Assembly (NCBI GenBank): GCA_037833965.1
Contig: AP031359.1
Location: forward strand, 1,546,001-1,610,000
Direction: 5' to 3'
DNA: 64,000 bases
Source: Marchantia polymorpha subsp. ruderalis
Taxonomy: Eukaryota; Streptophyta; Marchantiopsida; Marchantiales; Marchantiaceae
Below the pieces are notes generated by a model. That model had not been told where the DNA came from. It worked only from the letters and a program-made list of their open reading frames with translations, and did not search any database. The position numbers were made by a program, and so were the translations under genes. Of the stretch, positions 1-64,000 are shown piece by piece. Numbering within the stretch: the stretch's first letter is position 1; each line of letters opens with the position of its first letter.

Positions 1-595
1 ATGCAACGCGCAAATGAGCTTATAGCAAGTTTGGCAGAGCAGACGAAGAAGCACGCGGCTGAATTAACTAGTTAGGCGAAGAGATTGACAGGAGTGTGAA
101 ATTGCCAAGTCTTCGGAGGTCAAAGGTAGATTAGGATTGGATGCAGATTGCAATCGGCTGCGAGTTCAATTCACAACGGTTGAGGAGCAATAAAAGACGT
201 TGCGGACTAGACCCAAAGTGGCGGAATTGGCGTTTTGGCAGTTGAAAAAGGAGACAACCGACAATTTGCGTTTGCGGGTTGAGAGATGTCCGACGGTTTC
301 GCCGAGTGGAAAGTTCAAACATTGAAGGGGATGAAATTGTACTCGCTCAAGCGGCGATTGAGGAAATTGGAGGCCAGCGGAACCGTTGAGCATTGACAAT
401 TAGTTAGATTAGTCAATTCTTTTTCTTTCGAGTTAGAAGAAGCAAGAAAAAACTTAAAGTTAGAGATTCTAGGCGTGTTGCGTAGGTTAGGAGAGGACGG
501 AAGCTCAGCGGACGTAGTAACCGCTGCGTCGGATGGTTTTGGACTTGATGTTGGCTTGCCTCATGCGTTTGAGTTGTCTAGGAATTCAGAGGGAA
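1..595 (+). pseudogene. D-type coiled-coil protein, C-terminal part, degenerate
   Basis: The forward frames read a heptad-like, Glu/Lys/Leu-rich segment beginning MQRANELIASLAEQ, then a second segment containing LKLEILGVLRRLGED. Both parallel the C-terminal ends of the A and B proteins (for example the VLRRLG motif near their stops). Several stop codons and frame changes interrupt it, so it is not translatable as a whole. Near 590-600 the frame runs into AATAAA and a stem-loop as in the other copies. Function is unknown; a structural coiled coil is all that can be seen. Confidence 0.6.
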
Positions 596-1132
596 TAAAA
601 AGGCCTAAGGCTCTTACTTTGGGGGGCTTTTCTGTCAATTGACTTGTCTTGGCTGTAAATTTGTGTCTATCGTGCACGTTTGTGAAGTTGAATGTGTATG
701 TCACTGTGCATGGTGCGCTTCAATTTGCCGAAGATATCGATATCTGAAGTTGTGGGTGTCTGATTCAAAAAATTCTGATTGTGCCTGCGGTTATTCAGGA
801 TTTAAGCAAGTTCGAATTCGAGCATTCGGAGCGGTTGGCTTAGAGTATGCAATTCAGGGAAGTTTCCTCCTGAAGATTGAGTATAGAGTCGGGTGCGATT
901 CTTGCAGGCTTTGATTGGACAATTTTCAGGTTGTGTGTGTGATTATACTTTGTTCTTTGGACCTTTGGCCGTAATCAAGCACGGTCTTCTAGAAGTGACA
1001 TGTGCCTGAAAAGTAAAACTCTTCAATAGAATGTTAATCAATGACAGCTCTTGGCTCTTCGCTGTTGTTTCTGTCCTTGTGGGAACAAATCTTTACCATT
1101 ATGCTTCATTCTGGTATTTGTTTGTTATTACA
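1..1132 (+). mobile_element. D-type element, 3' part (5' end outside window)
   Basis: This is the right end of a unit whose coding part, AATAAA/stem-loop and long non-coding tail match the fragment at 49048-50376. It ends at 1132 with the terminal bases TTATTACA typical of the A and B units in this window. The flanking duplication cannot be checked because the left end is outside. The tail holds the motif AAGTAAAACTCTTCAATAG shared with A and B tails. What follows at 1133 is related sequence in the opposite orientation, so the unit ends here. Confidence 0.7.
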
Positions 1133-2260
1133 CAAAGACATATGCAATTTCTATCGCTTCTTTGCTGATTGTTCCTCAATGTCTTCTTCCGACTTGTTCA
1201 CTTCGACCTAAGGCGGTGTAGGTTCAATGTCGTCCTTGCTTACAACTTCATTTTCTCCCAGCACTTCTTCGTCATCAAATCTCGCAATCTCCCTCTCGAG
1301 CGGAAATTTTTGCTGCTCTGCCACAGTCAGCAATCCCATAGCTCAATAGAAATTAATGAAGAATGATGACAAGTATTTCATCAATCTTCCGAACATGTCC
1401 TTCACGTTCATGTGATTGATACTCTAGAAGATACAAGCCATGTGAATTGGCTTTCCCGTCACTGCGTGTTCCACAAACCCGACTTGCCATGTTGCCATGT
1501 ACATTGTTTTTGAAGATCGCAGAATTTGCATGAGTGCCATCGCTACATTTTGTCTCATTTGATCACGATAATCCGTTGTCCACCATCCGTTCTTGGACAA
1601 GCGACGTGTTTTGAATAGTTTTGCAAATGTCTTCTCCTCAGCTTAGATCACCTTCACGCTTTGGCTGTCGTAGGTGTAATTGCATTTCTCACCTGCACAC
1701 GGTCCCAAGACTTGAGCCTACTGATCAATTGTCTAACTCTCAAGATTGCCGCAAAGTTTATAGGCGTCCGGCGCGCGTTCCTCTTGTCACTTCTTCACAA
1801 TTGCTACAAAAACCCAATTTCAATCCCACAGCAAGAAATTGAGCTTGTCAACTACCAGTTCTTGGCATTACGCTCGCAATCCGAACTCCGGTACTTTCAG
1901 CGCCGACAATCAAAGTGCCGAAGCTTGCTTCATTGCTGCACTCTCAATATCTCACTCGCAAATCTCATTGAACTCCCAATTCGACAATGCACTCTCACAA
2001 AATGTTGGCTCGGAGCTCCCGTTTCCGCTAATGTCCTTTGATGTCCTAACCGGATCGTGAACACGTGCAAATTTGTGGTACAATTGCTGAAAGTTTCCTT
2101 CTGGTTGGCGCCGCCTTTCACTACGCAGAAGTTCCTTTGCCGAAGGCCCTTCTACTGTAACGCCAAAGGTGTTTTTGCCAAAGTCCGAAGGATAAAGACC
2201 CTTTTTCGCCTTCGTTTTTCCATGTCCTCCGCTTCCTACACTCGTAACTTAATATTGCCT
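1133..2260 (-). pseudogene. A/B/D-type N-terminal domain, degenerate
   Basis: Read on the minus strand from about 1960 to 1180, fragments align with the N-terminal domain of the A and B proteins: FGLRA, LNFLLWD, AQVLGPCAGE, SKNGWWTTDYRDQMRQNVAMA, ATWQVGFVE and FFINFY-AMGLLT occur in the same order. At least five stops break it. The upstream part (2057-2260) contains GCCGAAGGC-like words, as do the A leaders. It is probably the N-terminal half of a D-type protein, because the D copies here otherwise lack that half, but it faces the opposite way from the piece at 1-1132. Confidence 0.6.
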
Positions 2261-2640
2261 CATCTGTTGTTGGTGTTCTTGGGCTCGTTGAAACGAACAC
2301 GCCAAGCTATATCTATTGAAATCATGTCTAAGTCAAGTGACTACTAATTGAGAAAGTCATGAATCATCTACTCTAGTGGATTATACCTAATCTTATTCAA
2401 CTTTATTGCCTACAAGTAAAAATACTAACTTCAACAAAGAGGTAGCTAACATGAATTCCACTATTCCTAACTTGGCATCTATTACCAAATCCACTATATT
2501 AATCTACTGATTAGTATTCTTATCCTAAAAGTTTGAAAGTCCTAGTCATCTACTCTTTAAACTTACTCTTTACCAAAAAAATGAAAAACTTCGTTACCAC
2601 AACATTTGTTTAGGTACGCATCTCATCTCAATTAAGTGCG
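2261..2640. other. AT-rich spacer, nothing recognised
   Basis: AT-rich sequence without an open reading frame of note or a repeat I can match elsewhere in the window. It lies between the D-type fragment and the gypsy-0 reverse transcriptase remnant and may be decayed 3' sequence of the latter. Confidence 0.5.
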
Positions 2641-3641
2641 CACTTTATCAGAAGATTTTAAGTGATCAACTTTTTCAACTACTATTGGATTCACTACTTT
2701 GATTCACTACTATACTATTCTTGGAAATGATGTGCCCCAACAATAAGCCTTCCTCACATTCAAAAATGCATTTATCTGGATTGAGTGAAGCTTTGGCTGC
2801 TTTCATACGTTGGAGTATTTTGATCAAATGATCAAAATGATGATCTATGAAATCTATCACAAGCTTTTCAATGAAAAGTTCAAACACCCTATTCACGAAT
2901 CTTTGAAAAGTGTCTAGATTATTGCATAGACCAAATGGCATTAATCTAAAGGCAAAAAATCTTCATGGTATGGTGAAGGTAGTTTTCAATTGATCTTCCA
3001 AAGCAATTTTGATTTGGTTATATCCACTATAATCATCTGCAAAACTATACCACTCATGCCCCTACTATCTCCTCTAGACGCTCATCTATTAAAGGCAAAG
3101 AATAATAATCCTTCTTTGTTACAACATTCAACTTCTTGTAATCCATGCATGCACGTAGCTTACCATTCTTAATCTCTCCCCTTTAACAATCAGAATTCAC
3201 TATCACAATAAAAGACATCCATTTCAAATTTTCTACCTCATAAATGAAGTCGGTCTCTTTCAGGTTGTCAATCTCCTCCTTCCTCACAATCGTAAGAGGA
3301 TTGATTTAACGTAGCTTTTACTGAATAGAGCGATCTTTTTGCTCCAACTTGATGTGATGAACATTGAGTGTCACGTGCTTCAAATCTTTAAAACTAAAGG
3401 CAAAGACATAGATGTATTTGCAAAATATATCCAAAATCTTGTCTTTTCTTCCGTGGTAATATTTAGACCAAACTTGAGGATGAAAAGTCTTTGACACACC
3501 TTCTCTTCGCTCCACTTTGTCAGAATATTTTTTCTTCTCCGGTTTAGAAAGCAATTCTATGGCACCAACAACTTGAACTTGTACATCCTCATCAGAAAAG
3601 TCATCCGATGATGTTTTTTGATCAGAAGTTGACAAGTCCAT
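2641..3641 (-). pseudogene. gypsy-0 reverse transcriptase, degenerate
   Basis: Minus-strand frames contain FAFSFKDLKH (the usual segment just before gypsy RT, at 3400-3340), then GKLRACMDYKKLN (about 3160), SLPLIDE, and MPFGLCNNLDTFQRFVNRV with SLNPDKCIFECEEG and LLLGHIISK (2941-2690). These are fingers, palm and post-palm signatures of a Ty3/gypsy RT. The usual YxDD box is altered: the frame reads VIDFIDHHFDH, so the catalytic aspartate pair is lost. Several stops and shifts are present. Confidence 0.65.
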
Positions 3642-3961
3642 GTCAACTTCTGAAAAAATATCACTGAGTTGGTCTATTAGTTGGTCTATCTAAGTCGGTA
3701 GTGGAACTTCTTCCTCCCTTCAAAGAAATTTTCACCCGATGATTCTTTGGACCTATACGCAGTTAGTTCTTGTGCCATCAATCAATGGACCTTACCGCAC
3801 TCCATCAAGGACTTTACTACAACAAATTGCAAATAGCTTTTTTAGTAATTAGAAAGAAAGCAAGGTTTGAACTACTACACCCTCACCACAACTTTGTAAA
3901 CCACACAAAGTGGTCTTACCTTCAATTTGTTGGCCATATCAACAATTATACTAGAAGGTCT

Positions 3962-4198
3962 TTAAAGTCGCATTCCCAACTTCCTCAACAATCTTTCAAA
4001 CATTGCATTCATAGCAGAGCGACCATCTACTAACACGTCTGATACATCATGTCCATCAATCCTCACTTTGATCTTTGAAACATGTGCACATACCTCCAAA
4101 GCAGTAGCATCCATCACACCAACTTCCTCACTTGTCATGTGATACTTCCCCTTGGAATTTTGCTTCTTGATCCTTGTGAAGCTAAGACTTCCTCTCAA
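3962..4198 (-). pseudogene. gypsy-0 aspartic protease-like segment
   Basis: The 78-residue frame contains VCAHVSKIKVRIDGHDVSDVLVDGRSAMNAMFERLLRK-type sequence, which has the layout of the retroviral-type protease of plant gypsy elements (strand, then D-T/S-G, then hydrophobic). The catalytic triplet reads VDGRSA rather than DSGSA or DTGSA, so the active site is probably lost. It precedes the RT remnant on the same strand, as expected. Confidence 0.5.
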
Positions 4199-4404
4199 CC
4201 CCTTTTATATAGCTAGATTCAAAGCAATAAGTTGGCCTATTGTTATATTGATCTTCTGACTTCTTACATGCTCTCCTAGCTTAAGAAGATGAAATGGAAA
4301 TGAAAATGTCATTCATGCCAAACTTCTTTCTTGGTACTCTTGGTTGATTTACGCCACTTGACCGTGTACTCCAACTTGGTTAGTCCTCCATGGCAATTGG
4401 AGGA

Positions 4405-4420
4405 TTTAGGGTTTAGGGTT
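4405..4420 (+). repeat. Two telomere-like TTTAGGG units
   Basis: TTTAGGG occurs twice in tandem at 4405-4418 followed by TT. TTTAGGG is the common plant telomere repeat. The site lies within about 25 bp of the junction between gypsy-0 and gypsy-1. Two units can arise by chance. Confidence 0.4.
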
Positions 4421-4517
4421 ATGGCACCTATATTGAGCTCAACGTCCTAACAATCACTAAGATTAACTACCCCCTCCATATGACTATTCTAGCTACGCCC
4501 CAGCTCACAAGTAATTG

Positions 4518-5330
4518 CTATTCAGCCCCTTCTTGGCTGTCCAACTCTTCTTCGTCTATTTCATAACATTTTAAATAATTTATATCCAGGTCGCTGTCGG
4601 AAAACAATGTGTCTTCTACCAACGTGTACCTTAAACTACTGGAAGATGTCTTGCCTTTGTGTCGGATCTTGACCCACAGCACTGTTATCTTTGATCCTCT
4701 GGTTGGCTGGGATCCCAAAACTTCAGGTGATGTTTGTGCTAGTCCGTGTGAACCCTTGCTCCGTACAACCACGGCCTCTCAATCAGCACATCGTATTCCA
4801 TCTTTACAAAAGGCCACAAAATGATATACATCAAAGGAAATGCCACTCCGCTGATGGTGGTTTGTACTCCAAGAAATTTTCTTTGGATCTGGTCAGCCGC
4901 GTATGATCCTTGGCACAGACTCAAAGGTCTTAAATCCCAGCCCATGGACGGTCTCTTCAGTCATAATGTTTACTTATGACCCTGAATCGATGGATACCTT
5001 GCAGATGGTGCATTCACAGATCTCCACATCAATTTTCAATGCTCCCAAGTCTTCGTGTAGGATCTGGTATACTTGAAGCAGCTTCGATGCTCGGACTCTT
5101 CTGGGTTGCCTCAACATCACAGCTAACATCTTTTGGTATATCTTGTTGTCTTCCAGCAGCTGTTGAAAGCTGATAATTGTCTTCTGAACGTATAAGTCCG
5201 CTGTGATGTCATAATGCAGACTCATTGTAGTCAGGGCCGTCTTCCGCTGTTCGCCTTCAATTGGCTGAGTTGTGTTTGGTGCAGGGGATGGTTCCAATTG
5301 ATTCTTTCCTGCTGCCTCCTTGCTGCACAA
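4518..5330 (-). pseudogene. gypsy-1 aspartic protease region, frameshifted
   Basis: Frames at 4974-5330, 4739-4945 and 4518-4772 together match the gypsy-2 protease block. The first ends CECTICKVSIDSGS, the conserved strand leading to the DSG active-site triplet. The second carries GVAFPLMYIILWPFVKMEY and RPWLYGARVH, the C-terminal part of the fold (DVLIERPWLYG). The third reads SSLRYTLVEDTLFSDSD, an acidic linker as in gypsy-2. Frame changes separate the three pieces. Confidence 0.7.
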
Positions 5331-5438
5331 AGCCTCCTTGAGCAGACCACTAACCTTGTCCTTAATGTTGGGGTCATACTTTCGGCAAAGGATCTACACA
5401 AGAGCCTTGTCCGAACGCGAGTCCGACTGGCCCAAAAA

Positions 5439-6392
5439 TCAAAGGTCTTCGGCCAAGGCAGATCTCACTAGGCCGAAGGTTTGCATGTCTTCGGCCAAAG
5501 GTTCTTTGGCTTTAAAGGTGTCGCATTGGTGAAATGGATGTAAGAGCAGGTTCTTCATGTATTGCATAAGCAACATCTTCCATCGTTTTGACGTAATAGC
5601 CATCCGATTTCCACATTGGGGCCCACTCCACAAAGTTCACTGGGTAAGTTGGCAAAGTCGCCATACACTAAGTGTTTGCATGTTCCATCTTTCCACAGGT
5701 GATACATCATAGGTTTGCTCGCAGGTGTGAGGGCGACTTTCTTTGATCTTGTCCACCCACCACGTGAAACTTCAGGTCCGCAAAGTCTTTGACCAATGCG
5801 TCCACTCTAAACACAATTGCCGCAAAATTCTTTGCTGGCATATGCATCTGCCTATTCTTTTTCTTCCCGGTGGCCTTCCTCTTCGGCCGTTGTTTCTTCA
5901 AAGACAAGGATTCCTCCGCCTCGCTACTCTCTGCCAAAGATGAGGATTGTTCGGACAAAGGCGTCACCAGCCTTCGCCTTTGGCGGTGATTTGACCGTTT
6001 CCGGTCGTCAGACCCTTTGTCACTTTGGCACCAATTTACCATCGATGTCTTGAACGCTTCCGCTGAAGCAATCGCGTCTTCAATATTATTGCTCCTGCTC
6101 CTTCTGCAGAAGTTTTCCATCTCCATATATAGGCCGGTCACATACTATTTGATTGTTTGTTGTGTGGAGTAGGGAACTCCCGCTCCAGCCTTTAGAATGC
6201 GGTCTAGCAAATCCTGGAACCTTTTTGTGTAATTGCGCAAATTTTTCTTCTTGCAGCGCGGAAGGTTTCGTAGCTTGATCAATATGCGGCTGTCATATCC
6301 AAGCTTGCGAAAGCGCTTGAGAAATATCTCACAGAGTTTCTACCACATATTGATTTCTTAGGCGCAGTACTTTCATGATCATACCAACTTCG
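5439..6392 (-). pseudogene. gypsy-1 gag/nucleocapsid part, interrupted by copia
   Basis: The 144-residue frame 5707-6141 reads IASAEAFKTSMVNW, a basic stretch KKQRPKRKATGKKKN, then FRVDALVKDFADLKF, each with a counterpart in gypsy-2 (IDALVKDFADLKV). Upstream, frames to 6392 contain LRNYTKRFQDLLDRI, the helical gag core. A stop lies after RANL near 5707, before the expected zinc-binding CxxCGK sequence, of which CITCGK is visible. Gag packages element RNA; this copy is dead because the copia insertion splits the domain. Confidence 0.7.
6388..6392. repeat. Target-site duplication of the copia element (left)
   Basis: CTTCG at 6388-6392 matches CTCCG at 23975-23979 in four of five bases, and the intact gypsy-2 sequence at the corresponding site reads CTTCG once. 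This fixes both ends of the copia insertion. Confidence 0.75.
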
Positions 6393-6898
6393 TGCTGGTA
6401 ATGCCCAAGAGGGGCTGGCCCAATTAGCAAGTCTATGAATACTAATTAGATTTTACCCTAATGGATGTGATTCCTTTGGCCAGCCGCCGCACACCTGCTT
6501 GCTGCCGCACCAGCTTGCTGCCGCACGGCTGCTGTTGCCTGCCACGTGGGGGCTTCTGCCCACATCCAACCACTGGTGTGCCGCTGCAATTCTCTCTCCC
6601 GGATCAAAGGTTGATTGCGGATATCTTTGAGGACGAGCTGTAGAGTGCTAGCACGCTCCGGTTTGTTGTTCCATCGCGTACGTATGCACTGCCGTAGAGT
6701 TGTAGCTCGGTTGCGTACTTCATCAGATCGTACAATTACCTTTTCGACGTCGATCGGATCGACTACTCGCGCTTCATCAAGACTTCCGCTGCGACGCGCG
6801 AGCAAAGGTATAATCTATGATCATCTACTCGCAAGTGATCATGTTTACGCGGTTATTTTTTTGTGTGCTAGCGAGTAGCATACCCACATTTCCTAACA
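6393..6898 (+). repeat. copia 5' LTR
   Basis: It starts TGCTGGTAATGCCCAAGAGG and ends CACATTTCCTAACA, and is matched over its whole length by 23459-23974 (start TGTTGGTAATGCCC, end CACGTTTCCTAACA). Divergence is visible at many positions, including a variable GCTGCCGCA-rich stretch, so the insertion is not recent. A primer-binding site follows directly. Confidence 0.88.
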
Positions 6899-6899
6899 G

Positions 6900-6910
6900 T
6901 GGTATCAGAG
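6900..6910 (+). other. copia primer-binding site (initiator Met-tRNA type)
   Basis: TGGTATCAGAG lies two bases after the LTR end. TGGTATCAGAGC is the standard sequence complementary to the 3' end of plant initiator tRNA-Met used to prime minus-strand synthesis in many copia elements. Confidence 0.85.
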
Positions 6911-8056
6911 TTGTGCTTGTGCCGTTTTTTATCTAGATTAAATATTTTGCATTGTTGGTTGAAGATAAGATCGTTTTGGCGAATAGCGTTACGCGCGAAT
7001 TGAACTATTTTACTCCGTTCTTGCTTCCTCATTATGTGACTGACTAACTGGCCGTCTTTACAACGGCGCGCGAGCGTTGCGCGGCTGACCACGAGGTTGT
7101 GAGTTCGTGTAGCAAAACTGTCAATACACGACGAGAACGACTATGTCAGCTAGAACGCCATGCGTATCAGCTTGCTGGCAGCATGCAAAAAATCTGTTCA
7201 GTTGCATTGTTCGTAGAAACGCCTAATTTGTTTTTGCAGAGAATGATGTGATAATATGGCCTCAAAATCATGTGATGATATGTGTGTAATAATTTTGTGT
7301 GGCTTGCGTGTCACAAATTCTTAAAGCCGGGTTGAGGCTGTTCGTTTTTGGCCTGCATGCCACTCCTGTGATGTAACTTATAATTTTAATTTAGCTACTA
7401 GCGTGTATTAGCTGAATTAGATTATGTAATTCATTGACATGAGCAAAACAACTTGACGATTGTCGTACCTTGAAGAAGGCGTCCAAGATGCGACGTCTTG
7501 GCGTAGGCGTGCGGATTGGAGGTCATAAACATAAGGTGTTTTTTGTTCGACAAAGAAAAGGCCATACTATCACAATAGTATGATTATCTCTAATGATTAA
7601 TTTTATGCACTGCATGTGATGCGAATGATGAATCCCTCACAACAGCCCTTCCAACAGCTGCATCATTGAGATCTTGTTAGTAGGTGATGGGTCTGCCAAA
7701 GCAGGGTGTCATCTTCTACCTTAATTCATTGGGTGGTGTCGGACACCACAACATAGTGTTGGTTTACTTGACAGAGCTATCAAGCCAGACTTGGGCATTG
7801 GGGCATAAGTGTTGGGAGCCAAGACATATGATGTTGCCGAACAAACGAGAGTCGCATTGGATGTGATTGGCAAGTGTTGACTACCTTGTTCACTATGATG
7901 CTAGCGGTGATGCCAAAGCTCACTAGTATCACAGGAACGTTGGATCTTGTCCTGCTATGCAACGCCGGAGGACGTTCGCACAACATAGCAGAAATCTTTT
8001 ATTAAAGGTGTTAATAAAAGAAGTACTCACCGTTGCGTATCTTAGTGTTGTAGAAA
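6911..8056 (+). other. copia untranslated leader
   Basis: About 1.1 kb between the primer-binding site and the first gag-like start. I see no conserved coding sequence in it. Long leaders occur in copia elements and usually carry packaging signals; none can be pointed to here. Confidence 0.55.
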
Positions 8057-8596
8057 ATGTTGAGTGGATCAAACTTCAATCTGCGATTGATCCTAGATAA
8101 AGAAAAGCTAAACGGAACAAACTTTGTTGATTGGAATCGGAATTTGAGAATTGTTCTCAGACAAGAAAAAAGGAAGTACGTTCTCGATATGCCTTACCCA
8201 AAAGAGCCTCAGATTGTTGCACACACCACTAGTGCATATTGTGCTTATGTGAAGCATACTGATGATGTGGTGGATGTGCAGTGCCTGATGCTTGCTTGCA
8301 TGAACTTTGAGTTGTAGAGCACTAACTCGTACGATATGATCGTGGAGTTACGTGGCATGTTTGAAAACCAGGCGAGGGTTGACATGTTTAATACCTCAAA
8401 AGCCCTGTTTGGTTGCAAGCTTGCTAAAGGTGCTCCAGTCAGCCCTCATGTGATTAAGATGATGGGGTACATTGAGAGCTTGCAGAGATTGGGTTTTCCC
8501 CTCGATGATGATCACGCCACCAATGTGATACTTCAATTCCTGCCAGCTAGCTTTGAACCCTTCATCCTGAAATATCACATGAATGGTTTGTACAAA
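8057..8596 (+). pseudogene. copia gag, N-terminal part
   Basis: The frame from the ATG at 8057 reads FNLRLILDKEKLNGTNFVDW, RNLRIVLRQEKRKYVLD, which is the start of the copia-type gag domain (UBN2/gag_2 family). One stop at 8315 interrupts it; the same frame region then gives MFENQARVDMFNTSKALFG and LPASFEPFILKYHMNG, the usual end of that domain. After about 8596 the frame runs into inverted A-element tail sequence. The zinc knuckle and protease that should follow are absent. Confidence 0.75.
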
Positions 8597-8655
8597 ACTT
8601 CACTTGGTATTCAGAGGGGAAATCCCGAAGGAGTACAAACAAGTAAAAACGTCTC

Positions 8656-8660
8656 AAGGT
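8656..8660. repeat. Target-site duplication AGGTG of B2 (other copy 12220-12224)
   Basis: AGGTG stands immediately before TGTGAGGCC at 8661 and immediately after CATTACA ending at 12219. Removing 8661-12219 and one AGGTG rejoins A3 tail sequence. Confidence 0.85.
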
Positions 8661-9084
8661 GTGTGAGGCCTACTTTTTTGTTTTTCTTTAAAAATTAACA
8701 AAAACAAAAACATATGTGTGTAGAAGATAGTTATATGAGTGGAAAGAGTAGATTTATAGGAGTTATGATATGATTAGTTAGAATTTGTCTATGACCAAAG
8801 ATCTTTGGATCTTTGTGTCTTCGGAGCAGTCTTTTTAGGACGCACAAAGAGCTGCGTCTTCGGCGAAGACATTGGAATCAATTTCAAATCACGCAACGGA
8901 CCGGACGATGTTCGCACGCGTCGGGAGTTCTACGAGGCGCAGGAGAAGGCAATGTTAGGGCTTCAAGGGTAAAGGCGGTAGGAGGAGACTGCGCGCCGAC
9001 ATTGCGATATCAAGCAAGAATGATTGAGAGCGAGAGGAATTGCAATCGAGCCAACCCGCGATTAGCGAAACGCAAGTTGAATAC

Positions 9085-11683
9085 ATGGCGCCCAAGAAGA
9101 GTGAGAAGGTGAGGAAATTGGTTCCCTTGAAGGTGCCTTATGAGGAATTGAGATCCTTCAGACACGAGTTGAGGGAGCTGCGGCTTGAATTCCTTCTGTG
9201 GAATTGGAATTGCGTCTCAGCGAGTATCTGCAAGGAAGTTTTGGACAATAGCGCAACCGAAGGCGAGGAGCTCCGCGGTAATCCCATGCTGTGGATCATC
9301 GAGCATTGGACGAAAGTAATGGGGCCGTGTGCGGGTAGCAACGGAGACCTTCTGTTTGACAAGAATAGCGTAGAACTTACGCGCAGCGAGGAATTCTCTT
9401 AAGGGCCTCTCTTTGAGACTGGAAGACAGGGAACAAATGGATGGAAGACTGTCAATTATAAGGATCCAAAGAGAAGGGTGATCGCGTTAGGGATCATGCA
9501 CATCTTACGGCCGGCGCACACGACTTATGTGACGGCCTGGCAAGTGGGATTCTTCGAACGCATTTTGAAGGGACAGTGCGTACATTGGGCAAGGATCTTT
9601 TACGATCTTGTCTAGGTGAATGCGTCTGGTCGATGGACGGGATCTATGATCAATCATCTTACCCCCTTTCTGGTGAATTTCTATCAAGGAATGGGATTGC
9701 TTACGGGGGAGGAGGAGAAGCGATTTCCAAGGGAGCGGGAGAGCTTTACAGTGGAGTCCAGTGAAGGAACCGAAGACAAAGATCGATCTCCCGTAGTTCC
9801 AGCACATACCACCGCTCGAGGACCAGTGCAAGTGGACGTGGTTCAAAAGCAGGAGCAGCCAGAGAGACGAGTGGCAAAGAGAAGAAAGGTCGTAAGTGAT
9901 GATGAGGAGGAATTGGCCCACGTGGTAAGAAGGGTGGATATGGATGAAAGTGGAACCAGACAGCACAGAGCTCGCGCAAGACCAAAGAAGAGGGCGAAAC
10001 GGAGGATGGTAACAGTTGAGGTGTCAGATAGCAGTGTGGAGAAGACGGTGGCACCAATTATTAACACATCCGAAGTCGCAACTAGCGAGGTAATGCGACC
10101 TGTGGAGTTAGGAGTACCTTCGGAGGTGTCAATCAAAGTTTCGGCAGATATACCGGCAGAACCTTTGAAGAAGGGAACGGAATTGGTAAGTTCGATCTCT
10201 CTGTCTTCGGAGCGGACACGGTCTGCGCAAGGCGAAGGAACACCCCAGATGAAGATGAACGAGGACTTGGAGAAGGAGTTTACTTTGAGCTAGGAGATTC
10301 TGGAACAGGTTGTCGCAAGGGTAGGAGGGACGGTGGTGGAAGCTGAGGGCATTACACTGCCGACGTCTCATGTGGAAGAGGTGAGACCCGAAGAAGGAGA
10401 GAAGACTTCGGGCGAAGATGTGAAGACATTGGAAATTACATTTCCTAAATTCTTGTATGACATTGTAGTACCATTGTTGAAGTACTTGGACGGAAAGAGA
10501 GGGAAGTATGCTGTATCGAAGGAGCCACGATTCTATGTTTAGATGATCAGGAATAGAACGAAGCTCAAGAGAGCAGTTGCAGTAAAGAGGGAGTGGGATT
10601 CCGCGACTGCATTGGCACGGGAGCGAGCTGCAACCTTGTCAACCGAGTGCGCGGCAGTAAAGGCAACATTGCGGGAGCGAGAAGCCCAGCTTCGGGAGAA
10701 GAAAACTAAGTGTGAAGTGCTGCAGCTGAATCTAGAGAAGGAATCAGGGCGCTGTGCAGAGTTGGAAAAGACATGTGGAGGACTTCGTATCTCTAATGAG
10801 AATGCCCAGAAAGTAACAGTGGATTTGATGGCGAGATTGGAGAAATCCAGAGAAGCTTACGATGCAGCAGTCAAAAGGTTGGAGCGGTTGATCACTTTAG
10901 TGGAGAAGCGAGAGAAGATGCATGTCGAGGAACTTGCTAAGTTGGAAGCCCGAAGAGCCGAAGAAGCTCGTATCGCCAAAGAACTTCGGGGCAAGCTCGC
11001 AGATACGAAGACGGCGGAGGAAGATCTTCGTAGGGAAATCTCGGAGATTGACGCAAAGTACGAAATGGAATTCCGACATGCGGAGGAGCTATCAGCAAGT
11101 CTATCGGCGGAAAATCAGAAGCATGAAGAAGAATTGAAGGATTGGGCCAAGAAGACTCCGAAGACTTGGCCGACTCGCAGATTGCGAGTCGGCCAAGTCT
11201 TCGGAGGTCGAATGTAGATTAAAGGTTGAATCTGACTGTCGACGGTTACGGGAGCAGTTAGGGAAGTCGGAGATGAGATCGGAAGAGTCGTAGAGGAGAA
11301 TGCAAAAGGCAGAGGATGCCTATCGTCAGCTGCGGGAGGATTCAACCGACATGTTGAGATTGCAGTTAGAGAAGTGCCTGAACAGGTTTGCGATGTGGGG
11401 ATTGGATTCGGTGAAGTGGTTGAAGTTGGATCTACTCGAGCGACGGCTGATGAGTGCAAAGTCGAGCGGATCCGCAGGGCACAAACAAATTGTAGAGTTA
11501 GTTAATTCATTTTCAGAGGAATTGAATGAGGCGCGCCAAAATGTAGAAGTAGAGATTGTAAACGTGTTGCGTAGATTAGGAGTAGAGAGTAGTTCAGACG
11601 ATGCTGTAACTGTTACATCGGACGGCACAGCCCTTGAGACCGATTCGCCTCAGGCGGTTGATATCCCAGAGTTGCCATTGTGA
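9085..11683 (+). pseudogene. B-type protein: N-terminal domain plus coiled coil
   Basis: From MAPKKSEKVRKLVPLKVPY at 9085 nearly the whole frame to 11217 stays in one phase, broken only by stops at 9400-9402, 9613-9615, 10291-10293 and 10540-10542; the last part (11300-11683, ending EIPELPL) is in another phase after a hairpin insertion at 11156-11206. Order: N-terminal domain with LEFLLWNWNCVSA, WTKVMGPCAG, AWQVGFFERILKG and FLVNFYQGMGLL; a basic patch (RARPKKRAKRRM); an acidic, Ser/Thr-rich middle; a segment PLLKYLDGKRGKYAV; and a coiled coil. About 865 codons. It shares the N-terminal domain, the P-LLKYLD segment and the VLRRLG end with A. Function unknown. Confidence 0.75.
11156..11206. 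repeat. Perfect hairpin with 24-nt arms inside the B2 coding region
   Basis: Arms 11156-11179 and 11183-11206 are exact reverse complements separated by GAT. In B1 the corresponding place reads straight through without the left arm. The arm contains GACTTGGCCGACTCGCA; TTGCGAGTCGGCC also occurs in A leaders. Confidence 0.9.
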
Positions 11684-11720
11684 ATAAAGAGGCCCAAGGC
11701 TCTTTCCTTGGGGGGCTTTT
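11683..11720 (+). promoter_or_regulatory. AATAAA and stem-loop at the end of the B2 frame
   Basis: The stop TGA at 11681-11683 overlaps AATAAA (11683-11688). CCCAAGG (11693-11699) and CCTTGGG (11706-11712) form a 7-bp stem with a 6-nt loop, followed by GGGCTTTTCT. The same arrangement follows the B1, B3 and D frames. AATAAA suggests transcript 3'-end formation just downstream; the role of the stem is unknown. Confidence 0.6.
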
Positions 11721-12224
11721 CTTTCTATTGGCTTGTCTCACTTGTCATTCTGTCTTCACTGCGTGTCTAGGTGCTAGTGTGTGATCCAGACTTGAGCAGA
11801 GGGTGCTCCTGGTTGTCGAAGTTACCGCATCGGGAGTCGTGAGTATTTAGTTTGAATGTCTTGGGTAGCCTGGGGTTTCTGCGGGATTTAAGCAAGTTCA
11901 GGTCTGAGTATTCGGGTCAGTGTGTTGAGATTTATGCAGTGCTGGGAAGTTTACCCCATGAAATATGAGTGTGGGTTCGCTTGCGATTCTCACAGGTTTT
12001 GTTTGGAAAAGGTTCAGGTTGTGAGTACGGTTTTGCACTACCTTGTGAGTCTTTGGCTCTAGCTGAGTTGTGTCTTCTGGAAGTAGCATTGGCCTAAGAA
12101 GTAAAACTTCAAAATAGACTGCTATCTTGTGACAAATCGTGACTTTTGTGTTTGTTTCTGTCCTCGTGGGATCGGATCTATTCCATTATGCTCCATTTTG
12201 GTATTTATCTGTCATTACAAGGTG

Positions 12225-13653
12225 TAAGTCGGAACTTGCCTAAATTCTGGCTAGCCTACGCTAGCTCAGAACGCTCGGACAAAGGCCTTCTGCTATAGGA
12301 TGCGGTAACTTCGACAATCTATAACCCTCTTGCGCGGTGACAGAACGAAAGACACAAACGCGCAGAGCAAACGTCTTCCTGAACTGAATCGCAAAACTAG
12401 AAAATCCCCCAAGGCCAACGCCTTGGACTTCTTTATACAATCTAAAGTCCTAACTACCTAATCCTACTTCATCAACTATGCGTCCTATGAGTCGGCCGGC
12501 GATCCACTACCCGTCCACTCGTCCGCTCGCCTATGCAGTCCTAGCCGCCTTAGCACCTCGGTCACCTCCGCCTCAAGGTTCGCAATAGCATCCCGCGACC
12601 TGGCTAGGAACGACTCCAACCACTTCGCCACTCGCCGCTCATTTCGCCCGTCGCCAGCCATCAAGGCAGTCGCGCGCATCTCGAGTTTGCGCAACAACAC
12701 CCTCTCTTGGATCGCAATCTTCAAGTGAGCATAACCCCTTGCAGATTTGAACTTGCTCGACGCTTAAGTCCGTCTAGACCTTCGCACAAAGCTCATCAAT
12801 TTTGCGCCGCGCACGCGCCACCATCTCATCTCGCAGCTTAAGCGCCGCCTTCTGCAGTTTCCGGGTTAAGGCTCATTGATCCTACAAAAAGTTATAACGC
12901 TCCTCCAAATTCCGGTACTTATGATCCTGGGCAATCAATTCAGGATTTGCCGCCACTTTAATCCGCGTCCAATTTCAGATGAGCTCAACGTAGGATCCAT
13001 CCTGGCGGGGATCCCCGTACTTGGTCACCTTGCGATCAAGGTACCGGAGTAGCGGTATCACTTGCTCACACAGCACTCTAGTCGGCGTACCTCGCACCGA
13101 CTGCACCTATTCTTCCTCCGAAGGCGTGTCCTCTTCTGACTCCAGGAAATCTGTTGCTACCGAAATCCGAGGCGATTTCCTAGCGCTGGGCCTCGCAGCC
13201 TCCTTTGCTGCGGCCTTCACTCCATGTGCCGCTAACATCTTCAGCGGAGTGGGAGAACCTACCCTAGTTGACCCTGCTAAGTCCTCCCACTCTGGTTCCT
13301 CCGAAGGCAGCTCGTTCGCCCCCTCCGTAGAAGGCACACGTGTCCCCGCATCCCTGCCCTCAACCGTAGGTATGTTCTATGAGGGTCTCTGCGCCAAAGG
13401 TGCCTCCTCCAAAGGCACCACCTTGAACGGTACTTGCTCCAAAGACATCTCGTCAAACGGTACTTGCTCCGAAGGCAAGCACATCTCTAGTGCAGGCACT
13501 CTTGCCGTCGCCGCAAGAGTGCCATTCGACATTCCTCTGAAGGCACATGTGCCTTCAACGCAGGAATGTCAGTCGACCTACCAAGAACTCCTTTACTCAC
13601 ATCCTCCTCCTCTGAGGAAGGCAATCCTCTTGCAATTGTAGCTCGTCTCGTAT
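12225..13653 (-). pseudogene. A3 C-terminal coding part and tail
   Basis: Minus-strand frame 12485-12724 reads ERVLLRKLEMRATALMAGD, RNERRVAKWLESFLARSRDA and EVLRRLGLHRRADEW, matching the C-terminus of A1. Frames at 13107-13337 (AAHGVKAAAKEAARPSARK, acidic tail) and 13487-13640 match the low-complexity middle. At 12300-12480 lie the A tail words including the stem CCAAGGC-AAC-GCCTTGG. The piece is continuous with 18251 onward once A2 and one CGTAT are removed. Confidence 0.75.
13649..13653. repeat. Target-site duplication CGTAT of A2 (other copy 18251-18255)
   Basis: CGTAT precedes TGTGGTAACCCAC at 13654 and follows GGGTTATTACA ending at 18250. Both flanks are A3 sequence. Confidence 0.88.
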
Positions 13654-13743
13654 TGTGGTAACCCACTTTTTGTTTTTGTGCGGAATTTAAAACATTTTTG
13701 GAAAATTGTACCGTAGCAACAGTGTAAATGGTAATTGGTACAG

Positions 13744-13752
13744 TAAAATAGA
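13744..13752 (+). promoter_or_regulatory. TATA-like box of A2
   Basis: TAAAATAGAGTG starts 90 bp from the 5' terminus. A1 has ATAAATAGAGTGG and A4 has TTTAAATAGAGTG at practically the same distance, so the position is conserved across three copies. It is the only promoter-like element I can point to; initiation is not shown. Confidence 0.5.
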
Positions 13753-13849
13753 GTGAAGAGAGATAATCGTGGGTCTCATATGATCTCGTAGAATCTAGGA
13801 GTTGGGCGCAATGTCCGGAATAGGCGCTCCGGCCCGAACGATCGATTCT

Positions 13850-14640
13850 GAAGGGAATCTCCTTCGGCGCAAGGCGCATAATACGCCTTCGGCACTAGCC
13901 GCCTTCGGCGCTAGGGAAATTCCTCAGAACTTGTTCAAGTCACAACGCCTTGACTTGGTTAGGGTCCCGTTGAAAAGAACTCGACGCGCTTGTTCTAACG
14001 AGCCCAAGAACGCTTGAAACGGATGAGGATTCGAGGAGTTATGATTGTCGGAAGATACTTAGAGGGAGCGCCTTCGGCGGAAGGGCTAGGTCGACGGACG
14101 AGCCGCCTTTGGCTCAGCCGCCTTCGGCCCTAGGTCAACGCCTTCGGGGGTGAAATCCTTTGTACGGCGCCTTCGGCGCCAGCGCATCAAGACTAGGTCA
14201 ACGCCTTCGGGGGTAGCAACTTTGTACGGTCCGCCTTCAGCCCAACGCCTTCGGCGGTACGGACATGTGCGCCTTTGGCGGAACGAAACTCCTGCGGCAA
14301 AAGCGCCTTCGGGGGAACAAGAGGGATCGACAGAAAAGACAAGATCCGTTGATTGCGGTCAACGCCTCCGGCACAGTTGCCTTCGGTGCTGCGCCTTTGG
14401 CGATGCATTTACGTCGACGGACGTCTTCAAGAAGTTCGCCTTTGGCGCTGGGAGTCAACGCCTTCGGCGGTAGATGTTCGCCTTCGGCGCTGCGGGTCAA
14501 CGCCTTTGGCGAAAGGAGTTTGCCTTCGGCGGAGCGCCTTTGGCGGTGCGGAATAGAACAGAGTTGCGAGTCGGCCAGAGGCAAAAGCCTCCGTCGCCGC
14601 GCCTTCGGCGCTGCGCGAACACGGCCACGGCGAAGTACGA
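13850..14640. repeat. Clustered GCCTTCGGC words in the A2 leader
   Basis: At least 20 copies of CGCCTTCGGCG and close variants (CTTTGG, CTTCGGGG) are scattered at irregular spacing. The word is partly self-complementary (GCC-TTC-GGC). Spacing is not a multiple of three, so the open frames across it (translating to AFGG, SAEG or RLRR) are by-products of GC-rich repetition. A4 has the same cluster at 47540-48300 and A1 a sparser one. Confidence 0.8.
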
Positions 14641-15046
14641 TGACATAAATCAAATTCAATTTTTGAGCGTGTGAGTCCGCGCAACGGCGGAGCGTGAAGT
14701 CGAGCGTGCGAGAGGAGGGCCGTTACGCCTCCAAGCCGGCGCAGCCATCAAGTGAGTTGACCCTCACGACCAAGTGTCGACGATGAAATCTTGTGAGCCG
14801 AAGGCGGGTGACTCATTCTTGAATTTGCGATTTCGATTTCTCGTGAGAGCTGCGCGCGCACGCATTCTGGCAGAGAGAAATCCGAGGAGAAAGCGACGCG
14901 CAGAGACTTGCAAGTTAGCAGAGGGAGAATTGAGTGCGCGACCGCGGGAATTGAGTGAGAGTAGAGCTTGCAGAGGGATCGCATCCGCGGGCAAGAAGCT
15001 TGGACATAGCAGAGGAGAGTTTGCGAAGTGCGATTTCAAGAACGCG

Positions 15047-17118
15047 ATGTCGAAAGCAACCCAACTGCAAATGATTCCGCTGAAGCTTCCGCAGATTGGG
15101 CTGCGCGCTTTCCAGCACCAGCTGTCTGCGGTGAAGCTCAATTTCCTCCTGTGGGGATGGAATTACGTGTGCCAAGACATGGTGCGCGAGTGGCAGAAGG
15201 AGAAAGACCAACCTACGCGCGGGTTTCGACCGCACGTAGAGTGATGGACCATCCAGGACTGGGAACAGGTATTGGGAAGATGTGCGGGAGAGGACGGACA
15301 TCTCATATTCGATAGCGAGAGCATCAAGGTCACAAAGGAGGAGGAGATTTCCTTCGCGACCCTTTTCAAGAGTGCCAAGTCCAGCAAGAACGAGTACAAG
15401 ACCCGGGACTACAAGGATCGCTACCGCAGAAATGTTGCGGTAGCACTTCTCCAACTCTTGCAGCCGCACAGGACCACCTACATCACTTCTTGGCAGGTGT
15501 CCTTCGTGAAGCTGGCGTTGGTCGGAGCTCCAATTCACTGGGCTCACATCTTATGGAAGATAACGCGGTAGCATGCGTTTGAGGAGAAGGGGGGATCGAT
15601 CAATCACCTCTCCCCCTTCTTGATCAATTTTTATCGGTCGATGGGCTGTCTAACCGCGACCGAACGAGTTCAATTTCCATTGCTGTCACGCAGCAATTGC
15701 GGGCGATATGTGAAGGACGTCGAGGTCGACACCGAAGAGGAAGAGACTCCTAACTCCACGCCACCAGCCCAATCGAGAGCGGAAGGAGAATCACTCGCAG
15801 CGCGAGTGCCGCAGAAGCGGAGATGGAAGGGAGACGCAGAGAAGAGCCAACATCGCGATTTGGCCGCTCTCAAACGGAAGCGGCCACTGCACGAGCTCTA
15901 CAGTCGGCCGAAGTAGAAAGCGCGCAGGCTCGTGTTGCCTGCAAGTAGCGCAGAGAGAGGGTGTGCCGCCAGAGAGAAGGAGACACCATCCTCGAAGGAG
16001 GATGGGAACACACGGACGGCAAAGGGATCAGCGGACCTCTCTACGCCGAAGGCACGGACGCCTTCGGCGGAAGCAAGACGGCCTTCGGGCCAAGAGAGAC
16101 AACACGCAGCACCGACGAACGTGCCGGCAACAGATAGGTGTTCCGCGCGAGCACTGTTCGCGGACTCGCCTTTGGGGCTGGAGCCTTTGGCTCAAGCGCC
16201 TTCGGCGCAGCGGAGGAAGAAAAAGGAGCCGGCGGAAATTGCACCTTCGGCTCAAAGTATTGCGAGTAGGGAGCCTTTGGGGCAAGCGCCTTCGGCGAAA
16301 GAACCGCCGGAAGGTGCGCCTTCGGCTCAAGGGCCTTCGGCCCAAGGGACTTCGGGCGAGCCGCCTTCAGCGGTAGACGCGTCCGGCGCTACGCCTTTGG
16401 TAGAAGCGCCGCCGACAGATGCGCCTTCGGCGGAAGCACCTTTGGAGCATGACCTATTGAAGGAGCAGTACGACAAGCAGAAGGGGGAGGCACGTGTGCA
16501 TTCCGCACAATTGCCTTCCACACAAACGCCTTCCACACAAACGTCTTCGGCGATGCCGAGTTGGCAGTAACAGGTCGGGCGAGCGGTGCGAACTTGTCAA
16601 CACCAGAGAGCCCCACCACCTTAGACATTTTGGCCGGGAGCAGTGTGGCAGCAGCAGCAGCAGACGACGCAGACGCTACGAAGCCCAACTCACGAGAATC
16701 GCCAGGGAATTTAGTGGCGACTAAAATCCTCAATTCGGAGGATGACGAAGAAGGAGAATCGGGATCAGACGAGGAGGAGGAGCAATCGGTGGCAGGCACG
16801 CCGACGGCGGCACTATGCAAGCAGGTGGTAGTGGTTGAAGACGATCGCCGGCGGGGGGCAGATCGCACGGAGGAAGAGTTGGTGATGCGAGTCAACCACT
16901 GTCTCAGAGGTTACACCCTCTAGGAAGTGGCTGCGCAGGAGAAACTCACATTGCGCGAGTTAGAGCTTCGTGTGCCGGGTTTGATGTCAGGTGACAGTCG
17001 GAGCCGGCGGCGAGTGGCTAAGAAGTTAGATTCGTTTCTGTCAAGGTCGCGGGACGCCATGGCAACCCTCGAGACGGAGATGACTACGGTGTTGCGGCGG
17101 CTGGGCTTGCGCAGTTGA
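15047..17118 (+). pseudogene. A-type protein with an internal deletion
   Basis: Starts MSKATQLQMIPLKLPQIGLR at 15047. The frame is continuous to 16570 apart from stops at 15242, 15569 and 15914, then shifts phase near 16560 to end at 17118 (VLRRLGLRS). Domains: N-terminal domain (KLNFLLWGWNYVCQDM, GEDGHLIFDSESIKV, SWQVSFVKLALVGAPIHWAH, FLINFYRSMGCLT; residues about 10-220); basic patch KRKRPLHELYSRPK; a Pro/Ser/Ala-rich middle of PSA-type repeats; then TALDILAG-like sequence. Compared with A4, the segment from PLLRYLDRK to just before VVEDDRRR is missing, so most of the coiled coil is gone. Two of the stops are CAG to TAG changes relative to A4. Confidence 0.75.
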
Positions 17119-18250
17119 GCTAAAGACTGGTCGGGTAGGGAGTTAGTGCGCGGCAGTCTGTCGCGCAGAAGGCGCAGTACAGGATCTGCAAAGTGCAGCA
17201 GCGTAGCGTGGTTTCGTGCAAGTGTGTAGTGTTAGTTAGGACTTAGAAGGTATAAATTAGTTCAAGGCGTCTTGCCTTGGAATTCTTCCAGTTTCGGAAG
17301 TGCAAATCAGGAACTCATTTTCTTTGCGTGTTTGTGTCCTTACTTCTGTCACCACGCAAGAGGAGCTATAGCTTGACGAAGATACCGCATTTTGTAGCTG
17401 AAGGCCTTCGGCCGAATGTTCAGAGCCAGTGTATTGATTAGATACTTGAGCAGTTTGGATCTACACCTGCGGGTAATTGCTGAATGCTCAGAGCTAGTAA
17501 CTGGTTAGATACTTGAACAGTTCGTCCCTACACCTTCGGATGATTGTTCCTGATTGTACTCCTTCGGGATGTTTCCCCTGAATGCCAAAGTGAAGTTTTG
17601 TTACTTCGAGTAAACCTTGGTTGTAATTCTCGTTACGCTGCAGAAGGCGCCCTCGGGGCAAACCCCTGTAGTATTTCTGGGAATGACAAGTGCCTAAGAA
17701 TTCAAACTCTTCAATAGACTGTTATGGTGTGCTACTGGATCTTTTCTCATTTGAGTCTCTTAGTTGGACCTGTGTTCTCTGTGCGTTTTGTGAGTTGAGT
17801 GTGTTGTTCACCGTGTATGAGTGACTTCGGTTTGACAAAGATACCGCATCCGAAGTAGGAAGTCCAACCCGCGTGCCCTACGCTAGCAGAAACTAGTGGA
17901 AGGGTTGTAAAAGCCGGAGTTGGGAGTCACTACCTGAAGATCCGCTGAGTGTACTCGCGAGAGACTTTCCCTGTGAATTCTTAAGTAGAGGTCCTAACCG
18001 ACCTCTGAGTTGTGTTTCTATAGTTTCAGGTGTGTGTGTGTGTTGAGTGAACTACGCTGCACTGTGCGACCTCCGAGTGGTCTCCGATTAAGCACTTGCA
18101 GTATTTCTGAGAGTGACAGCCGCTTGAGAATTCAAACTCTTCAATAGTCTGTTAAATGTGACACTTTGTACTCTGTGTGTTGTCTCTCTCCCTGTGGGAT
18201 CGACCTTTCTACCACTATATTGCAGTTTTAGCCTTTGGTGGGTTATTACA
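17119..18250 (+). other. A2 non-coding tail
   Basis: About 1.1 kb that matches A1 58640-59596 and A4 43468-44580. It includes the stem CAAGGCGTCTTGCCTTGG after the frame, GAAGGCCTTCGGCCGAATG, a GT microsatellite (near 18030) and the terminal block CTCTTCAATAGTCTGTTAA to GGGTTATTACA. No open frame is conserved between copies. Confidence 0.7.
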
Positions 18251-19162
18251 CGTATCAGTGCTGCTGCTAGCGGTCAGAATCAACTTGCCAGCCTTCTGCT
18301 TCGGTCGGATTTGCTCGTTGGTTGTCCGACACCTCACTGGGACAGCGAGCGATTCTTGCCGTCTCACTTCTTTCTCTTCACAAAATCTCCGCTTACTTGG
18401 TGCCCGCGCACCTCGTTGCTCTTCTTCTGCTCTCGGTCGAGCCGGCGGTGTGATTGCGAGCACTTCGTCGGGGTCTGTATCAACCTCGACATCCTTCACA
18501 AACTTCCCTCGATTCATCCGCGACAGCAAGGGAAATTGTTTTTTCTCCTCCGCCGTCAGACACCTCATCGACCAATAGAAATTGATCAAGAACGGGGAAA
18601 GGTGATTAACCGATCCCCCCTTCTCTTCTCCCGCATGCTGACGCGTGGCCTTCCACAAAATACGAGCCCAGTGAATTGGCGTACCCGCCAGCGCCCGCTC
18701 CACAAATCCCACTTGCCAAGACGTCATATATGAACTCCTGTGCGGCTGTAGAATCTGAAAAATTGCCATCGCGACATTGCGCCGTTTCCGATCAACGTAG
18801 TCACGGGTTTTATACCCGTTCTTGCGCGAGCAGCGATTCTTGAAAAGGGCATCGAAGGTTGACTCCTCCTCCTTTGAGAGCTTAACACTCTTGCTATCAA
18901 ACAAGAGGTCACACTCGGACCCCGCGCATCTCTCCAAGACCTTCTCCTAGTCGCTAACTTGCCATCTCTCCGGGTGCGGTCGATATCCTCTCGAATTTTG
19001 CCCCTTCTCGCGCAGCCATTCCTTGATCATCGCCAAACACACCCAATTCCATCCACAAAAGAGGAAATTGAGTCTCACTGCTTGCAATTTGTCTTGAAAC
19101 GCCCGCAATCCGATTTGCGGCACCCACAGCGGTATTATCCTCAATGTCGCGGACTTGCCCAT
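18251..19162 (-). pseudogene. A3 N-terminal domain
   Basis: Start MGKSATLRIIPLWVPQIGLR at 19162; a stop follows WQVSD at 18947. The next frame (18937-18251) carries MERCAGSECDLLFDSKSVK, NGYKTRDYVDRKRRNVAM, ILQPHRSSYMTSWQVGFVE, AGTPIHWARILWKATRQH and FLINFYWSMRCLTAEEKK. This is the full N-terminal domain with one stop. It is cut by A2 after a stretch containing RPKQKAGKL. The domain is the most conserved part of all A, B and D copies. Confidence 0.8.
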
Positions 19163-19740
19163 CGAATTTTTCCCGATTGCTGCTTGCTCCTGCTGTCACT
19201 GCGCGTCGATTGTTCGGGTAGGCGTGAAATCGATAATGCGCGAGTGAACTCCTTCCCTGTCCATCAAGAATCGTCAAGTTTGACATTTGGACTTGGCAAC
19301 GGGCCGCTTGAATGTCGTTCCCACGATGAGGTGTAATGGCCTGCTTCCCACGCGCAACTTCACTCTCCGCCGTCGCGCAGATTCCCACACTTGTACATCA
19401 ACATTCATAATAATGTCGATTTCCGCCGGAGGAGACCTTCTTCCGCGTACAGCCGAAGGCGCTTCTACTGAAGGCACTAGCGACGAAGGCGTCTCCTTCA
19501 GCCATATCCCTTCCGCAGAAGGCATCAGCGACGAAGGCGCTCGGAGCAAAGCCCTAAGGCCTGAACCGTCCCCTTCTAAGACACCTTACTTGCCTTCGGA
19601 GTAAGCTCTTCCTCTATTCTCCAGTGTCGTCTCTTATTTACTTCTTCTTATCTACCAATTCCTATCTACAGTTACTACCACGGTACTTACTATTCAAAAA
19701 ATGCTTTATTTCCGAAAAAACAAAAAATTGTACCACCACA
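19163..19740 (-). other. A3 leader and 5' terminus
   Basis: Minus-strand leader with GCCTTCGGC-type words (19440-19570) and the 5' terminal block at 19690-19740. The terminus reads TGTGGTGGTAC on the minus strand, diverged from the TGTGGTAAC of the other A copies. Copia pol resumes at 19741. Confidence 0.65.
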
Positions 19741-20800
19741 TGTTGTTACATTTTTATGAATGGCATGTACTATGGAAGATTTTCTATTGTGAATGGGCTT
19801 TACGTTCTTGATCTAGAAGATGCAGAAATCAATAGCATTAGTATTAAGAGAACTCGCGTAGATAACTCAAATCCTACTTACTTGTGCCATTGTCGTTTAG
19901 GTCATATAGGCGAGAAACGCATAGAGAGTCTCCATAAAGTTGGTCTTCTTGATTCTTTTGATTTTGAATCGATTGAGACATGCGAGTCATGCCTACTTGG
20001 AAAAATGACTAAGACTCCCTTTGTTGGACAAAGCGAGAGAGCAAGCTAGTTATTAGGCCTAATACATACTGATGTATGTGGTTCAATGAACTCGGTTGCA
20101 AGAGGTGGTTTTCAGTACTTTATTACCTTTACTTATGACTTGAGTAGATATGGCTATATCCATTTGATGAGGAATAAGGCATAATCCTTTGAAAGGTTCA
20201 AAGAATTTCAAAATGAAGTACAAAATCATACCGGCAAGACAATTAAATTCCTACGATTGGATCGTGGTGGAGAATATTTAAGCCATGAGTTTAGCGATCA
20301 TCTAAAGAGTTGTGGAATTGTTCTAGAACTGACTCCGCCAGGAACACCGCAATGGAACGGTGTGTCCGGGCGGAGTAACCAAACCTTGTTGGACATGATG
20401 AGGTCTATGATGAGTCATACTAATCTTTCATTGTATTTTTGGAGCTACGCACTAGAGACTGCTACGTTTACACTAAACCGTGTACCATCTAAATATGTGA
20501 AGAAGACGCCATATGAGATATGGACTGGAAAGCGTCCTAGTTTGTTGTTCTTGAAGATTTGGGGCTGCGAAGCCTATGTGAAGCATTTGACTCCCACTAA
20601 ACTCAAGCCCAGATCTGATAAATGTGTCTTTGTGGGGTATCCTATGGAAACCAAAGGATACTATTTTTATAATCGTCAAGAGAACAAAATGTTTGTTGCT
20701 CAAAACAATGTCTTTCTTGAGAAAGAGTTTCTCTCCAAAGAAATTGGTGGGACCACAGTGCAACTTGAAGAAGTTCAAGAAACACAAGAAAATGTTTTTT
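19741..20800 (+). pseudogene. copia integrase
   Basis: Frames read NGLYVLDLEDAEIN, then CHCRLGHIGEKRIESLHKVG and ETCESCLLGKMTKTPF, the H-H-C-C zinc region (GAG-pre-integrase). After a stop at 20047 the core contains IHTDVCG, LRLDRGGEYLSHEF and GTPQWNGVSGRSNQTLLDMM. The first two catalytic aspartates are present; the third residue, Glu in the usual NGVSERxN motif, reads Gly here. WGCEAYVKHLTPTKLKPRSD and CVFVGYP mark the C-terminal part. A further stop lies near 20182. Confidence 0.78.
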
Positions 20801-22510
20801 GTCCATTGATGAGGTGCAACATGATGAATCAGCGATGGTCACTGACCAACAGGATGAATTTCAACCACGAAGATCAATACAGGCACGTTGCGCACCTGAT
20901 AAGTACAGGCTACTGACTAAAGGGCAAAAGAACATCCTATTGTTGAACAATGAGGAGCCTAAAACATACAAAGAAGCATTGATGGGACAAAAGTCTAAGA
21001 GATGGCTTGATGCCATGCGATCCGAGATGGAGTCCATGAGAGAGAATCAGGTTTGAAACCTGGTTTATCCACCCAATGGCGTGAGAGCCATTGAGTGTAA
21101 ATGGATTTTCAAAACAAAGATGGACGCTGATGGAAAGGTTCACATCTATAAGGCACGAAGGGTAGCGAAAGGTTTTCGTCAAATTCAAGGTGTTGACTAT
21201 GACGAGACATTTTTGCCCGTCGCAATGCTAAAATCTATTTGGATCCTTCTAGCAATTTTCGCATATTATGACTATGAGATTTGGCAAATGGACGTCAGAA
21301 CGGCTTTCCTTAATGGAAACCTAAATGAGGATGTGTATATGACACAGCCTGAAGGTTTGTCGACCAACAAAATGCTAGAAAAGTGAGTAGACTTAGAAAG
21401 TCTATATACGGGCTAAAGCAAGCATCCCAGAGCTGGAACCTTTGTTTTGAGGAGGTAGTCAAATTGTTTGGCTTCTCACAGAATAAAGAAGAGGCATGTG
21501 TTTACAAGAAAGCTAGTGGCAGCGCACTCGTATTTCTAATCTTGTATGTGGATGACATACTATTGATTGGGAATAATATTCTGCTTATGGAGGATGTCAA
21601 AGCCTCATTGAGAAAGAGTTTGAGAGAAGCAGCCTACATACTGGGCATAAAGATCTATAGAGATAGGTCTAAACGCTTAATTGGATTAAGCTAGAGCATG
21701 TACCTTGACAAGGTGTTGAATAGGTTCAACATGAATGATTCCAAGAAAAAATTCATACATATGTCACATGGTGTAACCTTGAGCAAGACTCAATGTGCGT
21801 TGTTGCTTGATGAGCAACAAAGGATGAGTCGGGTGCCATACGCTTCAGCTATTGGCTCTATCATGTATGCCATGTTGTGCACGCGCCCAGAAATTTTGTA
21901 TGCTCTAAGTGTTACAAGCAGGTACCAATCCAACCCGGGTGATGGTCACTGGGTTGTAGTAATAAATATCCTAAAGTACTTCCGAAGAACTAAGGATATG
22001 TTTCTAGTCTATGGAGGTTTGGAGGAGCTCGTTGTAAAGGGTTACACTTATGTTAGCTTCCAAACCGACCAAGACGAAAGTAAATCTCAATTGGAATATG
22101 TCTTTTGCCTCAATGGTGGGGCAGTGAGCTGGAAAAGTTCCAAGCAAGAGAAAGTTGCAGATTCGACAACCGTAGCCGAGTATATTGCAGCTTCGAAAGC
22201 TGCAAAGGAAGCTGTATGGATCAAAAAATTTATTTCTGAGTTGGGCGTGGTCTCTAGTTGCTCAAGTCCGATAGACCTCTATTGTGACAATAATGGTGCT
22301 ATCGCATAGGCAAAGGAGCCTAGGTCGCACCAGAAATCCAAACACATACTACGGTGATTTCACCTGATTTGAGATATCATTGATCAAGAAGATGTGAAGA
22401 TATACAAGGTGCACACCGACCTGAACATTGCAGATTCGTTGACTAAGCCACTCCCACAAGCAAAGCATGAGATGCATACAAAGTCAATGAGCATGAGATA
22501 CAGGCATAAA
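20799..22510 (+). pseudogene. copia reverse transcriptase and RNase H
   Basis: Successive frames give WLDAMRSEMESM, ECKWIFKTKMDADG, YKARRVAKGFRQIQGVDYDE, WQMDVRTAFLNGNL, IYGLKQASQSWN and LILYVDDILLIGN with an intact YVDD box, then TRPEILYALSVTSRYQSNPG, AVSWKSSKQEKVADSTTVAE and LYCDNNGAIA of the RNase H. Frame changes near 21056, 21386 and 21694 and stops near 22309 inactivate it. VHTDLNIADSLTKPLPQAKH near 22430-22475 is the typical end of copia pol. Confidence 0.82.
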
Positions 22511-23458
22511 TGACCAGCACTAATGGGAGGCTTATGATGATGTATTCCATAAAGGTAGTCATAAGATGATGACATCATGTCAACGTTTGTAATCTGCATT
22601 TTTTAGTGATATATTCCATGATTTTGTCATTATATGTGATTAGCAAATACGTGATTCGTTAGGTAACTTCGTGATACAATATTGACATTCTACTAAAAAC
22701 GGTCCTTAGCTTCCATCCGTCATGTGGGACTGTGACGTAGAGATAAGCTGGAACATGTTTTGGGTAGATGATCTTGTTTCACAGGTCATGGCAATATGGG
22801 ACATTGCGCCAACAATGTAGGCACGTGTTAGGAACACGGTGCCGGACAGACCCACAACAAGACACCGCGAATACACTATTATCGATGAGTCTCGTAACGA
22901 CACGCATATTACGTCCTTTGACCTGAGATCGGTGCAGTGTCCTGGATTGTGGAGCATCAAATCTTGGGGTTGCTAAACGCTTTTCTATAACTAGGTAGTT
23001 ATAAAAGCAATGTTTGAATGTGGTGGAAGCAAGTCGCAGGGTGTACCAAGTTAAGAAGGAATCTGCCCCTCCCGTTTCAGGGAGAGACTCCTTTGGGCCC
23101 TCTCGATGTGATGAACTGAAAGCGCATGGCCATGCTTCGACTAAAGGTTAGTCGATCCAAAAAGTTTGTCATTGAGCAAGAAATGGCTAAGAATAAGGAT
23201 AGCACTTCATTCGCCTTAAACTTTGCTAGGTGTCGTGTGGCAAAAGGATATAATATTGGCGAGTGTTACAGGTTATGCAAGATTTGATCTTCGTGAACCT
23301 TCGGGAGTCAGTACGCCTTGCTAGAGGCCAATGCTAACTATTGATCAGAAATTGTTTCCAAATCATGTCCGTAGATTGCTTCAACCTACGGGATCACACA
23401 CTTAAGGCATTGGAACACATGGATACTTGCATAATTAACTCTTGTGCAAGTGAGAGCC
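22511..23458 (+). other. copia 3' untranslated region
   Basis: About 950 bp between the end of pol and the 3' LTR without conserved coding sequence. The last bases before the LTR (CAAGTGAGAGCC) are a weak purine-rich tract. Confidence 0.55.
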
Positions 23459-23974
23459 TGTTGGTAATGCCCAAGAGGGGTTGGCCCAATTAGCAAGTCT
23501 ATAAATACTAATTAGATTTAACCCTAAAGGGTGTGATTCCTTTGGCCAGCCGCCGCACACCTGCTTGCTGCCGCATCAGCCTGGTGCTGCAGGGCTGCTG
23601 TTGTCTGCCCGTGGAGGCTCCTGCCCACATGCAATTCTCTCACATGCATGCGTTGGTGCGCCGCTGCAATTCTCTCTGCTGCATCAAAGGTTGATCGCGG
23701 GTATCTTTGAGGACGAGTTGTGGCATGCTAGCACGCTCCGGTTTCTTGTTCCATCGCGTACGTGTGGACTGCCGTAGAGGTGTCGCTTGGTTGCGTACTT
23801 CATCAGATCATACAATTACCTCATCGACGTCAATCGGATCGACTATTCGCGTTTCATCAAGACTTCCGCTGCGACGCGCGAGCGAAGGTATAATCTATGA
23901 TCATCTACTCGCAAGTGCTTCTGTTTACGTGGTTTATTGTGTGCTAGCGAGTAGCATACCCACGTTTCCTAACA
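23459..23974 (+). repeat. copia 3' LTR
   Basis: 516 bp matching 6393-6898 end to end, with TG...CA ends. CTCCG follows (23975-23979), pairing with CTTCG at the left. Interrupted gypsy-1 gag resumes immediately after. Confidence 0.88.
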
Positions 23975-23979
23975 CTCCG

Positions 23980-24760
23980 TGCCTTCTTCCGCAGCAGGGT
24001 GTGAAATATTCGTACCCTATCTGCATCCGCTTCTTTTCGGTTTGTTGCGGAAACAGATCCGAATAGTTTAATGTAGAAATCCGCATCGTCATTGTCCTCA
24101 CTCCTCCCCTTGAACTTAAGATATGAATGTTTAATTATTGGCTGCGTCATCCTTTGGCTAAAAGCAACGTAAGCTGCACTGTCCAAAACTTTGAAAATCT
24201 GCAAAATTATTGATGAGACAAGAGGAGTTCATTCTTTCCTTAATAACTCCGGCTCGGGGAATAACAAAGATGCTTTGGTAGACAAATCCTCCACAGGCAT
24301 AACCATTGTTCTGACCACGCCGGTGTCTTGCCTAAATTTAACTTTGGAATGGAAGCCTAAGTCAACGTATGGCTCTGGCAACCTGAATGTAGGATTGGTA
24401 TACGTTACGATTTTGGTTGTTGTTTGAGATGGCGTTGCCAAGCCAGACGGAATTTGAGATTTAGGTGGAGTCGCCATCAATTTCTCTTGCTGGGTAGATT
24501 TGCGCGCAGTCTGAGCGTAATGTCGAGTTTACAAGCAGAGTCTGCCGGATTTGCCGTGAACGCGTGATTTGCCGTGCGGACTGTTTGAACAGAAGAAGGT
24601 TCAAGAATGTTCCACAAATTTCCTCTCGATTTCTCCTTCTCGCTCTCTTCCTCTTCTTTGATTATATTGAGCGATCCACTTAGTTATCTTGATATGGTCC
24701 TTACCCGTCGACATTCATCTTGCAACTCTGCAAAAGTTCTCTAGTATTGGCACTTTATTC
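23980..24760 (-). pseudogene. gypsy-1 gag, N-terminal part
   Basis: Minus-strand frames 24229-24480 (start MMATPPKSQIPSGLATPSQT; GLATPSQTTTKIVTYTNPTF) and 24204-23980 (YLKFKGRSEDNDDADFYIKL, ADADRVRIFHTLLRKKAR) match gypsy-2 29020-29700 and continue into 6392 leftward once the copia element is removed. The start codon lies about 280 bp from the primer-binding site. Confidence 0.7.
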
Positions 24761-24780
24761 TCGGCAGCGGCGCCAAAAAC
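24761..24780 (-). other. gypsy-1 primer-binding site
   Basis: The minus strand reads GTTTTTGGCGCCGCTGCCGA. TTGGCGCCGTTGCCGGGGA is the usual primer-binding site of plant Tat/Athila-type gypsy elements. It lies a few bases from the LTR end at 24785. Confidence 0.8.
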
Positions 24781-24784
24781 TTTA

Positions 24785-25340
24785 TGTTCATATAATAACA
24801 GATAAATATCAAAATGGAGCATAATGATAAAGATTCGATCCCACGAGGATAGAAACAACACTAGAGATTTAATTATTGTCACGAAGTAACATTCTATTGA
24901 ACAGTATTACTTCTTAGGCACATGTCACTCCCAGAAGTACTGCAAATTCTAAGTTTGAAGGCAGCAAATTGCAGCGTAGATTCACACTCAATTGCTAAAA
25001 TTGATCCAATCAAGTTCTACAGATATCAATCATGAATATGTCTTGGTATTCATGGGGAAAATTCCTTAAATATAGGCTTTAATAGCTGCACAGAGCTTCC
25101 AATTAATAGATTTGCTTAAATTTGAAGCTAGCACTACACTACTTAGAACATCCAAATTGAAGCTTCTACCTTGGATGCGTTATCTTTGACAAACCAAAGT
25201 ATCTCACGCACGGTGACAAATAATCAATCTCACGGACGCGTGAAGAATGTAAGCTGAAAACTGAGAAAACTAACTACCGAGAATCCCTCCAAGGCCAAAG
25301 CCTTGGGTTCCTTTATTCCTTGACAAACACTCCGAGATAT
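24785..25340 (-). repeat. gypsy-1 5' LTR, 3' portion
   Basis: Reading on the minus strand toward the primer-binding site: a stem CCAAGGCTTTGGCCTTGG, CTGGGAGTGACATGTGCC, AAGTAATACTGTTCAATAGA, TCCTCGTGGGATCGAATC and CATTATGCTCCATTTTGATA. The same words in the same order make up the tails of A, B and D units. The left (upstream) part of the LTR is lost where gypsy-2 begins, so its full length cannot be told. Confidence 0.7.
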
Positions 25341-25369
25341 CACTCGCTATGCCGTGACTCCCTTTCTCG

Positions 25370-25835
25370 TCTACACTGTGAACGTAAAATCCTCCAGCAA
25401 CAGTACCCATCTTGTCTGCCCGAACAAGTCCGTCTTCTTCATCAGATGTTGTACTGCATAGTGGTATACATTAAAGATGAACTCATACCCTAGTAGGTAG
25501 TGTCGAAACTTCTTGCAAGAAAACACCATCCCTAAGGCTTCACGTTCAGTGGTGGTGTAGTTCCTCTCAACTGCTGACAGCTGCCTACTTGCAAAATAAA
25601 TTCAATGATCCTTTTTATTCTCGTCCCTTTGGCTTAAGACCGCTCCAATAGCAAATGCTGACGTATCAACATATATGTGGTACGGCTTATTCCAGTTGGG
25701 ACTTCGCAATACGGAAGTTGAAGTAGGCTTATCCTTCAACGCTTCAAAGGCCGTTTGCTGCTCCCCTCCCAGCTTGTAAGACTCATCCTTCTTCAACAGT
25801 TTAGTCAACTTGGCTGCGGTATTGGCCTACATATA
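25370..25835 (-). pseudogene. gypsy-2 RNase H
   Basis: The frame 25602-25808 reads AFEALKDKPTSTSVLRSPNW, HIYVDTSAFAIGAVLSQRDE with the first catalytic Asp. Further left RNYTTTEREALGMVFSCKKF and RHYLLGYEFIF follow; YVDTSxxAIGAVL and TEREALG are standard RNase H signatures. The segment ends in TRWVLLLEDFTF near 25380. A stop within the join separates the two frames. Confidence 0.75.
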
Positions 25836-26051
25836 AATGAACTGGCGATAGTAACCGACATGGCCCAAAAAGGCTCGCATCTCCCGTAGGTTAGTGGGAG
25901 GCTCCAAGGCGAGTATGACTTTCACCTTTTCTGCATCCAGCGCTATCCCGTTGGAGGATACCCTATGCCCCAGCAAGATGTCACTGGTCATAAAAAAGAG
26001 TCACTTCTCCGGATGGAGCGACAGCTGCAATTCCCTGCATCGCTTGAACGT

Positions 26052-26582
26052 CTAGTGTAGATGTTCCAAATGTTTTGCTCTAGATCCGAAGACGCAGAAG
26101 TCATCGATGAAGATTTCTAAAAATTTCCAGAGATGATCCTGGAAGATAGTGGTCATCATCCGTTGGAACGTTGCAAGTGCATTGCACAAACCGAAAGGCA
26201 TCTTATGATATGTGTATGTACCCCAATCGATTGTGAAGGTTGTCTTGTACTTATCCTGTTCCCGAATTGACACCTGGTTATATTCCAAAAATCCATCTAG
26301 GAAGCTATAACACTCGTGCCCTGCAACTTGATCTAGAATGGCATCAGTAAACAGCAACAAATGATAGTTCTTCCGAGTTGCAGCATTCAAGTCTTGACAC
26401 ACTCTGATCTTCCCTGTTAGTTTCTTTGGGATGATAACTATAGGGGAGATCAACTCGCTACTTAACACCGGATATATAATACCTGCGCTTAGATACTTGT
26501 CGATCTCATCCTTCACAATCAATGAGTATTTTGGATTCAAGCGGTATTGACGCTGATGAATAGGAACAACATTCTTCATCAC
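26052..26582 (-). pseudogene. gypsy-2 reverse transcriptase
   Basis: An open 176-residue frame covers most of the RT core: QYRLNPKYSLIVKDEIDKYL, SPIVIIPKKLTGKIRVCQDL, YKTTFTIDWGTYTYHKMPFG, LCNALATFQRMMTTIF and FLEIFIDDFCVFGSRAKHLE. The catalytic IDD is intact. The thumb and connection follow in another frame leftward, with a stop just after LEHLH. Polymerase function is inferred from the family; the copy is truncated elsewhere. Confidence 0.82.
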
Positions 26583-26651
26583 GTCAATTTATGCTCACCA
26601 AAATGAGCTGGTATGTCCTTCATATCTTCAATCTTCCAGGCAAAAACATCC

Positions 26652-27485
26652 TCATAACGCTGAAGAAATCTTCATACAGTTTCTAATTTTATACCAACTA
26701 CATGGCTGGAGACCTTTAGCGTCTTCTGGGGCAGAGCTCCACCACTGATGCTTTTGGCAGTCACTCAGGTCAACTATTCCTTCCGTGTGGCTGATCTCGC
26801 TACGCCCCAACCCCATCGTTAATTGCCAGTCCTTCTCCGCCACATCATCCAAACCTTCCTCTTCTACTTTAAAACATGCAAAGTACCCAACCTCCCAATC
26901 CTCGTCGTCAGACGATGACGTGTCTTCGACCGACGTGTACCCCAAACTGGTAGAGGAAGTTTCGCCCTCATGCAAGACCTTGGCCTAGTGCACCTTAATT
27001 AGCGCACCATCCAAACGATTAGGGTCTTGGAATTGGAGACACTTCCTCCTCTAGTCTGAGCAAATTTTGGCACCATACAACCAGGGTCGCCCAATCAAAA
27101 CATTGTACTCCATCTTCATCACGGGTTTCAAAATGGTGTAGGTCAACGGAAAGATCACACCGTCAATGGTGGTTGGAATGTTGCATAACATTTCCAAAGG
27201 CTTTCTCCGTGTTTGGTCTGCCAGCTGCAAGACTCGGGGTGTAGGTTCAAAATGATGGTACCCCAAACTATGTGCGGTCTCTTCTGTCATGATATTGACT
27301 CCAGATCTGGAATCAATAGGCACCTTGCGGATTGTACAACCACAAATCTTCACCTCAATCTCCGGCGGCCCCAAGTCTTCAAGCTCCACATGGTAGACCT
27401 CGGAGAGTTGGGCAAGGCGCCGTCGTCGAGGCCTCCTCATCGCTACCGCTAACAGCTTGTGGTAGGTCTTGTTGTCGTCCCACAA
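26652..27485 (-). pseudogene. gypsy-2 protease region
   Basis: Frame 27051-27485 (144 residues) carries CGCTIRKVPIDSRSGVNIMT, TAHSLGYHHFEP and VLIGRPWLYGAKI. The active-site triplet is DSR where DSG or DTG is expected (gypsy-1 keeps DSG). Frame 26652-26975 follows with the acidic linker EGETSSTSLGYTSVEDTSSS leading to RT. Confidence 0.72.
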
Positions 27486-28679
27486 CTACAGGAAGGTAAT
27501 GTTTGATCTTTGTTCTCTGATGTCCCTGACTATATCATAGTGAGGGCTTACTGCCGCTACTGCTGCCTTCCGAGCCTTTCCATCATTAGCTTGTGCTGCG
27601 CTGGAACTAGAAACCGGTTTGGACAATTTTGGTTCCGTCGGCGACTTGCCCCGTAAGGCTTCCTTCAACAAGTCTAAGACTTTGTCCTTGATATCAGGGT
27701 CGTACTTTCTTCAAAGGATCTTCACCGAGGCTTCGTCCAAATTTGATCCCGACTTCTCTGAAGACTCGCGGTCTTTCACCAAAACACGCGACTTCTGAGC
27801 CAAAGGATCCGACTTCCTTTCTCCACGTTCCTTCGAAGGAACCTTGGTTACCTTGGCATTCTGCAATTCTGACCTCTTGTCCTTCTTAGAGGATTCGTGG
27901 GTCGTCTCCTTGCAACGAATTGCACTCCGCGTTTCCACCTTCTTCATCATTACCTCATCATCCGACCATGCATCATCCGGGCGTACTTTCTCAGGACTCA
28001 CATTTACCTAGTTAACCTAGACGTTGTTCTTGTTGGATGGAGTTACAAATCAAAAGGTCGGTTGAGGAGCCGGCTGCTGATTGCATTCCACAGCCGGCTT
28101 ACGGCAGTATGACCCGGCTTACAAGAGCACATATCCCATCTGTCGTCGGAGGTGAGTACAGTTGGGGGAATAGTGTCCCGTGCCTCCACAATTATAACAA
28201 GTATATGGAGGAGGTCTTGCAAGAGCGCCTGGAGGAACCATGCGACGTTGAGGAACCGTCGTTGCCATGTCCTTCAAGGCGTACCTCGATATGTGCGCTG
28301 GAGTAATAGGGGTAGGAGCCAGTGCCTCGTGTATCGCGTAGGCGATTTCTTCAACCGCATTAGTGTAATAACCGGATGGCTCCCACATCAAAACCCAATC
28401 CGCCGCATTCACAGGATAATTAGGTCGGATGGCCGTACACTCAATGTTTGTGTGGCCTACCTTTCCACACGTGGTACACCAAAGGTTTGCCCGCAATCGT
28501 GACCGCGATTTCCTTTGATCCTGAGCCCCTACCACGAAGACCTTTAGGTCTGCAAAGTCTTTTACTAACGCGTCTATCTTCGACACGATGGCGGCCGAGC
28601 TTTTAGGAGGCATCGCCATCCTCTTACCCTTCTTCTTTCCAGCGGCCTTCTTCCTCTGCCGCTCGCCCTCTGAAGACAA
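27486..28679 (-). pseudogene. gypsy-2 nucleocapsid and linker
   Basis: Frame 28119-28679 contains the basic stretch RQRKKAAGKKKGKRM, KIDALVKDFADLKVF, CTTCGKVGHTNIEC (a zinc knuckle) and CYNCGGTGHYSPNC (a second CX2CX4HX4C knuckle). Frames 27711-28001 and 27486-27671 are a charged linker (KDKRSELQNAKVTK; SPTEPKLSKPVSSSSA) before protease. Zinc knuckles bind the element RNA. A frame change separates knuckles and linker. Confidence 0.78.
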
Positions 28680-28807
28680 TGAATCTTTTAACTCACTACT
28701 TTCTTCTTAGGATGAGGACTCCTCGGACGAAGGAGTTACCGGTCGTCGTCTCCTCCGGCTATTCTTGGTTTTCCGCTCATCAAACAGGCAATCCTTCTGT
28801 CGTCTAT

Positions 28808-29760
28808 TCAACATGGAAGTCTTGAAGGCTTCAGGCCAGTCACATACCAATCAATCGCCTGCTGGATAAAATAGGCAACACCTTCACCGGTCTTTGAGAT
28901 TTGATCCAGAAGATCCTGGAACCTCTCGGTATAATTTCTTAGAATCTCCTTCCGTTCCTGCTGGAGATTGTGTAATTTTGTCAAGACACGAATGTCGTAT
29001 CCCAACTCGCGGAATCTCCTCATGAACTTCTCGCGTAATTTGGCCCAGGTGTCAATCCCCACCGGTACGGTATTCTCGTGATCGTACTAGCTTCGGGCCT
29101 TCTTGCAAAGAAGACTTGGAAAGATGCGCATTTGATCCGCATCATTGTCCTCTTTGTTTGTAGTGGACACCGACTCAAAAGGTTTGATGTAAGAGTCGGC
29201 ATCGTTATCATCCCCTCTACCCTTGAAACTTGAGTAGGAATGCGACGTGGAAGGTGGATGAGGATTCTCCTTCTGTTACCTTGAGGATTCGCCATGAGAC
29301 AATTTGGCGGGCCGCCTCCTCCTCCTCCTGGTGGATTTGGCGGAAACGGCGGTCCTCCTCTTGGTCAACCAGGTGGAGATGGGGATCCTCCTCCACCAGA
29401 ACCTCCAAAAGAACCTCCTGAAGTTCCGATGGGATTTGGAATTTTGAACAGATTCGTAGGTTGAAGGGGTGATGTAAGAGCGTCTGCAATACGTCCTTTG
29501 AGGGCTTGCATCACCGTTTGTACTCGTCCAAAATGATCTGTTCTCAAATCCACCATCCCGTGGAAAATGAGATAGCTATCGGGTAGCGGAAAATAAGGAG
29601 TGGTGTAAATCTGAGGCCCATCTGCACCGTCTGAAGCAGGCGTTTCCTCAAGAGGTTGGAGATACGCGCTGATCAGTGTCGTAGCCAATTTCTCCCGAAC
29701 AGAAGCCTCGCCTGATACTGATGCTGTTGTTCAAATCGCCTGAGGAGGTGCAGTCACCGA
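28808..29760 (-). pseudogene. gypsy-2 gag core
   Basis: Frame 28808-29062 reads GIDTWAKLREKFMRRFRELG, LRNYTERFQDLLDQI, the helical gag domain. Frames 29365-29688 and 29217-29489 give the N-terminal part (LISAYLQPLEETPASDGADG; a Gly/Pro-rich SFGGSGGGGSPSPPG). The pieces overlap in different phases, so at least two shifts are present. Confidence 0.7.
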
Positions 29761-29931
29761 GAGAAGAGGTTCTTGCTTCTTCCCTTTCTCCTTTGCTCTT
29801 CTTTGTTCTGGTTCAGGTATGGATTCAAGTAGAATCACCTTCTTATCACGTCTACAGAGATATTTTGCAGCTCACTCGCTTATCTCGTTAGGGTCATCTT
29901 CCGTCGACATTCATCGTGCTTCTTGTGATAA

Positions 29932-30035
29932 TCAACAAATACCAAAGTGGAGCATAATGGTATAGATCCGTTTCCACAGAGACAGATGCAACACCTAGAG
30001 TCACGATTTGTCACCAATTAACATTCCTATTGAAG
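29932..30035 (-). repeat. gypsy-2 LTR remnant
   Basis: About 100 bp matching the right-end block of A/B/D tails and gypsy-1 LTR in reverse (CAAATACCAAAGTGGAGCAT, TCACGATTTGTCACCAATTA). It breaks off at 30035, where forward B sequence begins without a B 5' terminus. Confidence 0.7.
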
Positions 30036-32526
30036 TTCGTTGTTAGGAGCGGGAAATCTTAGTAGTTGAATCCAGTGAAGGGACCAAAGAAGAGGATAAC
30101 ATTCGACCTCAAATTCCACCTCAGACAAGAGCACGCGGACCTGTTCAGGTGGATGTTCTGCCAAATTGAAAGAAACCAGAACGGCGATTGGCGAAGCGGC
30201 GGAATGTGGTGACTGATGACAAGGAGGACTTGATGCTAGAGGCAAGAAGAGCGGAAACAGAGATAGAAGGAGTTAGGCACTCGAGAACTTGAGCTAGACC
30301 GAAGAGGAAGGCAAGTCGAGGGTTGATAATGACCAAAGCTTCGGACAGCAGTGTGGAAAAGACAATTGCTCCAACCAATGTTTCAGCCGAAGTGGCAGCT
30401 AACAAGCCAACACAGCCTGTGGTGACAGAAGGACCTTCGGCGGTACTAGTTGAAGTTTCAGCAGACGTGACAGTGGAACCTTCGAAGGAGAGAACAGAAA
30501 TAGCAAGTCCAAATTCTCTGTCTTCAAAGCGGACATAGTCTATGGGGAGTGAGGACGTGCCTCAACCAAAGATTGGAGAAGAAGTAGCAACGGAGTTTAC
30601 ATTGAGCAAAGCAATTTTGAAACAAATCGTGGCAGAGGTTGGTGGGACTGTAAGGAATTTTGCAAAAGAACCAGGGCCGCCACCGCCAAAGGAGGAAGTG
30701 AGATTTGAGATCATGACGAAGACTTCGGGCGAAGAGGTGAAGCCATTGGAAATTACCTTCCCCGATTTCTTGCAGGATAGCATAGTACCTATACTGAAGT
30801 ACTTGGACACTAAGAAGGAAAAGTATACTGTGAGATAGGAGTCTAGATCGTATGTTGAGTTGATTAGGAATATGACGAAGCTCAAGAGAGCAGTAGCAGT
30901 GAAGAGGGAGTGGGATTCCGCAACGGCAATGGCAAAGGAGCACGCGGCAAGCTCGGTTGCTGAGTGCGCAGCAGCGAAGGCAACATTGGAGGAGCGAGAG
31001 GAACAACTTTGAGCAAAGGAGATGGAGTGCAAGGTGATGCAAATGAACCTGGCGAAGGAATCCGGGCGGTGTGCCGAGTTGGAGGAAACTTGCAACGGAC
31101 TTTGTGTCTCTAATGAGAATGCGCAGAAGATGATAGTGGACCTGCTCGGGAGATTGGAGAAATCTAAGGAGGCGTACAAGGTTCCAACGTTCGGAGAGAC
31201 TGATCACGACTACCAAGAGGCGGGAGAAGCTGCATGTTGAGACGCTTGCCAAAGCCGAAGCCCGAAGAGCCGAAGAAGTTCGTATCGCCAAAGAACTTTG
31301 GGGAAGATTGCAGAGACCAAGACGGCGGAAGAGGAACTTTGCAATATGATTGCGGAGATTGCGAGTAAGTGTGATAAGGAATTCCAACGCGCTGAGGAGC
31401 TATCGGCGAGTCTGTCGGAGGAAATCCGGAAGCACGAAGAGGAGTTGACAAATTGGGCCAAGAAATTGGCAAATTGTGAATCGGTCAGATCTTCTGCAAT
31501 CGAATGTAAACTAAAGGTCAAATCGGAACGTCAACAGTTACAAGAGCAGTTAGGGAAGGAGGCCATGAGATCGGAAGAGTCGCGGCGGAGAATGGAGAAG
31601 GCAGAGGAGGCCTATTGTCATCTGCGGGATGAGACGACCGACGAGTTGAGATTGCGTGTAGACAAGTGCTTGCGTGGATTCACAATGTGGGGATTGCAAT
31701 CGGTGAAGTGGCTGAAGTTAAATTCGCTAGAGCGGCGGTTGATGAGCACTAAGACCAACGGATCCGCGGTACAGAAGCAAATTGTAGAGTTAGTTAAACA
31801 TTTTTTGATGGCTTGGACAAAGCACAACAGAATGTAGAGATAGAGATTGTAAACGTTTTGCGTAGGCTAGGAGCAGATGTAAGTTCAGACGACGCATCAT
31901 GTAACCACTACATCATACGGCACCGCACTTGAGAGTAGTTCGCCTGAGGCGGTTGAGATTCCAGAGTTGCCATTGTGAATAAAGAGGCCCAAGGCTCTTT
32001 CTTTGGGGGGTTTCTCTGTCAATTGGCTTGTCTTGACTGTAAACCTGTATCCACTATGTATCTGTGTGCTGGTGTGTGATCCAGACGTTGAGCACAATGC
32101 GCACCTGTTTGTCGAAGCTACCGCATCAGGAGTTGTGAGTATTCAGCTTGAATGTTTTGAGTAGCAGGGGGCTCCTTGGGATTTAAGCAATTTCGGGTTT
32201 GGGTATTCGAGTCAATAAGTCGCGATGTATGCAATGTTGGAAAGTTTTCCCCCTGAAATCTAAGTGTGGGGTCGCAGGCGATTCCCACATGCATTGATTG
32301 GAAAAGTTTCAGGTTGTGGGTGTGATTATACTCTGCTCTGCAGGTCTTCGGCCGTAGCTGGATAGTGTCTTCTGGGAGTGACATTAACCTAAAAAGTAAA
32401 ACTCATCAATAGAATGTTAATACGTGACAAATCGTGACTTTTGTTGCTGTTTCTATCCTCTGTAAATCCTAAACCCTCCGGATCTGTACCATTATTCTCC
32501 ATTTTAGTATTTATCTGTCATTAGAA
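30036..32526 (+). mobile_element. B-type fragment B3, 5'-truncated
   Basis: Begins inside the coding region (VESSEGTED-like sequence at 30060) and runs to TTTATCTGTCATTA at about 32526. The N-terminal domain and leader are missing. The tail has AATAAA and the stem at 31978-32010. The last bases are CATTAG rather than CATTACA, so the terminus is mutated or lost. Confidence 0.75.
30060..31977 (+). pseudogene. B-type protein, middle and C-terminal part
   Basis: Successive frames: 30323-30538 (SDSSVEKTIAPTNVSAEVA), 30542-30838 (LEITFPDFLQDSIVPILKYL), 31022-31240 and 31298-31837 (coiled coil, then LRLRVDKCLRGFTMWGLQSV). It corresponds to B2 9760-11683. Stops near 30538, 30838 and 31012 and a shift near 31240 inactivate it. 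Confidence 0.72.
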
Positions 32527-35216
32527 AACCATATATTTTCACTCAAAAAATTGGACGGATTTGAGATTCTAAGTAGCAAAATTCTTCAGGATTAGTTTTA
32601 CAGGTTATATTGGTTTGGAAGCTTTGATTCTTTTCTCTTCAAGTTTCGAGGTCATGAAGAGCTTTCTACAGGTGGTGCAAATTCTACAAAGTTTGAAATG
32701 GACGTGAAGTTCAGTCGGCGTGTTTGATTTGAAGTGGAGTACAGAAGTTACTGGAGTTCTGAGATCAGTCGTTGGACCTTGATTTCGTCGATAGTTTTAT
32801 TCGGATTACATGTTCCTTCTAATCTGAGATCAAGAGTTTGAAGCTTTGTGAAGTTACATTCAAACATGTCATTGATTACTGTTGCACATAAAGGCTCAAT
32901 AGATTGAGCGATTTGATCGTGGAATACTTAGAATTCTATAAGGTACGGAGGAGCCATGTTTTATCTCCGTATTGTGAACTCAGGTTCAGGTGGATTGAGA
33001 CACCGGTGTAGTCGTGAAAGGTGAAAGATACAGAATTCCAGGTTCAAAGCGGTAACTGAGGCAGTATTAGTTACAGTTTATTTGACAGTCGGAACAGGTT
33101 ATATGAGCTCAATAGGGGTTAGCTTGGATGGCAAAATCAGTACAGTTTTTGGGAGTAGTCACAGAAACATCACAGATTTTTGCAATCCCCTTTGACATGG
33201 AGATATTTCGAGATTCTGAACTTCTGAGTTCACTCAATTGGGTAGTGTGTTAAGGGAAGTGTTGAGAGCTGGGAGCCAAGCAGTGAGACTTGATATTCTC
33301 AATTGATGGATTGATTTGGAGTAAAATCGGAAAGTTGGATTATGCGAATTAGTTTGAAAATTAAGAAAGGAGGTCCAAATTGCTTGAGAAATTTTGAAGC
33401 AGGTCAATAGTTCGGTGATTAGAAGCTTGCGACCCATCTAGTAATTTGACGTGAAATTTCAGAAAAGTGAAGAAGTTCGAGTAATCTGACGTGAAATTTC
33501 AGAAAGGTGAAGACGTTCGAGTAGTATTGAGAACGGTGCAGTTGTGAAATTTCAAAATTACGTCAGCGGTTTTTCAGAAGGGCTGATTGGTGAAAATTGA
33601 TGTTAACCTCCTTCTGGTGGTGGGCTCATTATAGTGGTGAACGAGTATTTTCTGAGCAGCATCATATCCATGCAGAATTACAGGGTGTGAGCTTTTTTTT
33701 CTAGCAGAAACGTCACTACGATTTGCTTTGTTCAGGTGACGTTCTTACGGAAGTTGGCTAGGTTAGTCTGGTACTCACGTTTCAGCGTAGCTTAACATCA
33801 AAGGATATACTTCGTCCTTCTGGGAATAATTTATCAAGCATTAATCTAGCATGATTTTGCATATGGAGTCTACGGAAACACCGTTGTGACAGCAAGCAAG
33901 CTTCCAAACCTGAGGCAGTATCGGGAAGTTCTCTCTTAGAGTGGTATGGACAAACAGTTGGAGTGTGGATGCCGCGAAGTACAGTGTCAGTTTGGAGTCC
34001 CACCGAGGTCTTATAAGGAAGGTATTCTCGAATGCCTACCTTCAGATGAACAGAAACGTAGACTAGTGAATACAGTGGCAAATCTTAGGTGATTTTTGAG
34101 AGTACAGGTCTGAAAGAAAGTTGCAGTTTGGGCAGCTTTATACACCAGCACATGTTTAGAGAGTAAGGGCTATAGTTCGAGGTGCAGTGAGAGCACTTGC
34201 AGTCCTCACATCTCTTTCAAAAGTGAGGTCTTGCTTACAAAACGACTTCGCAAAGGAGATGATGGATCAGGTGGAGGAGTTTCGATTTGGACACCTGTAG
34301 TATTTCCTCAATCTCAATGTGAAAGCATAGAAGCCTTTTTCTCACAAAATGGATGCATAAGCTACCATGCTCTACAAAAGCTTGTAAGATCACAGCCACA
34401 GATTCACTGATATTTCTTTCAAGAATATCAGGAAACAGTGGTACAGTGTCTAGCATCCGAGTTTCTTCACAACAAAATGGAAATGCCACCTTATTCCTGA
34501 ATGATCAGAGGTGACTGTGAAGCTACTCACAGAAGGCTACACAAGTGAAAGAAGAGACTACAAACTCTTCTTAAGGTTGTAGACGTGCTCCCAAAAGCTA
34601 TCAAGCTGTAACCATAAATCAGTGAGTATAGTTCACATTCAATTTTGTACAGGCGAGATATTTGGTCCTGTCAGGGTCTAAGAACCGTAGATAGGACTGG
34701 TGGACAGCTAGTACGTAACTTTCAGCTTTGTAGAATCAGGTGTTGGTCACAGCAGACTTATCAACTCTAAGGATGGGAAGTAGAGCACCGGTCTGAACCT
34801 CAGCAATGAAGAGTGTAGTTTGTTTGACAACAAAATATGATTCATCCCGATATCATGTATCCTTGCAATCAGCCAACACCAACTACAGGTTCAGAATCTT
34901 AAAGAGTTTTTGACGAGCATGGATTGCTTGCACGTTATGAACGTGAAGGAAGAGAGAGTAGAGAAAATTGTTGGAACACGGGGAAGACAAGTATGAGTAC
35001 GAAATCTGGAACCTGAATGAGCTTCACGGTTGAAGGAACAAATTGTGGACAGATAACTTGTATGTGGAAGAATACAAGAAATGATTGCTCCTTCAAGGAA
35101 GTTGTTGCCACTAAAGCCGATCAGAATTTGGAGTTGATTTTGATCTTTCAAGTGGACATAATTATTTCTTCTGGATTGCAAATCCTGGTGTGTAGGCTCA
35201 CGGGAAGCTATGGTGT
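32527..35216. other. 2.7 kb without recognised coding sequence
   Basis: No long frame on either strand and no match I can see to the other elements here. It contains a 40-bp tandem duplication (33441-33520). It may be leader or LTR sequence of the PHD-gypsy element downstream, or an unrelated old repeat. Confidence 0.4.
33441..33520. repeat. 40-bp tandem duplication
   Basis: 33441-33480 and 33481-33520 are two adjacent 40-bp units that differ at three positions. The core is GACGTGAAATTTCAGAAA. Confidence 0.9.
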
Positions 35217-35399
35217 TGTTGGAAAACTATTGAAGTTGTTTAATGGTTTTAGTGTTAAAATGTTTTTAGTTCTAGAAAACTAGTGGCCACTAGTAGGTTA
35301 ATTAACACACAGTTGCCACAAGTAGGTTACTTAAATTTTTCATGTCAACTCACTGTCGTGTTTTCTATAAATCAAAGCATATTTGCTTTGTAAATGTAT

Positions 35400-36470
35400 A
35401 GTCTGATTTGAAGAAAAAGAAACAAAAAAAAAGGAGAAAAAGAAGAGTGAGGGGTTCAGAATTATAAGAACCTCATCTGAAGAGACCAAAAATTTGCATC
35501 CGGTCTCACCTACTATAGTTGTGAGATTTGAAGTGGAGTAGCTAGGGTTTAGTTACATTTTCTGCTCCAACTCATAATATAAGGTGGAGGATTGACTGTA
35601 CAAAAGAAGACGAAGTTCCAATTGTTGAGGAATTGATGGCCATCTCATTGCTAGATGTGTGAGAGAAGAAGACAGGAAGCAGGTTGAGTGGGTGAAATTC
35701 TGCGCTACATGTGAAGTTGGAGGCAGAAGTTGATAGCGGGCGATGGAGATCGAATTGGGATCGCGATGCAATGCGATGTCCGATGTGTGTTGTTTTGTTT
35801 TGTTTTGTGCTATGTTTCTTTTAGACTAGAGAGTTGTTGCTAGCTGTTTGCTTGTGTTTGGATACTCTCCAATGTTGCTTCTTGGTGCGCGTCCGTGTAG
35901 GAATGACGTTGATTTTTGGAGTAGTTTTACTTCAGTATGCTGTCGAGAGCACGGTTGGACTTGATCACTGGCCGGCCTATCAATGTTTCTCTCACGGTGA
36001 GACTTGAATGATGATCAGTAGACCGTGAAAGTCTTCTTACGGAGATGACAAGTTAGATTGCCCATACCCCTTAGCTAGTAAAGCTAGAGTAGCTTAGTAC
36101 GGCACGACATTAGATGCGGACAGGGTTATTGGGTGGAAATCTCGCGGTGGTGCCACTTGAGTTTTTGTCATCACAGAGCAATTTTGTGGTCTTGTTGAGG
36201 ACCGCGGTGGATTTACGCGGAGTGGGTTGAAGTATCGGCTACCTTCACCTATCTTGCCATTTGTTGCGGCGGAGTACTAGGTGATTGCGGACACAGAATC
36301 TTTGGTGCTGATAACGTCCAGTGTTCCAACCCGATTGATGTGGAACATGGATGGGATGTACAGAGCCGTGAAGGCCCTCGATGTTACTCTGGTGCAGTGG
36401 GCACCATCGAGCTCGATGATTTTATTCAGTAGGTCGACACGTGGTGTGATATGCAATTTCTGCTAACCCC
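35400..36470 (+). other. PHD-gypsy leader region
   Basis: 35400-35850 matches the reverse copy at 63400-64000 (shared words AACATAGCACA..., TCTGAAGAGA). TATAAATCAAAGC at 35369 is TATA-like. The remainder to gag has no conserved frame I recognise. Confidence 0.45.
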
Positions 36471-36473
36471 CTG

Positions 36474-37420
36474 TTGTTCACACCCTTCTTTGCGTGGAAG
36501 GGGTTATTTGAGCATTTGGATGGGCCTCCCATGGACAATTATCATGAGTTTGGAAGAAATTATGCTAGTGATATTGATGCATGGAGACGTCATTGGTCTT
36601 CAAACTACTTATCTATTACCCAAGGTGATGTGGGTACCAATGGAGGTGTGAGTAGCAACATCAGTGAAGGTGCGAGTAGTAGCGTCAACGAGGGTACCAG
36701 TGGAGAAGTTGACGCAACTGGTGCCGGTACCAGCAACGGTATGGTTAGCATTGCTAGTGGCGGCATGAGTGGAGATGCTAGTGGCGTACCTTTGTTTAGC
36801 CCCATTCCTAAGTTCTTCAAGAGGTTGAGGAAGAACTATCAGGAGGTGAAGACGGAGAAGTTGAGGAGTCTCCAAGAATTTGAGCGCAAGACTGGTGAGA
36901 GTCTTCTGGAGACATACATTCGTATACGCCGATTGATCTCAATTACGCACGGTGTGACTGAGGCACAGGTTGTCTAGTATTGGTACGGGATTCTAGATAG
37001 AGAGTTGCAAAGGAGAGTTCGTGACGCTACTCTCATGAGCGATGCGTCACGCACATTGGCCCATGTGTTTGCTCTTTCTGAGAGAATTGAGCTCAACATG
37101 GTGGATAAGAGGGTGGTGACGTCTTCATTTGCGAGGGACATGACCACTACCTCGCGTATCTCACATAGCACATGAGTGGTGGTAGTGGGAGTCGTGGAGT
37201 TCAGACACGACATCCTTCAGGTCAACGAGAGTTTAGTGCCATTGCCTTCATTTTCTGGCAAACCATAGGGGCCATCATGTTGGACATGCGGAGGTGGTCA
37301 TATGAGGAAGAATTGTCCTCAGGACAGAGGGGGACAAACTTCACAAGCTAGGCTACAGCCGCCATAGATGATGTGTGATCATTGTGGTCAAGCGGGTCAT
37401 TCTCAAGAGCGTTGTTTTGA
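36474..37420 (+). pseudogene. PHD-gypsy gag and zinc knuckles
   Basis: The frame from 36474 has a Gly/Ser-rich segment (SSNISEGASSSVNEGTSGEV), then the gag core with LQEFERKTGESLLETYIRIR; a stop at 36975 is followed by DRELQRRVRDATL-type sequence. Two zinc knuckles follow: CWTCGGGGHMRKNC (about 37281) and CDHCGQAGHSQERC (about 37374). An Arg/Gly-rich stretch (RGRGRRGGRGGRGD) follows the second. Gag and knuckles package element RNA. Frame breaks separate the parts. Confidence 0.75.
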
Positions 37421-38199
37421 CCTTCATCCGGAGTTGAGATCTGGAGGTAGAGGTCGTGGCGGTGATGCTCCACGAGGCCGAGGTCGTCGAGGTGGCAGAG
37501 GCGGTAGGGGTGATAGAGTTACCGGTGCCATTGAGCGTACTGTAACTAGTGGTACTTCTGCCATAGAGAGCGCTATGGCAGTTCAAATTGAGCATTTGGA
37601 GTAGAGGCTTGCTACTATGATTCGTCTTGGAGCGAGCACTTCCACATCTTACGAGGTAGAGGATTTTTCCTATTTGGCAAGTGCAGCACAAGCGGAGGCA
37701 TCAGTTGTAGTGACCAAAGGTGGTGCTCACGGTTCAGAGCCACGTGGTGCGACTGTGGAGTTGGACCCTTAGAGGGGTGAGGATGGACGTCAGGCCAGAC
37801 TTCCCCAGTCCTTTTTGTTTCGGAGGTGAGCAGGAGTTCATCTATGTGACCTGTACCACCTAGTGACACTCGAGGTAAAATAGAGATTCTTACATCATCT
37901 GTTGTGAACGCGGACGTGCCATCCGGTGTAGTGATACGAATGGCCACTTCAGTGCTGAGATCTCCATTGTTTTCAGCTACGGAGCTGATGGACTCTGGTA
38001 TTGATTTGGCTCGAGTATTTTGGGAGGCAGCCATGTCGTATGAGCGTGGGACAGTCACTGCTACGAGTGCCAAGATATGTGCGGATACAGTTGAGGAGCC
38101 ATCCTCAACGTCTACATTGATTGAGGAGACGTCTCGGCAGGCGGTAGTGGCAAGGATAGAGTCCTTACCAGCTTGACCAGCCATTGATCGTGAGAGGAT

Positions 38200-38650
38200 T
38201 GTCCCTGGTGTGTGTATGGTGGACAACCGGAGTGGCTTATTTTGCTTGGTGAGTTCTACTAGTCAGGTGTATGTCACAGCCAGAGTTTTGCTGGATTCTG
38301 GTGCACAATCCTTGATGTTGAGCAAGGCTGCATGCATTAGTTTGGGTATCCGGAGGTCAGAGTTGGAACCTTTCCCATTCCAGATCTAGACATCAATCGG
38401 TGGCGCCAGCGATAGGTCTTACTTTATGACCAGGGAGAGCATAGCGGTGCAGTTGAGGCATGATCATGCTCATGATAGCTCGCAATTTGAAGTTTGTGCG
38501 GTGGTTACATCAGCAGAGTTTTATGATGTGCTTGTTGATGGAGCTGTGTTATATCCGATGGGTTTTTGGATGGACTATTGGAAAGAGACTGCTGCCTATC
38601 GTCCTGGTTGGCAGTCTGGCGATAGACGTCTGAGCGATAGCTGCCGGTGA
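38200..38650 (+). pseudogene. PHD-gypsy aspartic protease region
   Basis: TARVLLDSGAQSLMLSKAAC at about 38275-38335 is the retropepsin active-site segment with DSGA intact. The C-terminal part follows in the frame 38426-38650 (FEVCAVVTSAEFYDVLVDGA, YPMGFWMDYW). A stop and a shift lie between. It matches the reverse copy at 59597-59843 and 63321-63395. Confidence 0.72.
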
Positions 38651-38859
38651 GATTTATTTCTCAAGATCGACCTCTTGGATCTTCATCTGCGGTCTTGGCA
38701 TCCGTTGCGGGCTTTAGCGGAGTGCTTACTTGGCCTGATGACTTATTGGAGGGGAACATATTTGTCGACGATACCTTAGTCTAAGAGAATGTGGAGGAGG
38801 TTGTGAGCTTCGCAGCGGCGATGTCTTCACCCTTAGATGTTACACTTTGGAGTTCTTGT

Positions 38860-40215
38860 TAGGCACTACAGCTGGCGGCTGATAGGTTGGTGAAGAAGGC
38901 TTGGAATGAAGCCTCTTTACCAGTAGAGGCAGAGACGGCTTCAAGTGATTGGCAAGTTGGTGGTCCTAGCGCACTGTCCTCATTGGATACTACACCCATT
39001 GCGTGGGAGTATTCCTCGCACGGTGTTTGTGTGTTGGATCTTTTTGGTGGGATCAGCACAGGTTTGGCTGTAGTGTTGCAGTCAGGTATTCTCGTACGGA
39101 GATACTTGTATGTGGAGAAGTACGAGACTGCACGTTGAGTCTCTTCACAACATGTTGCACAGTTGATGCGGCGTTTTCCTTTGTTATTGCCGCGATCAGT
39201 TGTTCGAGGATACCAGAAGGCATTGCCTTCAGACATTTCGTTGCTAGAGGGCGCCGGACCTTGACCGCGCTGGCCATATTGATATGGTGATTGCGAGCTG
39301 GCGATGTCAGGAACACACATGTGCTGGACATGGAACAGGGTTGCATGACCCCAGATCTCGGATGTTTTGGGAGATGATGCGAGTTACGCCATCTCCAAGT
39401 GCAGCAGACACGTTCTCTAGCATACATTCTAGAGAACGTATCATTGTTGGGTGACACTCGTGCTCAATTGATGGCAAGTGTCCATCAGGTCCGAGCATGG
39501 ATTGGATCAGCAGTACTGTTGGATGCTGCGAGGGTTGGATCACGTGCTCATCGTCCACGTTTATGATGGACTAACCTTTTGTCACGAGAGATATTGCGTC
39601 ATGCCTATGATTCTGTGCAATGTGATCCTACACTCACCATTGACAGTATCTTGGATGTTTCCCGACACTCTCAGGTAGTGAGAGTGGCTGACAGATCATC
39701 TAAGGCGTCGGTGAACCGCGTAGGTCAGCCTCGGATGGCTTTACCCACGTTGGTTAGTTATCTAGCATCACATGCATATCGTGATGATGAACATGGGCTA
39801 CTCTCGGATTCTGCAGTACATCAGTTGGTGGAGCCCAACGCTGACGAGAGAGAGCGTGCGATAGGGTCTATGAGTGGTGTGACCGCAACATCTTCAGTTT
39901 TAGAGGCTTTGCGTCATTAGGTTTTGGATCAAGCTATGGACTTGAATTGCTTGACGTGGATTGTGAGCTTGGGTTTGGCTAAGCAACGCCGTTTGCGAGT
40001 TGATTTGATTGTTAGTACACCACTTGTTAGCTCATTGCTTACTGGGACGGTAGTGGCAATGGCTAGGGGGGCGATAGGCAAGATATTCGTCATCCTTGGA
40101 GTTCATGGGATGTGACAAGAGGACTTGCTAGAGTTCCAGCCCATGTAGTTGGAGAGGTTTCTCATGCGGAGGTTGCTACGAAGAAGGATACAGAGACCCT
40201 TTCTTTGGACGATGT
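38860..40215 (+). pseudogene. C5-cytosine DNA methyltransferase-like region of PHD-gypsy (+)
   Basis: Motifs of the C5-methyltransferase fold occur in order. Motif I: VCVLDLFGGISTGLAVVLQS (39025-39085), the SAM-binding FxGxxTG loop, followed by VEKYETAR. Motif IV: HIDMVIASWRCQ, with the nucleophile-position Cys codon at 39305-39307, then LHDPRSRMF-like sequence. Motif VI: YILENV (39423-39440). Motif VIII: SRAHRPRL-WTNL (39540-39575). Motifs IX-X: VSYLASHAYR, EPNADERERAIG and DQAMDLNCLTWIV (39735-39985). The layout and the SRAHRxR word are closest, from memory, to DNMT3/DRM enzymes. A stop at 39136 and shifts to 39579 inactivate this copy. It lies between protease and RT. Confidence 0.75.
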
Positions 40216-40453
40216 GGCGTAGCAACCAATGACAGTATCGCCTTCCTCTAGTGTGACTATGGAGGAATGGAAGCCATTGATTGGTTCCCAGATCACAGGA
40301 GGAGAGAGGCGACAGTAGACACAATTTCTACGAGATCATAGGAATTCTTTTGCTTTTAGTATGAAAGAGTTGGGTGCTTTGATTGGACCCGGTATACGGA
40401 TAGAATTAGCTAGTGATACGCCAATCTTCCATCATCCTTATTAATATAATGAG

Positions 40454-41299
40454 ATGGAGAGGACTTTGATTCAGAGTAGGACTTTGGACCTACTTGAGGC
40501 GGGATTAGTGGAGTTATCGCATGGTGAGTATGCGTTAGCCACTGTCATGCCGATGAAAAAGAATGTACATGGCAACTACACGGATAGGCGCATGTGTGGA
40601 GACTACCGTCCTATCAATCAACATACGAAGTCCGATAAGTATGTCATGCCTACACCTGAGGAGATCTTCGATGTGGTGGGGCATGCGAGGATTTTTAGTA
40701 CTTTGGACCTTTGGGCAAGATACCATCAGTTGCCAATTTGGAAGGAGTACAAGGCCAAGATAGTGTTTTGAGGCATCGACTTCCACGGCAAGGATTGTTT
40801 GTATCAGTGGCGATTCTTACCCTTTGGGTTGCAAAATGCACCTGCCGAGTTCCAGAGAGTGATTTACAGGATCCTAGCGGGGCTAGATTTTGTCAGATGT
40901 TACATTGATGATATCTTGGTGTTTAGCGACACGGTGGAGCAACACCAAATACATTTGCAGATTGTGCTTGAGCGGTTGAGGGCTCATGGTTTGCGTTTAC
41001 ATCTTGGGAAGTGTAAGTTCTTCCACGAGAAGGTTGAGTACTTGAGTCATGTGATCTATCCAGGTGGTTTAGAAATTCAGCAAGCAAAGGTGGAGGCTAT
41101 TGCACGCATCTCTTGTCCCACGGATGTGAGTAGAGTTCGTGCATTCATGGATTTGGCGAACTACTATCGGAGGTATGTGAAGGGATTAAGTGCTATAGCC
41201 AAGCCTTTGAACCTTTTGCTAAAGTCAGATAAGGAGTGGCAATGGGGAGATGAGCAGAAGAGAGCTTTTGTTGAGCTGAAGGCTAGGTTGGTGAGCTGA
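40454..41299 (+). pseudogene. PHD-gypsy reverse transcriptase
   Basis: One phase from 40454 to 41299 with a single stop at 40769-40771. Signatures: ARIFSTLDLWARYHQLPIWK, YQWRFLPFGLQNAPAEFQRV and CYIDDILVFSDTVEQHQIHL with intact YIDD, then KCKFFHEKVEYLSHVI and FMDLANYYRRYVKGLS. This is a standard Ty3/gypsy RT. A 20-bp tandem duplication at 41272-41311 adds a stop at the RNase H junction. Confidence 0.85.
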
Positions 41300-41311
41300 A
41301 GGCTAGGTTGG
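41272..41311. repeat. 20-bp tandem duplication at the RT/RNase H junction
   Basis: TGAGCTGAAGGCTAGGTTGG occurs at 41272-41291 and again at 41292-41311. The duplication shifts phase and introduces a stop, so it is a damaging slip event. Confidence 0.95.
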
Positions 41312-41676
41312 TGGCCGCTCCCATCTTGAGGAGACCTATTAGAGGTCGTCCGTACCAGTTGCACACTGATTGGAGTATGTTGGAACTTGGAGCGGTGTTG
41401 ACGCATTGTGATGATGAGAGCAAAGAGTTTGTGGTTGCGTATGCTAGTCGTTCGAACAATGCAGCGGAGTCGAGTTATAGTTCGTACAAAGTAGAGTGTT
41501 TGGCAACTATGTGGGTTGTGGCACACTTCAGGTGTTACTTGTTTGGTACGCAGTTTAACCTTGTCGCTAATCATCAACCGCTCAAGTGGTTGATGGAGTC
41601 CGACAAGCTCATAGGGAAGCTTGCACGGTGGGCTCCCATCTTACAGGAGTACGACTTTCAGGTGATGACTAGATGA
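41308..41676 (+). pseudogene. PHD-gypsy RNase H
   Basis: Frame contains PYQLHTDWSMLELGAVLTHC, VVAYASRSNNAAESSYSSYK, ECLATMWVVAHFRCYLFGTQ and NHQPLKWLMESDKLIGKLAR. These are the RNase H signatures (Asp of HTDWS, Glu of YKVE) of gypsy pol. The frame ends by stop after VMTR, where DFQVMTR-GDDFQV sequence has been partly duplicated. Confidence 0.8.
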
Positions 41677-42079
41677 CTTTCAGGTGACCAGGAGTTGCAA
41701 ACCTAGATGCCGATGGTTTGAGTCAGAACCCATGCACTAGCCAAAAGGACGACCTTGAAGCTAGATGGCATGGTGAGGTTGACGAGGAGTTGGTGCCTGG
41801 TTGGCATGCATCTGCCTTCATGTGCTGGTTACATGGAGACTCTAGCAGGGAGGACCACCTGACATCTTACTCTAGTCAGAGAGTGGATGCCAATCTTTAG
41901 ATCCTTAGGTTGAGGATCGTGGTATAGATCAGCGTGATGTTCACGATGATACCTTGGTGTTGGATTTCCTACGGACCAATATGGTGCTAGGCATAGTGGG
42001 TGCCAAGGAGCAAAATTGTGTTCTCCAACGCGCGAAGAGATATCGATTGGAGGGATCACATGTTCTTTGAGTGTGGAAG

Positions 42080-42785
42080 GACGGAAGGGTAGGAGTAGTA
42101 CCGCATCTAGCTCAGAGAGCGCGCATCGTGCGACATGCTCATGAGGAGTTGGGACATTTTGGAATGAAGCGTACGTACAGCTTACTCCTTGGACAATATT
42201 GATGGCGTGGTATGCATACTCAAGTACAACAGTTGGTATCACGTTGCATGGTTTGTGATCGGGTGACAGCATCGTTAAATGCTCTAACACCAAAGTTACA
42301 TCTATTATCCATCACCTGTTGCTGGACCATTACCTTTGACTGTACGACATCATCGGTACGTGTTGGTGATGGTGGAGCATTTCTCTAAGTGGATTGAGTT
42401 GGTGGCATTACCTGACAAGGCAAGTAAGGGAGTAGCGTATGCTTTTCTTGACAGAGTGCTTAGTCACTATGGCGCACCAACAGAAGTGTTGACCGATCAG
42501 GGAACAGAGTTTCAGGATGAGTTTCAGGTCTTGTGTGACAATGCGCTGATTAATCATTGGACCACGTCGCGAGATCATTCCGAGGCGGATGGTTTGGCTA
42601 CAGACGGTGAAGAGGGCGTTGCGCAAGTATGGCCTACAAAAGGGGCATCTTGGAGATTGGAATATTTTGTTACCATGGTTGGCCATGGGATATCGATTCA
42701 GTCGTCAAGCATCCTTGGCTTGCTTCTCATCATAATTTCTATTGTACGGCCGAGATCCAGACCTGCCGACATCAATTCGTTGTGA
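42080..42785 (+). pseudogene. PHD-gypsy integrase core
   Basis: An H-H-C-C zinc region is visible at 42120-42260 (HAHEELGHFGMKRTYSLL; SRCMVCDRV). The core frame 42336-42785 begins HHRYVLVMVEHFSKWIELVA and keeps VLTDQGTEFQDEFQVLCD. The first Asp segment (DFAGPLP in the reverse copy) is destroyed here, and the frame shifts after EADGLA, so the catalytic Glu is lost. Confidence 0.78.
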
Positions 42786-42935
42786 GTCTAGTGAGGTGGT
42801 GAACCTTGATGACCCGAACATGTGGGTGAGAGTATGTTTTCAACGTGCAGAGCTCTTTCAGAGAGTTATGCATGCGGCGTTTGAGAATCTTGCGATTGCT
42901 CAACATAGAGATACATTGCGATACGCAACAATTCA

Positions 42936-43349
42936 TTGAGGAGGTTATCAACCATCGATTGTAGATTCCATGTGGGAGACTACGTCTATCTACAGCATAC
43001 TGCACTGACGACATTGGATGTGACGGCGGAACGCACAATCTTGCGAGTGCGGGATGTGTTATCTTCTGGAGTTCTTCTATTGGAGGGTCGTGACGGAGTC
43101 GTTTGGAAGGATCATGTGCGCAATTGTGCGTCATGCCAGCTCCCAAACATAGAAGGAACTATGGACCCAATCTTAGCAATAGTACGTGCTGGCTTGAGGT
43201 GCATGCTGTGTGGGCCAACTGGTCAGGCGGCCCGTATGTTGGTGTGTGATAGGTGTTATAGAGGATGGCACATGTCGTGCTTGACTCCCCCTATTGATGT
43301 TATTCCGATTGAACAATGGGTTTGTCCTCTATGTACTTCAAAGGGATAG
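42936..43349 (+). pseudogene. Integrase C-terminal domain fused to a PHD finger
   Basis: An open 137-codon frame. Residues 9-60 are the integrase C-terminal SH3-like domain (FHVGDYVYLQHTALTTLDV; RVRDVLSSGVLLLEGRDG). Residues 88-135 form a PHD zinc finger with a complete C4-H-C3 ligand set: CMLC, CDRC, YRGWH, C of MSCLTPP, and the final CPLC pair. PHD fingers commonly read histone H3 tails, so in an integrase tail it could direct insertion to particular chromatin. The frame is open but separated from the integrase core by shifts. Confidence 0.82.
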
Positions 43350-43462
43350 ATGACTTGATCTTCACATGTTATGAATTGCAGATTGGCGACTAACGATGGG
43401 GCGACATAACAGCCGGCCTACTAGTTTGCACATCCACGAAAGTGTATAGCATGTAGTTATAG

Positions 43463-43467
43463 ATAGA
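43463..43467. repeat. Target-site duplication ATAGA of A4 (other copy ATAGG 48497-48501)
   Basis: Four of five bases agree. The uninterrupted site in the reverse copy reads GTAGATAGGGCTACC, which shows where A4 entered the PHD-gypsy 3' region. Confidence 0.75.
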
Positions 43468-44584
43468 TGTAATAACCCATCAAAGGCTAAAACTGCAATA
43501 TAGTGGTAGAAAGGTCGAACCCACAAGGACAGAGGCAACACACAAGGTACAAAGTGTCACATTTAACAGACTATTGAAGAGTTTGAATTCTCAGGCGACT
43601 GTCACTCCCAGAAATACCGCAAGTGTTCACTCGGAGATCACTCGGAGGTCGCACAGTGCAGTGTAGTTCACTCAACACACACACACACACACACATACAC
43701 ACCTGAAACTATAAAAAAACACAACTCAGAGGTCGGTTAGGAACTCTACTTAAGATTTCAGGGGAGAAGTCTCTCGCGAATACACTCAGCGAATCTACGG
43801 GTAGTTACTCCCAACTCCGGCTTTTACAACCCTTCCACTAGTTTCTGCTAGCACAGAGAACCCGGATTGGACTTCCTACTTTGGATCGAAGTCACTCACA
43901 CGCGGTGAACAACACACTCAACTCACAAAATGCGCAGAGAACACAGGTCCGAACTGAGAGACTCAACTGAGAAACGATCCAGTAGCACACCATAACAGTC
44001 TATTGAAGAGTTTGAATTCTTATGCACTTGTCATTCCCAGAAATACTACAGGGGTTACCCTGAAGGCACCTGCTGCAGCGTAACCTGAATTACAACCAAG
44101 GTTTACTCGAAGTAACAAAACTTCACTTTGGCATTCAGGGGAAAAATCCCGAAGGAGTACAATCAGGAACAATCACTCGAAGGTGTAGGGACGAACTGTT
44201 CAAGTATCTAACTAGTTACTAGCTCTAAGCATCGGCAATCACCCGCAGGTGTAGATCCGAACTACTCAAGTCTCTAACCAGTACACTAGCTCTTAACATT
44301 GGGCCGAAGGCCTTAAGCTACAAAATGCGGATCGCCAAGTTGTAGCTCTTCTTGCGCGGTGATAGAACTAACGACACTAACACGTAGAGAAAATGAGTTC
44401 CTGATCCGTACTTCCGAAACTGGAAGAATCCCAAGGCAAGACGCCTTGAACTACTTTATACCTTCTAAGTCCTAACTAACACTACACTACACTACACTAC
44501 ACACCTGTACGGAACCACGCTACGCTACACTCTGCAGATCCCGTGCTTCGCCTTCTGCGCGCCGGACTGCCGCGCACTAACTCC

Positions 44585-47146
44585 CTACCCGCCCAGTCTT
44601 CCGCTCGACTGCGCAGTCCCAGCCGCCACAACCTCCGCCTCGAGGGTGGCCATGGCGTCCCGCGACCTTGACAGAAACGAATCTAACTTCTTTGCTACTC
44701 GCCGCCGGCTCCAACTGTCACCTAACACCAACCCCGCGGCACGAAACTCTAACTCGCGCAGTGTGAGTTTCTCATGCGCCGCCACTTCCCAGTGGGTGTA
44801 ACCTCTGAGGCATTGGTTGACTCGCCTCGCCAACTCCTCTTTCGTGCGATCTGCCTCCCGCCGGCGATCGTCTTCAACTACCACTAATTGCAACTCTGCG
44901 TCCGCACGCTGCGCTCTCAATTCCCCGCACTCTGATTGCAGTTTGCGGATTAACTCTTCATCCGCCTGACGTGCGAGCTGACACTGCTCCAGCAACCGTG
45001 TCTGCCGCACGAGCTCCTCTGACAAAATTTGATTCTAAGTTTGCTCAGAATCCAGCTCATCAGCGAGCTTCGCTCTATCCTTGACGAACTCCTTCATCGC
45101 CTCTTCAAGTTTCTCATCGCGCAACTTGTCGACGGCCTGGTGCATCTTCCGCGTAAGAGCAATGTGGCCCAGCAGGCGCTCATTCTTCTCCCGCAGATCT
45201 TTAATGTCCCCATCCAGACGTGCCAACAACTTGCTGGTGCGAACTTTAGTGCGAGTCCGCCTACGCACTAACTCGACGTAGGACCCAGGCTGGCGGGGGT
45301 CTGCATACTTCGTCACCTTGCGATCAAGATACCTCAACAGAGGTACCACCTGCTCGCAGAGTGCCGCCGTCGGCGTGCCTGCCACCGATTGCTCCTCCTC
45401 CTCACCCGATCCCGATTCCGTTTCTCCTTCTTCGTCATCCTCCGAATTGAGGATTTTGGTCGCCACTAAATTCTCTGGCGATTCTCGTGAGTGGGGCCTC
45501 GTAGTGTCTGCTTCGTAGTCTGCCGCTGTTGCCGCTGCTGCCTCACTACTTCCGGCCAGAATGTCTAAGGCGGTGGGGGATTTTGGCTGTGCCAAACTCG
45601 CACCGCTCGCCCGTCCGGCTTCTACCAACTCCTCATTGCCGAAGACGTCCACCGCCGAAGGCGTTCGTGCGGAAGGTGTTTGTGCGGATTGCAATTGTGC
45701 GGAGCGCACACGTGTTTTTCCCTTCTAACTGTCATTCCGCTCCTCCGTTAGGTCCTGCTCCTTCGATAGGCCCTACTCCAAAGGTGCCTCCGCCGAAGGC
45801 GCATTTGTTGGCGGCGCTTCCGCCGAAGGCGGCTCGCTTGAAGTCCCTTGGCCCAAAGGCCCTTGAGCCAAAGATGCACCTTCCGGCGGACTAACCGCCG
45901 AAGGCTTCCTACTCGCAACTCCTTGGCCCGAAGGCCCTTGCGCCGAAGGCGGATCTTCCGCCGGCTCCTTTCCCTTCCTCCGCTGCGCCGAAGGCGCTCA
46001 AGCCGAAGGCCCAAGCCCCGAAAGCGAGTCCGCGTACGGTGCTCGTGCGGAACTCCTGTTCGTTGCCGGCACATTTATCGGTGCCGCGTGTCGTCACTCT
46101 TGACCCGAAGGCCGTCTTGCTTCCGCCGAAGGCGTCCGTGCCTTCGGCGTAAGGAGGTCCGCTGACCCCTCTGCCGTCCGCGTGTTCCCATCCTCCTCCG
46201 AGGATGGTGTCTCCTTCTCTCCGGCGGCACTTCCTGTCTCCGCGCTACTTGCAGGCAATACGAGCCTGCGTGCTTTCTGCTTCGGCCGACTGCAGAGCTC
46301 CTCCAGTGGCCGCTTCCGTTTGAGAGCAACCAAATCTCAATGTTGACCCTTCTCTGCTTCTCCCTTCCATCTCCGCTTCCGCGGCACTCGCGTTGCGGAT
46401 GTTTCCCTTCCCGTACTCTGTTGGGCTGGTGGCGTGGAGGCAGGAGTCCCTTCCTCGTCGGTGTCGATCTCAACATCCTTCACATACCTCCCGAGATTGC
46501 TGAGTGATAGCAGTGGAAATTGAACACGCTCGGTCGCGGTTAGGCAACCCATCGACCGATAAAAGTTGATCAAGAAGGGGGAGAGTTGATTGATCGATCC
46601 CCCCTTCTCCTCAAACGCATGCTGCCGCGTTATCTTCCATAAGATGTGCGCCCAGTGAATCGGAGCTCCAACCAACGCCAGCTCCACAAAAGACACTTGC
46701 CAAGAAGTGATGTATGTGGTCCTGTGCGGCTGCAAGAGTTGGAGAAGTGCTACCGCGACATTTTTGCGGTAGCGATCCTTGTAGTCTCGGGTCCTGTACC
46801 CGTTCTTGCTGGACTTTGCACTCTTGAACAGGGTCGCGAAGGAAATATCCTCCTCCTTCGTAACCTTGATGCTCTCGCTATCAAATATGAGATATCCGTC
46901 CTCTCCCGCACATCTTCCCAGTACCTGTGCCCAATCTTGGACGGTCCAACTCTCTACGTGCGGTCGAAATCCGCGCGTAGGTTGGTGTCTCTCCTTCTGC
47001 CATTCGCGCACCATGTCCTGGCACACGTAATTCCATCCCCACATGAGGAAATTGAGCTTCACCGCAGACACCTGGATCTGGAAAGCGCGCAGCCCAATCT
47101 GCGGAATCTTCAGCGGAATCATCCGCAGCTGAGTGGCCTTCGACAT
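44585..47146 (-). pseudogene. A-type protein, long but frameshifted
   Basis: Start MSKATQLRMIPLKIPQIGLR at 47146. The first frame continues to 46337 without a stop and holds the whole N-terminal domain (GEDGYLIFDSESIKV, RDYKDRYRKNVAVALLQLLQ, SWQVSFVELALVGAPIHWAH, FLINFYRSMGCLTATE) plus KDVEIDTDEEG. After a stop, 46333-46094 gives LKRKRPLEELCSRPKQKARR, then the PSA-rich middle in shifted frames, 45709-45035 (TALDILAGSSEAAAATAAD, PLLRYLDRKVTKYADPRQPG) and 45025-44585 (coiled coil to LDSFLSRSRDAMATLEAEV). Intact length would be near 850 residues. Confidence 0.78.
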
Positions 47147-47539
47147 TGCGTTTTTGAAATCGGATTTCGCAAACTCTCCTCCGCTATGCCCAAGCTTCTT
47201 GCCCGCGGCTGCGATTCCTCTGCAAACTCTAATCTCTCTCAATTCCTGCGGTCGCGCACTCAATTCTCCCCCTGCTATGCAAGTCTCTGCGTGTCGCCTT
47301 CTCGAATTTCTCTCAGCCAGAATGTGTGCGCGCGCAGCTCTCACAAGAAATCAAAATCGCAAATTCAAGAATGAGTCATCCGCCCTTGGCTCACAAGATT
47401 TCATTGTCGACACTTGGTCGTGAGTGACGACTCGCTTGATGGCTTGGAGGCGTAACGGCCCTCCTCTCGCACGCACGGCTTCACGCTCCGCTGTCGAAAA
47501 TTCAATTTGATTTCCGCCATCGTACTTCGCCACGGCCGT

Positions 47540-48300
47540 GTTTGCGCAACGCTGAAGGCGGATCGCCGAAGGCGCGACGGCGAAGGCTTTCGCCTCTAGC
47601 CGACTCGCAACTTGTAGCTATCCCGCACCGCCGAAGGCATTCCGCCACAAGCATTCCGCCAAAGGCAAACTCCTTCTGCCGAAGGCATTGACCCGCAGCG
47701 CCGAAGGCGAACATCTACCGCCAAAGGCGTTGACTCCCAGCGCCGAAGGCAAACTTCTTGGAGACGTTCGTCGATGTAGGTGCATCGCCGAAGGCGCAGC
47801 ACCAAAGGCGGCTGTGCCGAACGCGTTGACCGTAGTCAACGGATCTTGTCTTGTCTGTCAATCCCTCTTGTCCCTCCAAAGGCGCTTTTGCCGCCGGAGC
47901 TCTGTTCCGCTGAAGGCGCACATGTCCGTACCGCCGAGGGCGTTGGGCCAAAGGCGGACCGTACGGAGTTGCTACCTCCGAAGGCACTTACCTAATCTTG
48001 ATGCGTTGGCGCCAAAGGCGCCGTACAAAGAAATTCACCCCCGAAGGCAGCTCGTCCGTCGACCTAGCCCTTCCGCCGAAGGCGTCCGTCTACGTATCTT
48101 TCGATAATCATAACTTCTTGAGTCCTTATCCGTTCCAAGCGTTCTTAGGCTTGTTAGAACAAGCGTGTTGAGTCCTTTCCAACGAAACCCTAATCAAGTC
48201 AAGGCGTTGTGAATTGAATAAGTTCTGAGGGATTTCTCTAGCCCCGAAGGCGTCTCGCCGAAGGCGGATTATGCGCCTTGCGCCGAAGGAGATCTCCTTC
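47540..48300. repeat. GCCGAAGGC cluster in the A4 leader
   Basis: Numerous GCCGAAGGCG words (reverse complement of CGCCTTCGGC) at irregular spacing, with CCGAAGGC, CCAAAGGC and CTGAAGGC variants. A second cluster lies in the coding middle (45640-46170), where it encodes the SAEG/PSA-type repeats. Confidence 0.8.
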
Positions 48301-48548
48301 AGAATTGCTCGTTCAGGTCGGAGCGCCTGTTCCGGACATTGCGCCCAACTCCTGGATTCTACGAGATCATACGAGATCCACAATTATCCATCTTCACTCT
48401 ATTTAAATGTACCGATTAGCATTTACGTGGCTACTGCGGTACTATTTTCCAAAAATGTTTTAATTTCCGCACAAAAACAAAAAATGGGTTACCACAATAG
48501 GGCTACCTGGGAGTCAGAGGGACCTTACTGCCAGCTAGGGGGGCAAGT

Positions 48549-49047
48549 TGTGATACATTTGATCAAGTACGCTCTGGCGCCTTATATGTGTGTATGTGTG
48601 CGTATGCGTATGTGAGTAGCATGTCAGCGATGTGAAATGTATGACGAAATATATTTGCACGACAGCTGTCATGTAACTCGGTATTTACTAAAATTAGCAG
48701 TTGGCCTAGGGTTCACTTCTGAGGTTTATAGTGTCGACGGCAACTCGAAGAACGTCAGTTCTTCGAGTCAAGCCTGTTAGCGTTGGAAGTTGTGCATCTG
48801 CCTGTAAGCGTCAATCTAGAATCTCTTTGGAGTCGGTTGGGCTCAACTTATGTTTGTGACGGTTTTAGTGCCACTGGGGTAATTGAAACTAACGGGTTTT
48901 CCAGAGGGAAAAACCACATATTTTCAGTTGTGATCAATTTCAGTGTGTACATTCTCGCGTCTTATTTGTGTGTACATATGCGTATGCGTATGTGAGTAGC
49001 ATGTGAGCGATGTAGAATGTATGATAATATATATTCGCACGACAGCA
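48549..49047 (+). repeat. LTR-like 3' end of PHD-gypsy (+), with internal sub-repeat
   Basis: It follows a purine tract (CTAGGGGGGCAAG) and begins TGTGATACATTTG. Two similar blocks, 48584-48675 and 48960-49047, share GCGTATGTGAGTAGCATGT and TTGCACGACAG-like words. The reverse copy has the same pair of blocks (51063-50945 and 50700-50586). It stops where D-type sequence begins. Confidence 0.6.
48743..48768 (+). promoter_or_regulatory. Conserved stem-loop in the PHD-gypsy LTR
   Basis: ACTCGAAGAAC and GTTCTTCGAGT form an 11-bp stem with a GTCA loop. The reverse copy at about 50815-50845 keeps a similar but imperfect stem (CTTGAAGAACT-GTCA-ACTCTTCGAG on its own strand). Confidence 0.6.
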
Positions 49048-49884
49048 GCGTCAATGAAGAACGCCAAGAATGTTGCAAAAGTGGCTAGAGAGTGCGCGGT
49101 AGTGACTGCAACACTAAAGAAGCGTGAAGGGCAACTTCAGGCGAAGGAAGTAGAGTGCAAAGCTCTTTGGCAAGAACTAGTCAAGGAGAAGGAATTCTGT
49201 AGGGAGAAAGAACTGAGAATCGAAGATCTTCGGCAAGAAATTGTGACGATGAAGACGGTGACCATGGGCCTTCGGAGGGAGATCAAGGCACGCAGGAAAG
49301 CGCATAGTGTGGAGTCGCGACGAGTGAATGAGCTTTCAGTGAATTTGGCGGAGCGGACACGTGAGTACGAGACCATATTGACTAGTTCAATGCAGAAATA
49401 AGCTGAGTGTGAGGCGGCTAAGTCTTTGGAGATCAGATGTAGAGTAAAATTGCGAACCCAATTGAAGACGGTTGAGGAGCAGTTAGCGATGTTGCAGATA
49501 AGAAAGGAAGTGGCAAATTTGACGATTTGGCAGTTGGAAGAGCAGTCGACCAACAGTTTGCGCTTACGAGCTGAGAAATGTCTTCACAGTTTTGTAGAGT
49601 GAAAGATTCAGATGCTGAAGTGGACAAAAATGGACTTGCTGGAGCGGCGATTAAAGGAATTGGAGGCCAGCGGAACCATCGGACATTGACAGTTTAGTTA
49701 GAGTAGGGAATTCTTTCTCTTTCTGTTTGGAAGAGGCAAAGGAGAATTGGAGTTAGAGATTTAAGGCGTTTTGCGTAGGATAGGAGAAGACAGAAGCTCA
49801 ACGGATGTAGTATCTACTTTGTCGGATGATTTCACACCTGGTGGTGGTTCGCCTCAGGCGACTCAATTGTCAAGATGTTCATTG
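49048..49884 (+). pseudogene. D-type coiled-coil protein, C-terminal part
   Basis: The frame to 49401 reads NAKNVAKVARECAVVTATLK, LRIEDLRQEIVTMKTVTMGL and RVNELSVNLAERTREYETIL, a Glu/Arg-rich coiled coil. After a stop it continues EVANLTIWQLEEQ and LRLRAEKCLHSFVE with another stop, then a shifted piece with GVLRRIGED. It parallels the B2 coiled coil (AELEKTCGGLRISNENAQKV onward). Confidence 0.65.
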
Positions 49885-50376
49885 TGAATAAAAAGCCCCA
49901 AGGCTCTGGCTTTGGAAGGGCTTTCCTGTCAATTCATTTGTCTCAGCTTTAAATCTGTGTCTATCGTGCGCGTTTGTGAGATTGTGAGTGTCTGTCATCG
50001 TGCATGGTGCGCTTCAATTTGTCAAAGATATTGCATGTGAAGTCGTGGCTATCCGATTTGAACGTTCTGAGTGTGCCTGTGGTTGCTCGGGATTTAAGCA
50101 AGTTCAAATTTGGGCATTCGGAGCAATCGGCTGAGAGTGCAATTCTGGGAAGTTTCTCCCTGAATACAAAGTGCATGATCGGGTGTGGTTCATGCATGCA
50201 CTTATTGGATTTAAATCAGGTTGTGGATGTCTATACTCTGCTCTGCGCGCCTTTGACCGTAGTCGAGCAGTGTCTTCTGGGAGTGACATTAACCTGAGAA
50301 GTAAAACTCCTCAATAGAATGTTAATAAGTGACAGTCCTTGAATCTTTGGTGTTGTTTTTGTCCCTATGGGAACAA
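49048..50376 (+). mobile_element. D-type fragment, truncated at both ends
   Basis: Begins in the coiled-coil coding region, followed by AATAAA with a stem near 49885-49920 and a tail like that at 600-1132 (GTGTCTATCGTGC, CATGGTGCGCTTCAATTT). The tail breaks off at GGGAACAAG near 50376, about 60 bp before a normal end. It sits between the facing ends of the two PHD-gypsy copies. Confidence 0.7.
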
Positions 50377-50378
50377 GT

Positions 50379-50404
50379 TTAGCAAGTGTTCCAACACTTG
50401 CTAA
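50379..50404. repeat. Inverted repeat with 12-bp arms
   Basis: TTAGCAAGTGTT, spacer CC, AACACTTGCTAA. It lies at the broken end of the D fragment. Confidence 0.9.
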
Positions 50405-50444
50405 GCTCTTTCATTGCACACAGAAAACTCTTATTTCCATGTAT

Positions 50445-50480
50445 CTCTTATCACATGAAGCTAGCTTCATGTGATAAGAG
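50445..50480. repeat. Perfect 36-bp palindrome
   Basis: The 18-bp half CTCTTATCACATGAAGCT is followed without spacer by its exact reverse complement, centred on AGCT between 50462 and 50463. It lies 40 bp from the inverted repeat at 50379. The surrounding 50405-50585 matches nothing else here. Confidence 0.9.
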
Positions 50481-50585
50481 CTAATGACAAATTCTAGCTC
50501 CACAACGTGATCCACCACCTACCTAGGTGAAAATTCAAATCAATGTGGACAGCTTTCAATAAGAACTGGAACTTAGAAGCCTTGT

Positions 50586-51063
50586 GACAAACGTTGTGCG
50601 ACTCGGTATTGCCATACATCATACATCGCTGACATGCTCTATTCACAACTCACACATACATACATAAGGAACGAGAGTGTACACACACAAAGGTATCACA
50701 ACTAAAATCATAACATAACACAAAAGGTACAAGAGTCGAGCCAAACTCACTACACTCCGGTAGAATAAGAGTCGAAGCTAATGGGAAGAATCCCGACGCC
50801 TACGGCTCAACTCGAAGAGTTGACAGTTCTTCAAGCTCGCTTTCAATATAACCTGAAAAGTGTCGACTCAATCTAACTCGCGTCTCAACGTTAACCGACC
50901 CTACAACATGCCTCCGACTCAAATCTAAACTCAACGTGCACACACATGACAGCTGTCGTGCGACTCAGTATCGCCATACATCATACATTGGTGACATGCT
51001 CTACTCACAATTCACACATACATACATAAGGAACGAGAGTGTACACACACAAAGGTATCACAA
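50586..51063 (-). repeat. LTR-like 3' end of PHD-gypsy (-)
   Basis: On the minus strand it begins TTGTGATACCTTTGTGTG after the purine tract CTAGGGGGGCG. It contains two blocks with ACTCTCGTTCCTTATGTATG about 365 bp apart, the same sub-repeat arrangement as in the plus copy. Confidence 0.6.
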
Positions 51064-51224
51064 CTCGCCCCCCTAGCTTGCGGTCAGGTCCCTCTTACTC
51101 CCAGGTAGCCCTATCTACAACTACATGCTATGCACCTTCATGGGTGCGCGAACCAATAGGCCGGGTGCTATGTTGCCCCATCGCTAGTCGCCTATCTACA
51201 ATTCATAACATGTGAAGATCAAGT

Positions 51225-51660
51225 CATCTAACCCTCTTAAGTACATCGAGGACAAATCCATTGTCCAGTAGGAACAACATCGATAAATGGAGTCAGGCAC
51301 AACATGTGCCATCCCCTAGAACACCTATCACACACCAACATGTTGGCCGCCTAATCAGCTGACCCACATAACATGCACCTCAAGCCGGCATGTACAATCG
51401 CTAGGCTTGGGTCCATAGTACCATCCACGTTTGGAAGGTGGCATGGCGCACAGTTGCGCACATGATCCTTCCAAACGACACCGTCACGACCCTTCGACAT
51501 GAGCACTCCAGAAGGTAACACCTCTCACACTCGCAAGATAGTGCGTCATGTTGTCACATCCAACGTAGTCGGTGCAGTCTGTTGAAAATAGACGTGGTCT
51601 CCCACACGGAATCTACGAATCGATGGTCGATAACCTCCTCCTCAAATAGTTGCATACCGC
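51225..51660 (-). pseudogene. Integrase C-terminal domain and PHD finger, degenerate
   Basis: Minus-strand frames read FCVGDHVYFQQ-like integrase tail and, at 51400-51235, GLRCMLCGSAD-AANMLVCDR, GWHMLCLTPFIDVVP and WICPRC. All eight PHD zinc ligands (C4HC3) remain although a stop replaces one residue after CGSAD. Presence in both copies shows that the finger is an element domain. Confidence 0.72.
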
Positions 51661-51674
51661 AACGTATCTTTGTG

Positions 51675-52832
51675 CTAAGCAATCGCAAGGTTCTCAAAGG
51701 CTACAGGCATAACTCTCCGAAAGAGCACTGCACGTTGAGAACACACTCTCACCCACAAATCTGGATTATCAAGGTTCATCACCTTGCTAGACTCACAACA
51801 AATTGCTGCAGGCAAGTCGGGATCTCGGCCGTACAATAGAAAATTTGGTGAGAACGAAGCCAAGGATGCTTGACGATTAAATAGATATTCCATGGCTAGC
51901 CATGGTAACTTAATATCCCAGTCTCCAAGATGCCACTTCTTTAGGCCATACTTGCGCAACGCTCTCTTCACCGTTTGGACAACACGCTCAGCCAAGCCAT
52001 CCGCCTCTTGATGATCTTGAGACGTGGTCTGGTGATCAATCAACATCTTGTCACACAAGACCTGAAACTCACCCTGAAACTCTATCCCTTGATCGGTCAA
52101 CAGCTCAGCTAGTGCACCAAAGTGACTAAGCACCCTGTCAAGGAAAGCATATGCTACTCCCTCACTCGCCTTGTCAGGTAATGCCACCAACTCAATCCAC
52201 TTGGAGAAATGCTCCACCATCATCAACACATACCGATGATGTCGTGAAGTCAAAGGTAGTGGTCCAGCAAAGTCCAAACTCCGATGGTAACCCAATCCCA
52301 TGATAGGTAAGGGATGTAACTCTGGTGTCGGGGCATTGAACGATGCTCTCACTCGATCACAAACCATGCAACGTGATACCAACTGCTGTACTTGCGTATG
52401 CATACCACGCCACCAATACTAACCAAGGAGTAAGCTGTATGTACGCTTCACTCCAAAATGTCCCAACTCCTCATGAGCATGCCTCACAATGCGTGCTCTC
52501 TGAGCTGGATGTGGTACTACTCGTACCCTACCGTTCTCCCACACTTGGAGAACATGTGATTCCTCCAATCGGTATCTCTTTGCCCGTTGGAGAACATGAT
52601 CTCGCTCCTTGGCACCCATAGTGCCTGGCACCATGCTGGTCCGTAGGAGCTTCAACACCAATGCATCATCGTGAACATCACGCTGATCCACACCACCATC
52701 CTCAACCTCAAGATCTGAAGATTGACCATCTAATCTTTGATTAGAGTAAAATGTCAAATGATCCTCTCTGCTGGAGTTTCCACGTAACCAACACATGAAG
52801 GCAAATGCATGCCAACTAGTAAGCCTTGGCAA
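51675..52832 (-). pseudogene. PHD-gypsy integrase, mostly open
   Basis: Frame 52832-52419 (137 residues) ends with the zinc-region half HAHEELGHFGVKRTYSLLLG; after a stop, frame 52403-51675 (242 residues) continues with QLVSRCMVCDRV, then the catalytic core: SLDFAGPLP, LLTDQGIEFQGEFQVLCDKM and EADGLAERVVQTVKRALRKY. The D, D and E catalytic residues are all visible. Integrase inserts element DNA into chromosomes. One stop within the zinc domain is the only break seen. Confidence 0.82.
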
Positions 52833-52965
52833 GGTAAGGTAAAAGGTAACAGGGTAAGGTATGGGCCTCTACCTTTACCCTACCTTTTACCTTACACGTA
52901 ACACTATGGTCTACCTTTACCCTTTACCTGTACCTCAGAGTAATTACCCAGTTACTTGGTACGGA
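52820..52965. repeat. Filler with an imperfect inverted repeat replacing RT/RNase H
   Basis: The left arm TAAGGTAAAAGGTA...GGGTAAGGTA and right arm TACCTTTACCCTACCTTTTA lie either side of a short TGGGCCTC loop, and further TACCTTTACC units follow. The flanks correspond to plus-copy positions about 40330 and 41800, so roughly 1.5 kb of RT and RNase H has been exchanged for this sequence. Confidence 0.75.
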
Positions 52966-53155
52966 TTTAAAAAGTTTTAGTTTTGGACGCATCATATAAA
53001 GATTCTCCTGGGGGTCTGCGGGTTTTGGTTTTCTTTGGATGCATTAGAAATTGTGTTAACCGTTGCCTCTCTCCTCCGGTGATCTGAGAACCAATCGATG
53101 GCTCCCACTCCTCCTCCATGGATACACAAGAGAGAGGCAACACTGTCAATGATTG

Positions 53156-54214
53156 CTACGCTACATCCTCCAAAGAAGGGTTCTTCGTACCCTCCTTCGT
53201 AGCCATCTCCACATGAGAATTATCTCCAACTGCATGGGCTGCAACTCTAACAAGTCCCTCCGTCACGTCCCATGAACACCAAGGATGACGAATATTTCGC
53301 ATGTTGCCCCTAGCCATTGTCAACACCGTCCCGATAGGCAATGAGCTAACAAGTGGTGAAACAACCACCAAATCAACGCGCAAACGGCGTTGCTCGGCCA
53401 AGCCCAAGCTCACAATCCATGTCAAGCAGTTAAGGTCCATAGCCTGACCCAAAACCTGACGACGCGACGTCTCTGAAATTGAAGAAGCCGCAGTCACACC
53501 AGTCATAAATCCCATCGCACGCTCTCTCTCATTGGCGTTGGGCTCCACCAACTGATGTACGGTACTGTCCCACACTAGTCCAGGTCCATCATCACGATAT
53601 GCATGTGATGCCGGATAACTAACTAACGTAAGTAAAGCCATCTGAGGTTGACCTACGCGGTTCACCAACGCCATAGATGACCTGTTAGCAACTCTCACCA
53701 CCTGAGAGTATCGAGAGACATCCAAGATCTTGTCACCGTTGAGTGTAGGATCGCGATGCACAAAATCATACGCATGACGCAATATCTCTTGTGGCACAAG
53801 GTTGGTCCACCATAAACATGCACGATAAGCACGTGAACCAACCCTCGCAGCATCCAACAACAGTGCTGATCCAATCCATGCCCTAACCTCATGGACACTC
53901 GCCATCAACTTAGCCCGAGTGTCACCCAACCATGGTACATTCTCTAGAATGTATCTGGAGAACTTGTCTGCTGCTCTTGGAGATGACGTAACACTCGTAG
54001 CATCTCCCAAAAACATCCGAGATCTGGGGTCATGCAACCCTCCTCCATGCCTAGCGCGTGTGTGCCCCTGAAATGGCAATCCCGCAATCACCAAATCGAT
54101 ATGTCCAACTCGATCAAGGTCTGACGCCCCCAACAATGAAATGTATGAAGGCAACGCCTTCGGATATCCTCGAACAGCTGATCGCGGCAACAACAAAGGA
54201 AAACGCTGCATCAA
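53156..54214 (-). pseudogene. DNA methyltransferase-like frame of PHD-gypsy (-)
   Basis: A 352-codon open frame, the longest in this copy. Residues 38-66: HIDLVIAGLPFQ, then GGLHDPRSRMF, methyltransferase motif IV with Phe (codon 54073-54071) in place of the catalytic Cys. Residues about 85-95: YILENVPWLG, motif VI. Residues about 125-140: RVGSRAYRACLWWTNL, motif VIII. Residues 190-275: LVSYPASHAYRDDG, PNANERERAMGFMTGV and VLGQAMDLNCLTWIVSLGLA, motifs IX and X. Motif I lies upstream in broken sequence (54310-54370). Enzymes of this fold transfer a methyl group from SAM to cytosine; this copy should be inactive without the Cys. The residues after about 290 have no recognised domain. Confidence 0.78.
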
Positions 54215-54710
54215 CTGTGTAAATTAGGTCGTGAAGAAACTTGACGTGCAGTCTCGTCCTTCTCCACGATACAAGTATCTACGTACAAGAATACTTGACT
54301 GCAACATTGCAACGAAACCCGTGCTAATCCAAAAAGATCCAGCAAACAAACACCCTTTGGGGAATACTCCCATACGATATGTGTAGTAACTAATGGTGAT
54401 AGCGTGCTAGGACCACATACTAGCCGACCACCTTAGACTCGCTCTGCCTCTGCTGGTAAAGAGGCCTCACTCCAAGCCTTCTTCACTTACCTATCAGCCT
54501 CCTGCTATAATGCGTGGCAAGAACTCCAAAGTGGAACATCCAAAGATGATGACACTACCGCTGCGAAGCTCACCATCTCCTCCACCTCCTCATAGACTGG
54601 AGTATCCTCGGCTGACCTGTTCTCCTCCAACAAGTCATCAGGCCATTTAAGCACTCCACTTGAACCTGCAACGGAGGCTAAAACTGCAGGAGAAGATCCC
54701 AGAGGTCAAT
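54215..54710 (-). pseudogene. Motif I remnant and protease-methyltransferase linker
   Basis: Minus-strand sequence corresponding to plus-copy 38690-39140. KGVCLLDLFG is followed by a small deletion that removes part of the SAM-binding loop and shifts the frame; VEKDETARQVSS follows. Sequence toward 54700 matches the region upstream of motif I. It ends at TCAAT, the A1 target. Confidence 0.65.
54706..54710. repeat. Target-site duplication TCAAT of A1 (other copy 59597-59601)
   Basis: Exact 5-bp match on either side of 54711-59596. Joining the flanks restores PHD-gypsy sequence as seen at 38650-38680 in the plus copy. Confidence 0.9.
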
Positions 54711-54800
54711 TGTGGTAACACACTTTTTGTTTTTTTTGCAGAATTTAAACAATTTTAGAAAACAAGTACCGAAGCAGTGTCTATAGTTAGAAAAGGTTAC

Positions 54801-54810
54801 GATAAATAGA
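54801..54810 (+). promoter_or_regulatory. TATA-like box of A1
   Basis: GATAAATAGAGTGG lies 90 bp from the 5' terminus, the same place as in A2 and A4. Confidence 0.5.
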
Positions 54811-56074
54811 GTGGATTGAGGAGATCGTCACGAGGTCACGAAGAATCGCGAAGTCGGATGTACCAGCGCCAAATGTCTTCGGCGCCTTCGGCAAAAGCTC
54901 CTTTTCTGAGGTGTCTCTACTCACGCGCTTCCAGCGTTTAAGGAAGCTACGCTTCCGGCGCAGACACCTCCGGAGGAGATTTTGCTAAAGACGTCAGAAG
55001 AACGGCACGGATCTCTGAAGGCTTCCGACCATGAGTACGCCTTCGGCGATGCGCTGCTAGCGCGGAAAGGGAAACCTTCATAACGATCGGAATACACGGT
55101 AGTTCCAATTGGTTGAAGTTGCATTGGAAAGAGCTCGGGACGCTCGTCCTAACGAGCCCAAGAGCGTCGGAGATGGATCAGGGACAAAGAAGTTATGAGC
55201 ATCGGAAAACTCGTAGCCGGACATGCGCCGTTCGCGCTAGGGTTCACAGTCGGAAAGGACTCCCGTACGCCTTCGGCGATGCGCCTTCGGCGGAATCACG
55301 CGCTCATGGGAGGAAATCAACTCAGAGTCGGAAGCGCCTTTGGCGGCTGCGCAACGGAAGAAAAGCTCCGGCCGGATGTACGCCTCCGACGTGGCGCTGA
55401 TAGGCGGATGCGCTGGCATGATTTGCGCTGGGAGGATATGCGCCGTCAGCAATAGACGAGGCAGAACGGACAAAACAAGTGGTACGCATACGCGCCGGCG
55501 TAATTCGCGCCGACTGGATGTGCGCCTCCAGCAAGGCGCCGACGGATAAGGAACACGCCAGCGGCGACACACCTCCGGTGATGATCGGGTTAGGAAAAGA
55601 CAACATAGCCGACACATACACTGCGGCGAACCCGAGTCCGGAAGACGGTGGCGGCGGGAGAATTCAACATTCACGCATGAGAATGCGCGCAGTGCGGAGA
55701 CGTGAATTCGAGCATGCAAGGGCGAACCGTTAGGCCGTATAGCCGGCTGCGTAAATTGTAACCAGTAAGAACGTTGGACGATCTTGAATTCGGAAAAGAA
55801 AAGACTGCTCTCCAGTCTCATTCTCTCATTCTTGATTTTGCGATTTCCAGCTTCCAAGATTACGCGCAAGGGCGGAGAGACCTGCAGTGAGAGGAGAGAG
55901 TGCGGAGACGAGTTGCGCAAGGATCTTGACAGACCTTGGAGAGAATTTGCGAGTAGCGAACTTGAGCGCGAGAGAAGAGAGAGTGACAGCAGTCAGTGCT
56001 TGAGCGGCCGACGCGCAGCGGCGATTGTGAGAGAGCGAGCGGAGGGGAGAACGTCTGTGTGTGCAGGAAACGCA

Positions 56075-58635
56075 ATGTCGAAGGTCCCCCAGCTGCGAGT
56101 GTCTCCACTCAGAGTGCCGCAGATCGGTCTGCGCGCATTCCAAGATGTGCTGACAGGGCTGAAGCTCGATTTCCTCCTGTGGGGATGGAACTGGACATGT
56201 CCGGAGATGGTGCGCGAGTATCTGCAGGAGAGACACAAGCCCTCACGCGGATTCCGTCCACATCCAGAGAGGTGGGACATTTGTGACTGGGCGCAGGTGT
56301 TGGGCAGGTATGCCGGCGAGGAAGGGTATCTCCTCTTCGAGGCCGATAGCGTGAAGGTGTCCAAGGACGAAGAAATCTCCTACAATGAGCTTTTCAAAGT
56401 TGCCAGGCATCCCAAGAACGGTTTCCGGACACGGGATTACAAAGATCGATTGCGGAGAAATGTCGCGACTGCATTGCTGCAGATATTGCAGCCGACCAAG
56501 ACCGCTTACATGCATGGTTGGCAAGTAGGATTTGTGAAGCTAGTGTTGTTAGGAGCTCCAGTGCATTGGGCACGGCTCCTGTGGAAGGTGACGCGCCAAC
56601 ATGCGCAAGAAGAGAGAGGAGGAACCCTCAATCATCTTTCGCCTTACCTGATTGTGTTTTATCGGGCGATGGGATGTTTGACAAATTCAGAGCGGACACG
56701 GTTTCCGCTGCTGACCCGGAGCTATCCTGGTAGATACTCCAGGAGGCCGAAGTAGACACGGATCCGTACGAGGCACCTGCCAGTCCGCCTCCGGCTCCGC
56801 CCCCAGCAAGAGCAGCAGAAGAACGTCGAAGTGAGCGCGCTCCGCGAAAGCGGAAATGGGATGAGAGACCTGAGGACAGGCAGCCGGAAGTGCCAGCTGC
56901 GCCGACTCGTAGTCGGCCAACCATCGAGCCTCACAGCCGACCGAAACAGAGGGCACGCAAGGTGCCAACTAAAACTGAGGAGACCGGGCGTACTCCGGTC
57001 TGGCGGGGTATCCTGCCCACGCAGGAGGAGATAATCGCGCAGATTCTGGGGAAGTCGGCAAATACCTCTGCGCAGAAGGCACCAATGCCTTCGGAAGAAG
57101 ACAGACGGACTGACAGTCGGCCGACTACGAGTCGGGCGACTGAAGGCCGACAAACGGAAGGAAGGCCGACTAAGCGGCGCGTTGAACCGGACAGCAGGCC
57201 GGAAGCAGAAGGGAGTTTGGCTGACGAGCCAACAACCCTCAGAGGGTCGTCTTCGGCGGAAGGCACTTCTGGGAAAACGCCGCCAGCAAGCAGGCCAAGT
57301 GGAGTGAAGACGCGCAGGGTGTATCCGACTGCCAGTCGGCCACCTGCTAGTCGGCCGACTGCGAGTCGGTCAACAGAGAGTCGGCCAGATTCGCCGACTG
57401 CGAGACGGACAGGGCCGGCGACCATTGTGCGGACGCCTTCGGCGGACGCACCTCCAGCGAAGACACCTTCCGCGCAGATCGCGCCGGAAGGGCAGGCAGC
57501 AGAAGCGGGCGGTGCAAAGGTGACAAAAGTCACTGCGGCGTCGACCCCTTCGGAAACCGAAGATCGAGCCGGAACAGGGGCTCAAGCAGTGGGATCCCCC
57601 ACTGCTTTGGATATTTTAGCAGGGAGTGGAGCGGCAGTCGCGGCGGAAGCTGCTGCGCGCCACAGTTCCAGGGAGTCGCCAAGGGATTCGGTGAACATTG
57701 AAATCCTCAAAACGGAGGATGAGACGAGCTCGGAAGAGCAGGAAGCGGACTTTGTGCAGAAAACGCCAACAGGGGTGTTGTGCGAGCAGATAGTTCCACT
57801 CCTGCGATATCTGGATCGCAAGACATCCAAGTACTCGGGTACCGGAAAACCGCAGTCTTACGTGGAGACTGTCAAGCGCAGGACGAGGAGCAAGGTGGCC
57901 ACTTGGGCCTCTAGGTGCCAAACATTGCAGGATAGGAACGCTACCCTCCAACAGCACCTGGCGGTCACGCAGAAGCTATACCAAACCTTGCAACAGCAGA
58001 GGGAGGATGCGGCGACGAAAAACCAGGCGGATGCCGAGCTAATGCGGGCAAAGATCGAGTCGGAATTGCAGGAAGAGCGGAGACAAAACCGCATCTTAGC
58101 AGAAGAGCTTGCGCGCCAGAAGCGCGCCTTAGAAGAAAGTCAAAGTACACGCACGGAGGATGGGAAATTGTTGCGCAACTTGCAATCCGAGTGCGCGGAT
58201 TTGAGGGCGCAGCGCGCAGATGCGGAAATGCAGCTAGTAGAGGTGGAAGGCAGCTGCCGGGCGCGAGAGGAGTTGGCGACGCGGGTGACTCACTGTCTAA
58301 AAAGATACGCCCATTGGGAGGTGGCAGCTCAAGAGAAGATCACACTCAGGGAGTTCGAGCTTCGGGCGGCGGCATTGACGGAGGGTGACAGTCGGAGTCG
58401 GCGGCGAGTAGCAAGGAAATTAGAATCCTTCTTGTCGGGTGCGCGCGACACTATGGCGCACTTGGAGTCGGAAGTGACTGCAGCCCTCCGGCGTCTGGGG
58501 TTGCGCAGCCGGTCGGAAGATTGGCAAGGTAGAGATAGAGAGCGAGGCAGTCCGACGCGCAGGAGGCGCAGCACCGGATCTGCAGAGTGCAGTAGCGTAG
58601 TTTGGTTTCGTGCAGGTGTTGCGAGTAGTAGATAG
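56075..58635 (+). pseudogene. A-type protein, one frameshift from open
   Basis: Start MSKVPQLRVSPLRVPQIGLR at 56075. Residues 1-225 form the N-terminal domain: LKLDFLLWGWNWTCPEMVRE, RYAGEEGYLLFEADSVKV, RDYKDRLRRNVATALLQILQ, GWQVGFVKLVLLGAPVHWAR and YLIVFYRAMGCLT. Near 56740 a one-base loss shifts the frame; the second frame enters at EAEVDTDPYEAP and stays open to 58635. It continues with a basic patch (RKRKWDERPED), a Pro/Ser/Arg-rich middle with repeated SRPT words, TALDILAGSGAAVAAEAA, PLLRYLDRKTSKYSG, and a coiled coil of about 200 residues ending in RRRVARKLESFLSGARDTMA and ALRRLGLRS. No enzyme signature is visible. The N-terminal fold recalls plant transposon-associated domains only vaguely. 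Confidence 0.8.
57105..57400 (+). repeat. AGTCGGCCGACT-type repeats encoding SRPT
   Basis: AGTCGGCCGAC, AGTCGGGCGAC, AGTCGGCCACC and close forms recur at multiples of three, giving Ser-Arg-Pro-Thr/Ala repeats. The word is itself nearly palindromic. It replaces the GCCTTCGGC words that fill the same protein region in A2 and A4. Confidence 0.7.
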
Positions 58636-59596
58636 GATAGCGTAGTGTTAGTTAGGACCTTAGAGGGTATGAAGTAGATCAAGGCGTTTTGCCTTGGGAC
58701 TCTTCCAGTTTTGGAAGTGCAGATCAGGAACTCACTTTCTTGGCATGTTTGTGCATTTTGGTCCTGGCACCACGTAGAGAAGCTGCAGCATAGCGAAGTT
58801 ACCGTATGTTGTAGTTGAAGGCCTTCGGCTGAATGTTCAGAGCTAGCACCCGGTTAGAGACTTGAGTAGTGCGGATCTGCACCTGCGGGTGATTTCTGAT
58901 GCTCAGAGCCGCTTGCGAGTTAGAGACTTGAACAGTTCCCCCTTACTCCTTCGAGTGACATATCCTGATTGTACTCCTACGGGAAGTTTCCCCTGAATGC
59001 CAAAGTGAAGTTTTATTACTTCGTGTAAGCCTTGGTTTGCAATTCAGGTTGTGTGTGTGTGTGTTACTGGATTGTGTCTCAGTTAAGTTCTCAGTCGGGT
59101 CTGTACCCCTTGCGTTTGGTGTGAGTCGAGGGTGACGTCCACGGCGTATGAAGGGGCTTCGTTCCGAAGTGGGAAGTCCAGTCCGGGTTCCCTACGCTAG
59201 TTCCTGGCGGAAGGGCAGTAAAAGCCGGAGTGGGAGTCACTACCTGCAGAGTCTCTGAGTGAACTTGTGAAACATTTTCCCCCTGAAATCCGAAGCGGAG
59301 GTCCTGACCGACCTCCGAGTTGTGCTTTTGCCAGTTTCAGGTGTGTGTGTGTGTGTGTTGAGTAACTACGCTGTACTGTGCATCCTCCGAGCATCCTCCG
59401 AGTCGAGTATCCTCCTCCGAGTCGAGCCTCCGAGTCGAGCACTGCAGTATTTCTGGGAGTGACAGTCGCCTGAGAATTCAAACTCTACAAAAGTCTGTTA
59501 AACGTGACACTTTTTACTCTGTGTGTTGCCTCTGTCCCTGTGGGTTCGATCTTTTTACCACCATACTGCAGTTTTAGCCTTTGGTGGGTTATTACA
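58636..59596 (+). other. A1 non-coding tail
   Basis: Contains the stem AAGGCGTTTTGCCTT (58681-58695), GAAGGCCTTCGGCTGAATG, a GT microsatellite (59341-59358) and the terminal block. Short repeats CTCCGAGTCGAG occur at 59395-59435. Confidence 0.65.
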
Positions 59597-59843
59597 TCAA
59601 TCCCAAGAAATAAATCTCACCGGCAGCTCACTCATACGTCCATCGCCGTACTGCCAGCCAGGGCGATAAGCAGCAATCTCCGTCCAATAATCCATCCGAA
59701 ATTCCATGGGATATAACACCACTTCACCAACAAGCACATCATATGACTCTGCTGATGTAACGACCGCCCGAACTCCAAACTGCATGCTATCCTGAGCATG
59801 ATCATGCCTCAATTGCATTAATATGCGCTCTCTGGTCATCGTG
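59597..59843 (-). pseudogene. PHD-gypsy (-) protease C-terminal segment
   Basis: The minus-strand frame from 59843 to 59620 reads RERILMQLRHDHAQDSMQFG, VRAVVTSAESYDVLVGEVVL and EIAAYRPGWQ, matching plus-copy 38426-38640. It lies between the A1 and B1 insertions. Confidence 0.75.
59839..59843. repeat. Target-site duplication TCGTG of B1 (other copy TCATG 63321-63325)
   Basis: Four of five bases agree. The plus copy reads CTGGTCATAAAGTAAGACC (reverse of 38413-38431) at the corresponding place, which supports TCATG-like target sequence. Confidence 0.72.
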
Positions 59844-62800
59844 TGTAATGACAGACAAATACCAAAATGGAGCACAATGGTACAGATCCGATTCCACGAG
59901 AACAAAAACAACCACAAAAGTCACGATTTGTCACAAAATAGCATTCTATTAAAGAGTTTCACTTCTTAGGCCAATGCCACTTCCAGAAGACACTACCCAG
60001 CTAGAGCCAAAGACCCGTAGAGTAGTGCATGACCATACTCACAGCTTGAAACTTTTCCAACCAGCGCTTGTAGCAGTCGCTTGCAACTCCACACTTATAT
60101 TTCAGGGGGAAAACTTCCCAGCATTACATACATCTCAACTCACTGACCCGAATACTAAGACCCGAATTTGCTTAAATCCCAAGGAGCCTCGACTGCTCAG
60201 GACATTCAAGCCGAATACTCACAACTCCTAATGCGGTAACTTCGACAAACAAGAGCGCACTGTGCCCAAGGTCTGGATCACACACCAGCGCACAGACATA
60301 ATGGATGCAGATTTACAATTAAGACAAGTCAATTGACAGAAAAGCCCCCCAAGGAAAGAGCCTTAGGCCTCTTTATTCACAATGGCAACTCTGGAATCTC
60401 AACCGCCCGAGGCGAATCGGTCTCAGGGGCTGTGCCGTCCGATGTAACGGTTACGGCGTCGTCTGAACTACTATCTACTCCTAATCTGCGCAACACGTTT
60501 ACAATCTCTACTTCTACATTCTGGCGCGCCTCATTCAATCCCTCTGAAAATGTATTAACTAACTCTACAATCTGTTTGTGTCGTGCGGATCCGCTGGTCT
60601 TCACACTTATCAGCCGTCGCTCGAGTAAATCTAACTTCAACCACTTCACCGATTCCAATCCCCACATCGCAAACCCGTTCAGGCACTTCTCTAACCGCAA
60701 TTTCAACTCGTCGGTTGACTCCTCCCGTAGTTGACGGTAGGCCTCCTATGCCTTTTCCATTCTCCTTTGCGACTCTTGCGATCTCATCTCCGCCTTCCCT
60801 AATTGCTCTCGTAACCGTCGACAGTCAAATTTAACCTTTAATCTACATTCGACCTCCGAAGACCGACTCACAATCTGCCAATTTCTTGGCCCAATCCGCT
60901 AACTCCTCTTCATGCTTCTGATTTCCCGCCGACAGACTCGCTGATAGCTCCTCCGCACGCCGGAATTCCATTTCACACTTTGCCTCAATCTCCAAAATTT
61001 TGCTATGAAGATCTTTCTCTGCCGTCTTCGCCTCTGCGATTTTGCCCCAAAGTTCTTCGGCGATACGAACTTCTTCGGCTATTCGGGCTTCCACCTTAGC
61101 AAGTTCCTCGATATGCATCTTCTCTCGCTTCTCCGCTGTAGTGATCAACCGCTCCGACCTTTTGACAGCTGCATCGTAAGCTTCTCTGGATTTCTCCAAT
61201 CTCGCCATCAAATCCACTGTTACTTTCTGGGCATTCTCATTAGAGATACGAAGTCCTCCACAGGTCTCTTCCAACTCTGCACATCGCCCGGATTCCTTCT
61301 CTAGAAACAGCTGCAGCACTTCACACTTAGTTTTCTTCTCCCGAAGTTGGGCTTCTTGCTCCCGCTATGTCGCCTTCACTGCCGCGCACTCGGATGACAA
61401 GGTTGCAGCTCGCTCCCGTGCCAATGCAGTTGCGGAATTCCACTCCCTCTTTACTGCAACTGCTCTCTTGAGCTTCGTCCTGTTCCTAATCATCGGTGCA
61501 TAGAATCCTGGCTCCTCCGATACAGCATACTTCCCTCTTTTCCCATCTAAATACTTCAACAACGGAACTACACTATCCTGCAAGAATTCAGGAAATGTAA
61601 TTTCCAATGTCTTCACGTCTTCACCAGAAGCCTTCTTCCCTTCTTCGGATCTCACCTCTTCCACCGGAGATGTCGGCAGTGTAATGCCCTCGGCTTCTAC
61701 CACCGTCCCTCCAATCCGTGTGACAACCTGCTCCAGAATCTCCTCGCTCAAAGTGGACTCCTTCTCCAGGTCCTCGTTCATCTTCAGTTGTGGTGTCTCT
61801 TCGCCCCGCACAGACCGTGTCTGCTCCGAAGACATAGAAATCGGACTACCAACTCCGTTCCCTCCTTCAAAGGTTCTGCCAGTATATCTGCTAGAACTTT
61901 GATTGACACCTCCGAAGGTAGTCCTATCTTCACAAGCCGCGTCACCTTGCTAGCTGCGACTTCATTTGTGTTCACAATTGGTGCCACCGTCTTCTCCACG
62001 CTGCTGTCCGATACCTCAGTTGTCACCATCCTCCGATTCGCTCTCTTTTTTGGTCTTGCGCGTGCTCTCCGCTGCCTCGCTCCATCTACATCCATATCCA
62101 CCCTTCTTACTTCGTGGGCCAATTTTGCCTCCTCATCACTCACTACCTTCCTTCTCTTCGCCAATCGTCTCTCTGGCTTGTCCCGTCTCTGACCCACGTC
62201 CACCTAAACTGGTCCTGGGGCTGTCGTATTTGTTGGGATTAAGGGGGATCGGTTCTCGTCTTCGGTCCCTTCACTGGACTCAGCTGTCAGGATCTCCCGC
62301 TCTCTCGGAAATCGCTTCTCCTCCTCCCTCGTAAGCAACCCCGTTTCTCGATAGAAATTCACCAGAAAGGGAGTGATGTGATTGGTTAAAGGTCCCGTCC
62401 ACCGAGAGCCCGCATTCACCCAGACAAGATCGTAAAAGATCCTTGCCCAATATACTCGCTGTCCCTTCAGGATGCGTTAGAAGAACCCTACCTGCCAGGC
62501 CGCCACATAAGTTGGATCTTCATAATCGACAGTCTTCCATCCATTCGTCCCCTGTCTTCCAGACTCAAAGAAAGGCCCGTAAGAGAATTCCTCGCCGCAT
62601 GTAAGTCATACGCTATTCTTCTTAAATATAAGATCTCCGTCGCTGCCTGTACACGGTCCCATTACCTTCGTCCAATGCTCGATGGTCCACAACATGGGAT
62701 TACCGCGGAGCTCCTTGCCTTTGGTCGTGCTTCTGTCCATTACCTCCTTGCAGATACTCGCCGAGACGCAATTTCAATTCCACAAAAGGAAATCAAGCCG

Positions 62801-63320
62801 CAGTTCACTCAGCTCGCGTTTGAAGTGTCTCAATTCCTTGTAAGGCACCTTCAATGGAACCAATTTCCTCACCTTCTCACTCTTCTTGGGCGCCATGTCC
62901 TCAATTTGCGTTTCGCTACTCGCGAGTTGGATCGATTTCGCTTCCTCTCTCTCTCGCTCGTTCTTGCTCGATATCGCAATGTCGGCGCGAAGTCTCCTCG
63001 TACTGCCTTTACCTTCGAAGCCCTAACATTGCCTCCTCTCGCGCCCAGTAGAACTCCCGACGCGTGCGAACATCGTCCGGCCCGTTGCGTGATTTGAAAT
63101 TGATTCCAATGTCTTCGCCGAAGACGTAGCTCTTCGTACGTCCATAAAAGGCTGCGCCGAAGACACGAAGATCCAAAGATCTTTGGACGTAGACAAATTT
63201 TAACTAATTCTATCATTTCTTCTCAGGGGCTGCTCATTCTAACTCTAACAACTACTTCCTAAACAAATATCTTTCAGTTTTGTTGATTTTTAAAGAAAAA
63301 CAAAAAAACTATGCACCACA
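59844..63320 (-). mobile_element. B-type element B1 (3477 bp)
   Basis: Left end TGTAATGACAGACAAATACC and right end AAACTATGCACCACA are the B termini in reverse. Layout as B2: leader (63320-62897), coding region, AATAAA with stem (60343-60378), tail. An in-frame deletion of 54 bp in the N-terminal domain (near 62511) removes the ALGIMHILRPAH segment present in B2. Confidence 0.83.
60377..62896 (-). pseudogene. B-type protein, several breaks
   Basis: Start MAPKKSEKVRKLVPLKVPYK at 62896. Visible parts: LRLDFLLWNWNCVSASICKE, WTKVMGPCTGSDGDLIF, stop; then SGRQGTNGWKTVDYEDPTYV joined directly to AAWQVGFF by a deletion, stop; FLVNFYRETGLLTREEEKRF; stop; then 62203-61784 (RARPKKRANRRMVTTE, SDSSVEKTVAPIVNTNEVAA); 61835-61365 (TFPEFLQDSVVPLLKYLDGK, NRTKLKRAVAVKREWN); 61319-60843 coiled coil; 60706-60377 (CLNGFAMWGLESVKWLKLDL to EIPELPL). 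At least three stops and three shifts. Confidence 0.75.
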
Positions 63321-64000
63321 TCATGTAAGACCTATTGTTGGTGCCACCGAGTGATGTATGAATCTGGAACGGACAAGGCTCCAACTCGGACCTCCGAACT
63401 CCCAACAGCTAGCAACGACTCTCCAACTGAAATGAAACATAGCACAGAACAACACAACACACTGGACATCGCCTCGCATCGCGACCCCGAGTCAAACTCC
63501 ATCGCCTTCTATCTCCTGCCTCCAGCGCCGGCAACGCTATCTCGTCCATCCCGTCACAAAGATGATATCCGCGCCGAGTTGTCTCGTACTTCACCTCATA
63601 ACTCCACTTCACACTGTAACTAGGGACAAAGAACATAAAGAAAGCCTATATACCTAACAGTTTTCCATAGGAAAAGTAATAATGATAAATCCATATTTTC
63701 ACAACCAAGAAACCATAATAAGTGAGACGAGTGCAAGTTCTCAATCTCTTCTGAATACTACTATTCTCTCTTCTTATATAATTTTTTTTATATCCTTCTT
63801 TTTCTTTAATTTTAAGAAAGAGAATAATTCTTTTACAAGAAAGCTTACATTATACGCTCTCCAAAACTGTGCAAAGTGGCTAAACTTAATTCTCAACTTC
63901 CTATTTCGTCGACTCCCTAACTAAACTGCTCCGAGAACAGGAGCAAGCCTTGCAACTTTGGATATATTGCTGCATCTAACAAGAAACTGAAAGCTAGCAC
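63321..64000 (-). other. PHD-gypsy (-) protease fragment joined to leader
   Basis: 63321-63395 matches the plus copy around the protease (38345-38425 in reverse). From about 63396 the sequence instead matches 35400-35850 in reverse, so gag and zinc knuckles have been deleted. The AT-rich part to 64000 is leader or LTR and holds no frame. Confidence 0.6.

What the first reader, a model, noticed from the sequence alone, without database searches (positions are those of the whole stretch)
38860..40215. A Ty3/gypsy retroelement with a C5-cytosine methyltransferase between protease and RT
In order, the region shows a SAM-binding motif I (LDLFGGISTG), motif IV with a Cys, ENV, a motif VIII-like SRAHRPR and a motif IX-X region (ERERAIG, QAMDLNCLTW). 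The same region lies at the same place in the second, inverted copy. Retroelement-borne cytosine methyltransferases have been reported in dinoflagellates and charophyte algae (de Mendoza and colleagues); a land-plant gypsy with one would be new to me. An element that could methylate its own DNA might hide by adopting host silencing, or bias its survival over rivals.
Basis: partly seen in the sequence, partly recalled or inferred. Interest (0 to 1): 0.92.

Follow-up and report, generated by a model that had tools for sequence, protein, structure and literature searches.

The report
DNA-methylating jumping genes in a liverwort
A liverwort genome carries many copies of a retrotransposon that encodes its own DNA-methylating enzyme, and selection has kept that enzyme as intact as the element's copying enzyme, so a mobile element of land plants may be using the very chemical mark that plants use to silence such elements.

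Summary
Window 39013-39992 (+) and 54363-53384 (-) are two decayed copies of a DNMT3-type cytosine methyltransferase inside Ty3/Gypsy elements of a liverwort (probably Marchantia polymorpha). Copy 2's open frame does not reach PF00145, but the family does: 123 scored PF00145 matches in the genome, 25 in open frames of at least 1324 aa. Sequence and predicted fold match DNMT3A/3B best. On branches along which the element was still copying, DNMT changes show omega 0.21, like RT (0.23); after insertion 0.73 and 0.96.

The 10.9-kb element reads Gag-PR-DNMT, a conserved readthrough-type stop (UAG CAR YYA), then RT-RNaseH-integrase-PHD finger. Its repeats are split (A1...B1-A2-B2), with TGTC...GACA ends and 4-bp target duplications. 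Relatives occur in other liverworts, Sphagnum, green algae and environmental contigs.

The kind is known: KnitGypsy-Dnmt3 of Klebsormidium (PMC5890265) has Gypsy domains, a Dnmt3 and split repeats. I found no report in land plants, nor of the PHD or the leaky stop, in the open-access papers searched. Self-methylation of cDNA is the best explanation but is inferred; no activity was tested.

The parts
35719..36244 (+). copy 1: remnant of the 5' leader (between repeat A1 and gag)
   Evidence: blastn 77% to leader of L031/L039
36370..37820 (+). copy 1: gag with CCHC zinc knuckles, frame broken
   Evidence: tblastn to P0113, 6 stops in the main piece
37766..39012 (+). copy 1: aspartic protease (LDSGAQ) and conserved linker, broken
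   Evidence: tblastn to P0113
39013..39992 (+). copy 1: DNMT3-type C5-cytosine methyltransferase domain, in three frame pieces with 3 stops
   Evidence: tblastn to P0113 DNMT, E 3e-53 and 1e-100
39993..40219 (+). copy 1: C-terminal tail of the Gag-PR-DNMT frame
   Evidence: tblastn
40220..40228 (+). copy 1: conserved stop and context TAG CAA CCA between DNMT and RT (readthrough type UAG CAR YYA)
   Evidence: sequence; conserved across copies
40223..41888 (+). copy 1: reverse transcriptase and RNase H
   Evidence: Pfam RVT_1 4e-22; tblastn
41891..42960 (+). copy 1: integrase (H2C2, rve)
   Evidence: Pfam rve 1.5e-11; tblastn
43200..43334 (+). [quoted passage not shown]
   Evidence: Pfam PF00628 9e-10
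43350..43466 (+). copy 1: 3' untranslated stretch, cut off by a nested insertion
   Evidence: blastn 91% to tail of L031
43467..48496 (.). nested insertion of another element in copy 1 (tail positions 114-117 present on both sides)
   Evidence: coordinates of tail matches
48497..49046 (+). copy 1: end of the element, split repeats B1 (48546-48666), A2, B2 (48926-49046)
63404..63789 (-). copy 2: remnant of the 5' leader
   Evidence: blastn 81-91%
63319..63414 (-). copy 2: short protease remnant
   Evidence: tblastn 75% over 32 aa
59600..59863 (-). copy 2: part of protease and linker, between nested insertions
   Evidence: tblastn 80%
54364..54705 (-). copy 2: linker before the DNMT
   Evidence: tblastn 87%
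53384..54363 (-). copy 2: DNMT domain; catalytic Cys changed (PFQ), N-terminal part out of frame
   Evidence: tblastn E 6e-154
53150..53158 (-). copy 2: conserved stop and context TAG CAA TCA
   Evidence: sequence
51231..52823 (-). copy 2: after RNase H to integrase and PHD; most of RT/RNase H deleted
   Evidence: tblastn to residues 514-1044 of the L031 frame, 7 stops
50593..51065 (-). copy 2: split repeats B1 (51065-50954), A2, B2 (50703-50593)

Best explanation
It is a family of Ty3/Gypsy-type retrotransposons that carries a DNMT3-type cytosine-5 DNA methyltransferase as a working part. The element makes a Gag-protease-DNMT polyprotein; ribosomes stop at a conserved UAG CAR YYA after the DNMT and now and then read through it to add RT-RNaseH-integrase-PHD. 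So the methyltransferase is probably made at Gag level and packed into the particle, where it methylates the new cDNA, probably at CG. The PHD finger on the integrase reads a histone tail and helps choose the landing site. A new copy thus arrives already carrying the host's silencing mark: it escapes sensing or attack as foreign DNA and enters quietly, which harms the host less and favours long persistence. Shown: the domains, their order, selection on the DNMT, the conserved stop, the repeat structure and the target duplications. Inferred: readthrough, packaging, enzymatic activity, CG preference, PHD ligand and the benefit.
For: DNMT3 type: PDB phmmer best DNMT3A 6e-12; profile of 41 relatives: DNMT3A 1e-19, best plant-type chain 4onj ('DNA methyltransferase', a DRM by recall) 1.2e-10, DRM2 1.6e-7. 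AlphaFold model pLDDT 79.8, pTM 0.84; the 50 best folds listed are all DNMT3 entries, E 5e-18 to 2e-15, TM 0.56-0.61 by query and up to 0.81 by target length. Catalytic Cys in 61 of 65 retroelement DNMTs aligned (2 gaps, 1 Y, 1 F), Glu of ENV in 64 of 65. Selection: internal-branch omega DNMT 0.21 (bootstrap 0.16-0.29), RT 0.23 (0.14-0.35); terminal 0.73 and 0.96. Stop after DNMT: 31 of 31 distinct copies (29 TAG, 2 TAA; 28 followed by CAR YYA; 26 with both TAG and CAR YYA), and TAG CAA CCA in 12 of the 13 loci with a readable tail among 18 searched. Calypogeia proteins P0008 and P0122 end at about the matching place. [quoted passage not shown] PHD finger: Pfam 1.2e-10 in L031; best solved relatives include CHD4, PHF12, DPF2/3, PHF21A and KDM5B. 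Integrase use: exact 4-bp target duplications in 8 of 9 elements. CG methylation by a related retroelement DNMT is shown only for SymbioDIRS, in yeast (PMC5890265, parts 1-4 of 7 read).
Against: No enzyme assay, methylome, ribosome profile or expression data were available. In the same paper the Klebsormidium gypsy DNMT gave no methylation in yeast (called inconclusive there). The 13th codon of the RT frame is ATG, so re-initiation is possible instead of readthrough. Copies are richest in C-to-T changes at CHG and CG alike (0.043 and 0.035 against 0.018 at CHH), which fits host methylation and says nothing about the element's own enzyme. Retroelements without a DNMT occur too (for example an RT at window 26564-25308, while the DNMT query matched only the two copies in the window), so a DNMT is not needed for transposition as such.
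Confidence: 0.55

Rival explanations
1. The DNMT acts mainly in trans: it methylates host genes or rival transposons and shifts the host methylome in the element's favour.
For: Many copies with long open frames (25 of 123 scored matches with at least 1324 aa); Gag-level production would give plenty of enzyme if readthrough is as inferred.
Against: Nothing here shows enzyme outside the particle; methylation in vegetative Marchantia is described as low (PMC9516144, passages); [quoted passage not shown]
Confidence: 0.12
2. The domain methylates the element's RNA, or binds nucleic acid without methylating DNA (a chaperone or tethering role).
For: It sits in the same frame as Gag and its zinc knuckles; RNA methylation was proposed for the dinoflagellate LINE DNMTs (PMC5890265).
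Against: Best matches are DNMT3A/3B, with the tRNA enzyme DNMT2 far below; catalytic Cys and Glu are kept in nearly all relatives aligned, not expected for a pure binder.
Confidence: 0.15
3. Self-restraint: the element methylates itself to lower its own rate of copying and spare the host.
For: Selection on the DNMT equals that on RT; raised by de Mendoza and colleagues.
Against: Selection among copies within a genome is not expected to favour restraint (general reasoning); cannot be told apart from stealth with sequence data.
Confidence: 0.13
4. A decayed passenger of no use to the element.
For: Both window copies are broken.
Against: Internal-branch omega 0.21, none of 20000 simulations with as few nonsynonymous changes; the same motifs are kept in liverwort, moss, algal and environmental relatives.
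Confidence: 0.03

Closest known systems
KnitGypsy-Dnmt3 of the charophyte Klebsormidium nitens (de Mendoza et al. 2018, PMC5890265)
   Same: Gypsy domains, Dnmt3-type domain without the DRM rearrangement inside the polyprotein, intronless, split repeats like DIRS, purifying selection (Ka/Ks < 0.2 there; 0.21 on internal branches here).
   Different: Host is a land plant; DNMT lies before a conserved UAG; integrase has a PHD finger (the word PHD is absent from that paper's main text; figures and supplements were not seen, so these may be shared). No Klebsormidium sequence was returned, so direct relationship was not tested, and its copy number was not seen.
SymbioDIRS-Dnmt3 and SymbioLINE-Dnmt of dinoflagellates (same paper)
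   Same: Retroelements with a cytosine DNMT; the DIRS ones have split repeats and a Dnmt3 domain.
   Different: Tyrosine recombinase (DIRS) or LINE endonuclease instead of a DDE integrase; other element classes.
Chromoviruses (Ty3/Gypsy with a chromodomain on the integrase)
   Same: A histone-reading module at the integrase C-terminus, RT-RH-IN order.
   Different: PHD finger in place of the chromodomain; extra DNMT; no ordinary LTRs.
DIRS and PAT-like elements (split direct repeats; partly recalled)
   Same: Repeat order A1-coding-B1-A2-B2.
   Different: rve integrase and 4-bp target duplications instead of a tyrosine recombinase.
Orchid Gypsy elements with an m6A demethylase domain (PMC9289625, passages)
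   Same: A plant Gypsy lineage that took up a nucleic-acid-modifying enzyme.
   Different: Separate ORF, opposite chemistry, RNA target.

Membership tests
C5-cytosine methyltransferase, DNMT3 type | Significant match to PF00145 | tested here: met
   Window copy 2 frame alone: no hit. Genomic copy and relatives over cut-off: P0112 36 bits, P0113 36, P0002 43, cut-off 22; P0107 under it (19.4), and P0105, P0088 and P0041 no hit at E <= 0.01; 123 matches in the genome
C5-cytosine methyltransferase, DNMT3 type | Catalytic Cys (PC), ENV, RxR-like motif VIII, motifs IX and X in unrearranged order | tested here: met
   both window copies have lost parts
C5-cytosine methyltransferase, DNMT3 type | Methylates cytosine in DNA | not testable with these tools
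   needs an assay
DRM methyltransferase | Circularly permuted motif order | tested here: not met
   Order I-IV-VI-VIII-IX-X; DRM2 and 4onj chains match only over the motif I-IV part
Ty3/Gypsy retrotransposon | RT-RNaseH-integrase order with Gypsy-type domains | tested here: met
   Pfam in L031: RVT_1 121-279, RNase H 342-471, H2C2 619-673, rve 692-785; no RT tree was made
Ty3/Gypsy retrotransposon | Paired long terminal repeats | tested here: not met
   Repeats are split: A1 only at the 5' end, B1-A2-B2 at the 3' end
Ty3/Gypsy retrotransposon | Short target-site duplication made by a DDE integrase | tested here: met
   4 bp exact in 8 of 9 elements, one mismatch in the ninth
KnitGypsy-Dnmt3 | Gypsy domains with Dnmt3 and DIRS-like repeats | tested here: met
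   definition from PMC5890265 text and Fig. 4 legend
KnitGypsy-Dnmt3 | Same clade in a DNMT or RT tree | tested here: inconclusive
   no Klebsormidium sequence obtained
DIRS | Tyrosine recombinase, no target duplication | tested here: not met
   rve integrase, target duplications
Chromovirus | Chromodomain at the integrase C-terminus | tested here: not met
   PHD finger instead; no chromodomain hit at E <= 0.01

The most novel reading that the evidence does not exclude
An old group of the green lineage, from prasinophyte to moss and liverwort, of split-repeat integrase elements that are a complete portable 'reader and writer' of chromatin: a PHD finger on the integrase picks the target, a DNMT3 made at Gag level writes methylation on the cDNA in the particle, and the element inserts itself already marked as silent. 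The DNMT moved within, or was taken up twice by, the group (PR-DNMT-RT and RNaseH-DNMT-IN).
Probability: 0.35. Interest if true: 0.88.

Novelty: new variant of a known kind. Interest (0 to 1): 0.74.

Why it matters
Plants silence transposons by cytosine methylation; an element that brings the enzyme with it turns that picture round. Marchantia is haploid, small-genomed and easy to transform (general knowledge), so the question 'why would a transposon methylate DNA?' could be tested in a model land plant. It also bears on how Marchantia methyltransferase counts are read: a 2018 methylome paper lists five DNA methyltransferases (PMC5784723, passages), while the genome gives 123 scored PF00145 matches; of the 20 fetched, 18 belong to the element. 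[quoted passage not shown]

Tried and rejected
Rejected: chance motifs. Rejected: a DRM or a recent retrocopy of the host gene; the host's DNMT3-like gene (L057) lies in two frames with a gap that looks like an intron, shares 31% identity with the element's domain over 134 aa and sits on a very long branch (with a long-branch warning). Rejected: pseudogene without function. Rejected: the stop inside the protease of L031 and copy 1 as a second programmed stop; of the 29 distinct copies aligned there, only L003 (the same copy as L031) and copy 1 have it, the other 27 read CAG or CAA.

Not done: a tree of the RT domain against Gypsy elements without DNMT; CpG depletion against matched elements (only a crude value: CpG observed/expected 0.72, 0.69 and 0.75 in three copies against 0.91 in the rest of the window). 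One paper looked at for PHD fingers in transposons (PMC10799480, passages) was not to the point.

Limits: copies were chosen by similarity to the window's DNMT or by the PF00145 profile, which favours copies with a well-kept DNMT; this may lower the terminal omega of the DNMT (0.73 against 0.96 for RT) but should not create the low internal value. Parsimony counts on FastTree trees ignore recombination between copies. Genomic counts are lower bounds by the tool's own statement. For one search, 175 of the proteins held matched the domain profile, 71 covered more than 85% of it, and I left out 6 of these 71 (P0112, P0054, P0088, P0152, P0159, P0127: the read-through copy and gene models with internal losses or ends missing); short fragments were labelled Gag-PR-DNMT by default. 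Literature: open-access PMC only, ten searches, of which I saw the listed top of each (12 to 20 papers where more matched).

Corrected on checking: a first look at L040 started at a wrong place and seemed to lack the priming site; one search shows that it has it.

Full report
What was checked. The window is G000:C1:1546001-1610000 of a 241-Mb genome in 9 contigs. Its elements match annotated Marchantia polymorpha genes (P0113 = Mp_4g09160, 99% identical over the DNMT region of genomic copy L031), so the host is a liverwort, most likely M. polymorpha or a close relative. Copy 1 (+) has the DNMT at 39013-39992 in three frame pieces with 3 stops; copy 2 (-) at 54363-53384 has lost the catalytic Cys. 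Copy 2's frame alone gives no Pfam hit, so the window would not have convinced a domain scan.

The family. Thirty genomic copies were fetched by similarity to copy 2 (40 scored of 419 candidates). Of these 30, 28 align with relative P0002 as one ungapped stretch (26 over all 368 residues) and 2 in pieces; 15 of the 28 have no stop. A PF00145 search of the genome scored 123 of 290 candidates, all over the cut-off, 25 with an open frame of at least 1324 aa (my count). Of the 20 loci fetched there, 18 (L059-L076) are the element's DNMT at 87-96% identity; L057 is a host DNMT3-like gene (best PDB match DNMT3B 1e-12, bacterial HhaI 2e-10); L058 did not match the element. Homologs: 111 proteins at E <= 1e-3 and 59 in a search among longer proteins. 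Those named by their sources are from Marchantia polymorpha, M. paleacea, Riccia sorocarpa, Calypogeia fissa, Sphagnum troendelagicum, S. jensenii, S. fallax, Closterium, Cymbomonas tetramitiformis and, a record labelled Mesvir1 (Mesostigma viride by my reading); most of the rest are unnamed.

What the domain is. The best solved relatives by sequence are DNMT3A and 3B (6e-12 for one sequence; 1e-19 with a profile of 41); plant DRM chains (1.2e-10 and 1.6e-7) and bacterial enzymes follow far behind. A model of one genomic copy (pLDDT 79.8, pTM 0.84; 53 residues under 50, mostly 12-26 and 267-303) matches DNMT3A and 3B structures best. Motif order is that of DNMT3, not of DRM. In the alignment of 65 retroelement DNMTs the catalytic Cys is kept in 61 (2 gaps, 1 Tyr, 1 Phe), Glu of motif VI in 64, and the two Arg of motif VIII in 62 each.

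Anatomy of the element, from genomic copy L031 with its upstream stretch L039, 10,910 nt in all. One frame (in L031 with private stops) codes for Gag with zinc knuckles, protease, a conserved linker and the DNMT. After a stop, the next frame (1045 aa) codes for RT, RNase H, integrase and a PHD finger. The stop is conserved: 31 of 31 distinct copies (29 TAG, 2 TAA), followed by CAR YYA in 28; 26 have both TAG and CAR YYA. Among 18 further loci, 13 have a readable tail and 12 of these have TAG CAA CCA. Two Calypogeia proteins end at about the same place. CAR-YYA is the readthrough signal of tobacco mosaic virus (PMC2194720, passages). Hence the inference that DNMT is made with Gag, and RT and integrase by readthrough. 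Against: the 13th codon of the RT frame is ATG, and re-initiation is not excluded.

Ends. The 3' end is a block B1-A2-B2 (B 112 nt, A about 290 nt); A1 stands alone at the 5' end. In L031/L039 A1 and A2 agree over 288 of 288 nt and B1 and B2 over 112 of 112, so this insertion is recent. A search with A alone found 12 same-strand pairs among its 40 main matches, 10 of them 9.6-12.6 kb apart (my count). In 9 of these 12 I read both ends: they start TGTC and end GACA, and 8 of 9 have an exact 4-bp target duplication (one of them a run of T); the ninth has one mismatch. The inner B1-A2 junction reads GACA-GC-TGTC, that is, the two ends of the element joined with two extra bases, as if an end-to-end joined circle had left its copy. 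Just after A1 stands ACTCGAAGAACT (one base different in L041), complementary to AGTTCTTCGAGT inside A, in 4 of 4 copies looked at, including L040, whose A is only 75% alike. The two pair in the predicted fold of one copy (z -3.1). This suggests self-priming as known for Tf1 (recalled, not from a call). How such an element is reverse-transcribed into its integrated form is not explained.

Selection. With 48 loci given and 43 usable for the DNMT, changes on internal branches are 59 nonsynonymous to 119 synonymous against 124 nonsynonymous expected from the same mutation types: omega 0.21 (0.16-0.29). RT (37 usable, 210 codons) 0.23 (0.14-0.35); protease linker (42 usable) 0.31 (0.22-0.42). Terminal branches: 0.73, 0.96, 0.95 (first version with 30 loci: internal 0.22, 0.27, 0.38). 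The DNMT is held as tightly as RT while the element copies, and is relaxed afterwards.

Relatives. Two architectures appear. In one the DNMT lies between protease and RT: the bryophyte elements, environmental Gag-PR-DNMT proteins, and P0151 and P0165 with RT in the same frame. In the other it lies between RNase H and integrase with a PHD finger at the end (P0156, P0158, P0167, P0172). Against the other labelled rows the second group (12 rows) is one side of a branch (support 95/91; 100% of 200 bootstrap trees). Rooted on the host gene it is drawn as two clades and not one, unlabelled P0168 falls among them, and long branches make details unsure. The PHD finger occurs with both architectures (P0165 and the liverwort element in the first), so the pairing looks old.

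What it does. Purifying selection, an intact catalytic set and DNMT3 likeness argue for methylation of DNA. The DNA that the element handles in its particle is its own cDNA, hence self-methylation as the best explanation; this idea was put forward for the dinoflagellate DIRS elements (PMC5890265). The steps from readthrough to packaging, activity and benefit are inferred. The C-to-T excess at CG and CHG sites of the copies (0.035 and 0.043 against 0.018 at CHH) fits host-type methylation acting on them.

Known and new. The kind, a Gypsy element with Dnmt3 and DIRS-like repeats, was described in Klebsormidium (PMC5890265, parts 1-4 of 7 read). That paper's main text has no mention of Marchantia, liverworts or PHD. 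Sarre et al. 2025 (PMC12344493, passages) refer to streptophytes and dinoflagellates. Neumann et al. 2019, a survey of plant LTR elements (PMC6317226, passages), has neither Marchantia nor PHD in its main text. A liverwort genome paper (PMC9985172, passages) has neither 'methyltransferase' nor 'Dnmt' in its main text, and the passages seen of a Marchantia review (PMC9516144) and a Marchantia methylome paper (PMC5784723) do not mention DNMT-bearing elements. Searches bearing on DNMT elements in land plants; on PHD fingers in Gypsy elements: 39, 98; on split repeats: 43; on stop suppression: 61. Subscription papers, preprints and supplements were not searched, so the claim is only that I did not find it. 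I therefore file it as a new variant of a known kind.

Noticed in passing
window 43467-48496 and about 54706-59599: Two nested insertions of about 5 kb interrupt the element copies; they carry long ORFs that look like coiled coils by eye (for example 56734-58635 +, 633 aa; 46337-47350 -, 337 aa). Three of them gave no Pfam hit, and ORFs that look alike recur at about 9.6-11, 14-16, 30-31 and 60-62 kb. An undescribed transposon family?
   Followed up: partly
L057 (G000:C6:12459429): A host DNMT3-like gene, apparently with an intron, that is not among the classes (MET, CMT, DRM) of the five DNA methyltransferases listed for M. polymorpha in PMC5784723.
   Followed up: partly
L031 8663-9176 (counted on the reverse strand), L039: Split repeats with integrase-type target duplications: an element that mixes Gypsy enzymes with DIRS-like ends, with the inner junction equal to its own joined ends plus GC.
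   Followed up: partly
L039, L040, L041, L042, about 290 nt after the element start: A possible self-priming site complementary to a stretch inside repeat A.
   Followed up: partly
P0156, P0158, P0167, P0172, P0174: Environmental Gypsy-type polyproteins with the DNMT between RNase H and integrase (P0174 starts after RNase H) and a PHD finger; host unknown.
   Followed up: partly
G000:C5:31853090-31861144: A copy with three A repeats (an extra unit at the 3' end), possibly from a circular intermediate.
   Followed up: no
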